Below, piece after piece: positions 1 to 64,000 of a stretch of DNA of 64,000 bases. Position 1 is the first letter of the stretch. Every line of letters starts with the position of its first letter. Location of the stretch: contig CAIZQH010000012.1 of the NCBI GenBank assembly GCA_903935095.1, positions 62,001 through 126,000 of the forward strand, written 5' to 3'. A program made the position numbers and the translations under genes. The notes under the pieces were generated by a model that worked only from the letters and a program-made list of their open reading frames with translations, had not been told where the DNA came from and did no database searches. This stretch comes from an uncultured Flavobacteriales bacterium. Lineage in GTDB: Bacteria; Bacteroidota; Bacteroidia; Flavobacteriales_D; Crocinitomicaceae.

Positions 1-45
1 GCACAAAAATTATTAGCGATTAGTCTTGAAGGCAGCGTTGGTTAG
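1..45 (+). CDS. sufB: SufB C-terminus (partial, 5' end outside window)
   Basis: Reading from base 1 gives the last 14 residues and a TAG stop. They end in SLEGSVG, which matches the end of the Fe-S cluster scaffold protein SufB (E. coli SufB ends in LEGSVG). sufC begins 17 bp downstream on the same strand, the normal sufBCD order. SufB forms the SufBC2D scaffold that assembles Fe-S clusters in the cytoplasm. Only the tail is visible, so the call rests on this motif and on synteny. Confidence 0.85.
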   Translation, partial: AQKLLAISLEGSVG

Positions 46-62
46 AAAAGAAAATAGAAGAG

Positions 63-815
63 ATGATTAAAATTGAAAATTTACACGCAAGTATTGATGG
101 AAAAGAAATCCTAAAAGGATTGAATTTAGAAGTCAAAGCGGGAGAAATTCATGCGATAATGGGTCCAAACGGTGCTGGAAAAAGTACACTTGCAAGTGTT
201 CTGGCTGGACGTGAGGACTACGAAGTAACAGCGGGATCAATTGATTTCGATGGCACTGATTTGTTGGAATTGTCAACAGAAGATCGTGCACGTGAAGGAT
301 TGTTTTTAGCGTTTCAATATCCGGTAGAAATACCTGGTGTTTCGAATATCAACTTTCTTCGGACAGCCTTGAATGAGATTCGCGAATACAAAGGACAAGC
401 ACAAATTTCCGCAAAGGAATTTATGGCAATGGTACGTGAGAAATCAGCTATTGTTGAACTAGACAGTAAATTAGCTTCTCGCGCAGTGAACGAAGGCTTT
501 TCTGGTGGTGAAAAAAAACGCAATGAAATTTTCCAAATGGCAATGTTAGAACCGAAATTAGCAGTGTTGGATGAAACAGATTCTGGTTTAGATATCGATG
601 CCTTGCGCATTGTTGCAAATGGGGTGAACACCCTGAAATCGGATCAAAATGCAACCATCGTTATTACACATTATCAACGATTATTGGATTACATCATTCC
701 GGATTTTGTTCATGTATTGTATGACGGTCGTATTGTCATGACCGGCACAAAAGAACTCGCATTGGAGTTAGAAGAAAAAGGCTACGATTGGATTAAAGAG
801 TCAATTGACGCGTAA
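63..815 (+). CDS. sufC: Fe-S cluster assembly ATPase SufC
   Basis: 250-residue ABC-type ATPase of the cytoplasmic SufBCD complex, where ATP hydrolysis drives the conformational change needed for Fe-S cluster assembly. Walker A GPNGAGKST is near residue 34. The SufC-type signature FSGGEKKRNE is near 143, Walker B LAVLDETDSGLD near 165, and the H-loop histidine lies in IVITHYQR. There are no membrane segments, as expected for SufC. It sits between the sufB tail and sufD with short gaps and the same orientation, so it is cotranscribed with them. Length and motifs are those of a complete, active protein. Confidence 0.97.
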   Translation: MIKIENLHASIDGKEILKGLNLEVKAGEIHAIMGPNGAGKSTLASVLAGREDYEVTAGSIDFDGTDLLELSTEDRAREGLFLAFQYPVEIPGVSNINFLRTALNEIREYKGQAQISAKEFMAMVREKSAIVELDSKLASRAVNEGFSGGEKKRNEIFQMAMLEPKLAVLDETDSGLDIDALRIVANGVNTLKSDQNATIVITHYQRLLDYIIPDFVHVLYDGRIVMTGTKELALELEEKGYDWIKESIDA

Positions 816-824
816 GGAACAGCA

Positions 825-2066
825 ATGGAAAAATTGAATATATTAAGTCAATTCACTAGCAGATTTCCTTCAACCGAAATCGATGGACTCTCCTCAATGG
901 CGAATTCCGCTCGTGTATTTTTGTCAGGAAATGACTTCCCTACCACAAGAGTAGAACGTTTTAAATATACTCGTTTGACAAAATTGTCAAATGCACAATT
1001 TGATGGGAGTGCTGTAACATCCATTTCTGACTTCCGAAAACATCAAATTTGTCCAGATGCGCTTGCGATTTTTGTCGTGAATGGACACGTATACTTACCA
1101 GAAATCAAGGTGCCAAATGGACTAATCATTGAAGACATTTCTTCCGCAAAGTCATTGCCCTCATCTAGCATGAAAGATGTTTTCGCTGCCATGAATGTAC
1201 TCCATGCTCAGTCAGGTGTTTCTGTTCATGTGGCAAAAAACACGGTGATAGATTCGGTGATAGAAATTGTTCATGTTTGTACTGGTTCCTATGCCGGATT
1301 CACCCGCAATCAGATCTTCATAGGTGAAAATGCGCAAGCAAAGGTGGTGATGACCTATGTATCGGAACAGACAAAAGCGTGTTTTTCTCATGTTCATACA
1401 TCCATAGAGGTGGGTAAACGTGCACATTTCAACATGGAAAAAGTGCAGATGGAATCAAGTGATTTGTTTTCTTTTTCAGATGAGGAAGTTTGGCAAGGAG
1501 CAGATTCCGTTTTCCAAATCAACACGTTGACCTTAGACGGGAATTTGGTTCGTAACGACTTACACATTCAAGTTCAAGGCGAACATGCAGAAACACATTT
1601 GAATGGCATGTACATGCTCAATGGACAGCAACATGTGGCCAATTACACGACGGTAGATCACCAAGTCGCAAATTGTGAAAGCAATGAATTATATAAAGGC
1701 ATCATGGATGATAAGTCCATCGCCGTCTTTAATGGAAAAGTATTTGTGCGTCAAGATGCTCAGAAAACGAATGCGTTTCAGTCAAATGCCAACGTATTGA
1801 TCAGTGATGACGCTGGTGTAAACTCCAAACCAGAATTGGAGATTTATGCGGATGATGTTAAATGTTCCCATGGCTCCACTACAGGTCAATTAGACGATGA
1901 AGCATTATTTTATTTACGTGCAAGAGGAATCTCAGAAAGAGGTGCAACACAATTACTGTTAACGGCTTTTATGTCCGATGTATTGGATAAAATTACTGTC
2001 CCTTCCGTGAAAGAAAAAGTATTTGAGGTAATCAACAAACGTTTTAACTGGGAGCTCACACTATAA
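825..2066 (+). CDS. sufD: Fe-S cluster assembly protein SufD
   Basis: 413-residue SufD, the partner of SufB in the SufBC2D scaffold. The diagnostic C-terminal motif CSHGSTTGQ, followed by the LFYLRARGI segment, is present and carries the conserved Cys and His of the family. The beta-helix core precedes it. The gene begins 9 bp after sufC and ends before a strong hairpin at 2095-2116. sufS and sufE would be expected downstream in many Bacteroidota. Here the strand changes after sufD and the ATP synthase genes converge on it. Confidence 0.95.
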   Translation: MEKLNILSQFTSRFPSTEIDGLSSMANSARVFLSGNDFPTTRVERFKYTRLTKLSNAQFDGSAVTSISDFRKHQICPDALAIFVVNGHVYLPEIKVPNGLIIEDISSAKSLPSSSMKDVFAAMNVLHAQSGVSVHVAKNTVIDSVIEIVHVCTGSYAGFTRNQIFIGENAQAKVVMTYVSEQTKACFSHVHTSIEVGKRAHFNMEKVQMESSDLFSFSDEEVWQGADSVFQINTLTLDGNLVRNDLHIQVQGEHAETHLNGMYMLNGQQHVANYTTVDHQVANCESNELYKGIMDDKSIAVFNGKVFVRQDAQKTNAFQSNANVLISDDAGVNSKPELEIYADDVKCSHGSTTGQLDDEALFYLRARGISERGATQLLLTAFMSDVLDKITVPSVKEKVFEVINKRFNWELTL

Positions 2067-2087
2067 AAACGAAATAAGTAAAGACAT

Positions 2088-2123
2088 AAAAAAAGCCCCG
2101 ACGATTCTGTCGGGGCTTTTCTT
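2088..2123. terminator. bidirectional intrinsic terminator between sufD and atpG
   Basis: An 8-bp perfect stem GCCCCGAC/GTCGGGGC (2095-2102 and 2109-2116) with a 6-base loop has an A-run on its left and a TTTTCTTT run on its right. It can therefore terminate transcription from both strands. It lies between convergent sufD and atpG, where a shared terminator is expected. Confidence 0.93.
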
Positions 2124-2137
2124 TGAGCTAATATTTC

Positions 2138-3010
2138 TTATCCGTTCAAGGCTTCAGCACCACCAACGATCTCTAGGATTTCGTTTGTAATAGCCGCTTG
2201 ACGCGCTTTATTGTAGCTTAATTTAAGGCTTTTTTGAAGTTCATTTGCGTTGTCCGTTGCTTTGTGCATGGCTGTCATACGTGCACCATGCTCCGCTGCA
2301 AAAGAATCGCGAATTGCTTTGAATAATTGAAGTTTCAATGATTTAGGAATCAAATCGTCTACAATTTCTATTTTGGATGGCTCGAATAAATAGTCGCTTG
2401 TGTTCTCCCCTTCATTCACAGTAGGAACGATAGGTAAGAATTGTTCTGACTCAATTGATTGCGACGCTGCATTGATGAAGCGATTGTAAACCAAAACGAT
2501 TTTATCGAATGAGTTGTTTTGGAACTGTTGAATAATTTCTTCTGCTAATTGAGCAACAACATCGAAGCGAAGGTTCGCATAGACGTCTTCCATTTGCTCA
2601 ATCTTCACATTAGCATAATTGTATTCAGTTCGTTTGTATACATCTCTGATTTTTTTACCAACGCTCAATACCTGAACATTCGCATCTTTGTAATCTTCGT
2701 GGATGAGTACACCAACTCGTTTAATAATATTGTTATTAAATCCACCACACAAACCACGGTTTGAAGTGATTCCAACAAGCAATACATTTTTCACTTCGCG
2801 TTGCTCCGCATATGCATTTTCTGAAAGATCAAGAGTCGCACTAAGGTTCTCTAAGATTTCTTTCAGTTTTCCAGCATATGGGCGCATTTGCGTAACAGCG
2901 TCTTGGGCCCGTTTCAACTTCGCAGCAGAAACCATCTTCATTGCTGAAGTGATCTGCATCGTTGAGCCTACAGAGGTAATTCGGTTACGTATTTCTTTTA
3001 AATTAGCCAT
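2138..3010 (-). CDS. atpG: ATP synthase F1 gamma subunit
   Basis: 290-residue central-stalk subunit of F1. The N-terminal helix with MANLKEIRNRITSV and ITSAMKMVSAAKL is typical of AtpG, as are the SNRGLCGGFN block and the C-terminal helix with NKARQAAITNEILEIVGGAEA. It rotates inside the alpha3beta3 head to couple proton flow to ATP synthesis. It is the last gene of the operon, 37 bp after atpA, and ends just before the 2095-2116 terminator. atpD (beta) and atpC (epsilon) do not follow. This split is usual in Bacteroidota, where atpDC forms a separate locus. Confidence 0.97.
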   Translation of the reverse strand: MANLKEIRNRITSVGSTMQITSAMKMVSAAKLKRAQDAVTQMRPYAGKLKEILENLSATLDLSENAYAEQREVKNVLLVGITSNRGLCGGFNNNIIKRVGVLIHEDYKDANVQVLSVGKKIRDVYKRTEYNYANVKIEQMEDVYANLRFDVVAQLAEEIIQQFQNNSFDKIVLVYNRFINAASQSIESEQFLPIVPTVNEGENTSDYLFEPSKIEIVDDLIPKSLKLQLFKAIRDSFAAEHGARMTAMHKATDNANELQKSLKLSYNKARQAAITNEILEIVGGAEALNG

Positions 3011-3047
3011 TCTTGATGTTTATCTTCAATCAAATGATGGTGAACAA

Positions 3048-4622
3048 TTAGAATTTTTCAGCGACTTCTTTCGCAACTTTCGTTAAAACAGCTTCGATTT
3101 CGTCTGTGTATTTACCCGCTTTCAATGCCACCAATGTGTCAGCATGTTTTGCTTCTAATACTGTCAAATAATCTTTCTCGAAGTTTTTCACTTGGTTAAT
3201 CGGAACGTTTTGAATTAATCCTTTTACTCCGACGTAGATGATCGCAATTTGTTTTTCAACGGTGTATGGATCTCCTTCTTTTTGTTTTAAGATTTCCACG
3301 TTACGAGCTCCTTTGTCCAAAACATTTTTAGTTGCCGTATCCAAATCAGAACCAAATTTCGCAAACGCTTCTAACTCGCGGTATTGAGCTTGGTCTAATT
3401 TCAATGTTCCAGCAACTTTTTTCATCGATTTAATCTGTGCAGATCCACCAACACGTGATACAGAGATACCAACGTTAATTGCTGGACGAATACCAGAGTT
3501 GAATAAGTCACCTTCCAAGAAGATCTGTCCATCAGTAATGGAAATCACGTTCGTTGGAATATATGCAGAAACATCACCTGCTTGTGTTTCGATAATTGGA
3601 AGTGCTGTTAATGAACCACCACCCTTTACTTTATCTTTCAATGAAGGAGGAAGGTCATTCATTTGTTTCGCGATGTTATCATCAGAAATAATTTTCGCTG
3701 CACGCTCCAATAAACGAGAGTGGAGGTAAAATACGTCACCTGGGTATGCTTCGCGTCCTGGAGGACGACGTAATAACAAAGATACCTCACGGTAAGCAAC
3801 TGCTTGTTTTGATAAATCATCATAAACAATCAAGGCTGGTTTACCTAAATCTCTAAAGTATTCTCCTACAGCTGCACCCGTCATTGGCGCGTAAAACTGC
3901 ATTGGCGCCGGATCAGATGCGTTAGAAGCCACGACCGTTGTATAGGCCATAGCACCTGCATCTTCTAATTTTTTAACAATTCCTGCTACTGTTGAACCTT
4001 TTTGTCCAATAGCCACATAAATACAGTAAACAGGTTCTCCACGGTCAAAGAACTCACGTTGGTTAATAATGGTATCAATCGCAACAGTTGTTTTACCTGT
4101 TTGACGGTCACCAATGATTAACTCACGTTGTCCACGTCCAATTGGAATCATCGCATCAACTGCTTTGATACCCGTTTGAAGAGGCTCCGTTACTGGTTGA
4201 CGAAAGATAACACCTGGTGCTTTACGTTCGATAGGCATTTCAAATAATTCACCAGCAATTGGTCCTTTACCATCAATTGGTTGACCTAAAGTGTCGATGA
4301 CACGTCCAACCATTCCATCTCCAACTTTTACAGAAGCGATTTTTCCTAATCGACGAACGGTATCACCTTCTTTTACACTAGAAGATCTTCCTAATAATAC
4401 AGCTCCTACATTGTCTTCTTCCAAGTTCAATGCAATTCCTTGCATTCCACCTGCGAATTCAATTAATTCTCCGTATTGAACGCCATTCATTCCATAGATA
4501 CGTGCAATACCATCTCCTACTTGAAGAACGGTACCTACTTCTTGTAATTCTGCTTCAGAGCGAAATCCAGAAAGTTGCTCTCTTAAAATTGCGGAAACTT
4601 CTGCTGGTTTAATATCTGCCAT
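3048..4622 (-). CDS. atpA: ATP synthase F1 alpha subunit
   Basis: 524-residue alpha subunit of the F1 head, which carries the non-catalytic nucleotide sites. The sequence shows the beta-barrel N-terminus, a P-loop GDRQTGKT near residue 170, the [13 protein letters not shown] stretch, the arginine-finger region with [10 protein letters not shown], and a normal C-terminal helical domain. Length fits the family. It lies 27 bp after atpH and 37 bp before atpG in the operon. No irregularity was seen. Confidence 0.98.
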
Positions 4623-4649
4623 TTTTACTTTGTTTATTGTGTCGTTTGA

Positions 4650-5183
4650 CTATTTTACTAATTCTTGTTTTAATCTATTCAATTGATTGGATACCGAAGC
4701 ATCAATTTGGTGATCGCCCATTCGGACAATAAATCCACCAATTAATGACTCATCCACATTTTCGGTAATTTCTAATGTGCCTTTTACGGACGCACTGATT
4801 TTAGCGGTAATTTCTGCTTTAGTTTGAGCGTCTAATGTTTTTGCACTGATAATTGTTACGGAAACAATTCCTCTATGATCTTTCAATTGGCTTAAGAACG
4901 CTGCGGCAATTTCTGTAATCATTGCCTCACGTCTTTTTACCGCCACCATTTCTAAAAATGAGATGGATAAGTCGTCAAAGTTGCTAAAAATAGATTTGAT
5001 GACTTCAAGCTTTTTGTCTACCTTAATTAATGGAGAACTTAAAAACACTTGGAAATCATGCGCTTCGTTTGCAACGGTTAAAATTTGTTGCATATTACTT
5101 TCAATAACCTCGATTTTTTGTTGATCCAAGGCTAGTTCCAATAATGCTTTCGCGTAACGTCCTGCTGCTTTCGTAGATTTCAT
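4650..5183 (-). CDS. atpH: ATP synthase F1 delta subunit
   Basis: 177-residue delta subunit (OSCP type), which joins the peripheral stalk to the top of F1. The N-terminal AGRYAKALLELA segment and the C-terminal VDESLIGGFIVRMGDHQIDASV block are the family hallmarks. The gene starts 4 bp after atpF ends and is followed by atpA after 27 bp, so it is translated from the same polycistronic mRNA. As usual for this subunit, the middle region is poorly conserved and the call rests on the two ends and on gene order. Confidence 0.95.
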   Translation of the reverse strand: MKSTKAAGRYAKALLELALDQQKIEVIESNMQQILTVANEAHDFQVFLSSPLIKVDKKLEVIKSIFSNFDDLSISFLEMVAVKRREAMITEIAAAFLSQLKDHRGIVSVTIISAKTLDAQTKAEITAKISASVKGTLEITENVDESLIGGFIVRMGDHQIDASVSNQLNRLKQELVK

Positions 5184-5187
5184 TTGA

Positions 5188-5682
5188 TTAATTCATTTGA
5201 ATATCACCAGCAAGTTTTTCTGCTAATGCTTTTTGTTTCTCATCAGAAGCTAATTCCCCACGAACCACTTTCTCAGCAATTTCGATAGCTAATGTTGCTA
5301 CATGTGTTTTAATCTCAGCAATTGCTGCTGCTTTCTCGCTGTTAATGTTCAAACGAGCTGCTTCAACGATTTTTTGTGCTTCCACTTTCGATTTCGTTTT
5401 AGCATCTTCAATCATATGATTTGCAGCATCTTTCGCTTCTTTCAAAATGTTGTCACGCTCAGCTCGGGCTTCTTTCAATATTTGATCATTCTCCGCTTTT
5501 AACGCCTTCATTTCAGCTTGCGTTTTAACCGCTAATTCTAAGGACTCAGCAATCTTTTGCTCGCGTGCATTCACAGCATTCAAAATTGGCTTCCAAGCAA
5601 ACTTCGCTAGTAAAAACAATAGACAGCAAAATACAATTCCTGTCCAAAACAATAAACCTAAGTCAGGTAATATTAAATCCAT
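5188..5682 (-). CDS. atpF: ATP synthase F0 b subunit
   Basis: 164-residue b subunit of the peripheral stalk. One N-terminal membrane helix (roughly residues 8-26, with LLFWTGIVFCCLLFLLAKF) is followed by KPILNAVNAREQKI and a long charged Ala/Glu/Lys-rich coiled coil (about 30-150). It is separated from atpE by a 66-bp gap that holds a perfect 15-bp hairpin. It is followed almost directly by atpH. Confidence 0.96.
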   Translation of the reverse strand: MDLILPDLGLLFWTGIVFCCLLFLLAKFAWKPILNAVNAREQKIAESLELAVKTQAEMKALKAENDQILKEARAERDNILKEAKDAANHMIEDAKTKSKVEAQKIVEAARLNINSEKAAAIAEIKTHVATLAIEIAEKVVRGELASDEKQKALAEKLAGDIQMN

Positions 5683-5706
5683 TTTTTTTTAATTAAGTGT
5701 TAATAT

Positions 5707-5741
5707 AAAGGAAGTTGAAACCAACCGTTTCAACTTCCTTT
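5707..5741 (-). other. perfect 15-bp RNA hairpin between atpE and atpF
   Basis: Arms 5707-5721 and 5727-5741 are perfect reverse complements with a 5-base loop. On the transcribed (minus) strand it lies just after the atpE stop and before atpF. It is not followed by a T-run, so it does not look like a full intrinsic terminator. It may protect the atpE message from 3' decay, or partially attenuate transcription, helping to make c subunit in excess of b and the F1 subunits. That role is inference. Confidence 0.75.
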
Positions 5742-5748
5742 ATCAGAA

Positions 5749-5988
<240 letters not shown>

Positions 5989-5995
5989 TTACTAA

Positions 5996-7105
5996 TTAAT
6001 GATGCGCTTCTTCTACAGCTGCTCCAATAAACAATGCGGAAAGCATCGCAAAAAGGAATCCTTGTAAAAACGCAACCAAAATCTCTAAAACTGAAATAAA
6101 TAAAGCCATTGGCACAGATAAACCTGCCCAAGCAATATTTTTATTAATAAAAATGAGTCCAATCAATGCCAAAACAATGATATGTCCTGCCGTAATATTG
6201 GCGAACAAACGAATCATTAAGGCGAATGGTTTAGTAAAGATACCGATGATCTCAATTGGCATCATGAAGATTTTCATTGGAACTGGAATGCCAGGCATCC
6301 AAAAGATGTGTCCCCAATAGTTTTTGTTCCCAGAGAATAAAGTAACCAACAAGGTACAAACAGACAAAAATAAGGTAACAGTAATGTTCCCTGTTAAATT
6401 CGCGCCTCCGGGTAAGAAAGGAATCAATCCTAACATGTTATTAAACCAAATAAAGAAGAATATGGTTAACAGATAAGGAACGTATTTTTTATACTTATGC
6501 TCGTTGATGTTTTCTTTTGCAATATCATCTCGAACCATCACAATAATGGGCTCGAAGAATTTCGCAATTCCTTTTGGTGCTACTGCGCCATTTTTGCGGT
6601 AGAATTTCGCTACGCTAAACATCACTATTAATATGAGGAAAGCCCCCATTAATAAGGACATCACATTTTTTGTAATCGAAAAGTCTAAGGGTTGAGGATT
6701 GTGTGGGTGTTCACCATCGAATTGCAATTCACCTGCGCCATTCAATTTGTAAATCTCTTCGTGATACAATGCATAACCTGAAGCTGGACCAACGCCTTTC
6801 ACATAATGCAAACTGATTTCTTGCTCTTTTCCTGCAACTTCAACAGATTCGCCATGGTATAAATGCTTTGAACTAAACGTTTTCAAGCCATTGTCCATCA
6901 AAATAACCGGTAAATAAATACTTGTTCCACCATGCTCTGGACCGTAAAGGTGCCATTCGTGGGCATCTTTAATGTGGTGCATAATCATCTCGCTCACATT
7001 GAATTCTTTCTCTTTATTTGCGAATGAAAAGCCTGAAATACCAATAAAGAGGAGTAAAATAGTGACTTTTCGCATGAAAATTGAAAGTTTGCTGAAATGT
7101 TGCAT
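5996..7105 (-). CDS. atpB: ATP synthase F0 a subunit
   Basis: 369-residue a subunit that forms the proton half-channels against the c-ring. The C-terminal half holds the membrane helices, including the essential Arg in FALMIRLFANITAGH. The long N-terminal extension with a signal-like segment (MRKVTILLLFIGISGFSFA) and a soluble region is usual in Flavobacteriia. The start used gives 10 residues before that segment; Met11 (7075) is an alternative. It is the first gene of the atp operon, with a canonical promoter at 7143-7172. Confidence 0.96.
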   Translation of the reverse strand: MQHFSKLSIFMRKVTILLLFIGISGFSFANKEKEFNVSEMIMHHIKDAHEWHLYGPEHGGTSIYLPVILMDNGLKTFSSKHLYHGESVEVAGKEQEISLHYVKGVGPASGYALYHEEIYKLNGAGELQFDGEHPHNPQPLDFSITKNVMSLLMGAFLILIVMFSVAKFYRKNGAVAPKGIAKFFEPIIVMVRDDIAKENINEHKYKKYVPYLLTIFFFIWFNNMLGLIPFLPGGANLTGNITVTLFLSVCTLLVTLFSGNKNYWGHIFWMPGIPVPMKIFMMPIEIIGIFTKPFALMIRLFANITAGHIIVLALIGLIFINKNIAWAGLSVPMALFISVLEILVAFLQGFLFAMLSALFIGAAVEEAHH

Positions 7106-7142
7106 TAGCGATTCTTTAAGCGATTTTTAATTTTTTTTTTTG

Positions 7143-7172
7143 CAAAGTTAGGCAAACTTTCCAAAGAAACAA
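7143..7172 (-). promoter_or_regulatory. Bacteroidota-type promoter of the atp operon
   Basis: On the minus strand TTG (7170-7172) is followed after exactly 19 bp by TAACTTTG (7143-7150). This is a full match to the TTG-N19-TAnnTTTG consensus for the Bacteroidota housekeeping sigma factor. The predicted start of transcription is about 33 bases before the atpB ATG. The promoter lies in the hemJ-atpB gap, so atpB begins a new operon. Confidence 0.85.
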
Positions 7173-7189
7173 CTTATTTTTTGAACAAT

Positions 7190-7726
7190 TCAGCCACGAG
7201 TTTTCCTCAATTTCTTGTAGAGCTGGATTCCCATCATTAAGAGAATTGCTACGCCGAAGAATCCAAGTGTTCCGTATATCCAATTCAATGAATTTTTCAT
7301 GCTGACAAGAAATACGATGGCAACGAGCAAGAGTGTTGCTACTTCGTTCCACAACCTCAGTTTTCCGGAGGACCAGTTAATGGTTCTTTGCTGACATTGC
7401 CTCATCATTTTTTGACTATAAAAATGATAAATAATCAGGAGGAAAACGAAGCCTAGCTTCATGTGCATCCAGGATTGAGACAAATAATAGGAGGGTTGAT
7501 CGAGGATCATCCATGTACCAAAAACAACTGTTAAAATCATCGCAGGCGTGGTGATAATCCACCACAATCTTTTTTGCATGATGTCAAATTGTGCTTGCAG
7601 AATACTCTTTTTAGGTTCTTCTTGCTCACCTGCCTCTACGAAATAAATAAACAACCTCACCATATAGAAAAGTCCAGCAAACCAGCTGACCATAAAGATG
7701 ATGTGTAATGCTTTGATATATAACAT
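7190..7726 (-). CDS. hemJ: HemJ-type protoporphyrinogen IX oxidase (CopD-like membrane protein)
   Basis: 178-residue polytopic membrane protein with four to five predicted helices. The N-terminus MLYIKALHIIFMVSWFAGLF, with its histidine in helix 1 and RLFIY after it, is characteristic of HemJ, the oxygen-independent enzyme that oxidises protoporphyrinogen IX to protoporphyrin IX. Such proteins are often annotated as CopD family. It is near hemA-hemC-hemD (9740-12535), which supports a heme role. It is divergent from the gene at 7813, with a TACTTTTG box 5 bases before its ATG. Confidence 0.8.
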   Translation of the reverse strand: MLYIKALHIIFMVSWFAGLFYMVRLFIYFVEAGEQEEPKKSILQAQFDIMQKRLWWIITTPAMILTVVFGTWMILDQPSYYLSQSWMHMKLGFVFLLIIYHFYSQKMMRQCQQRTINWSSGKLRLWNEVATLLLVAIVFLVSMKNSLNWIYGTLGFFGVAILLMMGIQLYKKLRKTRG

Positions 7727-7731
7727 GCTTA

Positions 7732-7739
7732 CAAAAGTA
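7732..7739 (-). promoter_or_regulatory. TAnnTTTG -7 box for hemJ
   Basis: TACTTTTG on the minus strand ends 5 bases before the hemJ ATG. A clear -33 TTG is not seen at the normal distance. If used, transcription would begin at or next to the start codon. It abuts the -33 element of the divergent promoter at 7741-7769. Confidence 0.5.
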
Positions 7740-7740
7740 A

Positions 7741-7769
7741 TTGATTCACTCGGATTCAGGGTATATTTG
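7741..7769 (+). promoter_or_regulatory. promoter of the secreted protein gene at 7813
   Basis: TTG (7741-7743), an 18-bp spacer, then TATATTTG (7762-7769), a good TTG-N18-TAnnTTTG match. It shows that the real start codon lies downstream, at 7813, and that the upstream in-frame TTG is part of the promoter. Confidence 0.75.
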
Positions 7770-7812
7770 TATTTTCGTTTCCAAATATTTTGCGAAGCAA
7801 TCCATTTTAAAG

Positions 7813-8625
7813 ATGAAACAGATTTTACCTACATTCATTTTCTTGTTTTTCGTTTTTCAGTCCAAGGCACAAGAAAAACTTTTGTCTTTGGACGGTACCT
7901 ATCAGGACAAAAATTTGGTAGTATATAATCCTTCTCAGTCGGATGGATTCGGGTTTTGTGTAACCAAAGTTCTCGTCAATGGAGAAATTTTACCAGCAGC
8001 AATTCAATCGGCACATTTTGAAATCAATTTTCAACTATTTCAATTAAAAAAAGGGGAGAGTGTTTTTGTCGTTTTGGAACATGCGAACGGATGCGAACCG
8101 AGGTTTGTTAATCCGGAAATTCTCCTTCCAAAAAGCTCCTTCAAATGTGCGGCCATCACAGCTGATAAGTCAGGTATGATTAATTGGACCACCACTGATG
8201 AATCGGGATCCTTGGACTTTATCATTGAGCAATACCGCTGGAATCGTTGGGTGGAAGCTGGACAAGTCAAAGGAAATGGAACGAAACAAACGAATACTTA
8301 TCATTTCCAAATCATACCGCATTCTGGGAAAAATCAAATTCGTGTTTCTCAAATCGACAATACGGGGGACAAACGAAGTTCTCAGGCGATCTTTTTTCAC
8401 TCCGGACTCCCTTCTCCCAAAATCTCGCCAACAAAGGTGCGTGATAATTTGTATTTCAGAGCAGGAATTACTGATGTGAAAACTAAGTTCGAAGTGTATG
8501 ATGCCTATGGCAATTTATTGAAAATAGGCTTTGCTGCGATGGTCGATTGCCGAAATTTAGTGAGTGGTGTCTACTTCATCAACTTTGATAATCAAACAGA
8601 AAAATTCATTAAAATCGCTGAATAA
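7813..8625 (+). CDS. secreted protein with T9SS-type C-terminal domain
   Basis: 270 residues from the ATG at 7813. This start is chosen because it gives a clean signal peptide (MKQILPTFIFLFFVF then QSKAQ) and lies after the promoter. The middle is Ig/fibronectin-like beta sequence with no recognised enzyme motif. The C-terminus (KFEVYDAYGNLLKIG ... LVSGVYFINF ... EKFIKIAE) has the pattern of the type A sorting domain that directs export by the type IX system. The stop overlaps the next start (TAATG), so it is translationally coupled to the epimerase gene. Function unknown. Confidence 0.7.
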   Translation: MKQILPTFIFLFFVFQSKAQEKLLSLDGTYQDKNLVVYNPSQSDGFGFCVTKVLVNGEILPAAIQSAHFEINFQLFQLKKGESVFVVLEHANGCEPRFVNPEILLPKSSFKCAAITADKSGMINWTTTDESGSLDFIIEQYRWNRWVEAGQVKGNGTKQTNTYHFQIIPHSGKNQIRVSQIDNTGDKRSSQAIFFHSGLPSPKISPTKVRDNLYFRAGITDVKTKFEVYDAYGNLLKIGFAAMVDCRNLVSGVYFINFDNQTEKFIKIAE

Positions 8626-9029
8626 TGAAACGCATTGAACACCTTGGAATAGCCGTAAAGAATTTAGAAGAAGCCATCCCCTTGTATGAGGCGCTATTAA
8701 ATACGCCTTGTTATAAACGAGAAGGTGTTTCATCCGAAGGCGTAATGACCGCATTTTTTCAAATCGGCGAATCTAAAATCGAATTGTTAGAAGCAACAAA
8801 CGAAACGTCTCCTATAGCTAAATTTTTGAGTAAAAATGGACCTGGATTTCACCATGTAGCATTTGAAGTTGAAAACATAGAAGCCGAAATAAATCGACTT
8901 CAGAACGCTGGATTCCAACTCATTCACGAGGTGGCTAAAGCTGGAGCCGACAATAAGCACATTGCCTTTTTACACCCAAAATCTACCGGATCCTTACTGG
9001 TGGAAATATGTCAGGAAAAAAGCGCGTAA
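8625..9029 (+). CDS. mce: methylmalonyl-CoA epimerase
   Basis: 134-residue vicinal-oxygen-chelate (glyoxalase fold) protein. It has the paired beta-alpha-beta modules of the family, with metal-ligand candidates in EHLGIAV, PGFHHVAFEV and GSLLVEICQ. It interconverts (2R)- and (2S)-methylmalonyl-CoA between propionyl-CoA carboxylase and the B12-dependent mutase. The start ATG overlaps the preceding stop by one base. The 3' end overlaps the convergent HAD gene by 19 bp. Confidence 0.9.
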   Translation: MKRIEHLGIAVKNLEEAIPLYEALLNTPCYKREGVSSEGVMTAFFQIGESKIELLEATNETSPIAKFLSKNGPGFHHVAFEVENIEAEINRLQNAGFQLIHEVAKAGADNKHIAFLHPKSTGSLLVEICQEKSA

Positions 9030-9622
9030 AAAGCTGCCTCATCCTGATAATAAAACGTTTGTAATCCTGCTTCTTTTGCTCCTTGAATGTGTTGTGGACT
9101 ATCATCGATGAATAAAACATCCTTTGGCAAGACATTTAATTGCATAGAAACCCAAAGAAAGGTTTCTGGATGTGGCTTTCGTTGATGAATGTTATGAGAC
9201 AGAAACACCTGTTCAAACAAAGACTCAAAAGGGACTTCACAAACCTTCTTCCATTCCTTCAATACTTGAATCATATGCAGTTCATTCGTATTGCTAAGTA
9301 AGGCCATTCGATGATTTTGAGAAAAATGCTGCAATAACTCCACCTTTCCTTTCGGAAAAGATTGAATCATCGCATTCCATGCATGAGCAACTTGGTTTGG
9401 ACTCGTCCCTTTTCGGGTGATCGTGAGTAATTTATTGATGAAATGCTGCACCGAAATTTGTCCAGTTTCGAAGGAGTCAAAGAGTTGGGTTTGCTGAAAT
9501 TGTGTGTATCGTTCTTGAAAGTCTTCCACGCCTAATTCGATGAACGCTTTTTCAGTTGCTTGATAATCAATATCTATCAGCACTCCGCCTAAGTCGAACA
9601 AAATGAGTTCTCTGTCTTTCAT
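9011..9622 (-). CDS. HAD-family hydrolase, subfamily IA
   Basis: 203-residue phosphatase-like protein. Motif I is FDLGGVLIDIDY with the nucleophile Asp in the usual hhhhDxGxVhxxxD form except that Leu replaces the second position. Motif II is LLSNTNELH. Lys in HQRKPHPETF and the acidic motif FIDDSPQHIQGA complete the HAD core. A small alpha-helical cap lies between motifs I and II (YihX-like group). It probably dephosphorylates a small sugar or nucleotide phosphate; the substrate cannot be read from sequence. It converges on mce with a 19-bp overlap. Confidence 0.88.
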   Translation of the reverse strand: MKDRELILFDLGGVLIDIDYQATEKAFIELGVEDFQERYTQFQQTQLFDSFETGQISVQHFINKLLTITRKGTSPNQVAHAWNAMIQSFPKGKVELLQHFSQNHRMALLSNTNELHMIQVLKEWKKVCEVPFESLFEQVFLSHNIHQRKPHPETFLWVSMQLNVLPKDVLFIDDSPQHIQGAKEAGLQTFYYQDEAAFYALFS

Positions 9623-9713
9623 AAGACGAAGATACTTTCTTATTGTGTTATTTGAATGAATTCTAAATAAACAAACATGACATTACCATGACAATACACC
9701 TTCATTGGGCATG

Positions 9714-9721
9714 TACTTTTG
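9714..9721 (+). promoter_or_regulatory. -7 box (TACTTTTG) of the hem operon
   Basis: TACTTTTG matches TAnnTTTG and ends 18 bases before the hemA GTG start. No good -33 TTG was seen at 17-20 bp. It is the only -7-like box in the gap between the divergent HAD gene and hemA. Confidence 0.55.
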
Positions 9722-9739
9722 TGATCAAAGCTACCGATT

Positions 9740-10972
9740 GTGTTGAAGGACTTACATATTATCGCATTTACGCATCGAAATTTAGACGTCAATAAAATTG
9801 GGTTGCTTCATATTGAACAAGAAGACCAGTTCGAACAACTAAGTCGCTTAAAAAATGAATTAGAACTGGATGAACTTCAGTTTTTGTCTACATGCAATCG
9901 TGTGGAAATCACCTTCGTCAAACAACACAAGTTAGATGCGGATTATGTTCACCAAATCCTTTCCTTGATTTATCCGAAATTAGTCCCCATTCAATTGGAA
10001 GAATTTGTGCATCGTGCAGAAACATACTCGGGTAATTCTGCGGTGAAACATGCCTTGTCTGTCGCATCATCGATTGACTCCATGATTGTTGGTGAACGCG
10101 AAATTATCACTCAAGTGCGCTTGGCCTTCGAACATAGTAGAGACTTAGGATTCACAGGGGACTTTATTCGCTTGTTGATGAAGCAAGTAATTCAGTGTGC
10201 CAAACAAGTATATACGGAAACATCAATTTCCACTAAACCAGTATCCGTGGTCTCTCTTGCATATCACCACATGAAAAAAATGAACATTCCAATGGATGCG
10301 CGCATTTTGATTGTTGGTGCAGGTGTGACAAATACAACCATGTGTCGCTTCTTGAAAAAACATGGATTCCGCAATTTCCATGTCTTCAACCGAACGCTTG
10401 AACGTGCAGAGAAATTGGCGGAAGAAATAAAGGGAACGGCATATGCTCTTTCCGAATTAGCGAACTTCGATAAAGGCTTTGATGTCATCATCACATGCAC
10501 TGCTGCGAAGCACCACGTGTTGACTCCAACATTGTATTCGTTTTTATTGCAAGATGAAACACATGAACGCGTAGTCATCGATTTAGCTATTCCGCAGGAC
10601 TTAGACGCTACTATATTAAATACACATCCGATAAATTATTTATCGATTGAATACCTGCAAAAGATTTCCAACGAGAACTTGAAAGAACGTTCCAAAGAAA
10701 TTTTACACGTGGAGCAAATCATTGCGGATTCCATGGAAGCATTTGAAAATTTATTCAAAGAGCGTAAAGTAGAAATCGCGATGAAGGATGTCCCGCAACA
10801 AGTAAAGGAAATCAAACACATGGCGTACGAGACGGTTTTTCGTGAGGACCTTGATCAATTGGATCCACATGCGAAAGAAGTACTTGACAAAATCATCGGT
10901 TACATGGAGAAAAAATACATCAGTGGCCCCATGAAATTAGCCAAAGAAATCATTTTAAAAAATGCAAACTAA
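9740..10972 (+). CDS. hemA: glutamyl-tRNA reductase
   Basis: 410-residue HemA, the first committed enzyme of C5-pathway tetrapyrrole synthesis (glutamyl-tRNA to glutamate-1-semialdehyde, NADPH-dependent). The catalytic Cys52 is in LSTCNRVEI. The GEREIITQVR block, the NADPH-binding ILIVGAGVTN near residue 190 and the C-terminal dimerisation helices are all present. The GTG start gives the normal N-terminus MLKDLHIIAFTHR; TTG at 9743 is an alternative. The stop lies 11 bp inside hemC, so hemA-hemC-hemD are coupled. Confidence 0.95.
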   Translation: MLKDLHIIAFTHRNLDVNKIGLLHIEQEDQFEQLSRLKNELELDELQFLSTCNRVEITFVKQHKLDADYVHQILSLIYPKLVPIQLEEFVHRAETYSGNSAVKHALSVASSIDSMIVGEREIITQVRLAFEHSRDLGFTGDFIRLLMKQVIQCAKQVYTETSISTKPVSVVSLAYHHMKKMNIPMDARILIVGAGVTNTTMCRFLKKHGFRNFHVFNRTLERAEKLAEEIKGTAYALSELANFDKGFDVIITCTAAKHHVLTPTLYSFLLQDETHERVVIDLAIPQDLDATILNTHPINYLSIEYLQKISNENLKERSKEILHVEQIIADSMEAFENLFKERKVEIAMKDVPQQVKEIKHMAYETVFREDLDQLDPHAKEVLDKIIGYMEKKYISGPMKLAKEIILKNAN

Positions 10973-11855
10973 TCCTAAAATCCGCATTGGGACACGCGGT
11001 AGTGACCTCGCTCTATGGCAAGCTCATTTCGTTCGTCGACAATTGGAAGAAATTGGATGTGACGTGAGTATTCAAATCATTGTCACGCAAGGAGACCGTA
11101 TTCAAGATTTGAGTTTTGATAAACTAGAAGGGAAAGGATTTTTCACTAAAGAAATTGAACAAGCCTTATTAAAGGGTGAAGTTGATTTAGCGGTACACTC
11201 ACACAAGGATTTAGAAACGACACAGCCGGAAGGATTACACATCGCTGCTGTTTCTTACCGCGAAGATGCTTCCGAATTGTTGTTGATGCGCAAAAGCTCC
11301 ATGGACAGCTATCAACCTTGGTCCTTAAAACAGCAGGCCATTATTGGAACTTCCTCCGCGCGACGCAAAGCGCAAATTTTGGCTCAGCGTCCAGATTTGG
11401 AAATCAAAGAACTACGTGGAAATGTCCCAACGAGAATTGATAAACTGCGTCAAGGTCAATACGATGCCATCTTGTTGGCGCGTGCGGGCGTGCTCCGTTT
11501 GGAATTAGACTTGACGGATTTGGAAACCGTCGTTTTAGATCCTACTTCGTTCATCCCTGCGCCTGCTCAAGGAGTCCTTGGCCTTCAAACAAGAGTTGAT
11601 GATCACGTCTCGACAGAAATCCTTCAAAAATTGCACCATGCCGCTGTCGCAAAACGCATTGGACTCGAACGTTCCGTTCTTCGTCAAATGGACGGCGGAT
11701 GTCAATTGCCATTAGGTGTTTTCTGTGAAGGGAATCAGGTGTATGTTTCTTTTTCGAGATCATCCACACATGCAGCTACGAACTCCGTTTACGACTATGT
11801 AGAGGGAGAAGAAGTTGAACTTGCTCAACACATTGTTCAGGACTTAAAAAAGTGA
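10962..11855 (+). CDS. hemC: hydroxymethylbilane synthase (porphobilinogen deaminase)
   Basis: 297-residue HemC, which polymerises four porphobilinogens into hydroxymethylbilane. Family hallmarks are IGTRGSDLALWQ at the N-terminus, catalytic Asp83 in VHSHKDLET, the IGTSSARRKAQIL and LRGNVPTRIDKL blocks, and Cys247 in DGGCQLPLG, the attachment point of the dipyrromethane cofactor. It overlaps hemA by 11 bp and hemD by 4 bp. Confidence 0.96.
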   Translation: MQTNPKIRIGTRGSDLALWQAHFVRRQLEEIGCDVSIQIIVTQGDRIQDLSFDKLEGKGFFTKEIEQALLKGEVDLAVHSHKDLETTQPEGLHIAAVSYREDASELLLMRKSSMDSYQPWSLKQQAIIGTSSARRKAQILAQRPDLEIKELRGNVPTRIDKLRQGQYDAILLARAGVLRLELDLTDLETVVLDPTSFIPAPAQGVLGLQTRVDDHVSTEILQKLHHAAVAKRIGLERSVLRQMDGGCQLPLGVFCEGNQVYVSFSRSSTHAATNSVYDYVEGEEVELAQHIVQDLKK

Positions 11856-12535
11856 CTCCGAAAGCCATCTTTATTTCTCGATCAAGGGATCAAATAGGTT
11901 CCGCCTTGCGACAATTTGAAGCAAATGGAGGAGAACTTTATGCCCAATCACTCATTACTTTTGAAGGTGTAAAAATGGATGAGTTTTCTTCTTGTGAAGT
12001 AGTCTTTTTTTCGAGTATTCGAGCGGCTTCTTTCTTTTTTCAAGACCACGCCAAACCGAATGCACTATTCGCTTGCGCAGGTGCAGAAACAGCGCGAAAA
12101 CTGACGGATCAATTTCACATTGAGTGTGCTTACATTGCTGATGAAGCCGGGAATCCAACGCAAGCTGCAGTAGAATTTAAAGATTGGTTGAAAGATCGAA
12201 CGGCGCTTTTCCCTATGAGCGAACAAAGTTTACGCACCTATTCATCGCTCATTCCAAGGCAGCAAAAAACGGAACTTGTTGTCTATCGAACTTTGCCAAA
12301 TCCAATTGTTATTCCTCCTTGCGATTATTATGTATTTTCGAGTCCAAGTAATGTGCATGCTTTTTTCGAAATCAATGTACTTCCTATCCATGCCCGTTGC
12401 ATCGCTTGGGGACAATCCACCGAAACAGCTTTACGTGGTCATCAAACACCCATTTATTATTCTTTGAAAGATGGTTCCACCCTCGAGTTGGATGCATATT
12501 TACAAACACATGTTTTTCAAACCTTGGAACAGTGA
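11852..12535 (+). CDS. hemD: uroporphyrinogen-III synthase
   Basis: 227-residue protein with the two-lobed, weakly conserved HemD pattern: an N-terminal FISRSRDQIG segment, VVFFSSIRAASFFF, and later FSSPSNVHAFFE and IAWGQSTETALRG. These match the SNxxAV/ and GxxTAxAL-type motifs of the family. It closes hydroxymethylbilane into uroporphyrinogen III. The GTG start overlaps the hemC stop (GTGA) and its own stop overlaps the next GTG, so the four genes form one tight operon. The call leans on synteny as well as motifs. Confidence 0.85.
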   Translation: MTPKAIFISRSRDQIGSALRQFEANGGELYAQSLITFEGVKMDEFSSCEVVFFSSIRAASFFFQDHAKPNALFACAGAETARKLTDQFHIECAYIADEAGNPTQAAVEFKDWLKDRTALFPMSEQSLRTYSSLIPRQQKTELVVYRTLPNPIVIPPCDYYVFSSPSNVHAFFEINVLPIHARCIAWGQSTETALRGHQTPIYYSLKDGSTLELDAYLQTHVFQTLEQ

Positions 12536-13530
12536 AATTTGAATATACGGAAGCAATTACACCGGAACTGGTTCAGCTTTTGGAGCAAACCACTCTTGGA
12601 ACGAATGGTGCGATGTACCGACATTTAGATGTGCCAGAGCGCATTTATCAAACGGATTCTCCCTTGTGCTTTTCCTTACGAAGAAATGACCACTTGTTGG
12701 CGAACATTACCTTTTGCAAACGCGACTTTGGATTATATTTACGGTATTTCGCCTTCGATAAACGCTTTCAATCCAAAGGAAAAGCACGTCAAACCATCCA
12801 GAAATCTACATTAAAGCAGGAAATCGAGGAAGTTTTTAAGAACGTTTCAAAGGAACATCCTGGAACGATGAACATGTGTTATGCATTTATTGATGCACGG
12901 AATGCTCGAAGTAAATGGATGAGTGAGCAATTTGGATTTCAAACCAAAGCAAAACTGGCGACGCAAACCTTCAGCCGACGTTTTCCGAAAAAGTCAATGC
13001 GTATTTCGAAGGAAGTTCTGACACAAGAACATTTGTCACTCATCAAAAGTAAGTACGAGCAGTATACTGCGTATTTTGACCATTATTTGCATCAAGGTGA
13101 ACTTCATTGCCTTCGTTCGGCGGAAGGAACATTATTGGCGCTCGCAAAATTCACGAATGTCACCTGGGAAATAAGCCGCTTACCTGGGAAAATGGGAGGA
13201 TTTTTAGTGAAAGCCTTGCCTTTTATTCCCGTTTTAAGGAAAATGATTCAGCCCAAAAAACACCAATTCTTGGTTCCGGAAGCTATGTGTATATTGGAAA
13301 ATAATGCAGCGCTTTTAACGGAGTTTCTGTCTGGAGTGCTCTACATGCAAGAACGTCACACCATGCTCTGGTGGACCGATGAACGCGATGACTTATATGG
13401 CCAGGTAAAAAACAAGGTAAATTGGGGAATCTTGCACCAAATTTTGGGTGTCTCTCCTGTTGATGTGGTCGTTCGCGGAGCATTCGAACCGAAGGAACCA
13501 ATCTATGTGGCAGCCTTTGATATGATTTAA
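12532..13530 (+). CDS. unknown protein, possible GNAT-like fold, last gene of hem operon
   Basis: 332 residues from the GTG at 12532, chosen because it overlaps the hemD stop as GTGA, like the other junctions of this operon. An earlier in-frame start lies inside hemD. The middle region (NMCYAFIDARNARSKWMSEQFGF) resembles the end of a GNAT acetyltransferase core, where a neighbour helix precedes GF, but no acetyl-CoA-binding Q/RxxGxG loop was found. The C-terminal third has no recognisable motif. It may simply be cotranscribed with the heme genes; a direct role is not shown. Confidence 0.6.
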   Translation: MKFEYTEAITPELVQLLEQTTLGTNGAMYRHLDVPERIYQTDSPLCFSLRRNDHLLANITFCKRDFGLYLRYFAFDKRFQSKGKARQTIQKSTLKQEIEEVFKNVSKEHPGTMNMCYAFIDARNARSKWMSEQFGFQTKAKLATQTFSRRFPKKSMRISKEVLTQEHLSLIKSKYEQYTAYFDHYLHQGELHCLRSAEGTLLALAKFTNVTWEISRLPGKMGGFLVKALPFIPVLRKMIQPKKHQFLVPEAMCILENNAALLTEFLSGVLYMQERHTMLWWTDERDDLYGQVKNKVNWGILHQILGVSPVDVVVRGAFEPKEPIYVAAFDMI

Positions 13531-13532
13531 AT

Positions 13533-13907
13533 CTATCGCCGGGAATCAATCAATCTTTCAATCACCATTGCCGTAATTCGTTTGTCGAAATCGGACTTAT
13601 TCAATTGGTATTGTTGGAATTCTTCATTGGTCATGAGTCCAGTCACCATGCCGATAAACTGGTATTTGATGCCAGTATTCTTCGCGAATACATGCTTCAC
13701 TTCAGCGCGTTGTTCCTCTTGAATACTGCGTTTAAAGCAATGATCCAAAATGACATTTGACTTCGATTCAGCGACAAATAAGTCATGTTGAAACTTTAAA
13801 ATGGGCCGCAATACTTCGTTTTGGAACCGTTCGATGGGTGTAGCATGATCATTTTCAGTAAATACTTCCGGACGTAAGTCTTGAAGTTGTTCGGTTTCTC
13901 TAGACAT
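13533..13907 (-). CDS. conserved small protein of unknown function
   Basis: 124-residue soluble, mostly helical protein rich in Glu, Arg, Phe and Gln, with no signal peptide or membrane segment. A PIERFQNEVLRPILKFQHDL helix is the most distinctive part. I recognise no catalytic motif. Its start overlaps the end of the degenerate DEAD-box gene by 8 bp, so it is the last member of the MazG/DEAD-like operon on this strand. It faces the hem operon with only 2 bp between stops. Confidence 0.65.
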   Translation of the reverse strand: MSRETEQLQDLRPEVFTENDHATPIERFQNEVLRPILKFQHDLFVAESKSNVILDHCFKRSIQEEQRAEVKHVFAKNTGIKYQFIGMVTGLMTNEEFQQYQLNKSDFDKRITAMVIERLIDSRR

Positions 13908-14460
13908 CTAATTCAGGTAATTCAACAATAGAATGGTTCACAAGAAATTCTTCCATGTAAGAAATCATGCGTTCATCATTGCTGTTTCGAGCAAACAAAA
14001 CAGTCTTGCATTTCGGCAAACTCTCTGCCAACCGCGCAACGAATCCTTTCTGACCTGCGCGCATTTGATCATCCATACATAAAACAATGAATAATTTTAA
14101 TTTCTTGATGTTAAATCCATTCTGAAAATACATTTCGCATACACGGCGTGTTGTACCAACGATGATTTCTGTGCCATCGAATAAATCGTTGCGTTGCTTT
14201 AATTTATTGCCTTTCTCAACGACTAAATCCACCGTGAGGTCTTTCGCTTTTGCTGCCTTTTGAAAATATTCTTCAATGTGACGTGCGTCTTCATTGTTTG
14301 CGCAAACGATAATGGCGCGTGGAGAACCTTCTTCCGGATGAGGAATAATATCGTCAACGATGGGCCAAAGATAATCCAGGTATTCTTCGGGTTCGGCATG
14401 CACCACAACCGAAGATCTTGATTTTAATTGTTTATTTACTTGGTCAATTAGCTCGCTCAT
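13900..14460 (-). CDS. degenerate DEAD-box helicase-like single domain
   Basis: 186 residues that follow the order of the first RecA domain of DEAD-box RNA helicases: a motif-Ia-like AIIVCANNEDARHIEEY, a Ib-like EIIVGTTRRVCEMY, a motif-II-like LFIVLCMDDQMR in place of DEAD, and a motif-III-like VLFARN. There is no Walker A GxGKT, and the second RecA domain is missing. It is therefore unlikely to hydrolyse ATP and may be a binding or regulatory relic. It overlaps mazG by 4 bp (ATGA) and the next gene by 8 bp. Confidence 0.6.
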   Translation of the reverse strand: MSELIDQVNKQLKSRSSVVVHAEPEEYLDYLWPIVDDIIPHPEEGSPRAIIVCANNEDARHIEEYFQKAAKAKDLTVDLVVEKGNKLKQRNDLFDGTEIIVGTTRRVCEMYFQNGFNIKKLKLFIVLCMDDQMRAGQKGFVARLAESLPKCKTVLFARNSNDERMISYMEEFLVNHSIVELPELDV

Positions 14461-14786
14461 GGATTGATTTTTTTATTGGAAAGATGTCTGTCGGCATCTC
14501 GCATTGTTTTCTTTTTTAAATTCTCTTTGAGCGCTTGTTCTAAATCAATATTTGTTTGGTTCGCAAGACACATCACCACGAAAAGCACATCAGCTAATTC
14601 ATCGCCAAGGTCCTTGTTCTTGTCACTTTCTTTCTCGCTTTGTTCTCCGTATCTACGAGCCATGATTCGGGCAACTTCGCCTACTTCTTCCATGAGAATG
14701 GCCGTGTTTGTTAACTCGTCGAAATAACGAACACCAACTGTCTGGATCCATTCGTCAATCGTTTTTTGTGCTTCTTTTATGGTCAT
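14457..14786 (-). CDS. MazG-like nucleotide pyrophosphohydrolase
   Basis: 109-residue all-alpha NTP pyrophosphatase. The metal-binding pattern is visible as LMEEVGEVARIMARR followed by DLGDELADVLFVVMC, the EExxE/ExxD motif of the MazG/dUTPase-2 superfamily. It would hydrolyse (possibly non-canonical) NTPs to NMP and PPi. It is a single-domain form, half the length of E. coli MazG. First gene of a three-gene operon with a degenerate DEAD-box protein and a small unknown. Confidence 0.85.
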   Translation of the reverse strand: MTIKEAQKTIDEWIQTVGVRYFDELTNTAILMEEVGEVARIMARRYGEQSEKESDKNKDLGDELADVLFVVMCLANQTNIDLEQALKENLKKKTMRDADRHLSNKKINP

Positions 14787-14879
14787 AATCGGGACTAAAA
14801 TTAGTCAAAAGGAATCGAACACGAATATTCCCCTTATTTTCCGTTTCTTTTTTCCAACTTTGTAGTTCAAATTGTTTAC

Positions 14880-16325
14880 ATGGAAAAACTGCAAAATTTC
14901 ATCAATGGGTGCTATGTTCCGCCGAAGAATGGACAATACATTGACAACTATGAACCGGCAACGGGACAAGTTTACGCTTTAATTCCGGATTCGGATGAAG
15001 AAGATGTATTGGCGGCAGTGGCAGCAGCAGAAACTGCTTTCCCCATTTGGTCTAAAATGTCGATTGAAGAACGCAGTAAAATACTCGTTCGACTCTCTGA
15101 AGGAATCGAAAATAACATGGATGAATTTGTTCAAGCAGAAAGTCGAGATAATGGAAAACCCGTTTCGTTAGCAGCCCACGTGGACATTCCTCGCGCTGTT
15201 TCGAATTTCCATTTTTTTGCAACAGCCATTACTCATTTTGCATCGGAATCTCATCACATGGAAGGAGTTGGCATCAACTTCACCACACGTAAACCCATCG
15301 GTATCGTTGGATGTATTTCACCTTGGAATTTGCCCTTGTATTTGTTTTCATGGAAAATCGCTCCAGCATTAGCAGCTGGAAATTGTGTCATTGCGAAGCC
15401 ATCTGAAATTACTCCATACACAGCTTATTTATTGGGAAGAATCGCTCAAGAAGCTGGCATGCCTGCAGGCGTGCTAAATATTCTACACGGAACAGGACCA
15501 AAAGTGGGCGATGCCATTGTCAGACATCCGAAGATCAAAGCCATTTCGTTTACGGGCGGAACGAAAACGGGTGAGTACATCGCGCGTACTGCCGGACCAA
15601 TGTTTAAGAAACTGTCCTTAGAATTAGGCGGAAAGAATCCAAACATCATTTTTGCTGATTGCAATTTCGACGATATGTTGAGTACGACCATTCGTTCGTC
15701 CTTTGCCAATCAAGGTCAAATTTGTTTGTGTGGATCACGTATTTTCGTCGAACGACCGATTTACGAGAAATTCAAAGAAGCTTTCGTTGCAAAGGTTTCC
15801 CGATCTAAAGTTTCCTTTCCAAGTGACCCGGAAGCGAAATTGGGAGCAATTGTCTCTGAATCTCACATGGAGAAAATCTTATCCTACATTGAATTAGCGA
15901 AGGAAGAAGGAGGAACGGTGCTCACAGGTGGCAAACGGGTTTATTTGCCCGCACCTCACGACCAAGGATATTACATTGAACCGACGGTCATTGAAGGACT
16001 TTCCTACGATTGTCGCACCAACCAAGAGGAAATTTTTGGTCCAGTGGTTACCATCACACCTTTCGACACCGAAGAAGAAGCCTTAATGATGGCCAACTCA
16101 ACAGAGTATGGACTAGCAGGGACGATTTGGACATCCAACTTGAAACGCGCACACCGTGTGGCGGACGAATTACAATCCGGCATCGTTTGGGTGAATGCTT
16201 GGCTTGTTCGCGATTTAAGGACGCCATTTGGAGGAGTAAAAGCCTCGGGTGTTGGACGCGAAGGCGGATGGGAGGCACTGCGATTTTTTACGGAAGCAAA
16301 AAATATTTTTATCAAGTACGAATGA
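14880..16325 (+). CDS. aldehyde dehydrogenase (ALDH8-like, 2-aminomuconate/hydroxymuconate semialdehyde type)
   Basis: 481-residue NAD-dependent aldehyde dehydrogenase. It has the Rossmann segment with SFTGGTKTGE, the catalytic Glu in LELGGKNPN, and the nucleophilic Cys in NQGQICLCGSR. The C-terminal oligomerisation segment is present (FGGVKASGVGREGG). LELGGKNPNIIF together with ICLCGSRIFVERPIY is closest, from memory, to ALDH8 and 2-aminomuconic semialdehyde dehydrogenases, which act in tryptophan/kynurenine or aromatic degradation. No other genes of that pathway are nearby. The stop overlaps the GH16 start (ATGA). Confidence 0.85.
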   Translation: MEKLQNFINGCYVPPKNGQYIDNYEPATGQVYALIPDSDEEDVLAAVAAAETAFPIWSKMSIEERSKILVRLSEGIENNMDEFVQAESRDNGKPVSLAAHVDIPRAVSNFHFFATAITHFASESHHMEGVGINFTTRKPIGIVGCISPWNLPLYLFSWKIAPALAAGNCVIAKPSEITPYTAYLLGRIAQEAGMPAGVLNILHGTGPKVGDAIVRHPKIKAISFTGGTKTGEYIARTAGPMFKKLSLELGGKNPNIIFADCNFDDMLSTTIRSSFANQGQICLCGSRIFVERPIYEKFKEAFVAKVSRSKVSFPSDPEAKLGAIVSESHMEKILSYIELAKEEGGTVLTGGKRVYLPAPHDQGYYIEPTVIEGLSYDCRTNQEEIFGPVVTITPFDTEEEALMMANSTEYGLAGTIWTSNLKRAHRVADELQSGIVWVNAWLVRDLRTPFGGVKASGVGREGGWEALRFFTEAKNIFIKYE

Positions 16326-17581
16326 AAAAGCTGCTGTTCTGTATGTTTTTCGCTGGACAATTGACCGCCCAGTTGGAACCACGCATGTTTCAAATCAAGA
16401 CGGATGAAATTGTCTTGTGGAATTATCATTTTGGAGATGATTTCGAAGGAGCAAATGTCGATGAGTCGAAATGGCACAAGCGTTATCCTTGGGGCGGATT
16501 GTTAGCCGATCAAAAGCAATATGCATCGCCAGAAATGCTCAGCCAGTCTGGTGGAATCCTTCATTTAAACGTAAGTGATAGCAAAGGATTTTATCCAGTG
16601 GAAGATTGGATGATCAACCATGAAGAAGCGAAAAAACATGGGCTGGAAGTCCAAGGGAATTCAGTCAAATTAGATTACGTGACCTCTTGTATTTGGAGCA
16701 AACAAGCGTTTCGCTATGGGTACTTTGAAATTCGTGCAAAAGTTCCCACAGGCCAAGGTCTTTGGCCAGCATTTTGGCTATATGGACAAAATCAAAGAGA
16801 TGAAATTGATTTCATGGAAATGAAGGGAGAGCGTCCCAATGAAGTACACATTGATGTGCATTGTCCTGATTCCTGTGAAAAGGTTTTCACCAAACCATTC
16901 GGATTGCCACAAAACTGGGGTGGATGGGTAAAAATGAATCAGCAGCTTGCCGATAAATACGTCACTTATTCAGGTGTTTGGCTTCCCGGATCCTTGACTT
17001 ACTATGTCAATGGCATACCTGTTTCACATTATGCAGGAGACTTCGACACGCCCATGAATGTCATTGCGAATATGGCGGTGGCTCGTGATGGATTTGCGTT
17101 TAATCCTGGTCCGAATGCAGAAACGAAATTCCCTGCTGATTACCAAGTGGACTACATTCGTGTGTGGAAATTGGTTTCAGACAACGAATATAAAGACCAG
17201 ATGTTCTTGGGAGCGCAGCGTACGATTACTACATTGAAATACCCGGTGGTAGTCAATGCAACGGAATCAAATTCAGAGTTCCGCATCAAGAAAAAAGTAC
17301 GATTTGTTTACGACAAGAAGAATCTTTCAAAGCAACTTGGATTCCTATCCTTGGTTCCAATTCAAACGAATACCGAACTTGGTTATGCGGGAACCTATCA
17401 GATGCTTTACAATGGGATCAGTCCTGCAGATGTAAAGATAACGGTTCAAGATGCATTCGGAAATTCTTTTTCGCCCAGTCCATTTTATGATGGATTCATT
17501 TTGTCTTTCCCGAAAAAAGGGGTGTATGAAGTGGTGATTGAATCTGGAAAAAATAAAACAAGGTTCAGTTTTACAATTTAA
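16322..17581 (+). CDS. secreted GH16 family glycosidase
   Basis: 419 residues from the ATG at 16322, which overlaps the dehydrogenase stop and gives a signal peptide (MKKLLFCMFFAGQLTAQ). The GH16 catalytic motif ExDxxE is intact as EIDFME (nucleophile Glu161, acid/base Glu166), inside a beta-jelly-roll with GLWPAFWLYG before it. The family cleaves beta-1,3/1,4-glucans, laminarin, agar, porphyran or carrageenan; the exact substrate cannot be read here. The C-terminal about 130 residues form a separate beta domain without a clear T9SS tail. Confidence 0.88.
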   Translation: MKKLLFCMFFAGQLTAQLEPRMFQIKTDEIVLWNYHFGDDFEGANVDESKWHKRYPWGGLLADQKQYASPEMLSQSGGILHLNVSDSKGFYPVEDWMINHEEAKKHGLEVQGNSVKLDYVTSCIWSKQAFRYGYFEIRAKVPTGQGLWPAFWLYGQNQRDEIDFMEMKGERPNEVHIDVHCPDSCEKVFTKPFGLPQNWGGWVKMNQQLADKYVTYSGVWLPGSLTYYVNGIPVSHYAGDFDTPMNVIANMAVARDGFAFNPGPNAETKFPADYQVDYIRVWKLVSDNEYKDQMFLGAQRTITTLKYPVVVNATESNSEFRIKKKVRFVYDKKNLSKQLGFLSLVPIQTNTELGYAGTYQMLYNGISPADVKITVQDAFGNSFSPSPFYDGFILSFPKKGVYEVVIESGKNKTRFSFTI

Positions 17582-18599
17582 TTCCTTCCGAGGATTCACT
17601 TTGTTTCTTCTCCTTTCGCGGAAAACGGTATCCACCAACCAATTTCACGGTATAGAAATATTGACGGTAGATCAATTCATTGAAACGAATGGACTTATTA
17701 TCGAAATCGGTCACCAAAAACAAGAAAAATTTTGGTGTGGTGTATCCACCCATCAGTCGCACATCGTAGCGCGGAGCGAGTCCTAAAAATCCACGAAAAT
17801 CTCCGTTGAATTGATAGTACTTTGCTTGCAACACAGGGCCGAATCCAGCCCAGCCAGCTATTTGCCAATTCTTAAAACGATTCACGTAAGCGTATCCCGG
17901 AACAAATCCTAGATCGAAGGCCGAAAAGGTACTACTCATCGTTTTAGAATTTTGTTCATCTTGTAAAACCGCGGGAATAAGTCCGTCATTTTTCGTGTCC
18001 ACCCCAAAAAAGTTCATGGTTCCTTTCACGTACCACGTATGTACAAGTTTTGTGTAGTAGGAGCGTTTCCCCAATAACGCGCCCATTTTGAAATCTTTGT
18101 GGTGAAAATACCAGGCATTAGCGGAAACATTCAAGGATTGTATTTTCGGCTGAATGGAATTTCGTTGGATTTCATTTAAGCTACTATCCCAGCGGTTCGC
18201 ATCTTGTATGGCAAAACCACGGATGTATTTAAACTCAAAATCGTAATAGACTTTCTTAAAGCTAAAATCCATGCCTAAATTGTATTGTCGCGTCGTTCCG
18301 TAATTACTCACATCTCGGATGTTTCCAATATTTGGAATGCTAAAACGAAGTACAAACCACTTGTAATTGAATCCCAAACGCAAAAAAGGAGCAAGGTTGT
18401 TTTTAAAGCTGATTTTATCTAATCCAGAAGTTAGCGGATAAAGCAAACTAAATGGAGCGGAGGTATAGCCGGTCTCTGCTGAAATGATTTTCGAATCGCT
18501 AAAATCCAAGATGTTTGGATTTGATTGCGCACGCAAATTCAATGTAAACAAAAGACAAAGACTACTGATGAATGTCCTCAAGGTCCAAGATAAAGGCAT
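17571..18599 (-). CDS. DUF4421 family outer-membrane protein
   Basis: 342 residues from the ATG at 18599, chosen over an upstream in-frame TTG because it starts a normal signal peptide (MPLSWTLRTFISSLCLLF ... RAQ). Alternating aromatic/polar strands throughout (YKWFVLRFSIP, YYDFEFKYIRGF, FLFLVTDFDNKSIRF, YTVKLVGGYRFP) indicate an outer-membrane beta-barrel of the DUF4421 type found in Bacteroidota. Function unknown. The start overlaps the end of the S9 peptidase gene by 38 bp, so the two are coupled. The 3' end overlaps convergent GH16 by 11 bp. Confidence 0.75.
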   Translation of the reverse strand: MPLSWTLRTFISSLCLLFTLNLRAQSNPNILDFSDSKIISAETGYTSAPFSLLYPLTSGLDKISFKNNLAPFLRLGFNYKWFVLRFSIPNIGNIRDVSNYGTTRQYNLGMDFSFKKVYYDFEFKYIRGFAIQDANRWDSSLNEIQRNSIQPKIQSLNVSANAWYFHHKDFKMGALLGKRSYYTKLVHTWYVKGTMNFFGVDTKNDGLIPAVLQDEQNSKTMSSTFSAFDLGFVPGYAYVNRFKNWQIAGWAGFGPVLQAKYYQFNGDFRGFLGLAPRYDVRLMGGYTTPKFFLFLVTDFDNKSIRFNELIYRQYFYTVKLVGGYRFPRKEKKQSESSEGIKL

Positions 18600-20607
18600 A
18601 TACTTTTGCAATTTCTAATCGTTCACTACTTCGTCCAGATCCACCACCGTGACCTGCATCCATGTTACATTCAAAAACCAATGGATTTTTATTCGTTCTC
18701 AAGGCCCTTAACTTTGCTACATATTTCATTGGTTCCCAATATTGCACCTGCGAATCATGATAACCAGTTGTGATAAACATCGCTGGATAATTCATGGAAC
18801 GCAAATTGTCATAAGGGGAATATTTCAGCATGTATTCATAAAATTCTTGTTCCTGTGGATTCCCCCATTCTTCCCATTCTCCGGTTGTCAATGGAATGCT
18901 GACGTCTAACATGGTAGTCACCACATCGACAAAAGGCACTTGGGAAACAATTCCTTTCCAGAGATATGGAGCCATGTTTGTGACAGCACCCATCAATAAT
19001 CCACCGGCAGATCCACCTTGCGCATAAAACTTTGACGCATCGCCATATCCTTTCATACTTAAATATTCAGCGGCATTGATAAAGTCGGTAAACGTATTTA
19101 TTTTCTTGGTGAATTTACCATCTTCATACCAGTGCTCACCCATGTACTTACTCCCGCGAATGTGCGCAACCGCATAGATGAATCCACGCTTGAGTAAACT
19201 TATTCGTGTTGCACTGAATACATCCGGCAGTGTATATCCGTATGAACCGTAACCATAGAGCAGGCAAGGAGCATTCTTTAAATCTATTCCTTTTTTATAC
19301 ACCAAGGAAACGGGAATGTGTGTTCCGTCATTGGCCAAGGCCCAAATCCGTTCTGATTGGTAGTCATTTGAATCAAAGTTGGGATCCAGTAATTTTTTCT
19401 CAAACCAAATCGTTTGTTCGCCTGTAAGGACGGAATAGCGATACACCCTTGATGGAGTGGTCATTGAATTATATGTATAGAAAATGTCAGTTGTCTCATA
19501 GGAATCATTAACCCCTAATCCAAGAAAATACGTTTCTTCCTTGAAGGAAATATAGCGTTCTTCTTTTTCGGTTTTGATTCTTAATTTGCGCAACCCGTTT
19601 TGACGTTCTTCGATCAATAGGAAGTCTTTGAAAACAGAAATATCCTCCAAGAGTATCTGTGGATCATGTGCGACAATTTCTTGACATTCACTTAGTTCGT
19701 TTGGAATCGTTGCGGTAAATAGTATTTTTTTATTTGGAGCTTGATCGTTACTCAAGAGGTAAAATCCTGTTTGGTGGTGACTGACTTCATAGATGTGTCC
19801 GGCAATGCGCGGCAAAAACACCTGTGCTTTTTCCGTTGGTTTATTCGCATCGACACATGAAATTTCAGAAGTTGTTGAGCTGTGACAAGCAATAAGAATA
19901 AATGCGTTGTCAATGGTTTTGCTAATGCTTACATAATAGCGTTCATCATCTTCCTGAAAAACAAGGATGTCCTCTGATTCTGTGGTTCCCAGTTTGTGAC
20001 GAAAAACTTGGAATTCACGGAGTGTCTCAGGATCTTTTTTAATGTAAAAAATCGTTTGATGGTCGTTCGCCCAAACAATGCTGCCATCGGTATCCTGGAT
20101 GAGGTCATCGTAGAAACTTCCATCCCCATTCTTGCGAAATCGAATTTCGTATTTACGGCGTCCCACAAAATCTTCCGAAATAGCCAAGGTCTGATCGTCC
20201 AACGATGGACTCCATTCGGCTAATTCGTAGAATGAATGCCCATCAGCACGTATGTTTTCATCCAAAAAAACCTGTTCTGCATCCTTCTCCCAGCGAACAA
20301 GAATCGCGTAGTCTTTCCCTTCTTGCTGCCTGATTTGGTAGGTGTGCTGTTGTAAAATAAAGGGTGCGCTAACATCGTTCGGATTAATGCGCTCATCGAA
20401 TTCTTTTACGAGTCCATCGACCAAGTCTTGCATGGGTTCAAAATACGCTTCGCAATAGGAATTTTCTTCTTGCAAGTTGTCTAATACTTCTTTCGAATCA
20501 CGTTGATTCATCCAAAAATAGGGATCCTTGCGTTTGTGTCCATGTTCGATTAAAACATGAGTAACTGTTGTCGCAATGGGTTCAGTAAGTATTGGTCTTT
20601 TGGACAT
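18562..20607 (-). CDS. S9 family oligopeptidase (oligopeptidase B-like)
   Basis: 681-residue prolyl-oligopeptidase-family serine peptidase. The N-terminal two thirds form the beta-propeller that restricts access to short peptides. The C-terminal alpha/beta hydrolase has the nucleophile elbow GGSAGGLLMG, the YGYGSYG and VAHIRG blocks, and the catalytic His in DAGHGGGSGR. The strong acidic content and lack of a signal peptide fit a cytoplasmic oligopeptidase B (PtrB) cleaving after Arg/Lys. Membership of S9 is certain; the PtrB specificity is likely but not proven. Confidence 0.9.
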   Translation of the reverse strand: MSKRPILTEPIATTVTHVLIEHGHKRKDPYFWMNQRDSKEVLDNLQEENSYCEAYFEPMQDLVDGLVKEFDERINPNDVSAPFILQQHTYQIRQQEGKDYAILVRWEKDAEQVFLDENIRADGHSFYELAEWSPSLDDQTLAISEDFVGRRKYEIRFRKNGDGSFYDDLIQDTDGSIVWANDHQTIFYIKKDPETLREFQVFRHKLGTTESEDILVFQEDDERYYVSISKTIDNAFILIACHSSTTSEISCVDANKPTEKAQVFLPRIAGHIYEVSHHQTGFYLLSNDQAPNKKILFTATIPNELSECQEIVAHDPQILLEDISVFKDFLLIEERQNGLRKLRIKTEKEERYISFKEETYFLGLGVNDSYETTDIFYTYNSMTTPSRVYRYSVLTGEQTIWFEKKLLDPNFDSNDYQSERIWALANDGTHIPVSLVYKKGIDLKNAPCLLYGYGSYGYTLPDVFSATRISLLKRGFIYAVAHIRGSKYMGEHWYEDGKFTKKINTFTDFINAAEYLSMKGYGDASKFYAQGGSAGGLLMGAVTNMAPYLWKGIVSQVPFVDVVTTMLDVSIPLTTGEWEEWGNPQEQEFYEYMLKYSPYDNLRSMNYPAMFITTGYHDSQVQYWEPMKYVAKLRALRTNKNPLVFECNMDAGHGGGSGRSSERLEIAKVYAFILDLEDIHQ

Positions 20608-20690
20608 AAAAAGTACATTCTAACGACAAAAAACAAGTCATTCTGTGGGTGAGATTGCACAAATTTAGTCAATATCTGCCTTTTATATTT

Positions 20691-20698
20691 TACCTTTG
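20691..20698 (+). promoter_or_regulatory. TACCTTTG -7 box, 4 bases before the methyltransferase start
   Basis: A full TAnnTTTG match ends 4 bases before the GTG at 20703. No -33 TTG is seen at 17-20 bp. If active, the mRNA would start at or next to the start codon (leaderless). Confidence 0.4.
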
Positions 20699-20702
20699 AA
20701 TA

Positions 20703-21476
20703 GTGAAGAAGTTGTACAAGCTATTATTGAATCGTTTACCGCGTCCATTACTCATCCGATTGAGTTATGTTTTCCGTCTTTTTGCTCCGACATTGTATCG
20801 AGGGAATAAGGTGGAATGTCCCGTATGTGAACGTTCTTTTTCGAAGTTTTTATCCTACGGTTCAGACGTGGCGCACAGAGAAAATGTGCTTTGTCCATAT
20901 GACTTAACCTTGGAGCGTCACCGTTTGATGTGGTTGTATTTACAACGAGAAAGTAATTTCTTTACAGCGGAAAATTTATCCGTTCTTCATGTGGCTCCGG
21001 AGCAATGTTTTATCGATCGTTTTCGATCGCAGAAAAATCTGCACTATTTAACAGGAGATTTGGTTTCTCCGCTTGCCGATATTCATTTCGATTTGCACCA
21101 CATTCCCCTAGAGGACAACCGCTTTGATGTAGTTTTTTGCAATCATGTAATGGAACATGTCAATGATCCTTTGCAGTGCATGCGTGAACTTTACCGCGTG
21201 ATGAAATCTGGTGGATGGGCAATCATGCAAGTACCTCAAGATTTCTCACGTGACACAACCTATGAAGATCCCAGTATTACAAGTCCGGCGGAACGCGAAA
21301 AGCACTTCTGGCAAAAAGATCACGTGCGATTATTCGGGAAAGATTACCCACAGTGGTTGGAAAAAGCAGGATTTACGGTAAGCGAATTCGATTTGAACAA
21401 GCATTTTACACCTGAACAAATCGAGCGATTCCGTTTAATGAAAAATGAAGTTTTGTACATCTTCCATAAATCATAA
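20703..21476 (+). CDS. SAM-dependent class I methyltransferase with N-terminal zinc-binding motif
   Basis: 257 residues. The N-terminal part has a Cys cluster (VECPVCERSF ... VLCPYDLTLERHRLMWLYL) that probably binds zinc. The rest is a Methyltransf_11-type domain with DVVFCNHVMEHVNDP and a MRELYRVMKSGGWAIMQVPQ strand. A glycine-rich motif I is weak: SVLHVAPEQC takes its place. This variant is common in proteins annotated as methyltransferases near surface polysaccharide genes, but the acceptor is unknown. The GTG start is chosen for its position 4 bases after a promoter-like box. The stop lies just ahead of the MbnP-like gene. Confidence 0.75.
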   Translation: MKKLYKLLLNRLPRPLLIRLSYVFRLFAPTLYRGNKVECPVCERSFSKFLSYGSDVAHRENVLCPYDLTLERHRLMWLYLQRESNFFTAENLSVLHVAPEQCFIDRFRSQKNLHYLTGDLVSPLADIHFDLHHIPLEDNRFDVVFCNHVMEHVNDPLQCMRELYRVMKSGGWAIMQVPQDFSRDTTYEDPSITSPAEREKHFWQKDHVRLFGKDYPQWLEKAGFTVSEFDLNKHFTPEQIERFRLMKNEVLYIFHKS

Positions 21477-21479
21477 GCC

Positions 21480-22454
21480 ATGAAAAAGCTGATTTTTCTG
21501 TTGTTTTTGCCCTTTTTGGGACTTTCACAAAAAAATATTTTCTTGAAATTGAAGCCGGTTTTTGATACGCAGTCCTTTCAGACACAAACGGTTTACTCAG
21601 GCAACAATGGACAAGAAGTGACGCTGGATTATTTCAAATATTACTTGGCGGACATCACGATTATTCACGATGGTGGACAAGTATTAACCTTGGGAGAAAC
21701 CGTTTATTTGATTGACGATGTGAATTACACGGTTTATTTAGGCGCACATCCGGTGACAACTGTTGAACAAGTGAATTTCTTAATTGGTGTGCCGAAACGA
21801 TTCAATACACAGTCAGGAGCATTGGCACAAGACATTTCAAGTTATGACGCTTCGAACGCATTGAGTTTTCAATCTCCTTCGATGTATTGGGGCTGGTCTT
21901 CGGGATACATGCACATGATTACAGGAGGCAAGGCAGATGGGAACAATGACAATGTTCCGGAATCGTATTTTGAATTGCACAACCTTGGAAACAATAACCA
22001 GCAAATGGTAACGAAAAACAATATTATTCAAGCCAATCCAAATGCCAATCAAGTGGATTTAAATTTTGACTGTCACATCGATCGCTGGTTGAATGGAATG
22101 AATCTCGCTACGCTTGGTGTTTTACACGATGAAACAGGATTGAACATCACAGCGATGCAAAACGTGAATACCCAAGATGTTTTCGAGCAACCTGCAACAG
22201 CGGGAGTATCGATTGTGGATCAAGCGGCAGTTCAACTTTCCTCACAGCAAGGCGCGATTCAGTGTGCGTGGGTCGGACAACATTCTGAAACAGAAATCAT
22301 GCTTTTAGATCAGTCTGGACGTCAAATACGTAAGCAAACCTTAGGGAATTCAGCAGGACAATTCACGTGGATTAGCTTGAATCCTGGAATGTACTTCATT
22401 CAATATGTGGATCAGCAAGGGAAAGAACAAAGTCGACAAGTTCTTGTATTCTGA
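21480..22454 (+). CDS. MbnP family copper-binding protein with T9SS tail
   Basis: 324 residues with a signal peptide (MKKLIFLLFLPFLGLSQ) and an MbnP-type beta-sandwich. The family's hallmark segment appears as SPSMYWGWSSGYMH, with the Trp residues thought to be targets of oxidation by the partner enzyme. VDLNFDCHIDRW follows. The C-terminus (TEIMLLDQSGRQIRKQ ... LNPGMYFIQYVDQQG) looks like a T9SS sorting domain. It overlaps the next gene, a di-heme MbnH-like enzyme, by one base (TGATG). This is the pairing known for MbnP/MbnH in methanotrophs, where MbnH converts an MbnP tryptophan to kynurenine. Confidence 0.8.
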   Translation: MKKLIFLLFLPFLGLSQKNIFLKLKPVFDTQSFQTQTVYSGNNGQEVTLDYFKYYLADITIIHDGGQVLTLGETVYLIDDVNYTVYLGAHPVTTVEQVNFLIGVPKRFNTQSGALAQDISSYDASNALSFQSPSMYWGWSSGYMHMITGGKADGNNDNVPESYFELHNLGNNNQQMVTKNNIIQANPNANQVDLNFDCHIDRWLNGMNLATLGVLHDETGLNITAMQNVNTQDVFEQPATAGVSIVDQAAVQLSSQQGAIQCAWVGQHSETEIMLLDQSGRQIRKQTLGNSAGQFTWISLNPGMYFIQYVDQQGKEQSRQVLVF

Positions 22455-23440
22455 TGAAAATCATCCGTTTTTCCGGGCCATTATTACTGTTGCTTCTGAT
22501 GGGACTTTCCCTCACGAAGTGCAAGAGTCCTTTGAATTTAAACGCGGGAATTGTCGTTCCAACTCCAAGTGATAATCCACAGTCAGCTGCAAAGATCGAA
22601 CTTGGAAGAAAATTGTTTTTCGACACACGCCTTTCCATCGATGGAACCGTTTCTTGTGCGACCTGTCACAAGCCCGGAAGAGCATTTACGGACAATTTAA
22701 CAGTAAGTGAAGGAATTCGAGGACAGCACACAGAACGTAATTCACCCAGCATCTTAAATTCAGCTTTTTTAAAAACAGCCATGTTCGATGCGCACTTAGC
22801 AACCTTGGAATTGCAAGTCATCGTTCCCATACAAGAGAAAACGGAAATGGGTCACAACATGAAGGACTTGATGAAAGTCTTGAGAGAAGATCCGGAATAC
22901 CAAAAAGCAGCGAAAGAAATTTACGGCCGTGATTTTGATGCGTGGGTTTTGACCCGCAGTATTTCAGCCTATGAGCGCAGCTTGATTTCCATGAACTCCC
23001 GTTTCGATCAATACCAAAAAGGAAAGCAACATGCGATCAATGCAACGGAAAAAGCCGGATGGAAATTGTTTTCTGAAACCTTGTATTGCACGAAATGTCA
23101 TACACCGCCGAATTTTACGACCTATGTTGCGGAGAACAATGGACTTTATGCATCCTACGAAGGAAAAAGCGACCAAGGACGTTTCCGCATTCACTATGAC
23201 TCCTCGGATATCGGAAAATTTAAAGTTCCTTCCTTGCGAAATTTACCCTTGACTTTCCCTTACATGCACGATGGTAGTTTAGCTACAATAGATGAGGTAC
23301 TTGATCATTACGTTAAAGGTGGAAATGGACATCCATTACAGAACAAAACCATTGTTCCATTTACCTTGAGTCCTCAAGAAAGAAAGCAGTTGAAAGCCTT
23401 TTTCAATAGCCTAGTCGATGTGAGTTATTTAAACCAATAA
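22454..23440 (+). CDS. di-heme cytochrome c peroxidase family enzyme (MbnH/MauG-like)
   Basis: 328-residue exported protein with two c-type heme motifs, CATCHK and CTKCHT, in the arrangement of the bacterial CcpA/MauG family. LGRKLFFDTRLS before the first heme and RNLPLTFPYMHDG and LDHYVKGG near the end are family landmarks. The N-terminus has a hydrophobic segment followed by LTKC, a possible lipobox, so it may be anchored to a membrane. Coupling to the MbnP gene suggests a role as its oxidising partner rather than a detoxifying peroxidase. Confidence 0.85.
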   Translation: MKIIRFSGPLLLLLLMGLSLTKCKSPLNLNAGIVVPTPSDNPQSAAKIELGRKLFFDTRLSIDGTVSCATCHKPGRAFTDNLTVSEGIRGQHTERNSPSILNSAFLKTAMFDAHLATLELQVIVPIQEKTEMGHNMKDLMKVLREDPEYQKAAKEIYGRDFDAWVLTRSISAYERSLISMNSRFDQYQKGKQHAINATEKAGWKLFSETLYCTKCHTPPNFTTYVAENNGLYASYEGKSDQGRFRIHYDSSDIGKFKVPSLRNLPLTFPYMHDGSLATIDEVLDHYVKGGNGHPLQNKTIVPFTLSPQERKQLKAFFNSLVDVSYLNQ

Positions 23441-23455
23441 GTCAAGAATCCTCCG

Positions 23456-23463
23456 TATTTTTG
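23456..23463 (+). promoter_or_regulatory. TATTTTTG -7 box, 4 bases before mnmE
   Basis: A TAnnTTTG match ends 4 bases before the mnmE ATG, the same spacing as at 20691-20698. No -33 element was recognised at the usual distance. Confidence 0.4.
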
Positions 23464-23467
23464 TGCC

Positions 23468-24829
23468 ATGAAACTTGCTGCTCAGGATCCAATTTGTGCA
23501 CTTGCCACCGCGAACGGCATAGGAGCGATTGCTTTGATACGCACATCAGGCCCAAAAGCGAAATCCTTAGTGTCCAAGTTATGCTCAAAAGATCTGTCCG
23601 CACAAAAATCGCACACGGTTCATTTGGGATGGATTTCAAACTTGGCAGGTGAGCACATCGATGAGGTATTGTTGACCTTATTTGATGACGGCAAGAGTTT
23701 TACAGGCGAAGAAAGCGTCGAAATCGCTTGTCACGGTTCCATTTACATCCAGCAGCAAATTTTACAAGCCTTAAGCAGCGTTGGATTCCGCATGGCAGAA
23801 CCAGGAGAATTCACCCAAAGGGCATTCTTAAACGGCCGCATGGACTTATCACAGGCAGAAGCGGTAGCCGATTTGATTGCCTCACAATCGAAAAACGCGC
23901 ACGAAATCGCCTTGAAACAATTGCGCGGAACCTTTTCGAGTGAACTACAAGAATTGCGTGAGAAGTTGATTCACTTTGCTTCCTTGATTGAATTGGAACT
24001 GGATTTCGCCGAAGAAGATGTAGAATTTGCTGATCGCACCGCCTTGAATAACATGGTTGCAGAAGTCCTGCACATGGTCCGACGTTTAGCATCTTCCTTT
24101 CAACTAGGAAATGCGATTAAAAACGGTGTTCCAGTTGCCATTGTCGGCGCACCGAATACAGGAAAGAGTACCTTGTTGAATCAATTGCTTGGCGAAGAGC
24201 GTGCGATTGTCTCCAGCATTGCCGGAACAACACGTGACGTCATTGAAGAAACCTTGAACATCGACGGAATCTTATTTCGCTTAATCGACACCGCAGGAAT
24301 CCGTGAAACTACGGAGACCATCGAAGCGATGGGAATTGAACGTTCCCAGCAGAAAATCCAACAGGCCAATATTGTCCTGTGTTTAGCTGATGCTTCCGAC
24401 TCCGAAAACCTTGATGAAACCGAAGCGTGGGTAAAAGACCTACGTGAAACACATCCCGAAAAGCACATTTTGCTCTTGACCAACAAAATTGATTTGGACA
24501 CGTCGCGTGTGACAGATAGCTTACAAATCAGCGCCTTAACTGGAGCCGGAATCACCGAATTAAAAGAACAGTTAGTGAGTTGTGTTTTGGGTGATTTCAA
24601 CATCCAAGAAGAGACGATTGTATCCAACGCACGTCACTTTGAGTCCTTACAGAATACCGACGAAGCCTTAAGTAAAGCCCAAGAAGGACTGCACATCGGA
24701 ACCACCGGCGACTTCATCGCAATGGACATCCGCACGGCGATGCGTCACTTAGGAAACATCACGGGTCACATCGATGTGGACACGGATATTTTGGGGTCGA
24801 TATTTAGTAAGTTTTGTATCGGTAAATAA
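23468..24829 (+). CDS. mnmE: tRNA modification GTPase MnmE
   Basis: 453-residue MnmE. With MnmG it adds the cmnm5 group to wobble uridine in tRNA. The N-terminal formyl-THF-binding domain (IGAIALIRTSG, GRMDLSQAEAVADLI) and the helical domain are present. The inserted G domain has G1 GAPNTGKS, G2/G3 GTTRDV and DTAGIRET, and G4 TNKID. The C-terminus IFSKFCIGK carries the essential Cys and the conserved GK end. The last 18 bases (24812-24829) match the attachment site of mnmE-targeting islands, and an integrase gene follows, so the gene end has probably been regenerated by integration. Confidence 0.97.
   Translation: MKLAAQDPICALATANGIGAIALIRTSGPKAKSLVSKLCSKDLSAQKSHTVHLGWISNLAGEHIDEVLLTLFDDGKSFTGEESVEIACHGSIYIQQQILQALSSVGFRMAEPGEFTQRAFLNGRMDLSQAEAVADLIASQSKNAHEIALKQLRGTFSSELQELREKLIHFASLIELELDFAEEDVEFADRTALNNMVAEVLHMVRRLASSFQLGNAIKNGVPVAIVGAPNTGKSTLLNQLLGEERAIVSSIAGTTRDVIEETLNIDGILFRLIDTAGIRETTETIEAMGIERSQQKIQQANIVLCLADASDSENLDETEAWVKDLRETHPEKHILLLTNKIDLDTSRVTDSLQISALTGAGITELKEQLVSCVLGDFNIQEETIVSNARHFESLQNTDEALSKAQEGLHIGTTGDFIAMDIRTAMRHLGNITGHIDVDTDILGSIFSKFCIGK
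24812..24829 (+). other. candidate attL core in the mnmE 3' end
   Basis: TTTTGTATCGGTAAATAA forms the final codons of mnmE. As I recall it, the SGI1-type attB at the 3' end of mnmE (trmE/thdF) reads TTCTGTATCGGTAAGTAA, which would differ at two positions. Repeats, an excisionase-like gene and a tyrosine recombinase follow immediately. A matching right-hand copy was not found in the window, so the element may end outside it or the core may be shorter. Confidence 0.6.
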
Positions 24830-24875
24830 ACGCCGATAAACAACGATAACCATCTACAACAAAAGATAACTGAAA

Positions 24876-24898
24876 CCCTTGCTAGTCAAGGGATTTTT
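24876..24898 (+). terminator. intrinsic terminator after mnmE
   Basis: A 6-bp stem CCCTTG/CAAGGG (24876-24881 and 24887-24892) with a 5-base loop is followed by A then TTTTT. It lies 46 bp after the mnmE stop and just before the repeat cluster. Confidence 0.75.
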
Positions 24899-24950
24899 CG
24901 TTTTTAGATCAATTTTCATTTTTCGACTTTTTTGGCAATTTGCATCAGAT

Positions 24951-24999
24951 TTGTTGCTCATTTGTTGCTCGGATTTTTTGAGCAACATGTCAGCAACAA
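24951..24999. repeat. direct and inverted GTTGCT repeats, probable recombinase or Xis sites
   Basis: TTGTTGCTC occurs at 24951-24959 and 24962-24970 (11-bp period). GAGCAACA at 24980-24987 and GCAACAA at 24993-24999 lie in the opposite direction. The two converging pairs form a symmetrical cluster between the mnmE terminator and the heptamer array. This layout suits arm-type sites of a tyrosine recombinase or binding sites of an accessory protein. Confidence 0.65.
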
Positions 25000-25023
25000 A
25001 ATCAGAACGTAAATAAATGTAAT

Positions 25024-25070
25024 TGCACCACTGTGCTCCATGCTGCACCATCATGCACCACGCTGCACCA
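25024..25070. repeat. five TGC(A/T)CCA heptamers at exact 10-bp spacing
   Basis: TGCACCA or TGCTCCA starts at 25024, 25034, 25044, 25054 and 25064. The 10-bp period puts every copy on nearly the same face of the helix, as expected for cooperative binding of one protein. The array ends 10 bp before the excisionase-like gene, so it may be its operator or part of the att region. Confidence 0.8.
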
Positions 25071-25080
25071 TAACAAACAA

Positions 25081-25446
25081 ATGAAAATGACTGCTAGTAA
25101 ATACGCTTTTCCCAAAATCTGTGTTTTTTGCCAAGAAGTATTCGTGGCAAGAAAAAGCACCACTCTTTATTGTACAACCTCCTGTGCATCTAAGGCATAT
25201 AAAGAGAACAAAAGACAGGAGAAAGTCCTGGAAAATAAAGAAGAGATCAAAAGTAAATTGATCGCACCGGTAGTTCAAATTCAAGCAAGGGAGGTCTTGA
25301 GTGTGAATGAGGTGAGTTTGTTACTGGGAGTCTCACGATGGACGGTTCAACGCATGCTTAAATCCAATAAAATCCAAAGTTTTACCATCGGAACTAGGCG
25401 TTTAATCCTCCGAGAAGAATTAGATAATCTTTTTAAAACCAAATAG
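25081..25446 (+). CDS. zinc-finger plus helix-turn-helix excisionase-like protein
   Basis: 121 residues from the ATG at 25081. An upstream in-frame start lies inside the heptamer repeats and is unlikely. The N-terminus has a small Cys4-type zinc motif (CVFCQEVF ... LYCTTSCASKAYKE). After a charged linker, the C-terminus is an excisionase-type winged HTH (VLSVNEVSLLLGVSRWTVQRM ... RRLILREELDNLF). It ends 2 bp before the integrase gene, so the two are cotranscribed. It probably binds the adjacent repeats and controls excision or its own operon. Confidence 0.75.
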   Translation: MKMTASKYAFPKICVFCQEVFVARKSTTLYCTTSCASKAYKENKRQEKVLENKEEIKSKLIAPVVQIQAREVLSVNEVSLLLGVSRWTVQRMLKSNKIQSFTIGTRRLILREELDNLFKTK

Positions 25447-25448
25447 AA

Positions 25449-26597
25449 ATGAGAGTTACACTTAGAATGCGTCCATTAAAGACAGGCCGAATCAGCCTTT
25501 ACCTAGATCACTACCCACCAATTGTGCATCCAGAAAGTGGAAAAATTACCCGGTGGGAATACCTCGATATGTTTTTGTTTAGTCCGCCGCGAAATGAAAT
25601 GGAAAAACGTCATAACCGTGATATGGAAACCATGGCACGTTCGATAGCCTCCACAAGACAGCTTGATAGATTGGCGGGGAAATTTGGGATTAAGCGAAGT
25701 TCTCAGTTTGATGACTTCCTTCCATTTTATGAAAAACAAATGAATAAATGGGTGGGCAATCCAAATACACATGGGGGCTGGGTCGCATCCTATAAAACCT
25801 TTATTCAGTTTTGTAATGGGCACTGTAACTTTGGTGATATCACACCACAGTTCATCAATGAGTACAAGGAATTCCTACAGAAGAAAGCCACTCGAATCAA
25901 CTCACCTAAAATGCGCATTTCTGCCAATTCATGTTACACTTATTACAACAAACTGAGGGCAACAGTTCGTGAAGCAATGGTATATGGTCATTTGATCAGT
26001 AATCCCTTTGATGCTGTGAAGGGGATCCAACAACCAGAAACCTACCGAGAGTTTTTAACCAAAGAAGAATTGGTTAAACTTTACCATACGGATGCCGGCT
26101 CTGATGTATTGAAACGCACCTGTATGTTTTCTGCGTTAACAGGCTTGCGCTTGGGTGACGTCATCAAACTTCAAGGAGATCAAATTCAACATTCAGAAGG
26201 AATGGGCTATTTCATTCGATTTACACAAAGCAAAACCAAAGGGATGGAGACCTTGCCCATTTCAGATGAAGCCTTGAGTTTACTCGGTGATTTTGAAGTA
26301 AACCAGGCTCCCATTTTTGGGGAGTATCAATTCCAACGTGACTATGCAAATTTAAATAATTGGTTACTCAGAGCTGGAATTCGTAAAAAGATCACCTTTC
26401 ATAATTTCCGTCATACGTTCGCGACCTTACAACTAGCGGAAGGAACCGATATCTATACCGTTTCAAAATTACTTGGGCACAAGCATATTCATACCACTCA
26501 AATTTATGGTAAGGTGATGGATACAACGAAAACAAAAGCAATGAAAAGTATTCAATTGGGCATCAAAACTGACAACAAACAACAAGAAAACGAATAA
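25449..26597 (+). CDS. tyrosine recombinase (integrase)
   Basis: 382-residue phage-type integrase. An arm-binding and a SAM-like core-binding domain (FCNGHCNFGDITPQFINEYKE region) precede the catalytic domain. The catalytic residues are visible: Arg in ALTGLRLGDV, Lys in TQSKTKG, His and Arg in HNFRHTFATLQ, the second His in LLGHKHIHTTQIYG, and Tyr in QIYG. It belongs to the Bacteroidota island/ICE integrase group. Its position right after the mnmE end makes it the likely enzyme that inserted this element. Confidence 0.93.
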   Translation: MRVTLRMRPLKTGRISLYLDHYPPIVHPESGKITRWEYLDMFLFSPPRNEMEKRHNRDMETMARSIASTRQLDRLAGKFGIKRSSQFDDFLPFYEKQMNKWVGNPNTHGGWVASYKTFIQFCNGHCNFGDITPQFINEYKEFLQKKATRINSPKMRISANSCYTYYNKLRATVREAMVYGHLISNPFDAVKGIQQPETYREFLTKEELVKLYHTDAGSDVLKRTCMFSALTGLRLGDVIKLQGDQIQHSEGMGYFIRFTQSKTKGMETLPISDEALSLLGDFEVNQAPIFGEYQFQRDYANLNNWLLRAGIRKKITFHNFRHTFATLQLAEGTDIYTVSKLLGHKHIHTTQIYGKVMDTTKTKAMKSIQLGIKTDNKQQENE

Positions 26598-26687
26598 ATG
26601 GCAGTGACAAAGTGACAGATAATCAGTGCAATAGGTATTCGAACCTACGTTTCTCGATTTTGCGCAGTTCAATGATTTACTCCGCAA

Positions 26688-26726
26688 TTTGGCACACTTT
26701 GGCACATTCTGGCACTGAAAGTGTGC
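26688..26726. repeat. three GGCAC repeats at 10-bp spacing with an inverted partner
   Basis: TGGCAC starts at 26690, 26700 and 26710, exactly 10 bp apart, twice within TTTGGCACA. GCACACTTT (26692-26700) is the reverse complement of AAAGTGTGC (26718-26726). The cluster lies in the 217-bp gap between the integrase and the next HTH gene. It may be an operator or replication-type iterons for the HTH/DUF3987 pair. Confidence 0.65.
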
Positions 26727-26832
26727 GGAGATTTTAGCATAATGAACCTACAAAAAATCGATAAATAAAACACAGAAACAATAAGTACAGGCACGGTCTT
26801 TTTTTTGATGCAGGGTGAGTAAACAAATCTAT

Positions 26833-27183
26833 ATGAAAGAAAGTATTACTCATTTACAAGCATTCATCACAGAGTTGGTGAATGAAGCAGTTCAGACCGC
26901 ATTAGAACAGCATCAAGAAACGTCAGTTACAGAACTGGCCGAGAACAATCAAAAAGCGGAAGTACTCAATGCCACCCAGGCAGCAGAGTTTCTGCATATT
27001 GCCAAACAGACTTTGTACTCCATGACGAGTAGAAGAAAAATCCCTTTCTATAAGCATGGAAAAAAGATTCTTTTTCGAAGAGGGGATTTAGAAGAATGGC
27101 TTGATGCTGGAAAGCACGAGCAAGAGAAAAACATTCAGCGACAGGCATTAAGGTATGTGCAGGATAAACCTTTAAGACGTTAA
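26833..27183 (+). CDS. helix-turn-helix (excisionase/MerR-like) protein
   Basis: 116 residues from the ATG at 26833; GTG at 26815 would add six residues. After a helical N-terminus rich in Gln and Glu, an HTH_17-type domain is clear: VLNATQAAEFLHIAKQTLYS, then KIPFYKHGKKILFRRGDLEEWL. Such a protein beside a DUF3987 gene is a common pair in Bacteroidota mobile elements. It starts after the 10-bp-phased repeats and ends 2 bp before the DUF3987 gene. Confidence 0.8.
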   Translation: MKESITHLQAFITELVNEAVQTALEQHQETSVTELAENNQKAEVLNATQAAEFLHIAKQTLYSMTSRRKIPFYKHGKKILFRRGDLEEWLDAGKHEQEKNIQRQALRYVQDKPLRR

Positions 27184-27185
27184 TC

Positions 27186-28571
27186 ATGCATTCAAAACCA
27201 TTCAATGTCGAGCAAGAAGATTTATTCTTATTACCGCAATACCAGGACAAGCTTTGCGCCACCTTTCCTGAAGAAATATACAAGCATTTGCCCGATCCAC
27301 TTATGAGTTTGTTTGAAAACATCAATAATCCGTATGAACGAGATATCCTATTACTTGGCTCAATCACCGTTTTGTCGGGTTGCATGCCAAATGTGATTGG
27401 CTTCTATGACCGTAAATGGGTTTCTCCTAACCTCTACACGTTTATTGAAGCACCAGCAGGTTCAGGGAAAGGTGTGCTTAGTTGGACACGTCTAATCGGC
27501 ATGGAAATCCATAAAATGCTTTTGGAAGAGACACGCTTGGCCAAACAACAATTCGATGAACTCAAGAAAGAGAAGATCAAGAACAAAGATCAGGATCTAG
27601 CACAACTGAAAGAACCACCATATAAACTACTTTTTATTCCTGCCAACAATAGTGCGAGCTCGGTGGTGCAAACCCTCAGTGAAAACGAAGGGGCAGGGAT
27701 TCTCTTCTCAACTGAAGCCGATACACTCGCCAACGCCTTAGCGCAAGATTGGGGAAATTTCAGTGATGTTTTGCGTGGCGCATTTCATCATGAACCAGTA
27801 GAGATGCAACGACGTCAGAACCGCGAACACTTTTCAGTAGAACATCCACGTCTATCGGTACTTCTTACCGGGACACGCGGACAGGTTTTTCGCTTGATAC
27901 CGAACACCGAAAACGGATTATTTAGTCGTTTCATGTTTTATTCGTTTCCAGCTGTCCCAAGTTTCCGGGACGTATTTGCCCACAATGGGACAGATCCGGG
28001 ACACACTTTTCGTGAATTGGGACAGTTGGCCCAGCAGATGTACCAATTTCTAAAAGCACAATCTGAACCCATACAACTGTATTTCTTACCCGAACAACAA
28101 GCCGATTTTATTGCCTTTTTTCGTGAAGTAACAGAGGTTGCACATCGAGGTTCAGGTGCCCCTATTTTAGCCACCATTCACCGCCTTGGACTTATTAGTT
28201 TTCGTATCGCGATGGTCATGAGCATGGTGCGCTATTTCCATTTTAAGAAACGAAAAAACCAGCCTACTGTCAAAATACAACAAGCAGATTTAGTGATTAC
28301 CAAAAAGATCAGCTTAACGCTATTATACCATGCTAATATGCTCATCGCTGACATGAAAGACGGAAGTAAAATCATTCAAACACAAGCCAAGCAGCAGCGC
28401 TTTTTTGCGGCCCTTCCCAATGAATTCAGTTGGGCCCAAGCACTAGAAACAGGAAAGCAATTCGGAATGTCACCGTCATCTGTCCGCCGCTACTTATTGG
28501 GTGGCCAATTCGAACGGATTACCAAAGCAAACTACCGCAAAGTGTTCAAACCAGAGAGCGGTGAACATTGA
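27186..28571 (+). CDS. DUF3987 family P-loop ATPase of a mobile element
   Basis: 461 residues. A Walker A loop APAGSGKG lies near residue 95, an acidic strand GILFSTEADTL near 175 resembles Walker B, and NGLFSRFMFYSFP may supply an arginine finger. This matches the DUF3987 (YfjI-like) ATPases that accompany integrases in Bacteroidota islands, where a role in element replication or mobilisation is suspected but not established. No primase or relaxase domain is visible. Coupled to the HTH gene upstream. Confidence 0.8.
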   Translation: MHSKPFNVEQEDLFLLPQYQDKLCATFPEEIYKHLPDPLMSLFENINNPYERDILLLGSITVLSGCMPNVIGFYDRKWVSPNLYTFIEAPAGSGKGVLSWTRLIGMEIHKMLLEETRLAKQQFDELKKEKIKNKDQDLAQLKEPPYKLLFIPANNSASSVVQTLSENEGAGILFSTEADTLANALAQDWGNFSDVLRGAFHHEPVEMQRRQNREHFSVEHPRLSVLLTGTRGQVFRLIPNTENGLFSRFMFYSFPAVPSFRDVFAHNGTDPGHTFRELGQLAQQMYQFLKAQSEPIQLYFLPEQQADFIAFFREVTEVAHRGSGAPILATIHRLGLISFRIAMVMSMVRYFHFKKRKNQPTVKIQQADLVITKKISLTLLYHANMLIADMKDGSKIIQTQAKQQRFFAALPNEFSWAQALETGKQFGMSPSSVRRYLLGGQFERITKANYRKVFKPESGEH

Positions 28572-28715
28572 ACAAATGAATAAATGAACATTGGGGGATT
28601 GAAATACTTATCAAGATATACAGCAAACGTTAATTTTTAATCAGCTTGAGCAATAGTTGAATGAGATGCAGTAAATATTTTTAATTTCAATTCATTAATT
28701 CTTATTATCATTCTC

Positions 28716-28723
28716 TATCTTTG
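28716..28723 (+). promoter_or_regulatory. -7 box (TATCTTTG) of the zeta toxin operon
   Basis: TATCTTTG matches TAnnTTTG and ends 24 bases before the small gene at 28748. It supports transcription of the small gene and the toxin as one unit. Confidence 0.55.
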
Positions 28724-28747
28724 TATAATTACAAATAATTTGGTAAA

Positions 28748-28918
28748 ATGAAAATAATCATCAAATTAGCTAATGACAAATCCCAAAGAAGGATAGATTT
28801 GTCATCATTTGAAAAAAATGCACGTAGAATTTTCACAAAAGATGTGCGTACTCAAATAAACAGAGCAAAATCAATTCAAAATTCATCCTCTGTAGTTAAA
28901 TGCAACAACCCTGTTTAA
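28748..28918 (+). CDS. small protein, candidate antitoxin to the zeta-like toxin
   Basis: 56-residue protein starting MKIIIKLANDKSQRRIDLSS, strongly basic (many Arg/Lys) and ending VVKCNNPV. It begins 24 bp after a promoter box and overlaps the toxin start by 19 bp. A short gene ahead of and overlapping a zeta-type toxin is the usual antitoxin position. It does not resemble the epsilon antitoxin in any way I can see, so the role is inferred from context only. Confidence 0.5.
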   Translation: MKIIIKLANDKSQRRIDLSSFEKNARRIFTKDVRTQINRAKSIQNSSSVVKCNNPV

Positions 28919-29520
28919 AAATCATTGCAGGTTGCAACGGTGCTGGTAAATCCACGTACTCTAAGTTATTTTCTGAAGATACAGTGCCATTTGATTATGA
29001 TAAACGATTTTTGGAACGTTATCGATCTATGCCTGATTCGGAATTACGCGAGCAAATAGCAATAAATAAAACAACTGATGAATTTACGAGCGAATTAGAT
29101 AATGCCTTCAGTACGGGAAGATCGTTCACCTTTGAGACTAACCTAATGATGCCTTATCCGGATTGGATAATAACGAAAGCAAAGAATTTGGGTTATCGTA
29201 TTGAGATGTATTTTTTTTGTTTAGCCACAGAGCAATTGGCAAGAGATCGCGTAGCAATTCGGGTTAAAAATGATGGACATTTCGTAGATGATAGAACAAT
29301 TGGGATTAAGTGGAAAGAAGGGTATAAAAACATAAACTCACATTATTCAGATTTTGATTATCTGCTTTTCATTGATAATTCGCAAGAGGCTCTACCAGCT
29401 CTATTATTCGAGATGGAACGATACGCTGAAAATAGCTTTGCTTTGAGAAAATACTGTGAAGAACTACCTGAATATACTGAAAGAAGACTGCCTGCAATAT
29501 TTAAACTCAATTTAAAATAG
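28900..29520 (+). CDS. zeta toxin family P-loop kinase
   Basis: 206-residue zeta-like protein. Walker A is IIAGCNGAGKSTYSK. The following YDKRFL and the FTFETNLMMP segment match the positions where zeta toxins bind UDP-N-acetylglucosamine and place the catalytic Arg/Glu. LARDRVAIRVKNDGHFVD resembles the R-x-GGH-type motif of the family. Zeta toxins phosphorylate cell-wall precursors, or related sugars, and block growth. The overlapping small gene upstream is the likely antitoxin. It is the first defence-type gene after the integration module. Confidence 0.85.
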   Translation: MQQPCLKIIAGCNGAGKSTYSKLFSEDTVPFDYDKRFLERYRSMPDSELREQIAINKTTDEFTSELDNAFSTGRSFTFETNLMMPYPDWIITKAKNLGYRIEMYFFCLATEQLARDRVAIRVKNDGHFVDDRTIGIKWKEGYKNINSHYSDFDYLLFIDNSQEALPALLFEMERYAENSFALRKYCEELPEYTERRLPAIFKLNLK

Positions 29521-29996
29521 GAAGTTGAAAATCAGAAGTTTTCAGATGTGTTAACTAGTATATCTAGACATCCAACATTTACATTACAAAGAATCATTTG
29601 TTTTCTTCAAATCGCATTTTCGAGATGTTTTGATTCATTGAAACGGAATAAAATAGACGGATGTGCCCTATTAATTAAAGAATTTAAATGATAGGGTAGA
29701 ATAAATTACTTTGGGATGTGATTCTTCTTGGTTCGATTTACAGCAGGTTTTCAATTGAATCAACTACATTTCCTGGCCGGTTTAATTCCGCTTCCAAGTA
29801 ATTACTTTTAATTTACTCGGGTATTCTTGTGGGAATCCATGAATTCATTAATTTTCTGAGGTTTTCAAAATGGTTCACCACATAAGCCCCATGGAATTGC
29901 AAAAGTTACGTTAGGTTTACATTGGTTAAAAAAAAGGGCGGTTTATTGTAATTTTCACTTAAAAAGTTATTTGAAATTCTTAATTATTTCATTTTA
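29521..29996. other. 476-bp gap without a recognised gene
   Basis: AT-rich sequence between the zeta toxin and the 3' end of the Gabija-like operon. It has no open frame that looks coding, no tRNA, and no repeat that matches others in the window. A module joint is likely here, since the strand switches from plus to minus. Confidence 0.6.
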
Positions 29997-31925
29997 TTAT
30001 ATAGCAATCACATTTTCTTCCCCAAACCATAGGTTAGCTTTAGCTATTACCTGTGCATCAGGGTTGTGAAAGAATACTGCTAAATTTTCTTTTGCTCTTG
30101 TGCAACAAACATAAAATATTTTTTGAGTTCTATCGAATACACTTGCTGAACCTGTTTCTAAAAAAAGATTACTGAAGTTATAATTGTTCCATCCACCGTT
30201 ATCAAGTATAACCAAAACATTATCAAATTCTGCTCCTTTGGTTTTATGCTGCGTTGAAAAGGGAGTTTGACCTTCTAAATATTCATATAATTTTTGAAAT
30301 TCACTAAACTTAACATACCTCACTCGATTATACAAATACTCTTTATTTTCTTTAAAATCAATTAGCTTATCATCAATCAAACAAATCCCTTTTTCGTCTG
30401 CATCAATAATGACTTGTTCAATTGTTTTATCTCCAACATTCACAAGATTTTCAATTTTCTCTTTTAAGGATTTTTTACTTGCGATACTTGTTATTTTAAA
30501 TTTATAATCAGTAGCTCTTAAAAACTCATTGTACTTTTTGTTCTGATACAGAGAAATATTATTCTGAATTTTGAATAAATGTTTGATGAGATTATCTCTT
30601 TTGGAACCTTTCCTATTATCATCATCTTCGTCTCGTTTTTTATCATCTAATAATTGATCTTTGTCAACATACATTTTAGAAAAGTCAAAATATTTTAAGG
30701 ATTTAGCATAATCATATAACCCAGTATTTTCATCAATAAAAGTCTGCATTGCCTTTGTAGGGAGAACTTCTTTGAGCTCTCTACCATCTTTTCCTAATTG
30801 TAATAATTCAATTACATCTCCGAATGTGCTTTCTGAAAAGTCAGTATCAACATTGTTATCTTTAATATACTTCTTAATTCTATCCCTAAAACTTAATACA
30901 TGGTCTTTATCATAAATATCCATCAAGGTTCTAAAACCTGCTTTTCCTGCTATTAAATTGTGAGTGAGATTAAGTTCCTTAGTTTCCTTTGAATTATTAA
31001 AGTCCCAAGCATAATTTGCTGCTAAAAAATCTTCTACTTTTTTGATGTCTCCATCAGTGGAATATAGGAACAAAACAGTGCCTTGCTTGATAACACCATT
31101 TACCATATTAGGAGCTTTCGGGTCGGCAGATGGTTCTTGTGTTATACCATCAGTACGAAGTTTATTCGCTAAATCAATAATGAGTTTTGGATTTCTTCTA
31201 TTTTGCTTCTTTGGAATTTCGTTTACTTTTTCGGCTTCATATCCTTTATAATCGTCTAAGTTACCAATACCATCCTCATAAATTGATTGCATTGCATCTC
31301 CAAAAAAACCGATGATGTTATTTCTTTCACTTTTATTAAAATACGTAAGAAATATCTCTACAACTGCTTTGCTTGTATCTTGGTATTCATCTATGAAAAG
31401 GAATTTATATTTATCTTTTACGATACTGCTAAGTTTGGGATATTTTTTAAAAAGATAGTTTGCTACAATAAGCAATTCATCGTGAGATATAATACCTTCA
31501 CGAATTCTGACAAACTCTTTGTATTGTACACCATCAGGCAAAATCGCTAAATAATTATCTGGAACGGGTTTGATTTCTTCAATAGAAATTTTAGTTACTT
31601 CCTCATTATTTGCCAAGGTAATAAGAGCTTCTTTAAGCTCTTTTTGAAAATGCTTGATATTATCCCATAAGAAATCGTGTATAGTAGATACGTTAAGATT
31701 TTTATGGTTTACTCTTTCTTCAATTTCTTTAACTGCGGCATTAGTATAGGTCATACAAGCAACCTGAGCTGTTGGATTTTCAGCTATTGCTTGACGAATT
31801 ACATTTACCAAGGAATAGGTTTTTCCACTTCCTGCACCTCCGCTTAATAGAAAATTCCTGCCTTTATCAATTGACTGAAATATCTCTAGTACTTCCGGTT
31901 CTAAATTTAATCTTCCTTCAGCCAT
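29997..31925 (-). CDS. gajB: UvrD-like helicase, Gabija GajB-like
   Basis: 642-residue superfamily 1 helicase. Motif I is LLSGGAGSGKTYS near residue 30, motif II FLFIDEYQDTSKA near 190, motif V FSTQHKTKGAEFDNVLVI, and motif VI VCCTRAKENLAVF. It is longer than the well-studied B. cereus GajB (about 500 residues). It follows the OLD-type nuclease gene with a 19-bp overlap in the gajA-gajB order. In Gabija, GajB joins GajA in an anti-phage complex that acts on DNA when nucleotide pools fall. Confidence 0.75.
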   Translation of the reverse strand: MAEGRLNLEPEVLEIFQSIDKGRNFLLSGGAGSGKTYSLVNVIRQAIAENPTAQVACMTYTNAAVKEIEERVNHKNLNVSTIHDFLWDNIKHFQKELKEALITLANNEEVTKISIEEIKPVPDNYLAILPDGVQYKEFVRIREGIISHDELLIVANYLFKKYPKLSSIVKDKYKFLFIDEYQDTSKAVVEIFLTYFNKSERNNIIGFFGDAMQSIYEDGIGNLDDYKGYEAEKVNEIPKKQNRRNPKLIIDLANKLRTDGITQEPSADPKAPNMVNGVIKQGTVLFLYSTDGDIKKVEDFLAANYAWDFNNSKETKELNLTHNLIAGKAGFRTLMDIYDKDHVLSFRDRIKKYIKDNNVDTDFSESTFGDVIELLQLGKDGRELKEVLPTKAMQTFIDENTGLYDYAKSLKYFDFSKMYVDKDQLLDDKKRDEDDDNRKGSKRDNLIKHLFKIQNNISLYQNKKYNEFLRATDYKFKITSIASKKSLKEKIENLVNVGDKTIEQVIIDADEKGICLIDDKLIDFKENKEYLYNRVRYVKFSEFQKLYEYLEGQTPFSTQHKTKGAEFDNVLVILDNGGWNNYNFSNLFLETGSASVFDRTQKIFYVCCTRAKENLAVFFHNPDAQVIAKANLWFGEENVIAI

Positions 31926-33988
31926 AATAAACCATTTTTAATGTATGCTGGAATCTTCCAATTTCTAAAATATTCATCACTATGATATAATATATCTAAA
32001 GCGAAGTGGGTTTTCTTCTTAACACATTTATTCGCTAAATCATAAGGGCTTTTCTCTTCGTCATCGAAATCAGCAGCGTTTTTTATTCCTTGGAACGTAT
32101 CTTTATTTCCTTTTACGAATGCTCTATTCAAGTGTATAAAAGCATCTTCAAAACTTCTTGCGTGATAAGTATCTTCTTCTTGTTGATAACATATACAAAT
32201 TGTAGAACTTCCTACAACAATTGTTCTATCACCAACTGGTAATGCTTTTAAATCATTCCAGGTTACATTTGATAAAAAATGATTAATTGCTGAGTTACTT
32301 GTTTTAGTCCCCTCATTTACTGGACAAGCACTCCACTCGTCATGACCTTTTGCATTTTGACCTGTTACCTTTGTTGCATCGATATCTGTTATTATCAATG
32401 TCTTTATACCTAAGAAATCAATGAACTTCTCAAATATTTGCGAATATGCCCCAACTTCGATAGTTGATATATTTTGTGATAGAAGTGGTAAGTATGAATC
32501 ATGGTTTCCTGCTGCGTTTAAACGTGCCGCTTCTTCCAAATCAAATTTATGCATGAAAGTTGGCATCAAGATTCTTTCAGTATCTCCCTCAATCAGTATA
32601 ACCTTATCAGCAAAAAATATTTCAGCCTTACTAATCGTTAGATATTGTTTTAAGAATTGGTATTGTTTTGGGTCGGCATCATATTGCTTCCCCAAATCAG
32701 AAAGATTTTTTGCAGTTACATTGTTCTTTGTTTCCGTTTTCAAATATTTAATATCATCAAAATCACTATTTGCAACAATGTGAGATGAATGTGTTGTAAT
32801 TATGTATTGAAGAGGTCTACTTATTCCGTCATCTCTTTTGATACCTTCAGTAAGTAATTTCTTAATATTTTTAATAAATACATACTGCATTTGCGGATGA
32901 GTATGAGCCTCAGGCTCTTCAATGACTAACAAATTAATATCTGCTGGGTTTTTATCTCTATCCCTTTTAAAATCCTGAACAAGAATTTCAATTTCAAAAA
33001 TCATACTTATAAGGTTCATATAGCCTAAGCCATTATAATGTTCTGGCAGCTTATGATCATCATGAGTATATACAACGGTTGTATTTCCTTCAAGTAATTC
33101 CCTATGTTGCAATGTGGAAATTATTGATATTTCGGTATCGTTCAGTTTTATTCCTCCAAAATCTTGTATTTTTTTAATTACATCACTGAACAGGTCTTTG
33201 TAGATATCACTTAGTGTATTATCGGTTTCTGAAAGGTGGTCTTTAAAGTTTTCAGTAGCTTGATTTTTGTCACTATTGTCTTCTTTCTTTTTATAAAGGT
33301 TAGACGTTTGTTTAGAGAGTGTATTCTGATTTTCTTTATTAGTTACATCTCTTCTTGCACTAATATATTTGAAACAAATTATATCTTTAATACGAATACC
33401 TTCACTTTCCAGATCAATAAAGTTAGCGGGATTGACTGTTTTAGTACATATATCATACTCAAATGACATCTTATGAGTATGGAAATAATTATCTAATTCT
33501 TGCTTTAGAAATTCATTTAATTCTCTGGGTTTATTTTTCTTTTTCTCTTCTAACTTGGCCTTTTCATTCGCTTTAAAAGCAGCATAATCGGTTCTAATGT
33601 TTAGAAAATCAGAATAGTTTATTATATATTCAAATCCCAATACAATATTGTTGTTGTCAGGATCTAAGTCCATTAATACTCTGCTGACATTAGATAAATC
33701 ATCTTCCTCATTATATTCAATAAATATCTTTAATTTGATTCCCTTAGGCTGAAATTCGTCAGGAATATCACAGGATTTTATTAGACTTTCTAATTCGTTC
33801 CTAAAATCTAAATTGAAATCGTCGTAGGAAAATTTATTTTTCTCATTTAAGAATTTATCAAGAATCGAAAGAATCGAGGTTTTTCCTGTATTATTTTTAC
33901 CAATAATTAAGGAAAGGTCTTCTTTCAAATCCATTGATAAATTTTTTAGCAGTCGAAAATTTTCTATTTGGAGTTTAGTTATTTTCAT
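31907..33988 (-). CDS. gajA: OLD-family ATPase/TOPRIM nuclease, Gabija GajA-like
   Basis: 693 residues. The N-terminal ABC-type ATPase has Walker A LIIGKNNTGKTS near residue 30, a long helical insertion, and Walker B LLVIEEPEAHTHPQ. The TOPRIM domain follows with VILIEGDTERIL and TLIITDIDAT, the acidic pairs for metal binding and cleavage. This is the OLD/GajA layout, somewhat longer than typical GajA (about 580). First gene of the pair, cotranscribed with the helicase. The Gabija label rests on the pairing; a stand-alone OLD-helicase system is the alternative. Confidence 0.78.
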   Translation of the reverse strand: MKITKLQIENFRLLKNLSMDLKEDLSLIIGKNNTGKTSILSILDKFLNEKNKFSYDDFNLDFRNELESLIKSCDIPDEFQPKGIKLKIFIEYNEEDDLSNVSRVLMDLDPDNNNIVLGFEYIINYSDFLNIRTDYAAFKANEKAKLEEKKKNKPRELNEFLKQELDNYFHTHKMSFEYDICTKTVNPANFIDLESEGIRIKDIICFKYISARRDVTNKENQNTLSKQTSNLYKKKEDNSDKNQATENFKDHLSETDNTLSDIYKDLFSDVIKKIQDFGGIKLNDTEISIISTLQHRELLEGNTTVVYTHDDHKLPEHYNGLGYMNLISMIFEIEILVQDFKRDRDKNPADINLLVIEEPEAHTHPQMQYVFIKNIKKLLTEGIKRDDGISRPLQYIITTHSSHIVANSDFDDIKYLKTETKNNVTAKNLSDLGKQYDADPKQYQFLKQYLTISKAEIFFADKVILIEGDTERILMPTFMHKFDLEEAARLNAAGNHDSYLPLLSQNISTIEVGAYSQIFEKFIDFLGIKTLIITDIDATKVTGQNAKGHDEWSACPVNEGTKTSNSAINHFLSNVTWNDLKALPVGDRTIVVGSSTICICYQQEEDTYHARSFEDAFIHLNRAFVKGNKDTFQGIKNAADFDDEEKSPYDLANKCVKKKTHFALDILYHSDEYFRNWKIPAYIKNGLLWLKED

Positions 33989-34117
33989 ATTGTTTAATTT
34001 TTATTATCGTTAAGTATCGTAGTTCAAGGGTCATGTTGACTGTTATCTAAATTTTTCGTTATTCTCAAAGCCATAACCCACTCTTAAGTTTTACTTATTT
34101 GTAATTATAAAATTTCA

Positions 34118-34594
34118 TTAGATCTTTTCCTCATTTGACAATAGCACTAAAATTGCTATTAAAGCAGCCCCTCCCAATAGCCATGGGACAATATCTTCTG
34201 AGTTTTTAATCTTTGATTGTTTAGATGGATTCATTCTATTGTAAATTTCACTTATTGCCTTTTGAGGGCTTGCCCTATTAAATAGAATGAAATTACCTGA
34301 AAAGTTCTTTTGAATCTGAATAGAATCTTCAATAAGTAACAAGTTGGGAATCCCTTTAGAGCTTGCATATTTCCATTCTTCAAAAACTCTATTTTTTTCA
34401 TTTCCTAAACCAGTGATAACACCAATGAATAAATGCGTTTCATGTATTTCATTCATCGTATTTAAGTCGAGTATATTGCCATAAAAATTTTGACTTGTAT
34501 TTACAATAAAATTTTTCTGTCTCAACTTTGAAGAGAGTAAAGTCAAAATATACTCGTTGTTATCAGAAACGCTATATGAAACGAATGCTTTCAT
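34118..34594 (-). CDS. TIR-like protein with C-terminal membrane anchor
   Basis: 158 residues. The N-terminal about 120 residues have a TIR-like pattern: MKAFVSYSVSDNNEYILTLL, THLFIGVITGLGN, then VFEEWKYASSKGIPNLLLIE, where a Glu sits at the place of the NADase catalytic residue. The C-terminus has a single membrane helix (VPWLLGGAALIAILVLL) and a short charged tail. The start overlaps the Mrr-like nuclease stop (ATGA). TIR domains often deplete NAD+ in abortive defence; the anchor suggests membrane placement. No second catalytic motif was found. Confidence 0.65.
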   Translation of the reverse strand: MKAFVSYSVSDNNEYILTLLSSKLRQKNFIVNTSQNFYGNILDLNTMNEIHETHLFIGVITGLGNEKNRVFEEWKYASSKGIPNLLLIEDSIQIQKNFSGNFILFNRASPQKAISEIYNRMNPSKQSKIKNSEDIVPWLLGGAALIAILVLLSNEEKI

Positions 34595-35106
34595 TTGTCA
34601 AATAATTTATTGGTTATGCAGTAATTAAAATATTCAGGGAAATATTGTTGTAATATTTCTTTCTTGGACTTTACAAGAATGAGGCGTTTGAATTGTTCGC
34701 CGCTCCATACAATATATTTCTGCTTTAGACCATTGTTGGATTCTAACTTCTCAAAATGCTCCGTCAATTTAGATGTCGGTTTTTGTTTGCAAACTAATAG
34801 ATAACCAGAAGCCATATATGAACTTAATAAGGTTGGAATATTTATGTCTGAAATTTTATCCGTTGAGATGTCTGAATTATGAAATTTACATTGAATCACC
34901 CATCTTCGTTCAAATGTCACAATACTGTCAGAGACTTTAAATGTGACCAAAATATCTCGACCCCCGTCCGTTCCAACCCCAGTGGGCTTGACTTCAACGT
35001 CTATGATATTATGTCCCTTTTCGAATTTTAAATCTTCAAAGTAGGAAACCGTTAGATCCTCAAATTTTTTATGGTCAGATATTTCGTTTAAGTCAAATTT
35101 TATCAT
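34591..35106 (-). CDS. Mrr-like PD-(D/E)XK nuclease
   Basis: 171 residues with the restriction-endonuclease-like core of Mrr_cat proteins: an N-terminal helix with Glu (FEDLTVSYFEDLKF), the catalytic Asp in GVGTDGGRDILV, and WVIQCKFHNS carrying the QxK motif. It lacks the N-terminal winged helix of E. coli Mrr, so target recognition must lie elsewhere, possibly in its partner. It is coupled by a 4-bp overlap to the TIR membrane protein. The pair forms a two-gene module between Gabija-like genes and another nuclease. Confidence 0.78.
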   Translation of the reverse strand: MIKFDLNEISDHKKFEDLTVSYFEDLKFEKGHNIIDVEVKPTGVGTDGGRDILVTFKVSDSIVTFERRWVIQCKFHNSDISTDKISDINIPTLLSSYMASGYLLVCKQKPTSKLTEHFEKLESNNGLKQKYIVWSGEQFKRLILVKSKKEILQQYFPEYFNYCITNKLFDK

Positions 35107-35260
35107 GATCCTTTATTTTTATTGGTCGTGATTTAGATTATTACAATATAAATTAAGGAAAATTCATCTTTTAATTTTTTTTGAGAGGACTGTCTAGTAG
35201 TTTTAGTCTTCATCTCATTATGTTCATATTTTGGGCTATTTTCTAGTAGTGGTTTAACTC

Positions 35261-36493
35261 TCACATTGATAATCTAAATTCTTCGATTTTTTGTCTGATA
35301 ATTTCTTCAGGGTCATTGTTTGCGGCTTTTGCAATAATCATTTTTATTATATCTTCATCAGTCAAAACGATAATTAATTTCTTATCCATCGCCCAGACTT
35401 CCCGACAAGTGTAGTAACATCCGGTGTTACCGCCATTTCGAGAAATGATTATTCCAAATAGTCCTGCACCATGAACTTTTAAATAATTGGCTATTTGAAG
35501 AACTTCTTTTTTTGTTACTTTTTTGGTGTAATTTTTTGCATCCAAGACTATGAAATCGGCTAAATATCTATTACGTAAATGTGCCCAAAAACCTGTTTCA
35601 GCGTAGTTTCTTAAAATGAAATCGCGTCTATTAATTTTAAAATGGTCCGAATGTTCAGTAATTGGTGAAGATAAATCTGAACCAAATAAATAATCTAAAA
35701 CTTTTTCAATATGCTTTTGATATTTCGACCAATCATTATTCTTGTTACCAGCAGGAATGGACCTTAACTCAACTATTAATTTGTCATGAGCCGCAACATA
35801 TTTTGTAGCCGTGAAGAGAGCTTGAAAAAGTGGATGAGGAGTTGTCGCAATTTCTTTAGCAAAAAACTGAGCAAAATAATTGATATCCCAAATTTCAATA
35901 CCACTACTTTGAATTAGAGCATTGTCTTTGTCTGAAAGAATGCCGGGGAATGCGAAAACTAGATGAAACCCTTTCGCATATTTCCCAAATTCTTTTAATT
36001 TTTCAATAACTTCACGTAATCGTCTTTCTGTAAAGGTTGGAAAAACCTTTACCTCTATTAATAATTTCTCCCAAGTAGTATTTATCTTTCTTTCCGTAAT
36101 TAAGTCTGCCCTATAACGACTATTTTCTAAAGGAGATTCTACAACGAGATTTTTGAAATTTTCATTTTTATGAATCAGTTCTGAAATGAATTGAACAAAT
36201 TCTAATCCCCTAAAAGGCAGGTTTCTGTGGTTTGAATATGGTTCGCCCCATTTTATTTTCTCAATATCGACAACTGTTGAAAGCGAACTCATTTTTTCCC
36301 TGTCGTTGGTCTTTTCTGCATCTTTCCAATCAACTATATTTTTACTCTCGATAAAAGTGTAATGTGAGCTTTTACTTTTTCCTTTTTTATCAAATACATC
36401 ATCGACGACAATACCAGATAATATTTTATTACCAATAACAAATCGAATATGACGATTATGAAGTCCAGCTTCTAAAAATTCAAGATGTGTCAT
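35261..36493 (-). CDS. protein with two PD-(D/E)XK nuclease-like regions
   Basis: 410 residues. Around residues 125-215 a first nuclease-fold pattern appears: RYRADLITERK ... KLLIEVKVFPTF, with Asp and the ExK motif. Around 290-385 a second pattern appears: LADFIVLDAKNYTKKVTKKE, with an Asp and DAKN, followed by IANYL and FGIIISRNGG, close to Mrr/type IV restriction enzymes. An N-terminal about 80-residue beta region precedes both. It is separate from the Mrr-TIR pair by 154 bp and has no coupled partner. Probably a defence nuclease; not matched to a named system. Confidence 0.65.
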   Translation of the reverse strand: MTHLEFLEAGLHNRHIRFVIGNKILSGIVVDDVFDKKGKSKSSHYTFIESKNIVDWKDAEKTNDREKMSSLSTVVDIEKIKWGEPYSNHRNLPFRGLEFVQFISELIHKNENFKNLVVESPLENSRYRADLITERKINTTWEKLLIEVKVFPTFTERRLREVIEKLKEFGKYAKGFHLVFAFPGILSDKDNALIQSSGIEIWDINYFAQFFAKEIATTPHPLFQALFTATKYVAAHDKLIVELRSIPAGNKNNDWSKYQKHIEKVLDYLFGSDLSSPITEHSDHFKINRRDFILRNYAETGFWAHLRNRYLADFIVLDAKNYTKKVTKKEVLQIANYLKVHGAGLFGIIISRNGGNTGCYYTCREVWAMDKKLIIVLTDEDIIKMIIAKAANNDPEEIIRQKIEEFRLSM

Positions 36494-36787
36494 TTTATAT
36501 TTTATGTGATCATTCTTTCCTTACTACTAAAATATCCTCAATTACTTATTTTATTTTTTGATTGAGGGTCATATAATAGTTCACTAATTGTTTTCCGCTT
36601 CTTCCAATTATGAAAGCTTAATTTCTCTAAATCACCTCACAAATCAATCTATTTTTTTTCGTACTGCAATGTGCTTTAATCTAATTAGTTGCAATATGTT
36701 TACCTATTTAAATGGTGTGTTTCAGCTCTAAGCGTATTGCGTGTGCAGTAAAATCGAAATATACCCACTCCCCACCACCAATCCAAT

Positions 36788-36826
36788 GGTATAAATACCC
36801 GAATTAATTAGTATTTATACCAAAAT
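36788..36826. repeat. palindromic repeat, copy A
   Basis: Perfect 11-bp arms GGTATAAATAC (36788-36798) and GTATTTATACC (36811-36821) are separated by 12 bp, then CAAAAT-like sequence follows. The 39 bases match copy B at 63804-63842 at 32 of 39 positions and copy C at 58403-58441 more weakly (about 24 of 39). ATCCAAT precedes both A and B. Confidence 0.75.
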
Positions 36827-36862
36827 AACGTTCAAGTGCATTTTCCGAAAGGTTTATTTGCA

Positions 36863-37009
36863 CTAGAACTTAAGGAAACGAAGATTTAGCACGCTAATGA
36901 TAGTGTGTGTGAGATAACAGGGTAGAGGTTGACCGTGAAATTTGGGATGATCAGTAGAGATTTGGTGGTTCTGCAGCTGTTTTTCTAGCGAATCAAGTAC
37001 GTTTGCCAT
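36863..37009 (-). CDS. possible small protein or gene remnant (48 residues)
   Basis: The frame reads MANVLDSLEKQLQNHQISTD and ends LNLRFLKF. The frame stays open upstream of the Met for 19 more codons. The amphipathic helix at the start looks protein-like, but there is no promoter, neighbour or family match, and chance is quite possible. Confidence 0.2.
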   Translation of the reverse strand: MANVLDSLEKQLQNHQISTDHPKFHGQPLPCYLTHTIISVLNLRFLKF

Positions 37010-37338
37010 GTATTTGAGATCTTTTTCCGGGTAATTCCTAAGAATTTCCTGAAAATTCCAACGAAATTACATCAAGATTCCTGTTTTTGTTGAATATTCC
37101 GAGATTTTCCGTTGATTTTCCCGTAAAATTCCCATCGATTTGTAAACTTTTCATGTTTTTTACCTTAATTTCCAGAAAACTTACGGGTTAAGACTCCCAA
37201 ATTAACTTTAAGTCTTCTAAATCACTTGAATTTAGCTCCCATATTTTTTTATCTCCAAATATTCGTCAACAATTTCGGGATGAATGGCGATATTCACATC
37301 ATGTTTCGAAACAACTATGCAAAGCAATTAAGGATTTG

Positions 37339-37602
37339 TTAAATAGGCGTTGTGTAGATTTCGACATACTTAAAATTATGCTCAACGAATGTTTCTAAAT
37401 AACCAATTACTTTTTCATTTTGATAAATACCGTATTGAGTAAATCTGCCTTGATGTTCTTTTAATTGTTTAGGATTATCAATTCTTATCACCTTGAATTC
37501 ACATGAATCGTTTGCTTGTATGATTGTCTCCATTGCAAATTGGATACATTTATTGAACTGATGAAGATTGGTATTCTCAAATTTACATTCGAAATGTTGC
37601 AT
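37339..37602 (-). CDS. small protein of unknown function
   Basis: 87-residue soluble protein of mixed alpha/beta prediction (MQHFECKFENTNLHQFN ... YGIYQNEKVIGYLETFVEHN ... VEIYTTPI). There is no signal peptide, membrane helix or catalytic motif that I can see. It stands alone, divergent from a small membrane protein gene 101 bp away. Confidence 0.45.
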   Translation of the reverse strand: MQHFECKFENTNLHQFNKCIQFAMETIIQANDSCEFKVIRIDNPKQLKEHQGRFTQYGIYQNEKVIGYLETFVEHNFKYVEIYTTPI

Positions 37603-37703
37603 ATATTAGTGTTGAATAAATTTATAAATACTTTAAACCTGATTTATCATTACGTTTTAAACTTCATCTAAATAATTCATTAAGCCTCTAAAAAACAAAA
37701 AAA

Positions 37704-38120
37704 ATGAGAAAGAAATTCATGCAATTATTAAATGATCATGCTGAAAATATTGGTGTTTTACTTGGTCTTTCTTTAATCTTATCATTTGTCTTTTTGGATG
37801 GAATAATTCTGACTATACTCGCATCCATTTTCTTTTTAATTGCAGGAATATTGATCTTATTTGCTTATTTGCAAAGCAAGGGATGGAAATATAAAATGGA
37901 AAAGAAAGCAGAACAACGGTCATTAAATATTCAAATTCCAAATTTCAATCTCTATAATTTGATATATTATTCATCCATGACTTGTTTAATCATTTTATGG
38001 GTTTTATCCGAAAAAATTGAACGAATGTTCCATCTTAGCAATTATTTTTTCTATTCGTTTATTGTGCTTTTTTTACTTCATTACATATGGAAGTTCTATA
38101 AAGCAATCACAAAGCACTAA
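37704..38120 (+). CDS. small membrane protein of unknown function
   Basis: 138 residues with four predicted membrane helices in two hairpins: about 17-35 and 38-55 (GVLLGLSLILSFVFLDG, ILASIFFLIAGILILFAYL), then about 87-103 and 112-130. A basic loop joins the hairpins. It has no motif linking it to a family. It stands between unknown genes in the defence block, so an effector role is possible but not shown. Confidence 0.55.
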   Translation: MRKKFMQLLNDHAENIGVLLGLSLILSFVFLDGIILTILASIFFLIAGILILFAYLQSKGWKYKMEKKAEQRSLNIQIPNFNLYNLIYYSSMTCLIILWVLSEKIERMFHLSNYFFYSFIVLFLLHYIWKFYKAITKH

Positions 38121-38154
38121 TTGAATCTCTCGCAAGCGTATAAATTCAAAAAAA

Positions 38155-38964
38155 TTAATCAAACATCTCTTTTTGCAAGCGCATTGCAGCGGAATAGTTT
38201 TTTGGTAAAACTGGTTTTACAAATGAAGTTTCCCCATGCGTAGGTTCGCCAGAAAAATGGCAGTATTGTTCTTTAAAATTCTTGTTTTTCCATTTGGACC
38301 AACTGATATATGCTTCTTTGGAAAAAGGCACATTTAAATTAAACGGAATTTCTAACCCTGTTCGAATACAATAACCTTTTTTATTAGCTTGAGGTTTTTG
38401 ATCTTGATAAACAATTTCTGTGGCGTCATAGGTTACTTTTCTTTTTATATCACCTTTTAAAAGTCCAAAAAATGAGTTTTTCTGTTTTGTAGTGTGTTCA
38501 TATACAATTTCTGAATGCTCAATTACTTTTTGAATGTACTCAAATATTTCTGTATCAAGTTGCTTGTCTCCATTTAGACTCAAAAATTTCCGTTCTAAAA
38601 GAATCCCAATTTCGATGTTATTTTTCACGGAAAATTGATGCAAATTCAATGAGCTTACAATTGATTTCGTTTCATTCCCGTAATATTTTGCATGCAAGTC
38701 TGCTTGATAGAAAATTTGTACATTTTGAAATTGCTTAAAAAACTCCATGTCTTCTCGAGAAAGGCTCTTGGATAAATTATGTTCATTTTTCCCAAACAAA
38801 ACAACTATTTCAAAGGCCACATCGTTTTTCTTTCGGCTCAAAGATCTTTTCATCTCTTCACTTAACTGGATAAATGGAGAAACTAAAAAAAGAATTTCTT
38901 CTGCTTCTTTGAATAAATTAAGGAGTTCCTTTTTGATATTCTCGTGATGAAGGAATTGAGGCAT
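38155..38964 (-). CDS. phospholipase D-like (HKD) nuclease-fold protein
   Basis: 269 residues. The single HKD-type motif is LHAKYYGNETKSIVSSLNL, followed by NNIEIGILLE, in the pattern of PLD-superfamily nucleases that dimerise to complete the active site. The N-terminus (EAEEILFLVSPFIQLS) is also typical of these proteins. The last about 90 residues are a separate region ending in RLQKEMFD. It lies 78 bp after the unknown gene at 39043-39750 on the same strand, so they may form an operon. Single-HKD proteins occur as nucleases in restriction and abortive systems. Confidence 0.75.
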   Translation of the reverse strand: MPQFLHHENIKKELLNLFKEAEEILFLVSPFIQLSEEMKRSLSRKKNDVAFEIVVLFGKNEHNLSKSLSREDMEFFKQFQNVQIFYQADLHAKYYGNETKSIVSSLNLHQFSVKNNIEIGILLERKFLSLNGDKQLDTEIFEYIQKVIEHSEIVYEHTTKQKNSFFGLLKGDIKRKVTYDATEIVYQDQKPQANKKGYCIRTGLEIPFNLNVPFSKEAYISWSKWKNKNFKEQYCHFSGEPTHGETSFVKPVLPKNYSAAMRLQKEMFD

Positions 38965-39042
38965 ATTTTTCTTCTAAGTACATTTATTTGATATCACTTT
39001 GATGTAATTTCAAAAATAATAAAAGTTCATATTTTACTTTTG

Positions 39043-39750
39043 TCATAAATCATATAAATGTCCAAACTTCTCCTTCACCAAACCAATATCACCTCTCATA
39101 ATTGGCATTAAATATTCAAAGACCGAATCAGCCACATGTTCACCCGATTCATCCGCAATTTTTGAACCTATTTTTTTCAAAGCACCCTTTAAGAAACCAG
39201 TTAATGTGGTGTCGGTCATGACACCAAGATCAACAAACAACTTCTTTAATTCAGTCGTAGATTCGTCAGGTAAATAAGATGTAAAAAGTGCCAAATACGC
39301 TTCTGTTGTTAATTTCACAATTTCGGAAGAAAATGAACCGTCTGTAATGTGATTCAGTTCTTTTAATTTTGATTTTAAATGATCTGCTAGGAATGGATTT
39401 CCAATTTCAATACTGATTTGTTTATCAATACCTTTGAGTAGAATTGGGTTTAAAAGATGCTCCTTTAATTCGTCGTCAAGCTCTTCTTTACTCGTTTGTC
39501 TCAATTTTGATTCATAAAGTAGATTGCGTGCTTTTGACCTCGTAATTCTTAATTCAGTAACAAGATCATAGATTTCTGGATTCTTTTTAAAAACCTCGAG
39601 CTTTTGCAGTTTAATAAAGAGTAAAATATCAAAATCACGTTTCGACATGGAGCCATATGCAGGACTCATATATTCAGCGATTAATTCAATAAAAGTTTCT
39701 TTAATGTCATCCGAGCTCAGCTCGTTCAGTTTAGTTAAAATTGCATTCAT
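39043..39750 (-). CDS. helical protein of unknown function, upstream of the PLD gene
   Basis: 235 residues from the ATG at 39750; the longer frame would need a TTG start. Almost all alpha-helical by eye (LTKLNELSSDDIKETFIELI, ITRSKARNLLYESKLR, TDTTLTGFLKGALKKIG). The segment DLVTELRITRSKARNLLYES could be a winged-helix DNA-binding unit. I do not recognise the family. Its place just ahead of a PLD-type nuclease on the same strand suggests a sensor or partner; that is inference. Confidence 0.55.
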   Translation of the reverse strand: MNAILTKLNELSSDDIKETFIELIAEYMSPAYGSMSKRDFDILLFIKLQKLEVFKKNPEIYDLVTELRITRSKARNLLYESKLRQTSKEELDDELKEHLLNPILLKGIDKQISIEIGNPFLADHLKSKLKELNHITDGSFSSEIVKLTTEAYLALFTSYLPDESTTELKKLFVDLGVMTDTTLTGFLKGALKKIGSKIADESGEHVADSVFEYLMPIMRGDIGLVKEKFGHLYDL

Positions 39751-39842
39751 ATTATAGTTGTCTTTTATACATGCGGATTTATTAAAATTCAATTCCAGTA
39801 TTCCCCCTACCTCACACCAACTTCTTCACCCATTGCCACTCA

Positions 39843-39863
39843 CCCTGCGAAATATTCGCAGGG
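39843..39863. terminator. 9-bp perfect hairpin downstream of the 39885 gene
   Basis: CCCTGCGAA (39843-39851) and TTCGCAGGG (39855-39863) with a 3-base loop, 20 bp after the stop of the secreted protein gene. There is no T-run on the minus strand, so termination may be rho-aided or the hairpin may only protect the 3' end. Confidence 0.5.
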
Positions 39864-39884
39864 GCTCAGCCTAATTATACAAAC

Positions 39885-41477
39885 TTATTGCAGCACCACT
39901 TTCTTCACCCAAAACTGATCGCCTTGTTTTACATGTAGAAAGTATATTCCTGGAGCTTGGTTTTCTAGTTGAATGGTTGCTGTAAATTGATCTTCCAACT
40001 GAATTCTTGACCCTTGTTGATCATATACTTCAACTTCCATTGGTTCTTCAGACAAACTTTCTAAATGAAAAATACCTGTAGATGGATTTGGGTAAACACC
40101 CAACTCGTTTTGATTGACTTGCGTCTCTTCAATATCAAGATAGTCAGCATATTTGGTGATTCCATCCGGAGTAAATCGTATGATGAAAATAGGTGGGGAT
40201 TCATAAGTATCCTCATACGTTAGTTGACCACTAAAAGCGATGTCACCATTAGGGCAAAGGCTGCCAGCCATCAAAGTTGCATAGTCAACATTTTTTGTTG
40301 TTGAATAATTTAAATCAAAATATTTCTTAAAAATAAACTGACCGTTATAGTCTAATTTGAAAAAAAAATGTTTGTATAAACTATAATCGCTTCTCCTATA
40401 ACTTCCTGAAACGTAAATCCATTTCATGACCGTATCCACAACGAATGTTTCTGCTGATATTACAAATTGATCTAAAGGGAAGGTATTATAATTGCGTATA
40501 TCTTTTGTCCATTTTACATGAAGGTTGGAATCTAAGTATCTCAAAACAAATTTAATCGGACCAAAACTTACTTGGCCGTTTACATTCATATAATCATCAT
40601 CTCTAGTGAAGGTAATAAACTCATTTTTTTTTGCTTCATAGACATTTTGGACGATAGCAGCATGTAAAGTATCAGATTCTGTAAGGAATTGTTCAGACAA
40701 AATCTGGCCGTTTTTACTTGTGAAAATCCTTGTCTTGCAATAAGATTGATTGCCAAACATTGCATTTTTATCAACAAATGAAATAATAGAGGAATCTTTG
40801 TATTCGAATGATTTACGAACTTTAATTGGCTGCCAACCCATGGGCCATAGATTGGGTTGAAAAAAAGTATTGTTAATGATTTCTCCTTCTGAAGTAATTT
40901 TTAATAAAACGCCACCTCCTAAAGAGTCGACATTATTCAAGCCACTTAACAGGATTGAACTATCTTTTGTTTCCTTCAAATCATATACTTGGATTTTGTT
41001 GTCATTGGAATCAAAGTATTTTTTTTTAAACAGAATGTTTCCATTTGGCGAGAATTTGGTGATAACCAATTGAAAATTAGCGGGATCATCGTTGATTTCT
41101 GGTTGTAGTTGTTGACTAGCAAATACATAATTTCCATCATAAGTCTTAATCAAAGAATAAGAATTTAAAAGAAGCATTCCCAAAGTGTTAACCTCTGTAA
41201 TTTTGTCCCAGTTATACCCCTTTGTTTCTTCATCAATGGAAAATGTATAAGATTTAGGCTGCCAACCTCCCTGTAAACCTAAGAGTCCAGCACCAACATA
41301 GGTTGAATCTGTCGCAATTAACGCAGTGCATCCAAAGACATAATAATCATTATAATTTTGAGTGACGAAGCCAGCAGATGGGGTCCAATATTTCTCAAAG
41401 TAATCGGGGTGATTGGTCTGTTGTGTGAAAGCAATTGAATAAATCATCAGGGATAAAACTAAAAGTGGTTTTTTCAT
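39885..41477 (-). CDS. T9SS-exported protein of unknown function
   Basis: 530 residues. A signal peptide (MKKPLLVLSLMIYSIAFTQ) is followed by repeated beta-propeller-like strands of the kind seen in secreted Kelch/TolB-like proteins (LVITKFSPNGNILFKKKY, KLDYNGQFIFKKYF, IRFTPDG). The C-terminal type A sorting domain is canonical: LGVYPNPSTGIFHLES, MEVEVYDQQGSRI, APGIYFLHV and WVKKVVLQ. It is exported by the type IX system and probably cell-surface linked. It lies 42 bp after the larger T9SS gene, with a hairpin between. Confidence 0.85.
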   Translation of the reverse strand: MKKPLLVLSLMIYSIAFTQQTNHPDYFEKYWTPSAGFVTQNYNDYYVFGCTALIATDSTYVGAGLLGLQGGWQPKSYTFSIDEETKGYNWDKITEVNTLGMLLLNSYSLIKTYDGNYVFASQQLQPEINDDPANFQLVITKFSPNGNILFKKKYFDSNDNKIQVYDLKETKDSSILLSGLNNVDSLGGGVLLKITSEGEIINNTFFQPNLWPMGWQPIKVRKSFEYKDSSIISFVDKNAMFGNQSYCKTRIFTSKNGQILSEQFLTESDTLHAAIVQNVYEAKKNEFITFTRDDDYMNVNGQVSFGPIKFVLRYLDSNLHVKWTKDIRNYNTFPLDQFVISAETFVVDTVMKWIYVSGSYRRSDYSLYKHFFFKLDYNGQFIFKKYFDLNYSTTKNVDYATLMAGSLCPNGDIAFSGQLTYEDTYESPPIFIIRFTPDGITKYADYLDIEETQVNQNELGVYPNPSTGIFHLESLSEEPMEVEVYDQQGSRIQLEDQFTATIQLENQAPGIYFLHVKQGDQFWVKKVVLQ

Positions 41478-41495
41478 AGCTGATATTTTTAGAAA

Positions 41496-41511
41496 TGCCC
41501 CTTTCGGGGCA
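41496..41511 (-). terminator. hairpin between two T9SS genes
   Basis: A 6-bp GC-rich stem TGCCCC/GGGGCA (41496-41501 and 41506-41511) with a GAAA tetraloop on the transcribed minus strand, 8 bp after the stop of the 41520 gene. It is followed by TTTCT, a weak U-run, so it may terminate partially. Confidence 0.6.
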
Positions 41512-41519
41512 TTAACCGA

Positions 41520-44500
41520 TTAATATTTAGTGAACTGACTTTCTAATTGAAGGTCATTGGGATAAACCACTTTCAACACGTACATGCCATTACGCAAAGA
41601 ACGAATATCAATTGTTGATTTATCTGAACCAATTTCTTCTTCGTAAACGACTTGACCACCCATGTTAACAATTTTGATTTGTGCCTTATCTTGATCTTCT
41701 AAACCTAGATTGAAACTGATAAAATCAGCACTTGGATTTGGAAAAATAGAAAGCCCACAGAATTCATCTAATGATGTCGTTTCTTTTGTAGCCATAGCTG
41801 AACGAGTATACACCACTGGTGGGATTTCATCAAAAGCATTAATTTCCATGGCAAACTCAATTAATTTTGTCGCCACTTGAGACTCTAATGAGTTTGGATC
41901 AAGATTGCTTAACCCTGACAATTGCCACATAATTGTCGAGTCAGTTTTTGCCGCCATACAATGTCCCGGAACACTTTCCAATTGTAGAAAAAGACGCTGC
42001 AATTGACAATATGATTCAAATCCATTTTCTAACTCTAGGATTGTCAAAATGGAGTCTACGGCAACATAATTTTTCATTTTCATGTTTACATCAACTAATT
42101 GTATTCTGTTTGCATTATTGAGCGCATTTTCATTTAAAGCTTTTGCTAAAGAATCAAGGGAATTTACGATTGTCGTATCACGCATTATCTTGCGTAATAT
42201 TTCGTTGCCTACTAGCGCTGCCTCTTTTTCATATTCATACATCGTTCCCAATAGCACGTCAACTTGACACTTGCCTGTTGGGATGATTAATGATGATTTT
42301 AAATAAGCTGGCATTTCGGAATTCAACACGGCATTTTTCACTTCTTCATTTAAAGGAGTATTCAACAATAAAATATCTTTTATCATTCCGTATGGAATTC
42401 GAGGAGCTTCATTTAATACAGCTACGAGTACATCGGGTGTTAATTTACCTGCCAATGGATTCAATTGAGCATTAACCACCATTGGATCTGCATTTTCAAT
42501 TAACAGTAAAATTGCTTCTTTGTCACCACCATTAATACTATCTCGGATTTGATCCGCAATCTCAATTAAATCCAATTGCAATTGTTTCAATGGTTTTTGA
42601 ACCAGGTCAAAACGTAACTGTGGACAATATGTATTAAAATTAAAGGAAGGTAATTGGTCGCAAGAATTAATCTGGGTATTCAATGAGTTAAAAAGTCCAA
42701 TAGATGGTACACTGTGGTTATTTAAATCAGTAAATGGTTTGTAACAATAGTCTATTTGTTGAGTTCCTTCATGCCAAAAATCAGCAACTAGTGTACTTGA
42801 GTTAGAGAATAAATTACTTGCAGGTGATAAATCCGAAAGACCAGAAATAGTTAGGCAATTCCCTTGTTGGCTTTTAATTAGCCCAGACGAATAAATATCT
42901 GAATTAACTCCGTTTACAAATCGATTACATTTAAAAGTAAGTCCATGTTCACCAATAGGAAAGGCAGGTGTAGCAGGTAAGCTTCCATTATATCCATGAG
43001 CTCGAATGCCATGAGTCACCTTATTAAACGTATTTCTATAAATCTCATTATCAAAAGTCAAAAATCCATCTTGATTACTATTGATTATGAAAATTCCATT
43101 GGTAGTAATGGAAAGGTCATCCAAACCTTCAAATTCATTTCCTGAAACATTGTATTGAGAACAACGATTTAAATTAATTCCTGTTGTATTCTGATAGTTA
43201 TCTAATTGAAGTATATTATCGTGAATATTTACAAGATCTACCTTATACATTTGGATTCCTCTAAATACTTTATCAAAAGTTGAATAAGATATATCTATGG
43301 TCTGAAGTACTCCAGGATTAGTACCATCAATTCCAAAAGCCAGATTAGTAAATTGACTATATGTCATATCTTGACATGGAGTTCCATAAATGCCAATCGA
43401 TTCACAAAGGCCAGAAACGATATAACCTGCATCTACTGATTTTATTCCACCCCCTCGTTCCATGAACGAAACATTCGATAGTTCATTGGAAAATTCACAC
43501 CCTAAATACTTTATTCCTGATACATCGTACATGGAGACATGCCACTTTAAGGTACTATTATTTAATAATTGAGCATTTGTTTTAAATTGACATTTTTCAA
43601 AAAGGCTAAAATTTTCATGTTTATAAGATAAGAATTCTACATCGCGGTAATTATTCAAAAAAGTTGAATTTTTCGCTGAAACTATGCCCCCTGTTTTAGA
43701 CCAATCAGTAGAGCCATTGGAATTTAACCCATATACTCGAATACCCGTAAGCGCATTTTCAATGACACTTTGATTGATCATTTCCACCGTGCCTTGATTG
43801 ATTGGTGTTTGAGCAAAATTTGCGTTCCCTTCTAAAACAATTCCGTCCCACATCGTTCCACATGAACTTGAAGTCAAAATGGTATTGTCCAATTTTAGTT
43901 TTGCACCTGGAGATACAATGATTTTTGCATAATCCTCAAATTTGATGGTCGAATTTTGAATTGTCAAGGTTACCCCTGGTTGAATGCGCCAGACATCAGC
44001 GAAATTCGAATACAAACTATTTTCCCATACTGTATTTGATGAAATTAAATTAACACGTTGATTTGTATTTACATAGATGGGGCAACAATCGTCAGTATTA
44101 ATGAATCGCGCACTATAATCCTCTCCGTCAATTTGTTTTGGTAAATGAACAAAGTCCGTTACACCATCATGTCCAGAAGGGATTTGAATGATAACATTTG
44201 GTCTCAATGAAGGAGTTAATTCTATGTCATCAATAAAAAATAATTGATTATCTGTTGTCAAACAGGCTAAAGTTTGATTATTAGTTAGGTAAGTTAATTC
44301 TAAATGTGCATCCGTAAAGCTATAACCTGAAGACATTGAAACATTATCTTCACTATTAAAATCAGTGTAACTTATAAAATATTCATTGAGTTCATTGTAA
44401 CTGGTAAAATACAATCTTTCGCCATTTGCACTAAATTCGATGCTTTTAACACCTGAATAACCATTTAGTTGATAATTTTCATAGCCTTCTATTTCACCGT

Positions 44501-45236
44501 TTTCTGGATTAATTTGAACTCGAGAAATATTATTTGTTCCATTCACAAAACACAATTGATCACCATCGAAGGACAACTCCACTTCATAAAAAATACTAGA
44601 ACTTGTCATGCTTAGATTACTCAAGTTGTTGCTCGAAACAAAGGATATTACTCCTGAATTAGAAATCTTATATACTTTAAGAGTAATGGGTATATTGTGG
44701 TTATTGGCATCAACCAAATAAATAAAACGTTCTTGGTTCGTATTTTCCCTACTAACGGCAATATTTCGATAATTCACTTGAGAACCTGAAATAGAAGTTA
44801 CGGTTGAAATAATTGGGGAATTCGTTTGTTGTAAATTGATTAATTTTACTGTGGTAGTAGACGCACCCCAACCACAATCGGTAGTAAAAAGAAAATACTT
44901 ACATGGATTACCTGGAAAAGGAACAATCATTGGCGGTGGATCTTGGAAAAAGTCCTCAGGTATGTCATCTACATAATACCCATTACGGTCATGTAATTCA
45001 CCATCTGAGAAACTGAAAAGCATTTCATTATTTAAACTATGAATGCCATCACTAAAATATTGTGGAACGGCATCCCCCATATTCGGTAAAGAACTTAGTT
45101 CAGGATTGATCCCATGAGAAAAATCGATTTGTTGATTCCCAAAATACCAAACATGTTGTTGGCTTTGGCTCCAGGTTTGTTGCAACATGGCAGAAAGCAC
45201 TAGGGTCGCGAAATAAATTGCATACTTTTTTTTCAT
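41520..45236 (-). CDS. large T9SS-exported protein with beta-propeller and beta-helix regions
   Basis: 1238 residues. A signal peptide (MKKKYAIYFATLVLSAMLQQ) is followed by HVWYFGNQQIDFSHG, common at the start of Bacteroidota secreted propeller proteins. Residues about 50-380 look like a WD40/TolB-type propeller. About 400-790 look like a right-handed parallel beta-helix with many short Asn/Ser-rich repeats, a fold found in adhesins and polysaccharide lyases. A helical segment (about 880-1130) precedes the C-terminal sorting domain (LSIFPNPSADFISFN ... LRNGMYVLKVVYP). It has its own promoter at 45263-45293. Substrate unknown; adhesion is as likely as catalysis. Confidence 0.85.
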   Translation of the reverse strand: MKKKYAIYFATLVLSAMLQQTWSQSQQHVWYFGNQQIDFSHGINPELSSLPNMGDAVPQYFSDGIHSLNNEMLFSFSDGELHDRNGYYVDDIPEDFFQDPPPMIVPFPGNPCKYFLFTTDCGWGASTTTVKLINLQQTNSPIISTVTSISGSQVNYRNIAVSRENTNQERFIYLVDANNHNIPITLKVYKISNSGVISFVSSNNLSNLSMTSSSIFYEVELSFDGDQLCFVNGTNNISRVQINPENGEIEGYENYQLNGYSGVKSIEFSANGERLYFTSYNELNEYFISYTDFNSEDNVSMSSGYSFTDAHLELTYLTNNQTLACLTTDNQLFFIDDIELTPSLRPNVIIQIPSGHDGVTDFVHLPKQIDGEDYSARFINTDDCCPIYVNTNQRVNLISSNTVWENSLYSNFADVWRIQPGVTLTIQNSTIKFEDYAKIIVSPGAKLKLDNTILTSSSCGTMWDGIVLEGNANFAQTPINQGTVEMINQSVIENALTGIRVYGLNSNGSTDWSKTGGIVSAKNSTFLNNYRDVEFLSYKHENFSLFEKCQFKTNAQLLNNSTLKWHVSMYDVSGIKYLGCEFSNELSNVSFMERGGGIKSVDAGYIVSGLCESIGIYGTPCQDMTYSQFTNLAFGIDGTNPGVLQTIDISYSTFDKVFRGIQMYKVDLVNIHDNILQLDNYQNTTGINLNRCSQYNVSGNEFEGLDDLSITTNGIFIINSNQDGFLTFDNEIYRNTFNKVTHGIRAHGYNGSLPATPAFPIGEHGLTFKCNRFVNGVNSDIYSSGLIKSQQGNCLTISGLSDLSPASNLFSNSSTLVADFWHEGTQQIDYCYKPFTDLNNHSVPSIGLFNSLNTQINSCDQLPSFNFNTYCPQLRFDLVQKPLKQLQLDLIEIADQIRDSINGGDKEAILLLIENADPMVVNAQLNPLAGKLTPDVLVAVLNEAPRIPYGMIKDILLLNTPLNEEVKNAVLNSEMPAYLKSSLIIPTGKCQVDVLLGTMYEYEKEAALVGNEILRKIMRDTTIVNSLDSLAKALNENALNNANRIQLVDVNMKMKNYVAVDSILTILELENGFESYCQLQRLFLQLESVPGHCMAAKTDSTIMWQLSGLSNLDPNSLESQVATKLIEFAMEINAFDEIPPVVYTRSAMATKETTSLDEFCGLSIFPNPSADFISFNLGLEDQDKAQIKIVNMGGQVVYEEEIGSDKSTIDIRSLRNGMYVLKVVYPNDLQLESQFTKY

Positions 45237-45262
45237 ATAAATAGATTTAATTAATAATTGAC

Positions 45263-45293
45263 CAAATCTATTTTCTTAGTAGGAGCACAGCAA
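45263..45293 (-). promoter_or_regulatory. promoter of the 1238-residue T9SS gene
   Basis: On the minus strand TTG (45291-45293), 20-bp spacer, TAGATTTG (45263-45270). It matches the Bacteroidota consensus and lies 26 bp before the ATG, in the gap after the regulator gene. Confidence 0.7.
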
Positions 45294-45347
45294 ATTAAAA
45301 GCCCCTAACAATTTTGCTGAAATGAAACCAGAGAAGTACTATTTATT

Positions 45348-46103
45348 CTAAATCTCACCTCTTAGTCGTGTCATTCTTCGATTTCTTCGAGCGTCTTCAA
45401 CCGCATTAAAGCCTCCTTCAATTTCTTCGTTTGTGCGTGGAATGTATACTCCATTTATGATACAAACACGCATCAATGCGTTTGAAGTTTTAACATCAAA
45501 TGCTCTCATTAATTTTGTTCTTGTGAGGTCAACGGTCTTTTTTGAGGCTGAGATTTTATCCGCAATTTCTTCACTTCTGAGTCCATCACAAATCATCATG
45601 AGTACTTCTAAATCTCTGTCCGTAAGAGAATTGTGTTGTTTTATTTGTTCAATGTTTTTTTGCTCCTCATATCCGCTGAAAATTGTATTTTCCGCAAAAG
45701 GACTTAGATGTTTACCGACTTTATATACTTTCTCTATTGCTTCAACCATTTCAGCAATAGAGCAATTTTTAAGTAAATAAGCCGAGACTCCTTCTTTAAG
45801 CAATTTAAAAGCTATTTCTGGGTCGTCATGCATAGAAAGTATGATAACCTTTACAGGAATATTTTCTCGAACTATTTTTTTGAAAGTTTTGACTCCATTT
45901 AATATGGGCATTTCAATATCTAACAAAACAATATCGATTGGATGGCTTGTCAACTTTTCAAGAAATTCTTGACCGTTTTCAGCTTCAAATACAATTTCAA
46001 ATTGATTACGGAACTCGCTTAATAACTTAGCGATTCCAGTTCTCACCAAAAGTTGGTCATCAACTATGGCAATTCTAATGGGCTTAAGATTGATCATGTC
46101 CAT
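45348..46103 (-). CDS. LuxR/NarL-type response regulator
   Basis: 251 residues. The receiver domain shows the acid pocket VDDQ (Asp15, Asp16), phospho-acceptor Asp62 in VLLDIEMPILNG, and the conserved Lys in AYLLKN. A NarL-type HTH follows (LTDRDLEVLMMICDGLRSEE ... KKTVDLTRTKLM). About 35 basic residues extend beyond the HTH (ARRNRRMTRLRGEI), longer than usual. It starts 4 bp after the histidine kinase gene, so the two form a two-component system. Targets unknown; the adjacent T9SS genes are candidates. Confidence 0.92.
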   Translation of the reverse strand: MDMINLKPIRIAIVDDQLLVRTGIAKLLSEFRNQFEIVFEAENGQEFLEKLTSHPIDIVLLDIEMPILNGVKTFKKIVRENIPVKVIILSMHDDPEIAFKLLKEGVSAYLLKNCSIAEMVEAIEKVYKVGKHLSPFAENTIFSGYEEQKNIEQIKQHNSLTDRDLEVLMMICDGLRSEEIADKISASKKTVDLTRTKLMRAFDVKTSNALMRVCIINGVYIPRTNEEIEGGFNAVEDARRNRRMTRLRGEI

Positions 46104-46107
46104 GAAA

Positions 46108-46908
46108 TTAATCTATTTGTTTCGATAGTTTGATAAGACCGGTATTGTTATCTCTGCTAAAGAAAAGTTGAGCTTGAATCATGTTGAGTCGGTAGCGAAT
46201 GTTTTCTAAGCCTAGATTTTCAGAATATTCAGATAAACGCAAATAATCATCTTGGGTGATGGTAATACCATCATGTTCTATACAGAGCAAAAGGTTTTGA
46301 TTTTCAAAACAGATTTTTATGGAAATAGAATTCGGGTGACTATGCTTCAGTAAATTGGTAATTAGTTCACTAGCAATATAAAAGAAGTGCATCATCACCT
46401 CGTCAGAAAGTTCAACTTCCTCCGGTAGTTCATCAATAAATTTAAAATCATTGATCACATGTTTGGACTTTTGAGAACTCATTCGCCTGAGGCTTTCAGC
46501 CAATCCAAAACGGACTAAATAATGAGGCATTAACTCTTTGAATAAATTTCTGAGATTGTGAGTTCCTTCGTCCAAGAGTTCAACTGCATTGTAAAAAAAT
46601 TCTTTGTTTACTTGCCCTTTTTTAAAGCTGTCCTCCACATGGGATAAATTTTTACTGACAATAGAGAGAAGCGCGCCAACTTCATCGTGTAATCGACGCG
46701 CAATTCTGTTTCGTTCTGTTTCTTGGGATGTAATAGTATTGTGTAACAGCTCAATTTCTTTTTTATCTTTTTCTTCTTGTATCAACCGGTTCCCAAGTTC
46801 ATGTATCACTTGATTTTTACGAGCAAGTAAAACCATTCCTAATCCCATTAAAAATGCAAAACCCATACTTAGGGCTATTATCAATCCTATTTCTTCCGGA
46901 GAGACCAT
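46108..46908 (-). CDS. membrane-bound HisKA_3 sensor histidine kinase
   Basis: 266 residues. One N-terminal membrane helix (IGLIIALSMGFAFLMGLGMV), a short coiled coil, then the HisKA_3 dimerisation helix with the phospho-acceptor His in IARRLHDEVGALLSIV. The HATPase domain has the N-box ASELITNLLKHSHPNSISI. The glycine-rich lids are reduced (IEHDGITI, SENLGLENIRYRL), as in many Bacteroidota NarX-like kinases. There is no periplasmic sensor, so signal input may come from the polytopic protein encoded just upstream (overlap 22 bp). Confidence 0.9.
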   Translation of the reverse strand: MVSPEEIGLIIALSMGFAFLMGLGMVLLARKNQVIHELGNRLIQEEKDKKEIELLHNTITSQETERNRIARRLHDEVGALLSIVSKNLSHVEDSFKKGQVNKEFFYNAVELLDEGTHNLRNLFKELMPHYLVRFGLAESLRRMSSQKSKHVINDFKFIDELPEEVELSDEVMMHFFYIASELITNLLKHSHPNSISIKICFENQNLLLCIEHDGITITQDDYLRLSEYSENLGLENIRYRLNMIQAQLFFSRDNNTGLIKLSKQID

Positions 46909-47501
46909 ATTGTAAAAGTATTGGATAAATTAAATAGGACGGATAAAGTGGCTAAAACGATAAATCCATAATCAAAAGCTTTCTCATTAGCAATTGCATA
47001 CTGCTCAAAAAGCAGGTAAAAAATAGATGCCAAATAGTATATAAAAACTGAAATAAGAGGAGTGGATTTTTGTTTTGGTGAGTTATTGAAATAAAGATAA
47101 TACCAACCTAATCCAATAATAATACTATAGGTAAAAATAGCGCTTAGTGAGTTCAAGTGGGTTAAATCGGACGTTAAGAAAAGATCTGATAAAAACACTA
47201 AAAAAGCGCAGAACATTAGTAAATTCAATATACTTATCCTTTTCTCTAAATCAAATAATTTGGATATAATAAGAAATTCAATTAAAACCGAAAAGTGATA
47301 AATCGGAATTGAATTTTTTATGGTAAACATTAAAATTAAAATTCCAATATTTGACATTAACCTTTCAAATGTTAATAGTTGATACCAGAACTTAAAATCA
47401 GAAGGATTAAAGGAAATAGATTTATAATAAAGGATATTTATAAGAACTGGTAGAGCACTTGAAATAATAGAAAGATAAAAAAGTAATATTACTGTATTCA
47501 A
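46887..47501 (-). CDS. polytopic membrane protein, probable sensor partner of the kinase
   Basis: 204 residues from the TTG at 47501, chosen because it overlaps the preceding stop as TTGA and begins with a membrane helix (MNTVILLFYLSIISSALPVL). About six to seven helices follow, with few charged loops. There is no match to a named transporter or sensor. It overlaps the histidine kinase gene by 22 bp. The tight coupling suggests that it senses a membrane signal for the kinase, which has no sensor domain of its own; that is inference. Confidence 0.65.
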   Translation of the reverse strand: MNTVILLFYLSIISSALPVLINILYYKSISFNPSDFKFWYQLLTFERLMSNIGILILMFTIKNSIPIYHFSVLIEFLIISKLFDLEKRISILNLLMFCAFLVFLSDLFLTSDLTHLNSLSAIFTYSIIIGLGWYYLYFNNSPKQKSTPLISVFIYYLASIFYLLFEQYAIANEKAFDYGFIVLATLSVLFNLSNTFTIWSLRKK

Positions 47502-47812
47502 GAATTCAATGGATTTTTCCCTGAACAATAAGGAGGACAAATGGCACCGCGGTCAGCAAGAATTCCTTGGTAGAGGTCATTCCCTAAACTATCGACTCCT
47601 GTAATAACGAGGTTGGTTGCTCCGGCATCGTTTTTTGCAAAGTAAAATCTCAACCCTTGACATTCATTTTGATTTAATATTTCCTTAAGAATCTGCTTGG
47701 AAAAATTAACTGCAATTGTTTCACCGGGTTGAACCGAATTTCTGTAACGTGAAGTCATTTCTGACCCTTCTTCCAAGGTGATAAATTCACCTTCATTTCC
47801 ATTCAAAGACAT
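47498..47812 (-). CDS. small protein at the head of the two-component operon
   Basis: 104 residues, with no signal peptide or membrane helix. It begins MSLNGNEGEFITLEEGSEM and ends ICPPYCSGKNPLNS. The middle predicts alternating strands and helices (GETIAVNFSKQILKEILNQ, LRFYFAKNDAGATNLVITGV). I do not recognise the family. It is the first gene of a four-gene signalling operon and its stop overlaps the start of the membrane protein by 4 bases. Confidence 0.6.
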   Translation of the reverse strand: MSLNGNEGEFITLEEGSEMTSRYRNSVQPGETIAVNFSKQILKEILNQNECQGLRFYFAKNDAGATNLVITGVDSLGNDLYQGILADRGAICPPYCSGKNPLNS

Positions 47813-47961
47813 AGTATTATTATTAAAGTTAGAAATAAATTATTTTCGACACGAAATTAAAATTATAAGTTCATTTAGGTAATAAGATTGTTTGATAATA
47901 GGAATATTGGTAATCATATTTAGAATAAGTACTAATTTAAAAAAAAGGTAAAATTATACGG

Positions 47962-49239
47962 TTATTGCACTTGAATCTGTCTCACCGCCGTTTTACCTTC
48001 GCTACTGACCTTCACTAAGTAATTACCTGGACTCAAGAACTGACAATCGACAGCGAAATGTGTGTTTTGGATATCGGTGAAAGTGGCTAATTGGCGTCCG
48101 GATAAATCACAGATTTCCAATTGGTCCAGTAAGGAGCTTGATTCAATGTTAAGTTCGTTGACCGCTGGATTTGGATAAACTTCAAGGGAGAATCCATCAA
48201 GGTCGTTTGTTAAACCAACGTTTTGCAGCGGTTGCGTGACATAATTCGTGGTGATGCCACCTGCGTTTGTGGTTTTTAGCAACTTAATTATACCCGAATC
48301 TTGGTTAACAGCAAAAGCGTAAGCGATATCGTTATCGATAAATTCTAATCGAGTGAAAAAAAGCAATGAATCAGACGGTAAGGTACAAACCTGTTTGAAA
48401 AAACTTTGACCTCCATCCATGCTGCGCAATGGCCTTTGGTTGATTCCGAAAATTCCGCTTGCATTGATGGCAACTTTGGAAATACCTCCGATTATGAAGT
48501 GAATTACACTTGTGTTACCCCCAAGTTCAGAAATGGTAAGAGCGTCTAACATGTTTCCCCATCCATCATTACAGTGATTAATTCGTACTAAAGTATCTCC
48601 GTAAGATCCCGTAGATTCAACTCCTCCGATGCCATAGCATTCTAGCACGTTTGTTTGTGCAGTAAGGGAAGATGTATTCGTAAAATACACGTCATTGTTG
48701 TAAAAAGAAGCCACTTCTGTACCTAAATTGACAAGGAATTTTCCAGAGCTGGTGTTTAGCAATGACCAATTCGTGCCATAATTGTTTGTGAAATACATCC
48801 CATCATAACAACTCACAAATCCGGTGCTGTCATTTGTAAATACCATGCAATCGCTTTCTAAAATGCCCAAAGTGTTGAATATTTCGTGTTGGCTCCAAGT
48901 CTGACCTGCATCCATTGAACGATATATTTGTTTGCTTTGATAAGAACCGGGATTCACAATTAAATTACCAGCAGCGTAGATAATGGAATCCGATACCATT
49001 ACAATATTTATAAAATAACCTTCCACAGTTGTTGTAGAATCCCAAGTAATTCCACCATCAATGGTGCGGTAAAAGGTATTTGTATTATTGCTATATGAAA
49101 TAAGAAATCCTCGTTCTTCATTGATAAAATCGAAATCTGTTATAGAATGAATAGGAGATGATACATCAAATGTTTTCACAGGGCTCCATTGAGCTTGTAA
49201 CATGTGACTAAAAAATAGAAGACATATTAATGGTTTCAT
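47962..49239 (-). CDS. T9SS-exported YCF48-like repeat protein
   Basis: 425 residues. A signal peptide (MKPLICLLFFSHMLQAQ) is followed by BNR/YCF48-type propeller repeats, each with a TxDGGxTW-like turn (FYRTIDGGITWDST, YRSMDAGQTWSQHE, NNYGTNWSLL, RSMDGGQSFF). The type A sorting domain is LEVYPNPAVNELNIES ... LSPGNYLVKVSSEG. The stop of the 1304-residue gene lies upstream with a 4-bp overlap, so the two are coupled. Function unknown beyond surface or secreted location. Confidence 0.85.
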   Translation of the reverse strand: MKPLICLLFFSHMLQAQWSPVKTFDVSSPIHSITDFDFINEERGFLISYSNNTNTFYRTIDGGITWDSTTTVEGYFINIVMVSDSIIYAAGNLIVNPGSYQSKQIYRSMDAGQTWSQHEIFNTLGILESDCMVFTNDSTGFVSCYDGMYFTNNYGTNWSLLNTSSGKFLVNLGTEVASFYNNDVYFTNTSSLTAQTNVLECYGIGGVESTGSYGDTLVRINHCNDGWGNMLDALTISELGGNTSVIHFIIGGISKVAINASGIFGINQRPLRSMDGGQSFFKQVCTLPSDSLLFFTRLEFIDNDIAYAFAVNQDSGIIKLLKTTNAGGITTNYVTQPLQNVGLTNDLDGFSLEVYPNPAVNELNIESSSLLDQLEICDLSGRQLATFTDIQNTHFAVDCQFLSPGNYLVKVSSEGKTAVRQIQVQ

Positions 49240-52200
49240 AGTTTAATGATTATTTTGTCAAAAATGTTTGTATTCGATTGATATTTAATCAAGTATGTTC
49301 CTGAAGAAAAATTGTTTAGGTCAATTTCCACTTTATTATTTTTATAGTGATTCTTGAATATTGTTTTACCTGATAAGTCATACAATGAGAGTGTAAATTC
49401 TGTATCATCCGTTTCCAAAATTAAAATATGTTCAGTAGGATTTGGAAATATTTTTATTTTACCGTCAATTTCCGTAATTGAACTTGACGCTGTACTTGGA
49501 ATTTCTAAACCGTCTAATTCAAACATCGCAAACCATGTTGTTTGAAACATTGAAGTAGTCGGACCAATTAAATTTCCTAGGAAAAAGTCGTTTGACGAAG
49601 TATTGTCGTCGTACTCTTCTAAAAATAAATAATCTGTTGGAGGAGTGTTTAATCCATTGTTGGTGTGTGTATTTCCAGCGTAAAATAAGCGATTGTCAAA
49701 TTCCGAGTAACTAATTCCACTTGGACCATCGGAGAACTTGCCATTTCCAAAATAGGTGCTATATTTTAAGTCAAAGTTTTTGTCGAAGACGGCAATATAA
49801 GCATCCAAAGCTAAGAATGATGATAAATTTTTATCATTACTTACATAAAAGTCTTGAGGTTGAATTGTTGGCATTTGAATTTTAGGGCTATATTGACTTG
49901 AACTGTTCGTTGCACCAGAAATAGAACAAATCCCTGATTTACTTACTGTTATTGAGGCTTCTGTGTACGATAATCCGTATTCACTTGTTAATTCCATTTC
50001 TTCTCCACCACCACCGAAATATCCGGCATCGGAAATGACAATTGGTAATCCTTCAGTAATTGGACTTGTCTTAAAAATGAAATGATTAAGATTGGAGCCA
50101 GAATGAGGTGGAATTGAAAATCCATTCCCAATGACAGGTAAATTAGTACTTCCGGTACAAATACTGTTCCCAATTTGAGGATATGCTGTTTTACCAATGG
50201 CATATACTGAGCCGCTATTATCAGAATCGAGACCTGTGATACCGTCACCACAATTGCCTCCATAATACATGCTATGGGTTAATGTTCCTTGTTCTGATAA
50301 AACTGCGAAAAAACCATCAATTACGCCACCATTGAACGCTTGGGTTTGAGGTATTGTTGCTGGATTGTTGAGCACTGGCATCGTTAAACTTTTGGTAGTT
50401 CCAGCGATATAAACTTTATTTGAATTGTCTGAAGTGATGGAGGATATTTGCTCACAATCCCAACCATTCACCCAATTCAAATCATCTAAAGAATTGAATT
50501 TCAAAAGCATTCCTTTTCCTGTTGTAACATTAGTGGCATTCGCAAGTGGAATAAGGTTTGTTGAGGAACTTCTTGAACCTACCACATAAGTGTTCTCTGC
50601 TTGATCTAAATGAATATCAAATACACCTTCGCGATCATCACCTCCATAGTAGCTGCTCCAAATTAATTGCCCATTTTGGTTAAAATGGGCAATAAAAATA
50701 TCAAGACAATTTTGATAAATAGCCCCACATGTATTACTTTGATCGCCGATATAACCGGTTTGGTTTATATTGGCTATAGGTAAATCCGTTGATCTGGTAA
50801 TTCCCGAAATATAGATTTTCGTGCCATTTTCAGTACAAGCGATCTTTGCACCTGATTCATCTGGGTAATATTCAAGGGAAGTATAGTTGGGTATTTCACC
50901 TCCATAAAATGTAAACCATACAGGCTCAATTAAGTTATTGAATTTCAATATGAATGCATCTAATCCTCCAGTATATGGAATGGATGAAGTAACCCCAGGG
51001 TAATTTAGTACGTTTACTTCATTTGTTTCTCCACTATAGTAAGCATTCCCAAATTTATCTGTACAAACATCTCGCGAGCTTGTTTGGCCATTTACACCAA
51101 AATAAGTGCTCCATTGAAGATTATCCCCTAAAAGTTTCGCTGTTTCTTCCAATTGATTTCCGTCCTTCATGACAATATAAAGGGTTTGAAAAGGATTGTA
51201 GCCGGAAACATTTATTGCAATATTTCCATTTGCATTTATGTAATAGTTTGCTTGAAAAGTGGTGATTACATTCGTTGAAGATATTTGGTAGGCAATTGGT
51301 TGCTCAAAGTCAATGATTCCAATACTATTATGTACGATTAATTTTTCATTCAATATTTCGAAGGAGCTTATTCCGTTCCAATTAATTTCAATATTACTTA
51401 AATCACCTCTTTTACCCTTCGCAAAAGTTAACTTAATGCCAGAAGAGTTGTGATTAATTTTCAAATCTGTATATGGATAAATTTTAGGAATGTAAATGTC
51501 CTTAAATTCACGTACTTCCACAATTCCTTTGCTATTATTACTGCTGAAAAAATTTCTTTTTAACTCATTTGGCCCTCTTTCTACGAGATTGCTCAAATTC
51601 CCATTTATGAACATTAAATCGGATCGATTCACATCATATAACTTTTGGATGGAATCTACGAGTGACATTTGCGTAAAGGAAATATGTTCATTTGTTATCC
51701 CGTCAACATATTTTAAACCAGAGGAATAAAATGCAACTTTATCCGAGTAATCATTTGAGGAAGAAAACGATTTTAGTTGACCGTTATTTTTAATATAACC
51801 GTAGTAAACAGGTTGAATTTCACCATCAATATTTGGAATTGTATCAACTTGATAAGATTGAAGCTTAATAATTGTTGATTTTACAGAATTTGCCTCTGTA
51901 GTTTCTCCTGAAACCCAAATCCCTAATTGCGATGCAATAATTTTCTGATTGACATCCAATTCCCCGGCTCGATCAAGACGGTAATTACCTGTAATTTCTC
52001 CGGAATTATCTAATTCATAAATCAACCAATCTTTTGATGAGTTCTCATGAACAATTCCCTCAGCGATAATGTATATTTTATTGAACGCGCCTTCAACTAT
52101 GTCAATACCTCCAAAATCAACATCATTGATTGGACTAGCAATAATTTTTCTCCAAAGACTCGCGAAATTCATGGAAACAGATTCAACGACAATTTTTTGA

Positions 52201-53150
52201 TTTCCAAGAGAGTCGATATAATTACCAGTAATGTAAATCTGATTATTAATAAGTTCAATATCCTTATAGATGCTTTTTGGTAAGTCACTAATAAAAGATC
52301 CTAATACGTTCATGCTACTTAGTTCTACTGCATGAACAACTCCATTGAAACCATTTTCATTTTTTTGTCCTACTACAACACAATAATCCATATATGTTCG
52401 AATGGCTTTTGGAATATGTAGTCCATTGGAATTTTCGATATCGATTTGATTTATAAGAGAAAGTGTATTCGAAAATTTCTGAATGTGCGAGAATGATGAA
52501 GTACTCGTTTGCTTTTTACTAAGAACTATAAGGTTACCTAAATAGTCAATAGAAAAATCTATAGGTTTAAGATAATCATTATTTGAAAGCGCCTGGGTAT
52601 ATTCAGAAGCACTTTGTCCGTTAGAATACTGGTATGATTTTATAAATAATTGTTCAGAAGCAAGGTTGTTTTTTGAACCAAGAATGTATACTTTATTATT
52701 GGATTCTTGTATCCTTAAAAACTTGGTGTTCAGTGGTAAATTGGTGGAATTATCCCAAATTAAGTTACCTGTCAAACTGAATTTATGAACATGGATATCG
52801 ATGTCCTGACCGTTGTATTCTTGTGTTAACAATAACAGATTCTGATCGGAAGTTAATTCGAGATCTACAATGTCTGCACTTACAGAAGGATTCAATACGA
52901 TTGTATTCCAAATAATTCCTCCTCCTGGGGTTGCGCTAAAGAGTTTAACAATGTTGTTATCAATTACAGAATAATATAAATTGCCAGAAGCGTCAATCAC
53001 AAAATCAGAATGTTCACTATTGAAAGTAACCCCATAGTCTTGTTCCCATTCTTTGTCTAAATATGAAATTTGAGCAAATGAGTTCAAGTTTGTCAAGACG
53101 ATTAATAGAAAACTGAATAAAATAGGTTGAATTTTTCGGTGATAAAACAT
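49236..53150 (-). CDS. large T9SS-exported SBBP-repeat protein
   Basis: 1304 residues. A signal-like start (IQPILFSFLLIVLTNLNSFA) precedes propeller-like repeats. A central DUF7948-type segment has VYYGYIKNNGQL, and several SBBP repeats follow (LQWSTYFGVNG, WSSYYGGDDREG, YSTYFGNG). Such proteins are common in Bacteroidota and are large surface-exposed propellers. The C-terminal sorting domain is IKIFPNPTEHILILE ... FSSGTYLIKYQSN. A TAGTTTTG box at 53213-53220 on the minus strand is a possible -7 element. Overlaps the next gene by 4 bp. Confidence 0.85.
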   Translation of the reverse strand: MFYHRKIQPILFSFLLIVLTNLNSFAQISYLDKEWEQDYGVTFNSEHSDFVIDASGNLYYSVIDNNIVKLFSATPGGGIIWNTIVLNPSVSADIVDLELTSDQNLLLLTQEYNGQDIDIHVHKFSLTGNLIWDNSTNLPLNTKFLRIQESNNKVYILGSKNNLASEQLFIKSYQYSNGQSASEYTQALSNNDYLKPIDFSIDYLGNLIVLSKKQTSTSSFSHIQKFSNTLSLINQIDIENSNGLHIPKAIRTYMDYCVVVGQKNENGFNGVVHAVELSSMNVLGSFISDLPKSIYKDIELINNQIYITGNYIDSLGNQKIVVESVSMNFASLWRKIIASPINDVDFGGIDIVEGAFNKIYIIAEGIVHENSSKDWLIYELDNSGEITGNYRLDRAGELDVNQKIIASQLGIWVSGETTEANSVKSTIIKLQSYQVDTIPNIDGEIQPVYYGYIKNNGQLKSFSSSNDYSDKVAFYSSGLKYVDGITNEHISFTQMSLVDSIQKLYDVNRSDLMFINGNLSNLVERGPNELKRNFFSSNNSKGIVEVREFKDIYIPKIYPYTDLKINHNSSGIKLTFAKGKRGDLSNIEINWNGISSFEILNEKLIVHNSIGIIDFEQPIAYQISSTNVITTFQANYYINANGNIAINVSGYNPFQTLYIVMKDGNQLEETAKLLGDNLQWSTYFGVNGQTSSRDVCTDKFGNAYYSGETNEVNVLNYPGVTSSIPYTGGLDAFILKFNNLIEPVWFTFYGGEIPNYTSLEYYPDESGAKIACTENGTKIYISGITRSTDLPIANINQTGYIGDQSNTCGAIYQNCLDIFIAHFNQNGQLIWSSYYGGDDREGVFDIHLDQAENTYVVGSRSSSTNLIPLANATNVTTGKGMLLKFNSLDDLNWVNGWDCEQISSITSDNSNKVYIAGTTKSLTMPVLNNPATIPQTQAFNGGVIDGFFAVLSEQGTLTHSMYYGGNCGDGITGLDSDNSGSVYAIGKTAYPQIGNSICTGSTNLPVIGNGFSIPPHSGSNLNHFIFKTSPITEGLPIVISDAGYFGGGGEEMELTSEYGLSYTEASITVSKSGICSISGATNSSSQYSPKIQMPTIQPQDFYVSNDKNLSSFLALDAYIAVFDKNFDLKYSTYFGNGKFSDGPSGISYSEFDNRLFYAGNTHTNNGLNTPPTDYLFLEEYDDNTSSNDFFLGNLIGPTTSMFQTTWFAMFELDGLEIPSTASSSITEIDGKIKIFPNPTEHILILETDDTEFTLSLYDLSGKTIFKNHYKNNKVEIDLNNFSSGTYLIKYQSNTNIFDKIIIKL

Positions 53151-53432
53151 GATATTTTTTAAGTTAAGAAAATATTATGTTGCATAAAACAGAATGCAAC
53201 AATTACAGATTCCAAAACTATAATTCTTCCGAGTACACCTTACTATGAAGATTGCTAATAAAAAATACTAGAAGTTCTAAAAGTGATTTTATGATAAACA
53301 AGAATGGGAGAATGTTTTTCAGGCAATAAAATATACATGAATGGAAGAAACAGTATAGGAAAAAGAATTTTACTATTTAAGATGGGGTAGAGCGTAATCA
53401 TTTATTCTAATAATCTGAAGAGTTAATTCAGA
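53151..53432. other. 282-bp AT-rich gap
   Basis: The gap holds the upstream region of the 1304-residue gene, including TAGTTTTG on the minus strand (53213-53220). The 12-mer TATGTTGCATAA occurs here and again near 58300. Nothing else is recognised. It marks the border between the T9SS cluster and the second accessory block. Confidence 0.5.
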
Positions 53433-54284
53433 TTAAGAAACACTTTTATTAATATTTGAAACTGGGTTGAATATTTCTTCGTTGAAATTTAAATTCTCCC
53501 TAATTAAATTAAAAATAGAAACAAATTTTTCTATACTTTCCAAAATTACGTCAATGGTGAAAAAGTCAATATGTTTATCTCTCTCAAATTTAAACTCTCC
53601 CATTTTTAATGAGAATTTATAGTTTTTCATAGGCCTACTATTATTATGTAACGTATTGCGCATAATGTTAAAGAATTGCAAGAATTCTCTTATCTCTGAG
53701 AGCTGTTTAATTTGATTTTTTTCTAACTCCAATGCATTTAATATGAAGTTATATTTATTGTTAATACTTATGTATGTGGATTTGAGCTTGGTTTTAACTT
53801 CATGAATTTCTGCTTCACTAAGTTTGCCATGTATTATTTTCTCAATCCGATTGAAATTTGAGTTGAGATTTAATTCTTTATCTTGATCAGATATAACGCT
53901 ATTGTAAATCAAGTCAATAGAATCTTCAAACACAATCCATAAGTTATATACTAATGAAACTTTTTTTAATTCAATCCAAGTCTTTAAATAACCTTCTTCG
54001 CAAAGAAATCCTAAATTCGAGAAAAGATCATTTTCATCGAGGTTTGTAAAATAGGGCCTTAAAACGCCGTCTCTAAATGGTTTATCAAGCCTTGTAATAA
54101 AAAAAGGCGACAACATTCCAAAGTAATAGTCATTAATTACATTCATTATTTGTGAATAGAATGTGTTTCGAACGTCATTAGTAGTAAATAACTCAGATTT
54201 TCCAAGTTCTCTGCATTCTTCTTTAATTTTAAAAATTAATTTTAAATGATCGAGGAATTGTTTATACTCCATGTAATCTCTCAT
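53433..54284 (-). CDS. helical protein with RNxxH motif (HEPN-like), unknown function
   Basis: 283 residues, almost entirely alpha-helical. The segment FFNIMRNTLHNNSRPM carries the RNxxH pattern seen in many HEPN-like helical proteins; in RNase HEPN domains the spacing is usually R-x4-6-H, so activity is uncertain. No signal peptide or membrane helix. It is the outermost gene of the second accessory block and 265 bp from the TIR gene. A toxin or abortive-infection role is possible. Confidence 0.5.
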   Translation of the reverse strand: MRDYMEYKQFLDHLKLIFKIKEECRELGKSELFTTNDVRNTFYSQIMNVINDYYFGMLSPFFITRLDKPFRDGVLRPYFTNLDENDLFSNLGFLCEEGYLKTWIELKKVSLVYNLWIVFEDSIDLIYNSVISDQDKELNLNSNFNRIEKIIHGKLSEAEIHEVKTKLKSTYISINNKYNFILNALELEKNQIKQLSEIREFLQFFNIMRNTLHNNSRPMKNYKFSLKMGEFKFERDKHIDFFTIDVILESIEKFVSIFNLIRENLNFNEEIFNPVSNINKSVS

Positions 54285-54447
54285 TTTGAATGTTTTTAGT
54301 TTACAAAAAATATATTAGATTTATTTTGATAATTCATGTTTCATAGCTATTTCTAAAACCCAAGAAGTGATTTTGCTTGCATGTATTTTTGCAACCTAAA
54401 ATACATCAATTGAATATTGTTGGCCACCTTTTGTATAAGTGATAGGT

Positions 54448-54546
54448 TCAAATACTCTTTAGTCGTTTATTAGAAATTTGCTCTATTAACCAAGCAAGGC
54501 AGTCGTCAACAATTTGCTCTGATTCATACTGTTTATTGTCAATTTC
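54448..54546 (-). pseudogene. possible gene-end remnant after the TIR gene
   Basis: Just after the TIR stop, another frame reads a 32-residue protein-like tail including QYESEQIVDDCLAWLIEQIS and NKRLKSI before its stop. There is no start codon in that frame and no family match. It may be the truncated end of an earlier gene or cassette. Confidence 0.2.
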
Positions 54547-54548
54547 AT

Positions 54549-55436
54549 TTAACCAACAAAATTTAAAATTTCTATTTCTGCGAAGCTATATTTGTTATCT
54601 GAAACCATTTTGGGTTCATCACCGGGAAAGTAAAAAGCACTGCTGTCTTTAGTTAAATGCCCTTTCCATTTTCTCACGAATAATATTGCATTTTCATTTG
54701 AATTATTAAACTTTTGTTCCCAGGCGATACTGAAACTAAAGCCCTCACTTTTCAAAATAAATAAAGGCTTATGAACTTCCTTCTCTAGGCCAAAGTGAAA
54801 CTTCTTTTCTTGAAGTTTCTTGATTTTTTCTTCTATATCAGCAAACATATTCAAAACTTTTGTTTTTGCAACTTCTACAGCGTCAGGAGAGTTTAAATAA
54901 GACGTTCTTTTCGTTTGAAATTCTAATTCTTCATTTAATTTATCTGCTTGCTCCAAACTTTTTTCAAATAATGTTTTTTCAGGAAGCTCTTCAGTAGTAG
55001 CTAGTTTATCAAATCCCACTTCTAAATCTGCAAGTAAATTCCTTACTTGTTTAATAAAGTCATTTTCCTCTTGGGATTTGTCTTGTTCATTTGAATGATA
55101 ATGATAGGGTAGATCAATTTGTTTGTGAATGAACCCTTTTAATTTGTCAATGAGTTCGCTCTCTACTATTGGCATTATGCGTTTGCACAACGCTGTTGCA
55201 AAACCAATTTCTTGATTTATCCATTGTGTCGGAACTGAGTTTTTTGTCAAAATTGGAAGGACAATTTTGGAATGAATAATTCCGTCTGCAACTTTTTGAG
55301 CCAAAGGTTTTAATGCTTCACGATTTGAAGCAATTACAATCGGATAAAATTTAGCGCTACCTTCAAGTTCTTTAACGATCAGTGCAACTTTGTTTTTATC
55401 GAAGTCCGAATAACTTATAAATATTCCTTGTTTCAT
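54549..55436 (-). CDS. TIR domain protein
   Basis: 295 residues. The TIR domain has the box 1 strand KQGIFISYSDFDKNKV, then IHSKIVLPILTKNSVPTQWI and INQEIGFATALCKRIMPIV, where Glu in NQEIGFA occupies the catalytic position of NAD-degrading TIRs. Residues about 160-215 form a coiled coil. The C-terminal about 80 residues are a beta-rich region with no recognised fold, perhaps a sensor. It lies directly downstream of an attC-like site (55462-55597) and is the second unit of that array. Confidence 0.8.
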   Translation of the reverse strand: MKQGIFISYSDFDKNKVALIVKELEGSAKFYPIVIASNREALKPLAQKVADGIIHSKIVLPILTKNSVPTQWINQEIGFATALCKRIMPIVESELIDKLKGFIHKQIDLPYHYHSNEQDKSQEENDFIKQVRNLLADLEVGFDKLATTEELPEKTLFEKSLEQADKLNEELEFQTKRTSYLNSPDAVEVAKTKVLNMFADIEEKIKKLQEKKFHFGLEKEVHKPLFILKSEGFSFSIAWEQKFNNSNENAILFVRKWKGHLTKDSSAFYFPGDEPKMVSDNKYSFAEIEILNFVG

Positions 55437-55461
55437 ATGTCGTTGTTTGGTTTCTAAGGTT

Positions 55462-55597
55462 GGCGATAACGTTTTGCAACTACCCGAAGGTGGCGATTTC
55501 CAAGTACTAAACTGCCAACCAAGCAGAAACTTGATAGAAGTACAAGGCTTGATTGAACCACTGAAACGCCACTTTTGGGTAGGTGCTGTTATATGCC
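55462..55597 (-). repeat. attC-like recombination site 1
   Basis: An imperfect inverted repeat of about 35 bp per arm (55462-55500 and 55563-55597) encloses a 62-bp centre. Paired blocks include CTACCC/GGGTAG, GTGGCG/CGCCAC and ATAAC/GTTAT, with unpaired bases on one arm, as in integron attC sites. The total of 136 bp is within the attC range. On the minus strand it starts 14 bp after the stop of the 55611 gene and reads TATAAC to GTTAT, the order of R'' and R'. Only the AAC/GTT core fits the RYYYAAC/GTTRRRY consensus. Confidence 0.6.
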
Positions 55598-55610
55598 GTT
55601 TTTCTTGTCA

Positions 55611-56099
55611 TCATATTGGTTTAATTGTTTTCACAATATCGTCAATTTTATCAAACGGCAGGTTGCAAAGGAAGAAGTCAAGTATATTATGTTTTTTTTC
55701 GTTGCCTTCATTGAAAAGAAGTCGCATGTCAAAGCTCATTGGATAGGCAGTAAATTGTCTCCCTAACATTGTCGGTGCTTGTTCATAAGGGATTAAAGGG
55801 AAAAACTGAACTGTAACATTCTTTCTTGAACCACCTTCTAAAGTTTTTAATCTGTCGTTAAGTTGTCCTTTAAATAAAATTTCTTCGCTGAATCTCAAGA
55901 AGGACTTTGGTAAAGTTTGTTTCACCGTTTCGAGAATTTTCTCATCGAGAAAGTCGCCTTTTTGTGAGTTATAAACTTTAGGGTTGAAAGTCCTTAAATA
56001 CGGTAAATATCCTGTGAACCAATTCCATTCTGGCCCTTCAATTTGAATGACTTTTAAAACGGAAAATTCATTCATTGGTAAAACTTCAATTGCTGTCAT
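55611..56099 (-). CDS. protein of unknown function, last gene of the HEPN operon
   Basis: 162 residues, soluble. Segments such as FSVLKVIQIEGPEWNWFTGY and LGRQFTAYPMSFDMRLLF suggest an alpha/beta fold. I recognise no catalytic motif. It starts 11 bp after the TIGR02391 gene ends and stops 14 bp before the attC-like site, so it completes the first cassette-like unit. Confidence 0.5.
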   Translation of the reverse strand: MTAIEVLPMNEFSVLKVIQIEGPEWNWFTGYLPYLRTFNPKVYNSQKGDFLDEKILETVKQTLPKSFLRFSEEILFKGQLNDRLKTLEGGSRKNVTVQFFPLIPYEQAPTMLGRQFTAYPMSFDMRLLFNEGNEKKHNILDFFLCNLPFDKIDDIVKTIKPI

Positions 56100-56110
56100 A
56101 TTCTATAATT

Positions 56111-56917
56111 TTAGCATCCTGTTTTTACGCATTTGTCAAGTGTTCTATGTAGCATCGAAGCAAGTGTTAAACTATCAAGTGCATCTTGTTCGTGAATAGT
56201 CCACTTAATTTTAGGGGCGTGTGCAGTAGTATTTCTAAACATACCGAAAAGTCCTTTGATTAAGTGCATAAATCCTTTGTGTTCACTTTCTTCGGATTCT
56301 GTCGTCAAAGTGTTAAATGCAAGTTTTGGATTTTTGAGTTGTCCAAGTCCAAAAGCTTTATCAACTAAGTCTGAACCGTCAATTGTCAAGCCTGATTTAT
56401 CGCGAATTTTGTCAGCAACACTTTTGGCTGCTTCAAATACTGCATGAAAATAATTGTCTTGTAAAAGTTCTGCTCTGCAAAACAATAGAACATCAGGGTG
56501 AACTTGTCTGTCTTTTAGTTTAACTTTTAAGTTGTCTGCCCGTTGCTGTGCTTCTGGAATTGTTTTGGCTTCTAGAACTTTCCGAAATTTTCCATTGTCA
56601 AGGAGTTCAAGTCCAATAAATAAAATTCGTTTGTTAATGTCCGTTCGGAATTGTTCAAATTGTTGGTGTTTGTCTGCGTATCGAACAGGACTCAGTGTTT
56701 TTTGGATAAAGATTAATACCTTATTTGATTCTTGGTTTTTGTTCTGATAATTAACAAATGCATTATAGAGTCGTTTCCATTTTGTAATTCCTGGGTCAGT
56801 ATCTGTAATTCCTGTCTGCGCCAAGTAATACTCGATTTGAGAACCAGTATTTTGGTTTCCAAGAACTTTACAAATGCTCTCTAAAGTCTCAGCTGATATT
56901 GGTCTTTCTTTAGGCAT
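56111..56917 (-). CDS. TIGR02391 (Ymh) family HEPN protein
   Basis: 268 residues. The C-terminal half matches the Ymh/TIGR02391 pattern: HAVFEAAKSVADKIRDKSG, LIKGLFGMFRNTTAHAPKI, DALDSLTLASMLHRTLD. FRNTTAH gives R-x4-H, the HEPN ribonuclease motif. The N-terminal half is helical and less conserved. These proteins occur beside restriction and abortive systems in many genomes; their target is not established. Overlap or near-contact with the genes on either side makes it the third member of a four-gene unit. Confidence 0.8.
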   Translation of the reverse strand: MPKERPISAETLESICKVLGNQNTGSQIEYYLAQTGITDTDPGITKWKRLYNAFVNYQNKNQESNKVLIFIQKTLSPVRYADKHQQFEQFRTDINKRILFIGLELLDNGKFRKVLEAKTIPEAQQRADNLKVKLKDRQVHPDVLLFCRAELLQDNYFHAVFEAAKSVADKIRDKSGLTIDGSDLVDKAFGLGQLKNPKLAFNTLTTESEESEHKGFMHLIKGLFGMFRNTTAHAPKIKWTIHEQDALDSLTLASMLHRTLDKCVKTGC

Positions 56918-56920
56918 TTA

Positions 56921-57442
56921 TTAAGCAATCGGTTCTAAAAATTTCTGTCTTACAATTGGACTCAACTTTAGCCAATGATTAAGTATTTCAATTGAGTGTT
57001 TTAAGAGAATAAAATTTCTTGAAACATCTTCTTGATAGTTACCATTGAACTTTCCACCATGAAAAAGATTATTCCGAACATCTCTAATTGATAAGCTTAA
57101 TTTATTGATTAGAGGTTCATTCGGTTGAAACGGTCTTTCACGCCAGCCTAATTGATCATTTTCATAATTCTGAACTCTTGGTGGATGATTTGAAAGGCAC
57201 TCAATTGCAGTAATCAATATTTCAGGTCTTGGTTCATTGTCGAACGATTCCCGAATTGAGGCTGTAAATTTGCCCCAATTTGGACTGACTTTATTATTGT
57301 CACCATTTGCAAAACCTGCCGCTTTTAAAGCACATTCAAAACGTGAGAATGTAACAAAGAATTCATTAATTAAATTCTGTCCTTCAACAGTAATGCTTGA
57401 GTTTAGTCTTTTGATAAATGTCTTTGATGTCATTAGTTCCAT
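56921..57442 (-). CDS. HEPN-like protein
   Basis: 173 residues from the ATG at 57442; a TTG start would add three residues. The helical N-terminus (FVTFSRFECALKAAGFANGD) and SIRDVRNNLFHGGKFNG near residue 140 resemble HEPN proteins, with R-x4-H in RNNLFH. The pattern is closest to Apea-like or MAE-28990-like HEPN families. It is followed after 3 bp by the TIGR02391 gene, so two HEPN proteins are encoded side by side. Confidence 0.65.
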   Translation of the reverse strand: MELMTSKTFIKRLNSSITVEGQNLINEFFVTFSRFECALKAAGFANGDNNKVSPNWGKFTASIRESFDNEPRPEILITAIECLSNHPPRVQNYENDQLGWRERPFQPNEPLINKLSLSIRDVRNNLFHGGKFNGNYQEDVSRNFILLKHSIEILNHWLKLSPIVRQKFLEPIA

Positions 57443-57471
57443 GTTATGCAATAGTTGTAGGCACAGCTTTT

Positions 57472-58254
57472 TTAGTCCGCCCGCAATTTTAAATATGGCA
57501 TGTCGTACAATGTAGATTTTCTTATTTGTCCTGTATAACCTATTTTTTTAATGAGTGAAATGATTGAGTCCCCTCTTATTGGGTCTAAGCGGGGGTCAAG
57601 CACAAGTTCTTCAGCAAGTTCATTAAACAAGTGTTTGCTATCAAATGTGTAGCCGTGCATTGATATTTTTTGTTCCTTACCACGGTCATTATTACTAACA
57701 TAGAGTAATCTAACTTCGTCTTCGTGCATAAATGGTTTACGTTTTATTAATAAAGATTTTAATAAAACTTCCATTCCATTGTCAGACATTAGTTTTTTAA
57801 CGACCGTCTTTTCTTCATAGTATTTTTTTATTTCATCTTCTGTCCAGTAGAGTACTTTTCCTAAATAAAATTCGCCCCAACTAACACTGTTTTTCAAAAA
57901 CAGGTCAACCAATTTGCCGATTGTAGATTTCACTATTATTCCGTCTCTATTCGGAGCATACGCGTTCCATAATAAATATGATTCTTCAAGAAATGTCCAG
58001 CTTTGTATAAAAAAGTTCTCTAATTGCAATTCGCTAAAAGGATAATTTTCTGAGCCATCTTCTTTCCAAATTAATTGTTTCAAAAGGAACGCCTCAAATG
58101 TATCCTCGGAGTGTTTAGCCTTAAAAAGAAATAATTGGTTAGAATTTAGTGAGGTCAGAAATTTTTCAAGTGAAAACACTCGGTAAATAGGAGTAAAAAG
58201 CAAGTCGTCAATCGGTTTATCAAAATTGAGAATATTTACTGATTCTATTTTCAT
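57472..58254 (-). CDS. DUF2971 family protein
   Basis: 260 residues. DUF2971 features are IYRVFSLEKFLTSLNSNQLF at the start, WNAYAPNRDGIIVKS in the middle, and LLIKRKPFMHEDEVRLLYVS with the conserved E/D-E-x-R block. Its biochemical role is unknown; it is frequent in defence islands and as an integron cassette gene. First gene of a four-gene unit, about 115 bp downstream of the TAGATTTG promoter of leader C. Confidence 0.75.
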   Translation of the reverse strand: MKIESVNILNFDKPIDDLLFTPIYRVFSLEKFLTSLNSNQLFLFKAKHSEDTFEAFLLKQLIWKEDGSENYPFSELQLENFFIQSWTFLEESYLLWNAYAPNRDGIIVKSTIGKLVDLFLKNSVSWGEFYLGKVLYWTEDEIKKYYEEKTVVKKLMSDNGMEVLLKSLLIKRKPFMHEDEVRLLYVSNNDRGKEQKISMHGYTFDSKHLFNELAEELVLDPRLDPIRGDSIISLIKKIGYTGQIRKSTLYDMPYLKLRAD

Positions 58255-58305
58255 AATTTTTCTGCAAGTTTTAATCTAGATAAATGTCCGTTCAACTATG
58301 TTGCA

Positions 58306-58399
58306 TAACTTGTTTGTATTTGCATCTTTGCGTCAATGATTTTTTACACAAAGCAAATATCACAACATTAACAAATCTACACATTGCAAAACCAAACAA
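58306..58399 (-). promoter_or_regulatory. cassette-array leader C: promoter and half-site
   Basis: On the minus strand TTG (58397-58399), a 17-bp spacer, and TAGATTTG (58372-58379) form a promoter. 58 bp further on is ACAAGTTA (58306-58313), which resembles the 3' end (R') of an attC-like site. The same AACAAATCTA and TAACTTGT blocks recur in the same order at 63770 and 63716 ahead of the second array, each followed by the palindromic repeat 33-34 bp from the box. Confidence 0.55.
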
Positions 58400-58402
58400 A
58401 AC

Positions 58403-58441
58403 GGTAATTATACCCTAAAATACTAGTACTTATTCTATTTT
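58403..58441. repeat. palindromic repeat, copy C (degenerate)
   Basis: Starts GGTAATTATACCC and ends TAGTACTTATTC; about 24 of 39 bases match copy A without gaps. Arms are less symmetrical. Its distance to AACAAATCTA (33 bp) equals that of copy B (34 bp), which supports common origin. Confidence 0.45.
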
Positions 58442-58611
58442 TTCGTCAAGAGGAAAGTCCTATTCAAATCAACCTTCTTCAAATTCACCATTCTCAAACC
58501 GATACTGCAAATTTTGCGCATATTCAGCATTGTTGACGAACTTGAAAATTTCAGGTCATGCATAAGCCTCTTCACTTTTTGAACGCCATGAATGATAGAA
58601 AACATTAAAAA

Positions 58612-58660
58612 CTATACATTGATTGATCAATATGTATAGAAAATGCATTTTCCATACATA
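58612..58660. repeat. nested palindromes downstream of abiEii
   Basis: Bases 58631-58660 form a 30-bp palindrome with one mismatched pair, centred on GAAAATGCATTTTC. A second, overlapping inverted repeat pairs CTATACAT (58612-58619) with ATGTATAG (58632-58639) around TTGATCAA. The element starts 16 bp after the abiEii stop. It could terminate transcription, although no T-run follows, or be a protein-binding site. Confidence 0.6.
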
Positions 58661-58675
58661 AATAAGGACCGTTTT

Positions 58676-59629
58676 TCAAAGTTTAGGCAAGAACATGGCT
58701 ATTCTGGCTAGCACCTCTTCAAAATCAGGCTGACCGTTATAATATAGCTTTGAAGTGGATTGATAACGGGATTTGAATGATTCTCGAAATTCAGTTTCAA
58801 TTAATAACAAGGCGGGGTGTTCACGTAGTGGTATTTGCTTGTCGGCTCCTTTAATTCTTGCCGCTTTGTGTGCTAAGTATTCAGCACTACCGATGAATGA
58901 TTGGATGTCAGAATCACCCAATAAACAATATACATCATAGTATTGGCGCATAAAGTTTTTATCATCAGAAGCACCAGGATTGTCTTTGTTGCGGTATTTT
59001 CTGATGATCGTTTGCAGTTTTTCAATCAAGGTATAACCAGGATGATAGCATTGAACGCCAACGGCTGTATTGTTGATGTAATTACTGCTTGCATTTATTG
59101 AAACAAGGTGTTCCCAAATCCATGATGAAATATCGATTGGCTGATTGGGTGTTACTGTGTCAAAACCAGCCTCGAGTAAAATACCATCTTTAAGTCCTTC
59201 AAGTGTTGGTGTGTAACTTTGATAATACAAGCGAATTCCCCCGCTGCGGTATTTTTCGGGGTCATCAAAATCATGATCTCGCTTAATTTCAATAATTCCA
59301 TTAATTGAAAGTGATTTGGCGAGCACATCATAAAATTCTTTGCGTGCCGCTCTTACTTTGGGTTTATCTTCTTTTCCTTCGATTTCTAAACCAAAATTGG
59401 TTCGTATGTGAATGTCGATGTCCTCTGAAAAGCGATGAATTAAGCCAAATCCTTTCGATAACGAAGTGCCTCCTTTCAATTCAAACTCAATTCCCTGTTG
59501 TTGCATGGAAAACAACGCATGCATGATCCAATAGTCCTTCTCAATTAATGTAATATCAATTCCTTTTTTCGAGGATACGATGGAGAGAAGTTCCTTGAAT
59601 TCCGGGTCGTTATGAATAAAATCAAGCAT
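58676..59629 (-). CDS. abiEii: AbiEii-type nucleotidyltransferase toxin
   Basis: 317 residues of the AbiEii/AbiGii nucleotidyltransferase family. Motif I is LKGGTSLSKGFGLI and the catalytic acid pair is FSEDIDIHI. Later HPGYTLIEKLQTIIRKYRNK and FMRQYYDVYCLLGD are the family's helical motifs III and IV. Known AbiEii toxins transfer nucleotides (GTP-binding, or CMP on tRNA in MenT relatives) and stop growth, causing abortive infection. It overlaps abiEi by 8 bp. Confidence 0.9.
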   Translation of the reverse strand: MLDFIHNDPEFKELLSIVSSKKGIDITLIEKDYWIMHALFSMQQQGIEFELKGGTSLSKGFGLIHRFSEDIDIHIRTNFGLEIEGKEDKPKVRAARKEFYDVLAKSLSINGIIEIKRDHDFDDPEKYRSGGIRLYYQSYTPTLEGLKDGILLEAGFDTVTPNQPIDISSWIWEHLVSINASSNYINNTAVGVQCYHPGYTLIEKLQTIIRKYRNKDNPGASDDKNFMRQYYDVYCLLGDSDIQSFIGSAEYLAHKAARIKGADKQIPLREHPALLLIETEFRESFKSRYQSTSKLYYNGQPDFEEVLARIAMFLPKL

Positions 59630-60203
59630 GTTGCAGTACGTTTCTAACGATGGATTTTAAAGTCCGCTTTGTTTTGCCTGTTCCATATTGTTGAGTAGCC
59701 TTCATCAACACATCCGTATCGAAATTGCGTACATTGGATGGTAATTTATATACAGCATAGATTTGATCTTCCGCTAGGGTATCTAAATTATTTAATAAAT
59801 CAACGAGTAAATATTCCCTGGAGATATGTTTAGGGAAAGCGGATTTTAGTTTGAACTCAAAGGTTTTTCCATTTAGTTGAAACTCCCCTTTACGCTTATG
59901 GTTGTAAACCCATGTGGTATTGTAAAGCTGGGTTAGCCCAAGCCCTAATGAATTAAAAGTATTTGGGGAAACCAAAAGAAAATCGTCGTCCTTCAGAAAA
60001 CGTTCTACTACTTGACGATCATCCGGTGGAACAGCCCCAAATTTAGATTGCTTTGGCGCGTAATACAAGCCCTGGTTCAATTTCTCCAATGTTCCGTCTT
60101 TAGTAAGCGTCGCTAAATGCCGATCTATGGCCGTGGAATAATATTCCAGGTCAGAACGGCGATATACTTCACCTTGCTTTATATGTTGACGGAGTAGTTC
60201 CAT
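59622..60203 (-). CDS. abiEi: AbiEi-type antitoxin
   Basis: 193 residues, DUF6088/AbiEi type. The N-terminal winged helix (YRRSDLEYYSTAIDRHLATL ... LNQGLYYAPKQSKFG) binds DNA in this family and represses the operon. The C-terminal domain (FEFKLKSAFPKHISREYLLV ... KATQQYGTGKTKRTLKSI) blocks the toxin. First gene of the pair, with palindromes and a TACATTTG box just upstream. In AbiE (type IV) systems antitoxin and toxin do not form a stable complex. Confidence 0.85.
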   Translation of the reverse strand: MELLRQHIKQGEVYRRSDLEYYSTAIDRHLATLTKDGTLEKLNQGLYYAPKQSKFGAVPPDDRQVVERFLKDDDFLLVSPNTFNSLGLGLTQLYNTTWVYNHKRKGEFQLNGKTFEFKLKSAFPKHISREYLLVDLLNNLDTLAEDQIYAVYKLPSNVRNFDTDVLMKATQQYGTGKTKRTLKSIVRNVLQHA

Positions 60204-60210
60204 GACTTCA

Positions 60211-60230
60211 TTACAAATGTAAAGTACTTT
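60211..60230 (-). promoter_or_regulatory. abiE promoter box with overlapping palindromes (candidate operator)
   Basis: TACATTTG on the minus strand (60214-60221) fits TAnnTTTG and lies 10 bases before the abiEi ATG. It is embedded in TTACAAATGTAA (60211-60222) and abuts AAAGTACTTT (60221-60230), both palindromic. AbiEi proteins repress by binding inverted repeats at this position. Confidence 0.55.
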
Positions 60231-60570
60231 TTTTGAAATGCATGTAAAAAAAGGAAAAAATCATGCAGATTGGATTACAAGTAGAATTTGCTCAGAACAA
60301 ATGTGGGAGTGAAAAGGTACGTTTAGAAAAGCGATCAATAAAATAGTGCATTGACGTCCGACCCTTTCAATCGGGAGTTATCTGCAAGTACTATTTATTA
60401 TAGCTTTAGAAAAAGATCCATTAAAGGTTGCTGGTGAGAATATTTTGGGAAGGGGAGTTACTGGATTCTGCCTATTAAGTGGATGAGGTATGCGTGCTGG
60501 GTAGAGGAACGGGGGACGATTCGAAACCACCCTAATTGAAGAACCATTGACATAAAACTGGCTTCGGAAT
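60231..60570. other. gap between abiE and the truncated attC-like site
   Basis: Non-coding, AT-rich, no recognised gene. It joins the upstream side of abiE to the truncated attC-like site at 60571, so it holds the breakpoint where the second half of that site was lost. Confidence 0.5.
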
Positions 60571-60614
60571 GTGAAACTCTCCTTTTGGGCAGGGTCTGTT
60601 ATAGGGCATTTTTC
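60571..60614 (-). repeat. truncated attC-like half-site
   Basis: The 44 bases match 55561-55604 of site 1 at 34 positions without gaps, including CTTTTGGG, CTGTTATA and the final TTTTTC. It lies 17 bp after the stop of the 60632 gene, the place of an attC. The complementary left half is absent, so the site is half lost. Confidence 0.65.
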
Positions 60615-60631
60615 TCCGTTCGTCCGTTTTT

Positions 60632-61483
60632 TTAGTCTTCACCAAGCTGTTGTTTCCAAATATTTTGAATTTCTTTTTCAAAAGGTCTTTTGAATGAATA
60701 TGCTACATGAAATCCATCGTTACCTCTTTCAAACTCGTCCTTGTATATATTTATTCCTCGGAGCGTATATAAATATTCTTTGAAAGAGCCGTCTACATTT
60801 AATTCGTAGTCTTCAACACCATATATTGTAAAGTTGTTAATTACAAAATCTCCATATTGAAGTCCACCACCAACGCTGTTTACCTTGCCCTCTTTAATTA
60901 CTTGTCTAATTATGTGTAGCGGTGATAGACTTGTGTTTCCCTTGAATATAAGTTCTGCTTCATTATTACCACTTCCAAAAAATTCCATGCCGTTATTCAT
61001 TAATATTTCGTTATGGAAAGGTCTAATTGGATATGTAGATGTGTCACAGGAAAATTTAAAAACTCTAATGATATTTTTAATTGGGCAATAACCCGAAAGA
61101 ACTAATTCGCAAATTCCACCATTCTGAATAATTCCACCCAAGTCTAAAGTTGTTTTATTGAAAACCTTAAAAACCAAACCTGCTATTCCGTCCATTGAAA
61201 GGACAGTGTAACCTGGTATGTATTGTAAATTTTGCAAGATTTCATATACAGATTCTTTTACTGTGTAAGCGTTAATCGCACTTCCAACTACTCCAAGTCC
61301 AAGTTTGTAGTTGTAGTCAAGGTTTGTCATATTTGTTTCTGAACTTGTCGGGGAGTAAATTTTAATGGGAACTGAAAATATTTTTATTCCATAGTCAATG
61401 TGACCCGCTCTATCAAAACTTATTCTTGAGTCTGATGATAGCGAAATATGGTTATTCAGTCTATGTGCAATTACCAATGTCAT
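60632..61483 (-). CDS. proteasome beta-like Ntn hydrolase
   Basis: 283 residues, MTLVIAHRLNNHISLSSDSR at the start. Removing Met exposes a Thr. Counted from it, Asp is residue 17 (SSDSRIS) and Lys is residue 33 (YGIKIF), exactly the Thr1/Asp17/Lys33 triad of proteasome beta subunits and HslV. Further landmarks are LGVVGSAINAY, FFGSGNNEAEL and VNSVGGGLQYGDF, which resemble the G47, GSG and SGG motifs. It is about 60-100 residues longer than HslV or beta subunits, with insertions. A 4-bp overlap couples it to a HEPN-like gene. No unfoldase partner is nearby. Confidence 0.7.
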   Translation of the reverse strand: MTLVIAHRLNNHISLSSDSRISFDRAGHIDYGIKIFSVPIKIYSPTSSETNMTNLDYNYKLGLGVVGSAINAYTVKESVYEILQNLQYIPGYTVLSMDGIAGLVFKVFNKTTLDLGGIIQNGGICELVLSGYCPIKNIIRVFKFSCDTSTYPIRPFHNEILMNNGMEFFGSGNNEAELIFKGNTSLSPLHIIRQVIKEGKVNSVGGGLQYGDFVINNFTIYGVEDYELNVDGSFKEYLYTLRGINIYKDEFERGNDGFHVAYSFKRPFEKEIQNIWKQQLGED

Positions 61484-62121
61484 TTTTGTGGGGTGTTATT
61501 TAAATGTTCAATAAATTTTTTCAAAAGTCCTTCTATTGGCATTTCATCCATATCTTTCTTCATCTTTTTTGCTATTTCATAAATCCTTTCAGTGTCTTCA
61601 TCTGCTAGGTGTAAATAATAATTTTCTGTACGAGATACCACTTTGTCAAAGTCACGAAAGAAAACCCTCAACAATTGTAAAATATAGTCAGGAGACCAAG
61701 GATGTAGTTGTTTGTCCAAGTACGCAGAATAACCACTCGTTGAATTTTTAACTTTTTTGCCACCGTGAAAACCGATGTTGTGTCTGATTTTATTAATCGG
61801 TTCTTTTATTTTGTCCCAGTGGTCGAGAACTTCTTGTCTTACAACTTTTGCTCTTTCTGAAAGTTGGTCAACTGTTGGTTCAGTCGCTGTTATAAAATCT
61901 GTCCCGCTTGGGTCGAACAAACTATATAAATAAGAATAGTAAGTAATCAAGAGTGTATGAGTTGTCTGTTCCACAACAAATGGGTCATAGCAAGTAAATT
62001 CATCACCAACCTTAACTTCTCTTTTTAAAAAAACATTGTAAGCTGTCCATATTTCAATTATCCGTCCAAATCTATGGCGGAGCAAAAAAATTTCTTCGGT
62101 CTCTTGAATTATCTGTTTCAT
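61480..62121 (-). CDS. HEPN-like protein partnered with the Ntn hydrolase
   Basis: 213 residues from the ATG at 62121; the longer frame begins with TTG inside the attC-like site and is rejected. The protein is helical. INKIRHNIGFHGGKK gives R-x5-H, the HEPN ribonuclease spacing, and the overall layout is similar to AbiU2-type HEPN proteins. The stop overlaps the start of the proteasome-like gene (ATGA). A paired RNase-like and protease-like module is unusual. Confidence 0.6.
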   Translation of the reverse strand: MKQIIQETEEIFLLRHRFGRIIEIWTAYNVFLKREVKVGDEFTCYDPFVVEQTTHTLLITYYSYLYSLFDPSGTDFITATEPTVDQLSERAKVVRQEVLDHWDKIKEPINKIRHNIGFHGGKKVKNSTSGYSAYLDKQLHPWSPDYILQLLRVFFRDFDKVVSRTENYYLHLADEDTERIYEIAKKMKKDMDEMPIEGLLKKFIEHLNNTPQK

Positions 62122-62142
62122 AGCTTGTATTTTAAAATATCC

Positions 62143-62281
62143 TGTAACGACCGGCAGTCTGGCTTTCGCCCAGATTTCGGTGTATAAAACTGTTCGATAC
62201 AAAACAAAAGTTGATGTGAGGTAGATTGTTCAATTAACTACGTCATCTGCCATTGAGCCAAACGCCAGTTAGCGGCTGGGC
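62143..62281 (-). repeat. attC-like recombination site 2
   Basis: Arms at 62143-62180 and 62247-62281 pair through TAAC/GTTA, GGC/GCC, TGGCT/AGCCA and a terminal CAG/CTG, with mismatches between. On the minus strand it reads GCTAAC ... GTTACAG and starts 21 bp after the stop of the HNH gene. Total 139 bp, close to site 1 (136 bp). Confidence 0.55.
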
Positions 62282-62301
62282 TATTTTTCGTTTTACGTCC
62301 A

Positions 62302-63030
62302 TTAGTCAACATGTCCCGCTGATTTAACAGTGTTTTCAATAAATTCTTTTCGGAACTGTTCAAGTTTGTCCTTGATTGAGTTGTCGTGAGGATTGTTTGC
62401 TAAATGTGCCTCATAAAATTTTATTCTCATTTGCTCAATTAAAACTCTCGCCGTTGTCATATGATTAGGGAAACCAATATTAAAAGTTTCCCAATATTTG
62501 TCCCTATCGGCTTTGTCAAATGAAGAAAACAAATTGTCCAAAGATTGTAATGATGAGTGAAGCTCATTGTTTAACTCATCATAAGATGCTTGAGTATTAA
62601 TGTCAATTTTTAACTCAGGAACAACATGTTCGGTTGTATGAACAACTTCAACTCTTTTCCAATATCCCTCTGTTTCTTTGCGTAATGAATAAATATGGGA
62701 CATGTCAACAACCATCGGGGATAAGATGTATTTTGCTTCATGTTCTATTTTCATTTGTTTAAGAAGAGCCGCCGTGTAAGTTTTCTCATCATTTGTTTCG
62801 GTGTGATGCTCATAGCACATAAACATTATGTTTCCGTAGCTATTTATTTCTTCGTTTGATAACTTGGGATTATGTCTTTCTCCTTTTACACCTTCAATGT
62901 GGCACAACTGTGCAATAAATTCAAATCGTTGATTGAAAAGAGGTTTTTTACAACCAGGGAAAGCACATTTGTTTCCTGACCGTGCCAAAAGAGTTTTGTA
63001 AACCTGTCTGGGTATAGTTCTATTAGCCAT
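62302..63030 (-). CDS. HNH endonuclease
   Basis: 242 residues. The N-terminal HNH domain has zinc ligands CAFPGCKKP, the first His in LCHIEGVKGERHNP, and SYGNIMFMCYEHHTETND with the second Cys and HH pair. The C-terminal 150 residues are helical without a recognised fold. It overlaps the unknown gene 63023 by 8 bp, so the two act or are made together. HNH proteins of this type cut phage or foreign DNA in several defence systems. Confidence 0.85.
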   Translation of the reverse strand: MANRTIPRQVYKTLLARSGNKCAFPGCKKPLFNQRFEFIAQLCHIEGVKGERHNPKLSNEEINSYGNIMFMCYEHHTETNDEKTYTAALLKQMKIEHEAKYILSPMVVDMSHIYSLRKETEGYWKRVEVVHTTEHVVPELKIDINTQASYDELNNELHSSLQSLDNLFSSFDKADRDKYWETFNIGFPNHMTTARVLIEQMRIKFYEAHLANNPHDNSIKDKLEQFRKEFIENTVKSAGHVD

Positions 63031-63658
63031 TCCAGTCGGGCCCTGTTAATTGATTAATAGCACTTTGAATGTAATTGCGAAATTCAACGTCAGTCATTTT
63101 GTTGTGCCTACCATCGTATGTTCTTGAATTCTTATTGTAGATTGAAGTCTTTTGAAATATTACAAATGAACCTCTAAAGTGTCTTGTTACTACTCTTGCT
63201 GATTTAGGTAATTTTTCTTCTCTATATTCTCCTTCGTCCCAATGAACTCTGGAAACATAGTTTCCAGGACTTAATTCGCAAAGTTCCTCGTCAGAATAAT
63301 CGTTTGTTTCATAAACTCTAGATGGTTTCAGATCTGCCGTTTCAAGTCGAAAGTAATTCCATTGTTGTTCTGCTTTGAATGAATGAAAGATTAGTCGGGT
63401 TGGTTTAACGATGTCAATTAAACCACCAGTGTCTATTTCAATACAATTGTCCTCAACTGAAATATCTGCCCCTTCAACATCAAGTCCGCCACCTCTTGGG
63501 TAAAACATGTGATTAGAATTTCTGATAGAGCCAATTGTCTTTAAAACAACTACTATCTCATGCCTATCAGTCCATTCACATTTTTCGGGAAGTCCAATCG
63601 GGAATATTTTTTCCTGAATTTCAATCCAATCTTTTTTGTTTCTTTCTAAAAAATCCAT
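63023..63658 (-). CDS. protein of unknown function, partner of the HNH gene
   Basis: 211 residues from the ATG at 63658; an earlier in-frame ATG (63706) would start within the half-site region. It is beta-rich (HEIVVVLKTIG, YPRGGGLDVEGADISVEDN, PTRLIFHSFKAEQQWNYFRL), with many charged residues and no signal peptide or membrane segment. I do not recognise the family. First gene of the second cassette array. Confidence 0.5.
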   Translation of the reverse strand: MDFLERNKKDWIEIQEKIFPIGLPEKCEWTDRHEIVVVLKTIGSIRNSNHMFYPRGGGLDVEGADISVEDNCIEIDTGGLIDIVKPTRLIFHSFKAEQQWNYFRLETADLKPSRVYETNDYSDEELCELSPGNYVSRVHWDEGEYREEKLPKSARVVTRHFRGSFVIFQKTSIYNKNSRTYDGRHNKMTDVEFRNYIQSAINQLTGPDWNG

Positions 63659-63715
63659 GTTCTTATTTATTTTGTATCTATCGGTTAAGGGTGGCACGGT
63701 CGTCATGCCTTTAGC

Positions 63716-63779
63716 TAACTTGTATAAATGCTCACCTTAATTCGAGACAATAAACAAATCTCAAAACCCAACAAATCTA
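63716..63779 (-). promoter_or_regulatory. cassette-array leader B: promoter box and half-site
   Basis: TAGATTTG on the minus strand (63772-63779), followed by ACAAGTTA (63716-63723), the same two blocks in the same order as at 58306-58379. The -33 element is weak here (CAA on the plus strand with a 14-bp spacer). The palindromic repeat B starts 34 bp from the AACAAATCTA block. Confidence 0.5.
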
Positions 63780-63803
63780 TCAAATAAATCATCCAATCGA
63801 AAG

Positions 63804-63842
63804 GGTACAAATACCTAGATTCGTTAGTATTTATTCCAAAAT
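63804..63842. repeat. palindromic repeat, copy B
   Basis: GGTACAAATAC and GTATTTATTCC arms (63804-63814, 63827-63837) with a 12-bp centre; 32 of 39 bases identical to copy A at 36788. It ends 18 bp before the stop of the gene running off the right edge. Confidence 0.75.
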
Positions 63843-63860
63843 CTCAATAGAAAACCACAA

Positions 63861-64000
63861 TTAATCATCCCCCATCTCCAAAAAAGGCCGGACATGTTCT
63901 CGCAACCAAGGGACATCGACTCCATAAGATAGAAGTCTTTCATCCGGAATTTTCATGAGTGCTTTTACTTGAGCTACTTCAAAATAATTGCGCTTTTTTA
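63861..64000 (-). CDS. C-terminal end of an unrecognised protein (5' end outside window)
   Basis: The minus strand reads a 45-residue tail ending LREHVRPFLEMGDD and a TAA stop. Earlier are YFEVAQVKALMKIPDERLLS and YGVDVPW. The compact, charged composition looks like real coding sequence, but the family is not recognised. It may be core genome at the right border of the accessory block. Confidence 0.55.
   Translation of the reverse strand, partial: KKRNYFEVAQVKALMKIPDERLLSYGVDVPWLREHVRPFLEMGDD

Follow-up and report, generated by a model that had tools for sequence, protein, structure and literature searches.

The window analysed here is a 64,000-nucleotide stretch of a contig from an uncultured Flavobacteriales bacterium. 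Two of its genes lie on the reverse strand in close succession: P0002 (61480-62121) and, downstream of it, P0001 (60632-61483), which share 4 bp. P0001 has a Met-Thr N-terminus and carries Thr1, Asp17 and Lys33, numbered from the Thr, together with a GSG and then a GGG turn, and P0002 contains an R-x5-H motif (R113-HNIGF-H119). All of these elements, the 4-bp overlap included, had been called in a first-pass annotation of the DNA and were found again here. The features are listed below in window coordinates, with the evidence for each in brackets.

60632..61483, minus strand: P0001, predicted proteasome-like Ntn hydrolase, 283 aa (ORF, homologues, AF2 model, fold matches)
61478..61480, minus strand: Thr1 codon (residue 2), predicted nucleophile once Met is removed (15/15 aligned proteins; model alignment to chain residue 1)
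61430..61432, minus strand: Asp17 codon (residue 18) (15/15 aligned proteins)
61382..61384, minus strand: Lys33 codon (residue 34) (15/15 aligned proteins)
61283..61285, minus strand: Gly66 codon (residue 67) (invariant in alignments A5 and A6)
60968..60976, minus strand: GSG turn of P0001, residues 170-172, or 169-171 counted from Thr (sequence)
60863..60871, minus strand: GGG turn of P0001, part of a GGxxQ motif, residues 205-207, or 204-206 counted from Thr (sequence, alignment A5)
61480..62121, minus strand: P0002, 213 aa, upstream of P0001 with a 4-bp overlap; HEPN by motif only (ORF, motif)
61765..61785, minus strand: R-HNIGF-H motif of P0002, R113-H119 (motif search)
62134..62290, minus strand: possible degenerate attC-like site upstream of P0002, ending CGTTACAGGATATTTT (aligns with four attC-like sites of locus L012)
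60598..60612, plus strand: GTTATAGGGCATTTT, attC-like end just 3' of P0001 (only copy in the window's 2.48-Mb genome)

Searched alone, P0001 matched nothing in Pfam, NCBIfam, PADLOC or the PDB sequences. The only library tried that recognised P0001 itself was PHROGs, through phrog_16034 (5.8e-14), a phage family without function. Because phrog_16034 also matches 6 of 13 members of the P0001 family, the two probably belong to the same family. Profile PF00227 gave no match to P0001 and weak matches to 2 of 13 family members (best E 0.0037), and phrog_1040, annotated as 'peptidase HslV family', likewise matched 2 of 13 weakly (best E 0.011). Within the window's genome PF00227 found nothing at E <= 0.1; of 14 control genomes, 11 gave at least one match to this profile. 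Without a significant PF00227 match, P0001 is thus a divergent relative by fold and not a Pfam member by sequence. HslV entries in the PDB gave a non-significant match (E 0.66-0.78) in register at Met-Thr and GSG, and hmmsearch paired the GSG turns of the two proteins only at a domain i-Evalue of about 140-160, a very weak match.

Structure prediction placed the protein more clearly. An AlphaFold2 model built from an alignment of eight sequences (pLDDT 79.8, pTM 0.83) runs in the order four strands, two helices, four strands, two helices, strands. Foldseek returned 431 PDB matches at E <= 1e-3, and the best 50 of the 431 were all proteasome chains. The comparison suggested in the first-pass annotation revealed an alpha-beta-beta-alpha Ntn sandwich in the model, so that a different fold, named there as a refuting outcome, did not occur. 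VIA-align matched the model to the M. tuberculosis proteasome (Z 17.5, 202 residues, 3.2 A) and to Anbu (5nyw_J, Z 16.4). In several VIA rows model residue 2 falls on chain residue 1 (for example 1q5q_H, 2..275 on 1..224).

The model also bears on whether P0001 might, like connectase, ligate or process proteins instead of degrading them. Its strands at 35-43 and 55-66 are joined by a loop (44-54) that is shorter in some relatives, so that the strand-3/strand-4 hairpin of P0001 is longer than theirs, and this hairpin is where connectase carries its specificity insertion in the published description (PMC8665760). The modelled hairpin lacks a two-helix insertion, however, and the model retains H1 and H2, which that description gives as absent from connectase (PMC8665760), making a connectase-like role very unlikely.

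Conservation singles out the same residues as the fold. We compared 15 aligned proteins, comprising the 13 rows of alignment A5 (P0001 among them) and two further homologues, L030 and L031, added in A6; they span four phyla and many are only 17-28% identical. Thr, Asp and Lys are constant in all 15 and account for three of the ten invariant columns in A5, and loss of any of the three in homologues, set beforehand as evidence against the assignment, was absent. Such constancy marks these residues of P0001 as more than a chance occurrence. One Gly each of the GSG and GGG triplets (mature G169 and G205) is invariant across both alignments. The loops between the triad residues differ in length, so that Asp falls at mature positions 17-22 and Lys at 33-38 among the aligned proteins. 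The exact proteasome/HslV spacing of 1/17/33 emphasized earlier therefore describes P0001 itself but is not a general trait of its relatives. The model fold and the conserved triad together strongly support the proposed identity of P0001 as a proteasome beta-like Ntn hydrolase, and on both grounds we rejected the idea that its likeness to the proteasome is accidental. The triad together with the Gly66 loop points to a competent active site, in which Gly66 is possibly the oxyanion-hole Gly, by analogy with proteasome Gly47, and from which we infer peptidase activity.

We then considered P0002 and the proposal that the two genes form a toxin system, in which P0002 would be a HEPN RNase degraded or released by the Thr protease P0001. 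The 4-bp overlap suggests translational coupling, and RHNIGFH fits the published HEPN rule as described, Rx4-6H with N, D or H after R (PMC3710099). Of 5000 shuffled versions of P0002, 763 (15%) contain R[NDH]x3-5H as well, and the motif is not clearly more than a chance occurrence. Pfam, NCBIfam and PADLOC gave P0002 no profile match that would support HEPN, its nine weak matches among PDB sequences include none that is a HEPN protein by name, and its single-sequence model is unusable (pLDDT 37). Searches for homologues of P0002 gave nothing in 298 other genomes of the order, nothing credible in 197 others of the phylum, a set that partly overlaps the first, and nothing in plasmid, phage or viral collections, a back-translated scan included. 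The one weak match among the phylum genomes, in G383 (L034), falls in an ATP-synthase region, has stops inside it and was dropped.

Neighbouring genes at other loci were informative about this pairing. The closest P0001 homologues, at loci L012 (82% identical) and L013 (80%), do not lie beside a HEPN-like gene and instead neighbour a 230-aa protein and a uracil-DNA-glycosylase-like protein (PF03167, 3.4e-07). Across 18 Ntn loci (the window and 17 others), a plausible HEPN gene, judged mainly by motif, adjoins the Ntn gene at three: the window, L011 and L030. In L011 it carries RNLLAH and lies 67 bp upstream (Apea-HEPN only E 0.17, CARF_HEPN 0.0083); in L030 one gene with RNEVIH lies 45 bp downstream and another with RNTFSH is divergent, both by motif only. 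Although these adjoining genes favour a toxin system, their products show no similarity to P0002, and both gene orders occur among the three loci. Four more loci have a neighbour within 1.5 kb with a bare R[ND]x3-4H motif: L015 (a CBASS cyclase), L004 (an ATPase-like protein), L022 (a CBS-domain protein) and L018 (a doubtful frame). We counted none of these as HEPN, and 7 of 107 control ORFs have the motif too. P0002 has no detectable family, and the pair is not kept at the closest homologues. The search for a conserved Ntn-HEPN pair in other genomes gave none, and we rejected such a pair on the grounds that neighbours differ at L012 and L013 and that the candidate HEPN proteins are mutually dissimilar. 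A two-gene toxin system is very unlikely, and P0002 is probably a local neighbour of P0001, not a fixed partner. In the open-access literature we found nothing linking such a hydrolase to HEPN or to phage defence.

What the window does share with L012 and L013 is the hydrolase gene alone. By blastn it is 78.9% and 78.4% identical to L013 and L012, respectively, and only from window position 61490 to 60648; similarity starts 7 bp before the ATG and stops 16 bp short of the end of the P0001 gene. In L012, from Chryseobacterium caseinilyticum, the Ntn gene stands alone between attC-like imperfect hairpins, and the DNA fold z values of four attC-like sites are -2.54, -5.00, -1.83 and -2.40. The surrounding DNA (L012 1-3692) is an array of attC-like sites and small genes, with four sites in 3.7 kb. 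Three genomes, about 9.6 Mb in total, hold 4 copies of the 15-mer GTTATAGGGCATTTT, the one next to P0001 in the window among them; every copy flanks the Ntn gene or the gene adjoining it, and a reversed control pattern has 0 copies in the same genomes. The attC-like site upstream of P0002 is only suggestive, since 62140-62284 folds no better than shuffles (z 0.09). We detected no hairpin in the flank at 60500-60612 (z 1.76), and the L013 flank also folds no better than shuffles (z 1.31). Given window flanks without a fold signal, set against the GTTATAGGGCATTTT copy and the alignable site, a P0002-P0001 two-gene cassette is possible only. No integron integrase scored above the TIGR02249 cut-off in the genomes of the window, L012 and L013, which gave weaker recombinase matches only. 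Elsewhere in the window, 26352-26537 is part of a 386-aa frame that resembles tyrosine recombinases and is a possible integrase of the island.

Other copies of the Ntn gene sit on conjugative plasmids, and two viral contigs, which we read as prophages, carry it near tail genes. The gene seems to travel alone on mobile DNA. Homologues of P0001 occur in Bacteroidota (Chlorobiaceae included), Pseudomonadota, Actinomycetota and Bacillota, and their distribution is rare and patchy: the order has the gene in 3 of 299 genomes (E <= 0.001; one of these matches is partial and has internal stops), the class in 5 of 395 and the phylum in 3 of 395, with the window's own genome counted each time. Four weak partial Ntn matches were dropped before counting, three with stops inside (L003, L008 and L009) and one without a Met-Thr homologue among its listed frames (L007), and plasmid matches H7, H9, H12 and H13 stand outside the loci inspected. 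Several further searches were unproductive: phage records for three family members (tblastn, no match), back-translated scans with P0001, viral contigs with alignment A3 and with the L019 protein, E. coli DNA with the Enterobacter gene, and plasmid DNA with the window gene. Among E. coli genomes, 126 of 5426 contain an Ntn copy at least 99% identical, on chromosomes (for example L022, L023; L020). Two annotated E. coli copies that we viewed are a 576-bp hypothetical gene adjoining a recombinase gene, and in a third record the copy appears as two separate frames.

In the window, an AbiE pair and three other genes within 5 kb of P0001 match defence families. Directly downstream lies an AbiEi/AbiEii type IV toxin-antitoxin pair (58676-60203; PADLOC 4.3e-79 and 1.1e-66). 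Further along are a PDC-S31 candidate defence protein (57472-58254, 1.4e-48) and a Hypoth_ymh protein with a PD-Lambda-3_B match (56111-56917, 1.3e-82); the latter gene is flanked by two frames (55611-56099 and 56921-57451) with no Pfam, NCBIfam or PADLOC family match. Farther out on this side, the N-terminal part of the protein at 54549-55436 weakly resembles a retron TIR protein (NCBIfam 7.8e-05, well short of the cut-off). On the other side, an HNH protein (62302-63030) matches CBASS/SAVED endonuclease effectors in its N-terminal part (1.4e-20). For the pair itself PADLOC found 0 families for either P0001 or P0002 (E <= 5), and the ten proteins scanned at 55.6-63.7 kb gave no AAA+ match, which agrees with the earlier view that neither a named defence system with this pair nor an unfoldase is present; HslUV was rejected for lack of that AAA+ match.

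Defence genes recur at other Ntn loci. Neighbours include GajA/GajB (Gabija) and a type III enzyme at L014; a CBASS cyclase, a 2TM effector, a SLATT protein and RT_UG17 at L015; LeoA/LeoBC at L019; a type IIG RM enzyme at L011; a retron-type RT at L029; and LmuA with LmuB (Lamassu) at L030. At L032 (G380, 1582-12999) the Ntn homologue sits within a type I RM cluster that also holds a SatD-like protein and other extra genes, flanked to left and right by type I restriction and specificity genes. To put numbers on this, we counted PADLOC model matches at E <= 1e-25 among 111 neighbour ORFs of 16 loci (the window and L012 stand outside the 16) and among 101 ORFs in 12 random 11-kb regions from four of the genomes. 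Strong matches within 5 kb occur at at least 7 of the 16 loci, as well as in the window, and seven to nine of the 16 have none. At least 15 of 111 neighbour ORFs matched; in the control the figure was 4 of 101 or fewer (Fisher p 0.013). Test-set matches were traced among the best 25 of 141 matching families, and 15 is a lower bound because the PDC-M63B and PD-T7-5 matches come from untraced ORFs. Counted by locus, the difference between at least 7 of 16 and at most 4 of 12 control regions falls short of significance (p 0.44). The control, unlike the test set, contains no plasmids; neither sample is large, and ORFs from a single locus do not count as independent. The association of the Ntn gene with defence genes is suggestive and the excess over random regions modest.

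These neighbourhoods raise two readings of what the hydrolase does. As an anti-phage effector, P0001 would act alone, be switched on by infection and cleave a phage or host protein. Strong defence matches near several of its relatives and in the window, the copies on viral contigs and the phage protein family phrog_16034 are all consistent with this, and despite the lack of significant enrichment at the level of loci we consider it a serious possibility, with the balance somewhat against it. Alternatively, P0001 could be a counter-defence or maintenance factor that removes host restriction proteins or toxins so that plasmids, prophages and islands persist. Its presence on conjugative plasmids and viral contigs and its cassette-like mobility would suit such a role; yet the gene is also chromosomal, and destruction of restriction proteins would be self-defeating for the L032 copy inside a type I RM cluster. 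We surmise that this reading is rather unlikely.

The broader account that we favour, and hold to be probable, is that P0001 is a stand-alone Thr hydrolase carried as mobile accessory cargo, perhaps for defence or stress. Methionine aminopeptidase removes Met1 when Thr follows. Because Thr follows Met1 in P0001, the same cleavage would be expected here, leaving Thr1 free with no propeptide needed. Lys33 and Asp17 would then activate Thr1, as the conserved triad and proteasome-beta fold suggest. No unfoldase or partner gene is constant in the loci examined, and P0001 thus probably acts alone, a trait in which we liken it to BPH and connectase and which sets it apart from HslUV. It may be a monomer or a small oligomer, and its substrates may be unfolded proteins or specific targets; with no partner constant, nothing fixes its target. 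The gene would spread on plasmids, prophages and attC-like cassettes and in defence islands. This mobile setting points to an accessory, conflict-related use, and P0001 could act in conflicts between cell and invader or under stress, for instance by cleaving a protein of the phage or of the host.

Bacteria have many proteasome relatives without a known function, and the P0001 family offers a handle on them, being small, apparently self-contained, mobile and several times found beside anti-phage systems. We tentatively raise the idea, which on present evidence is more doubtful than our general account, that the family is a new class of effector, encoded by one gene and used against phages or by one element against another: a proteasome-like Thr protease that needs no unfoldase and is carried as cassette, prophage, plasmid and island cargo in at least four phyla. 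If so, proteasome homologues so far without a function would gain one. If protective, P0001 would be a proteasome-type protease serving bacterial immunity without an unfoldase.

P0001 and P0002 were also compared with known systems. P0002 resembles HEPN toxins, including PDB 3jrt, which we take to be an integron-cassette HEPN, in its R-H-x4-H motif and possible attC-like flanks; it differs in having no profile match, and 3jrt is not among its nine weak PDB matches. HslV shares the Met-Thr start and, with P0001 itself, the triad spacing, but P0001 is about 100 residues longer and has no significant sequence match to it. Anbu shares the fold of the P0001 model; no Anbu sequence match to P0001 was found, and by the published description Anbu has a long C-terminal helix (PMC8665760), whereas the last helix of the model is short (269-280). 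The phage family phrog_16034, to which P0001 probably belongs, is given no function. Fuchs, Alva and Lupas surveyed 22 proteasome homologues of unknown function in 2021, and the proteasome-like proteins treated in that work include PMI, WPH, BPH and connectase (PMC8665760). According to their descriptions, PMI types are told apart by insertions, at H3/H4 in PMI-2 to PMI-6 and at S3/S4 in PMI-5 and PMI-6 (PMC8665760). The P0001 model has 5 residues between helices 173-182 and 188-198 (the H3/H4 numbering is our mapping), hence no long H3/H4 insertion, and an extended S3/S4 hairpin without helices, so that, compared by description only, it appears to fit no PMI type cleanly. Like P0001, the 2021 homologues have the Ntn fold and the Thr1/Asp/Lys triad, have neither a propeptide nor a known AAA+ partner and are in many cases rare and scattered, and the survey reports no genomic context suggestive of function for them (PMC8665760). 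Similar homologues were thus already described there without a function; what distinguishes the P0001 family, and is new here, is a lead on genomic context, with defence neighbours at several loci and mobile flanks.
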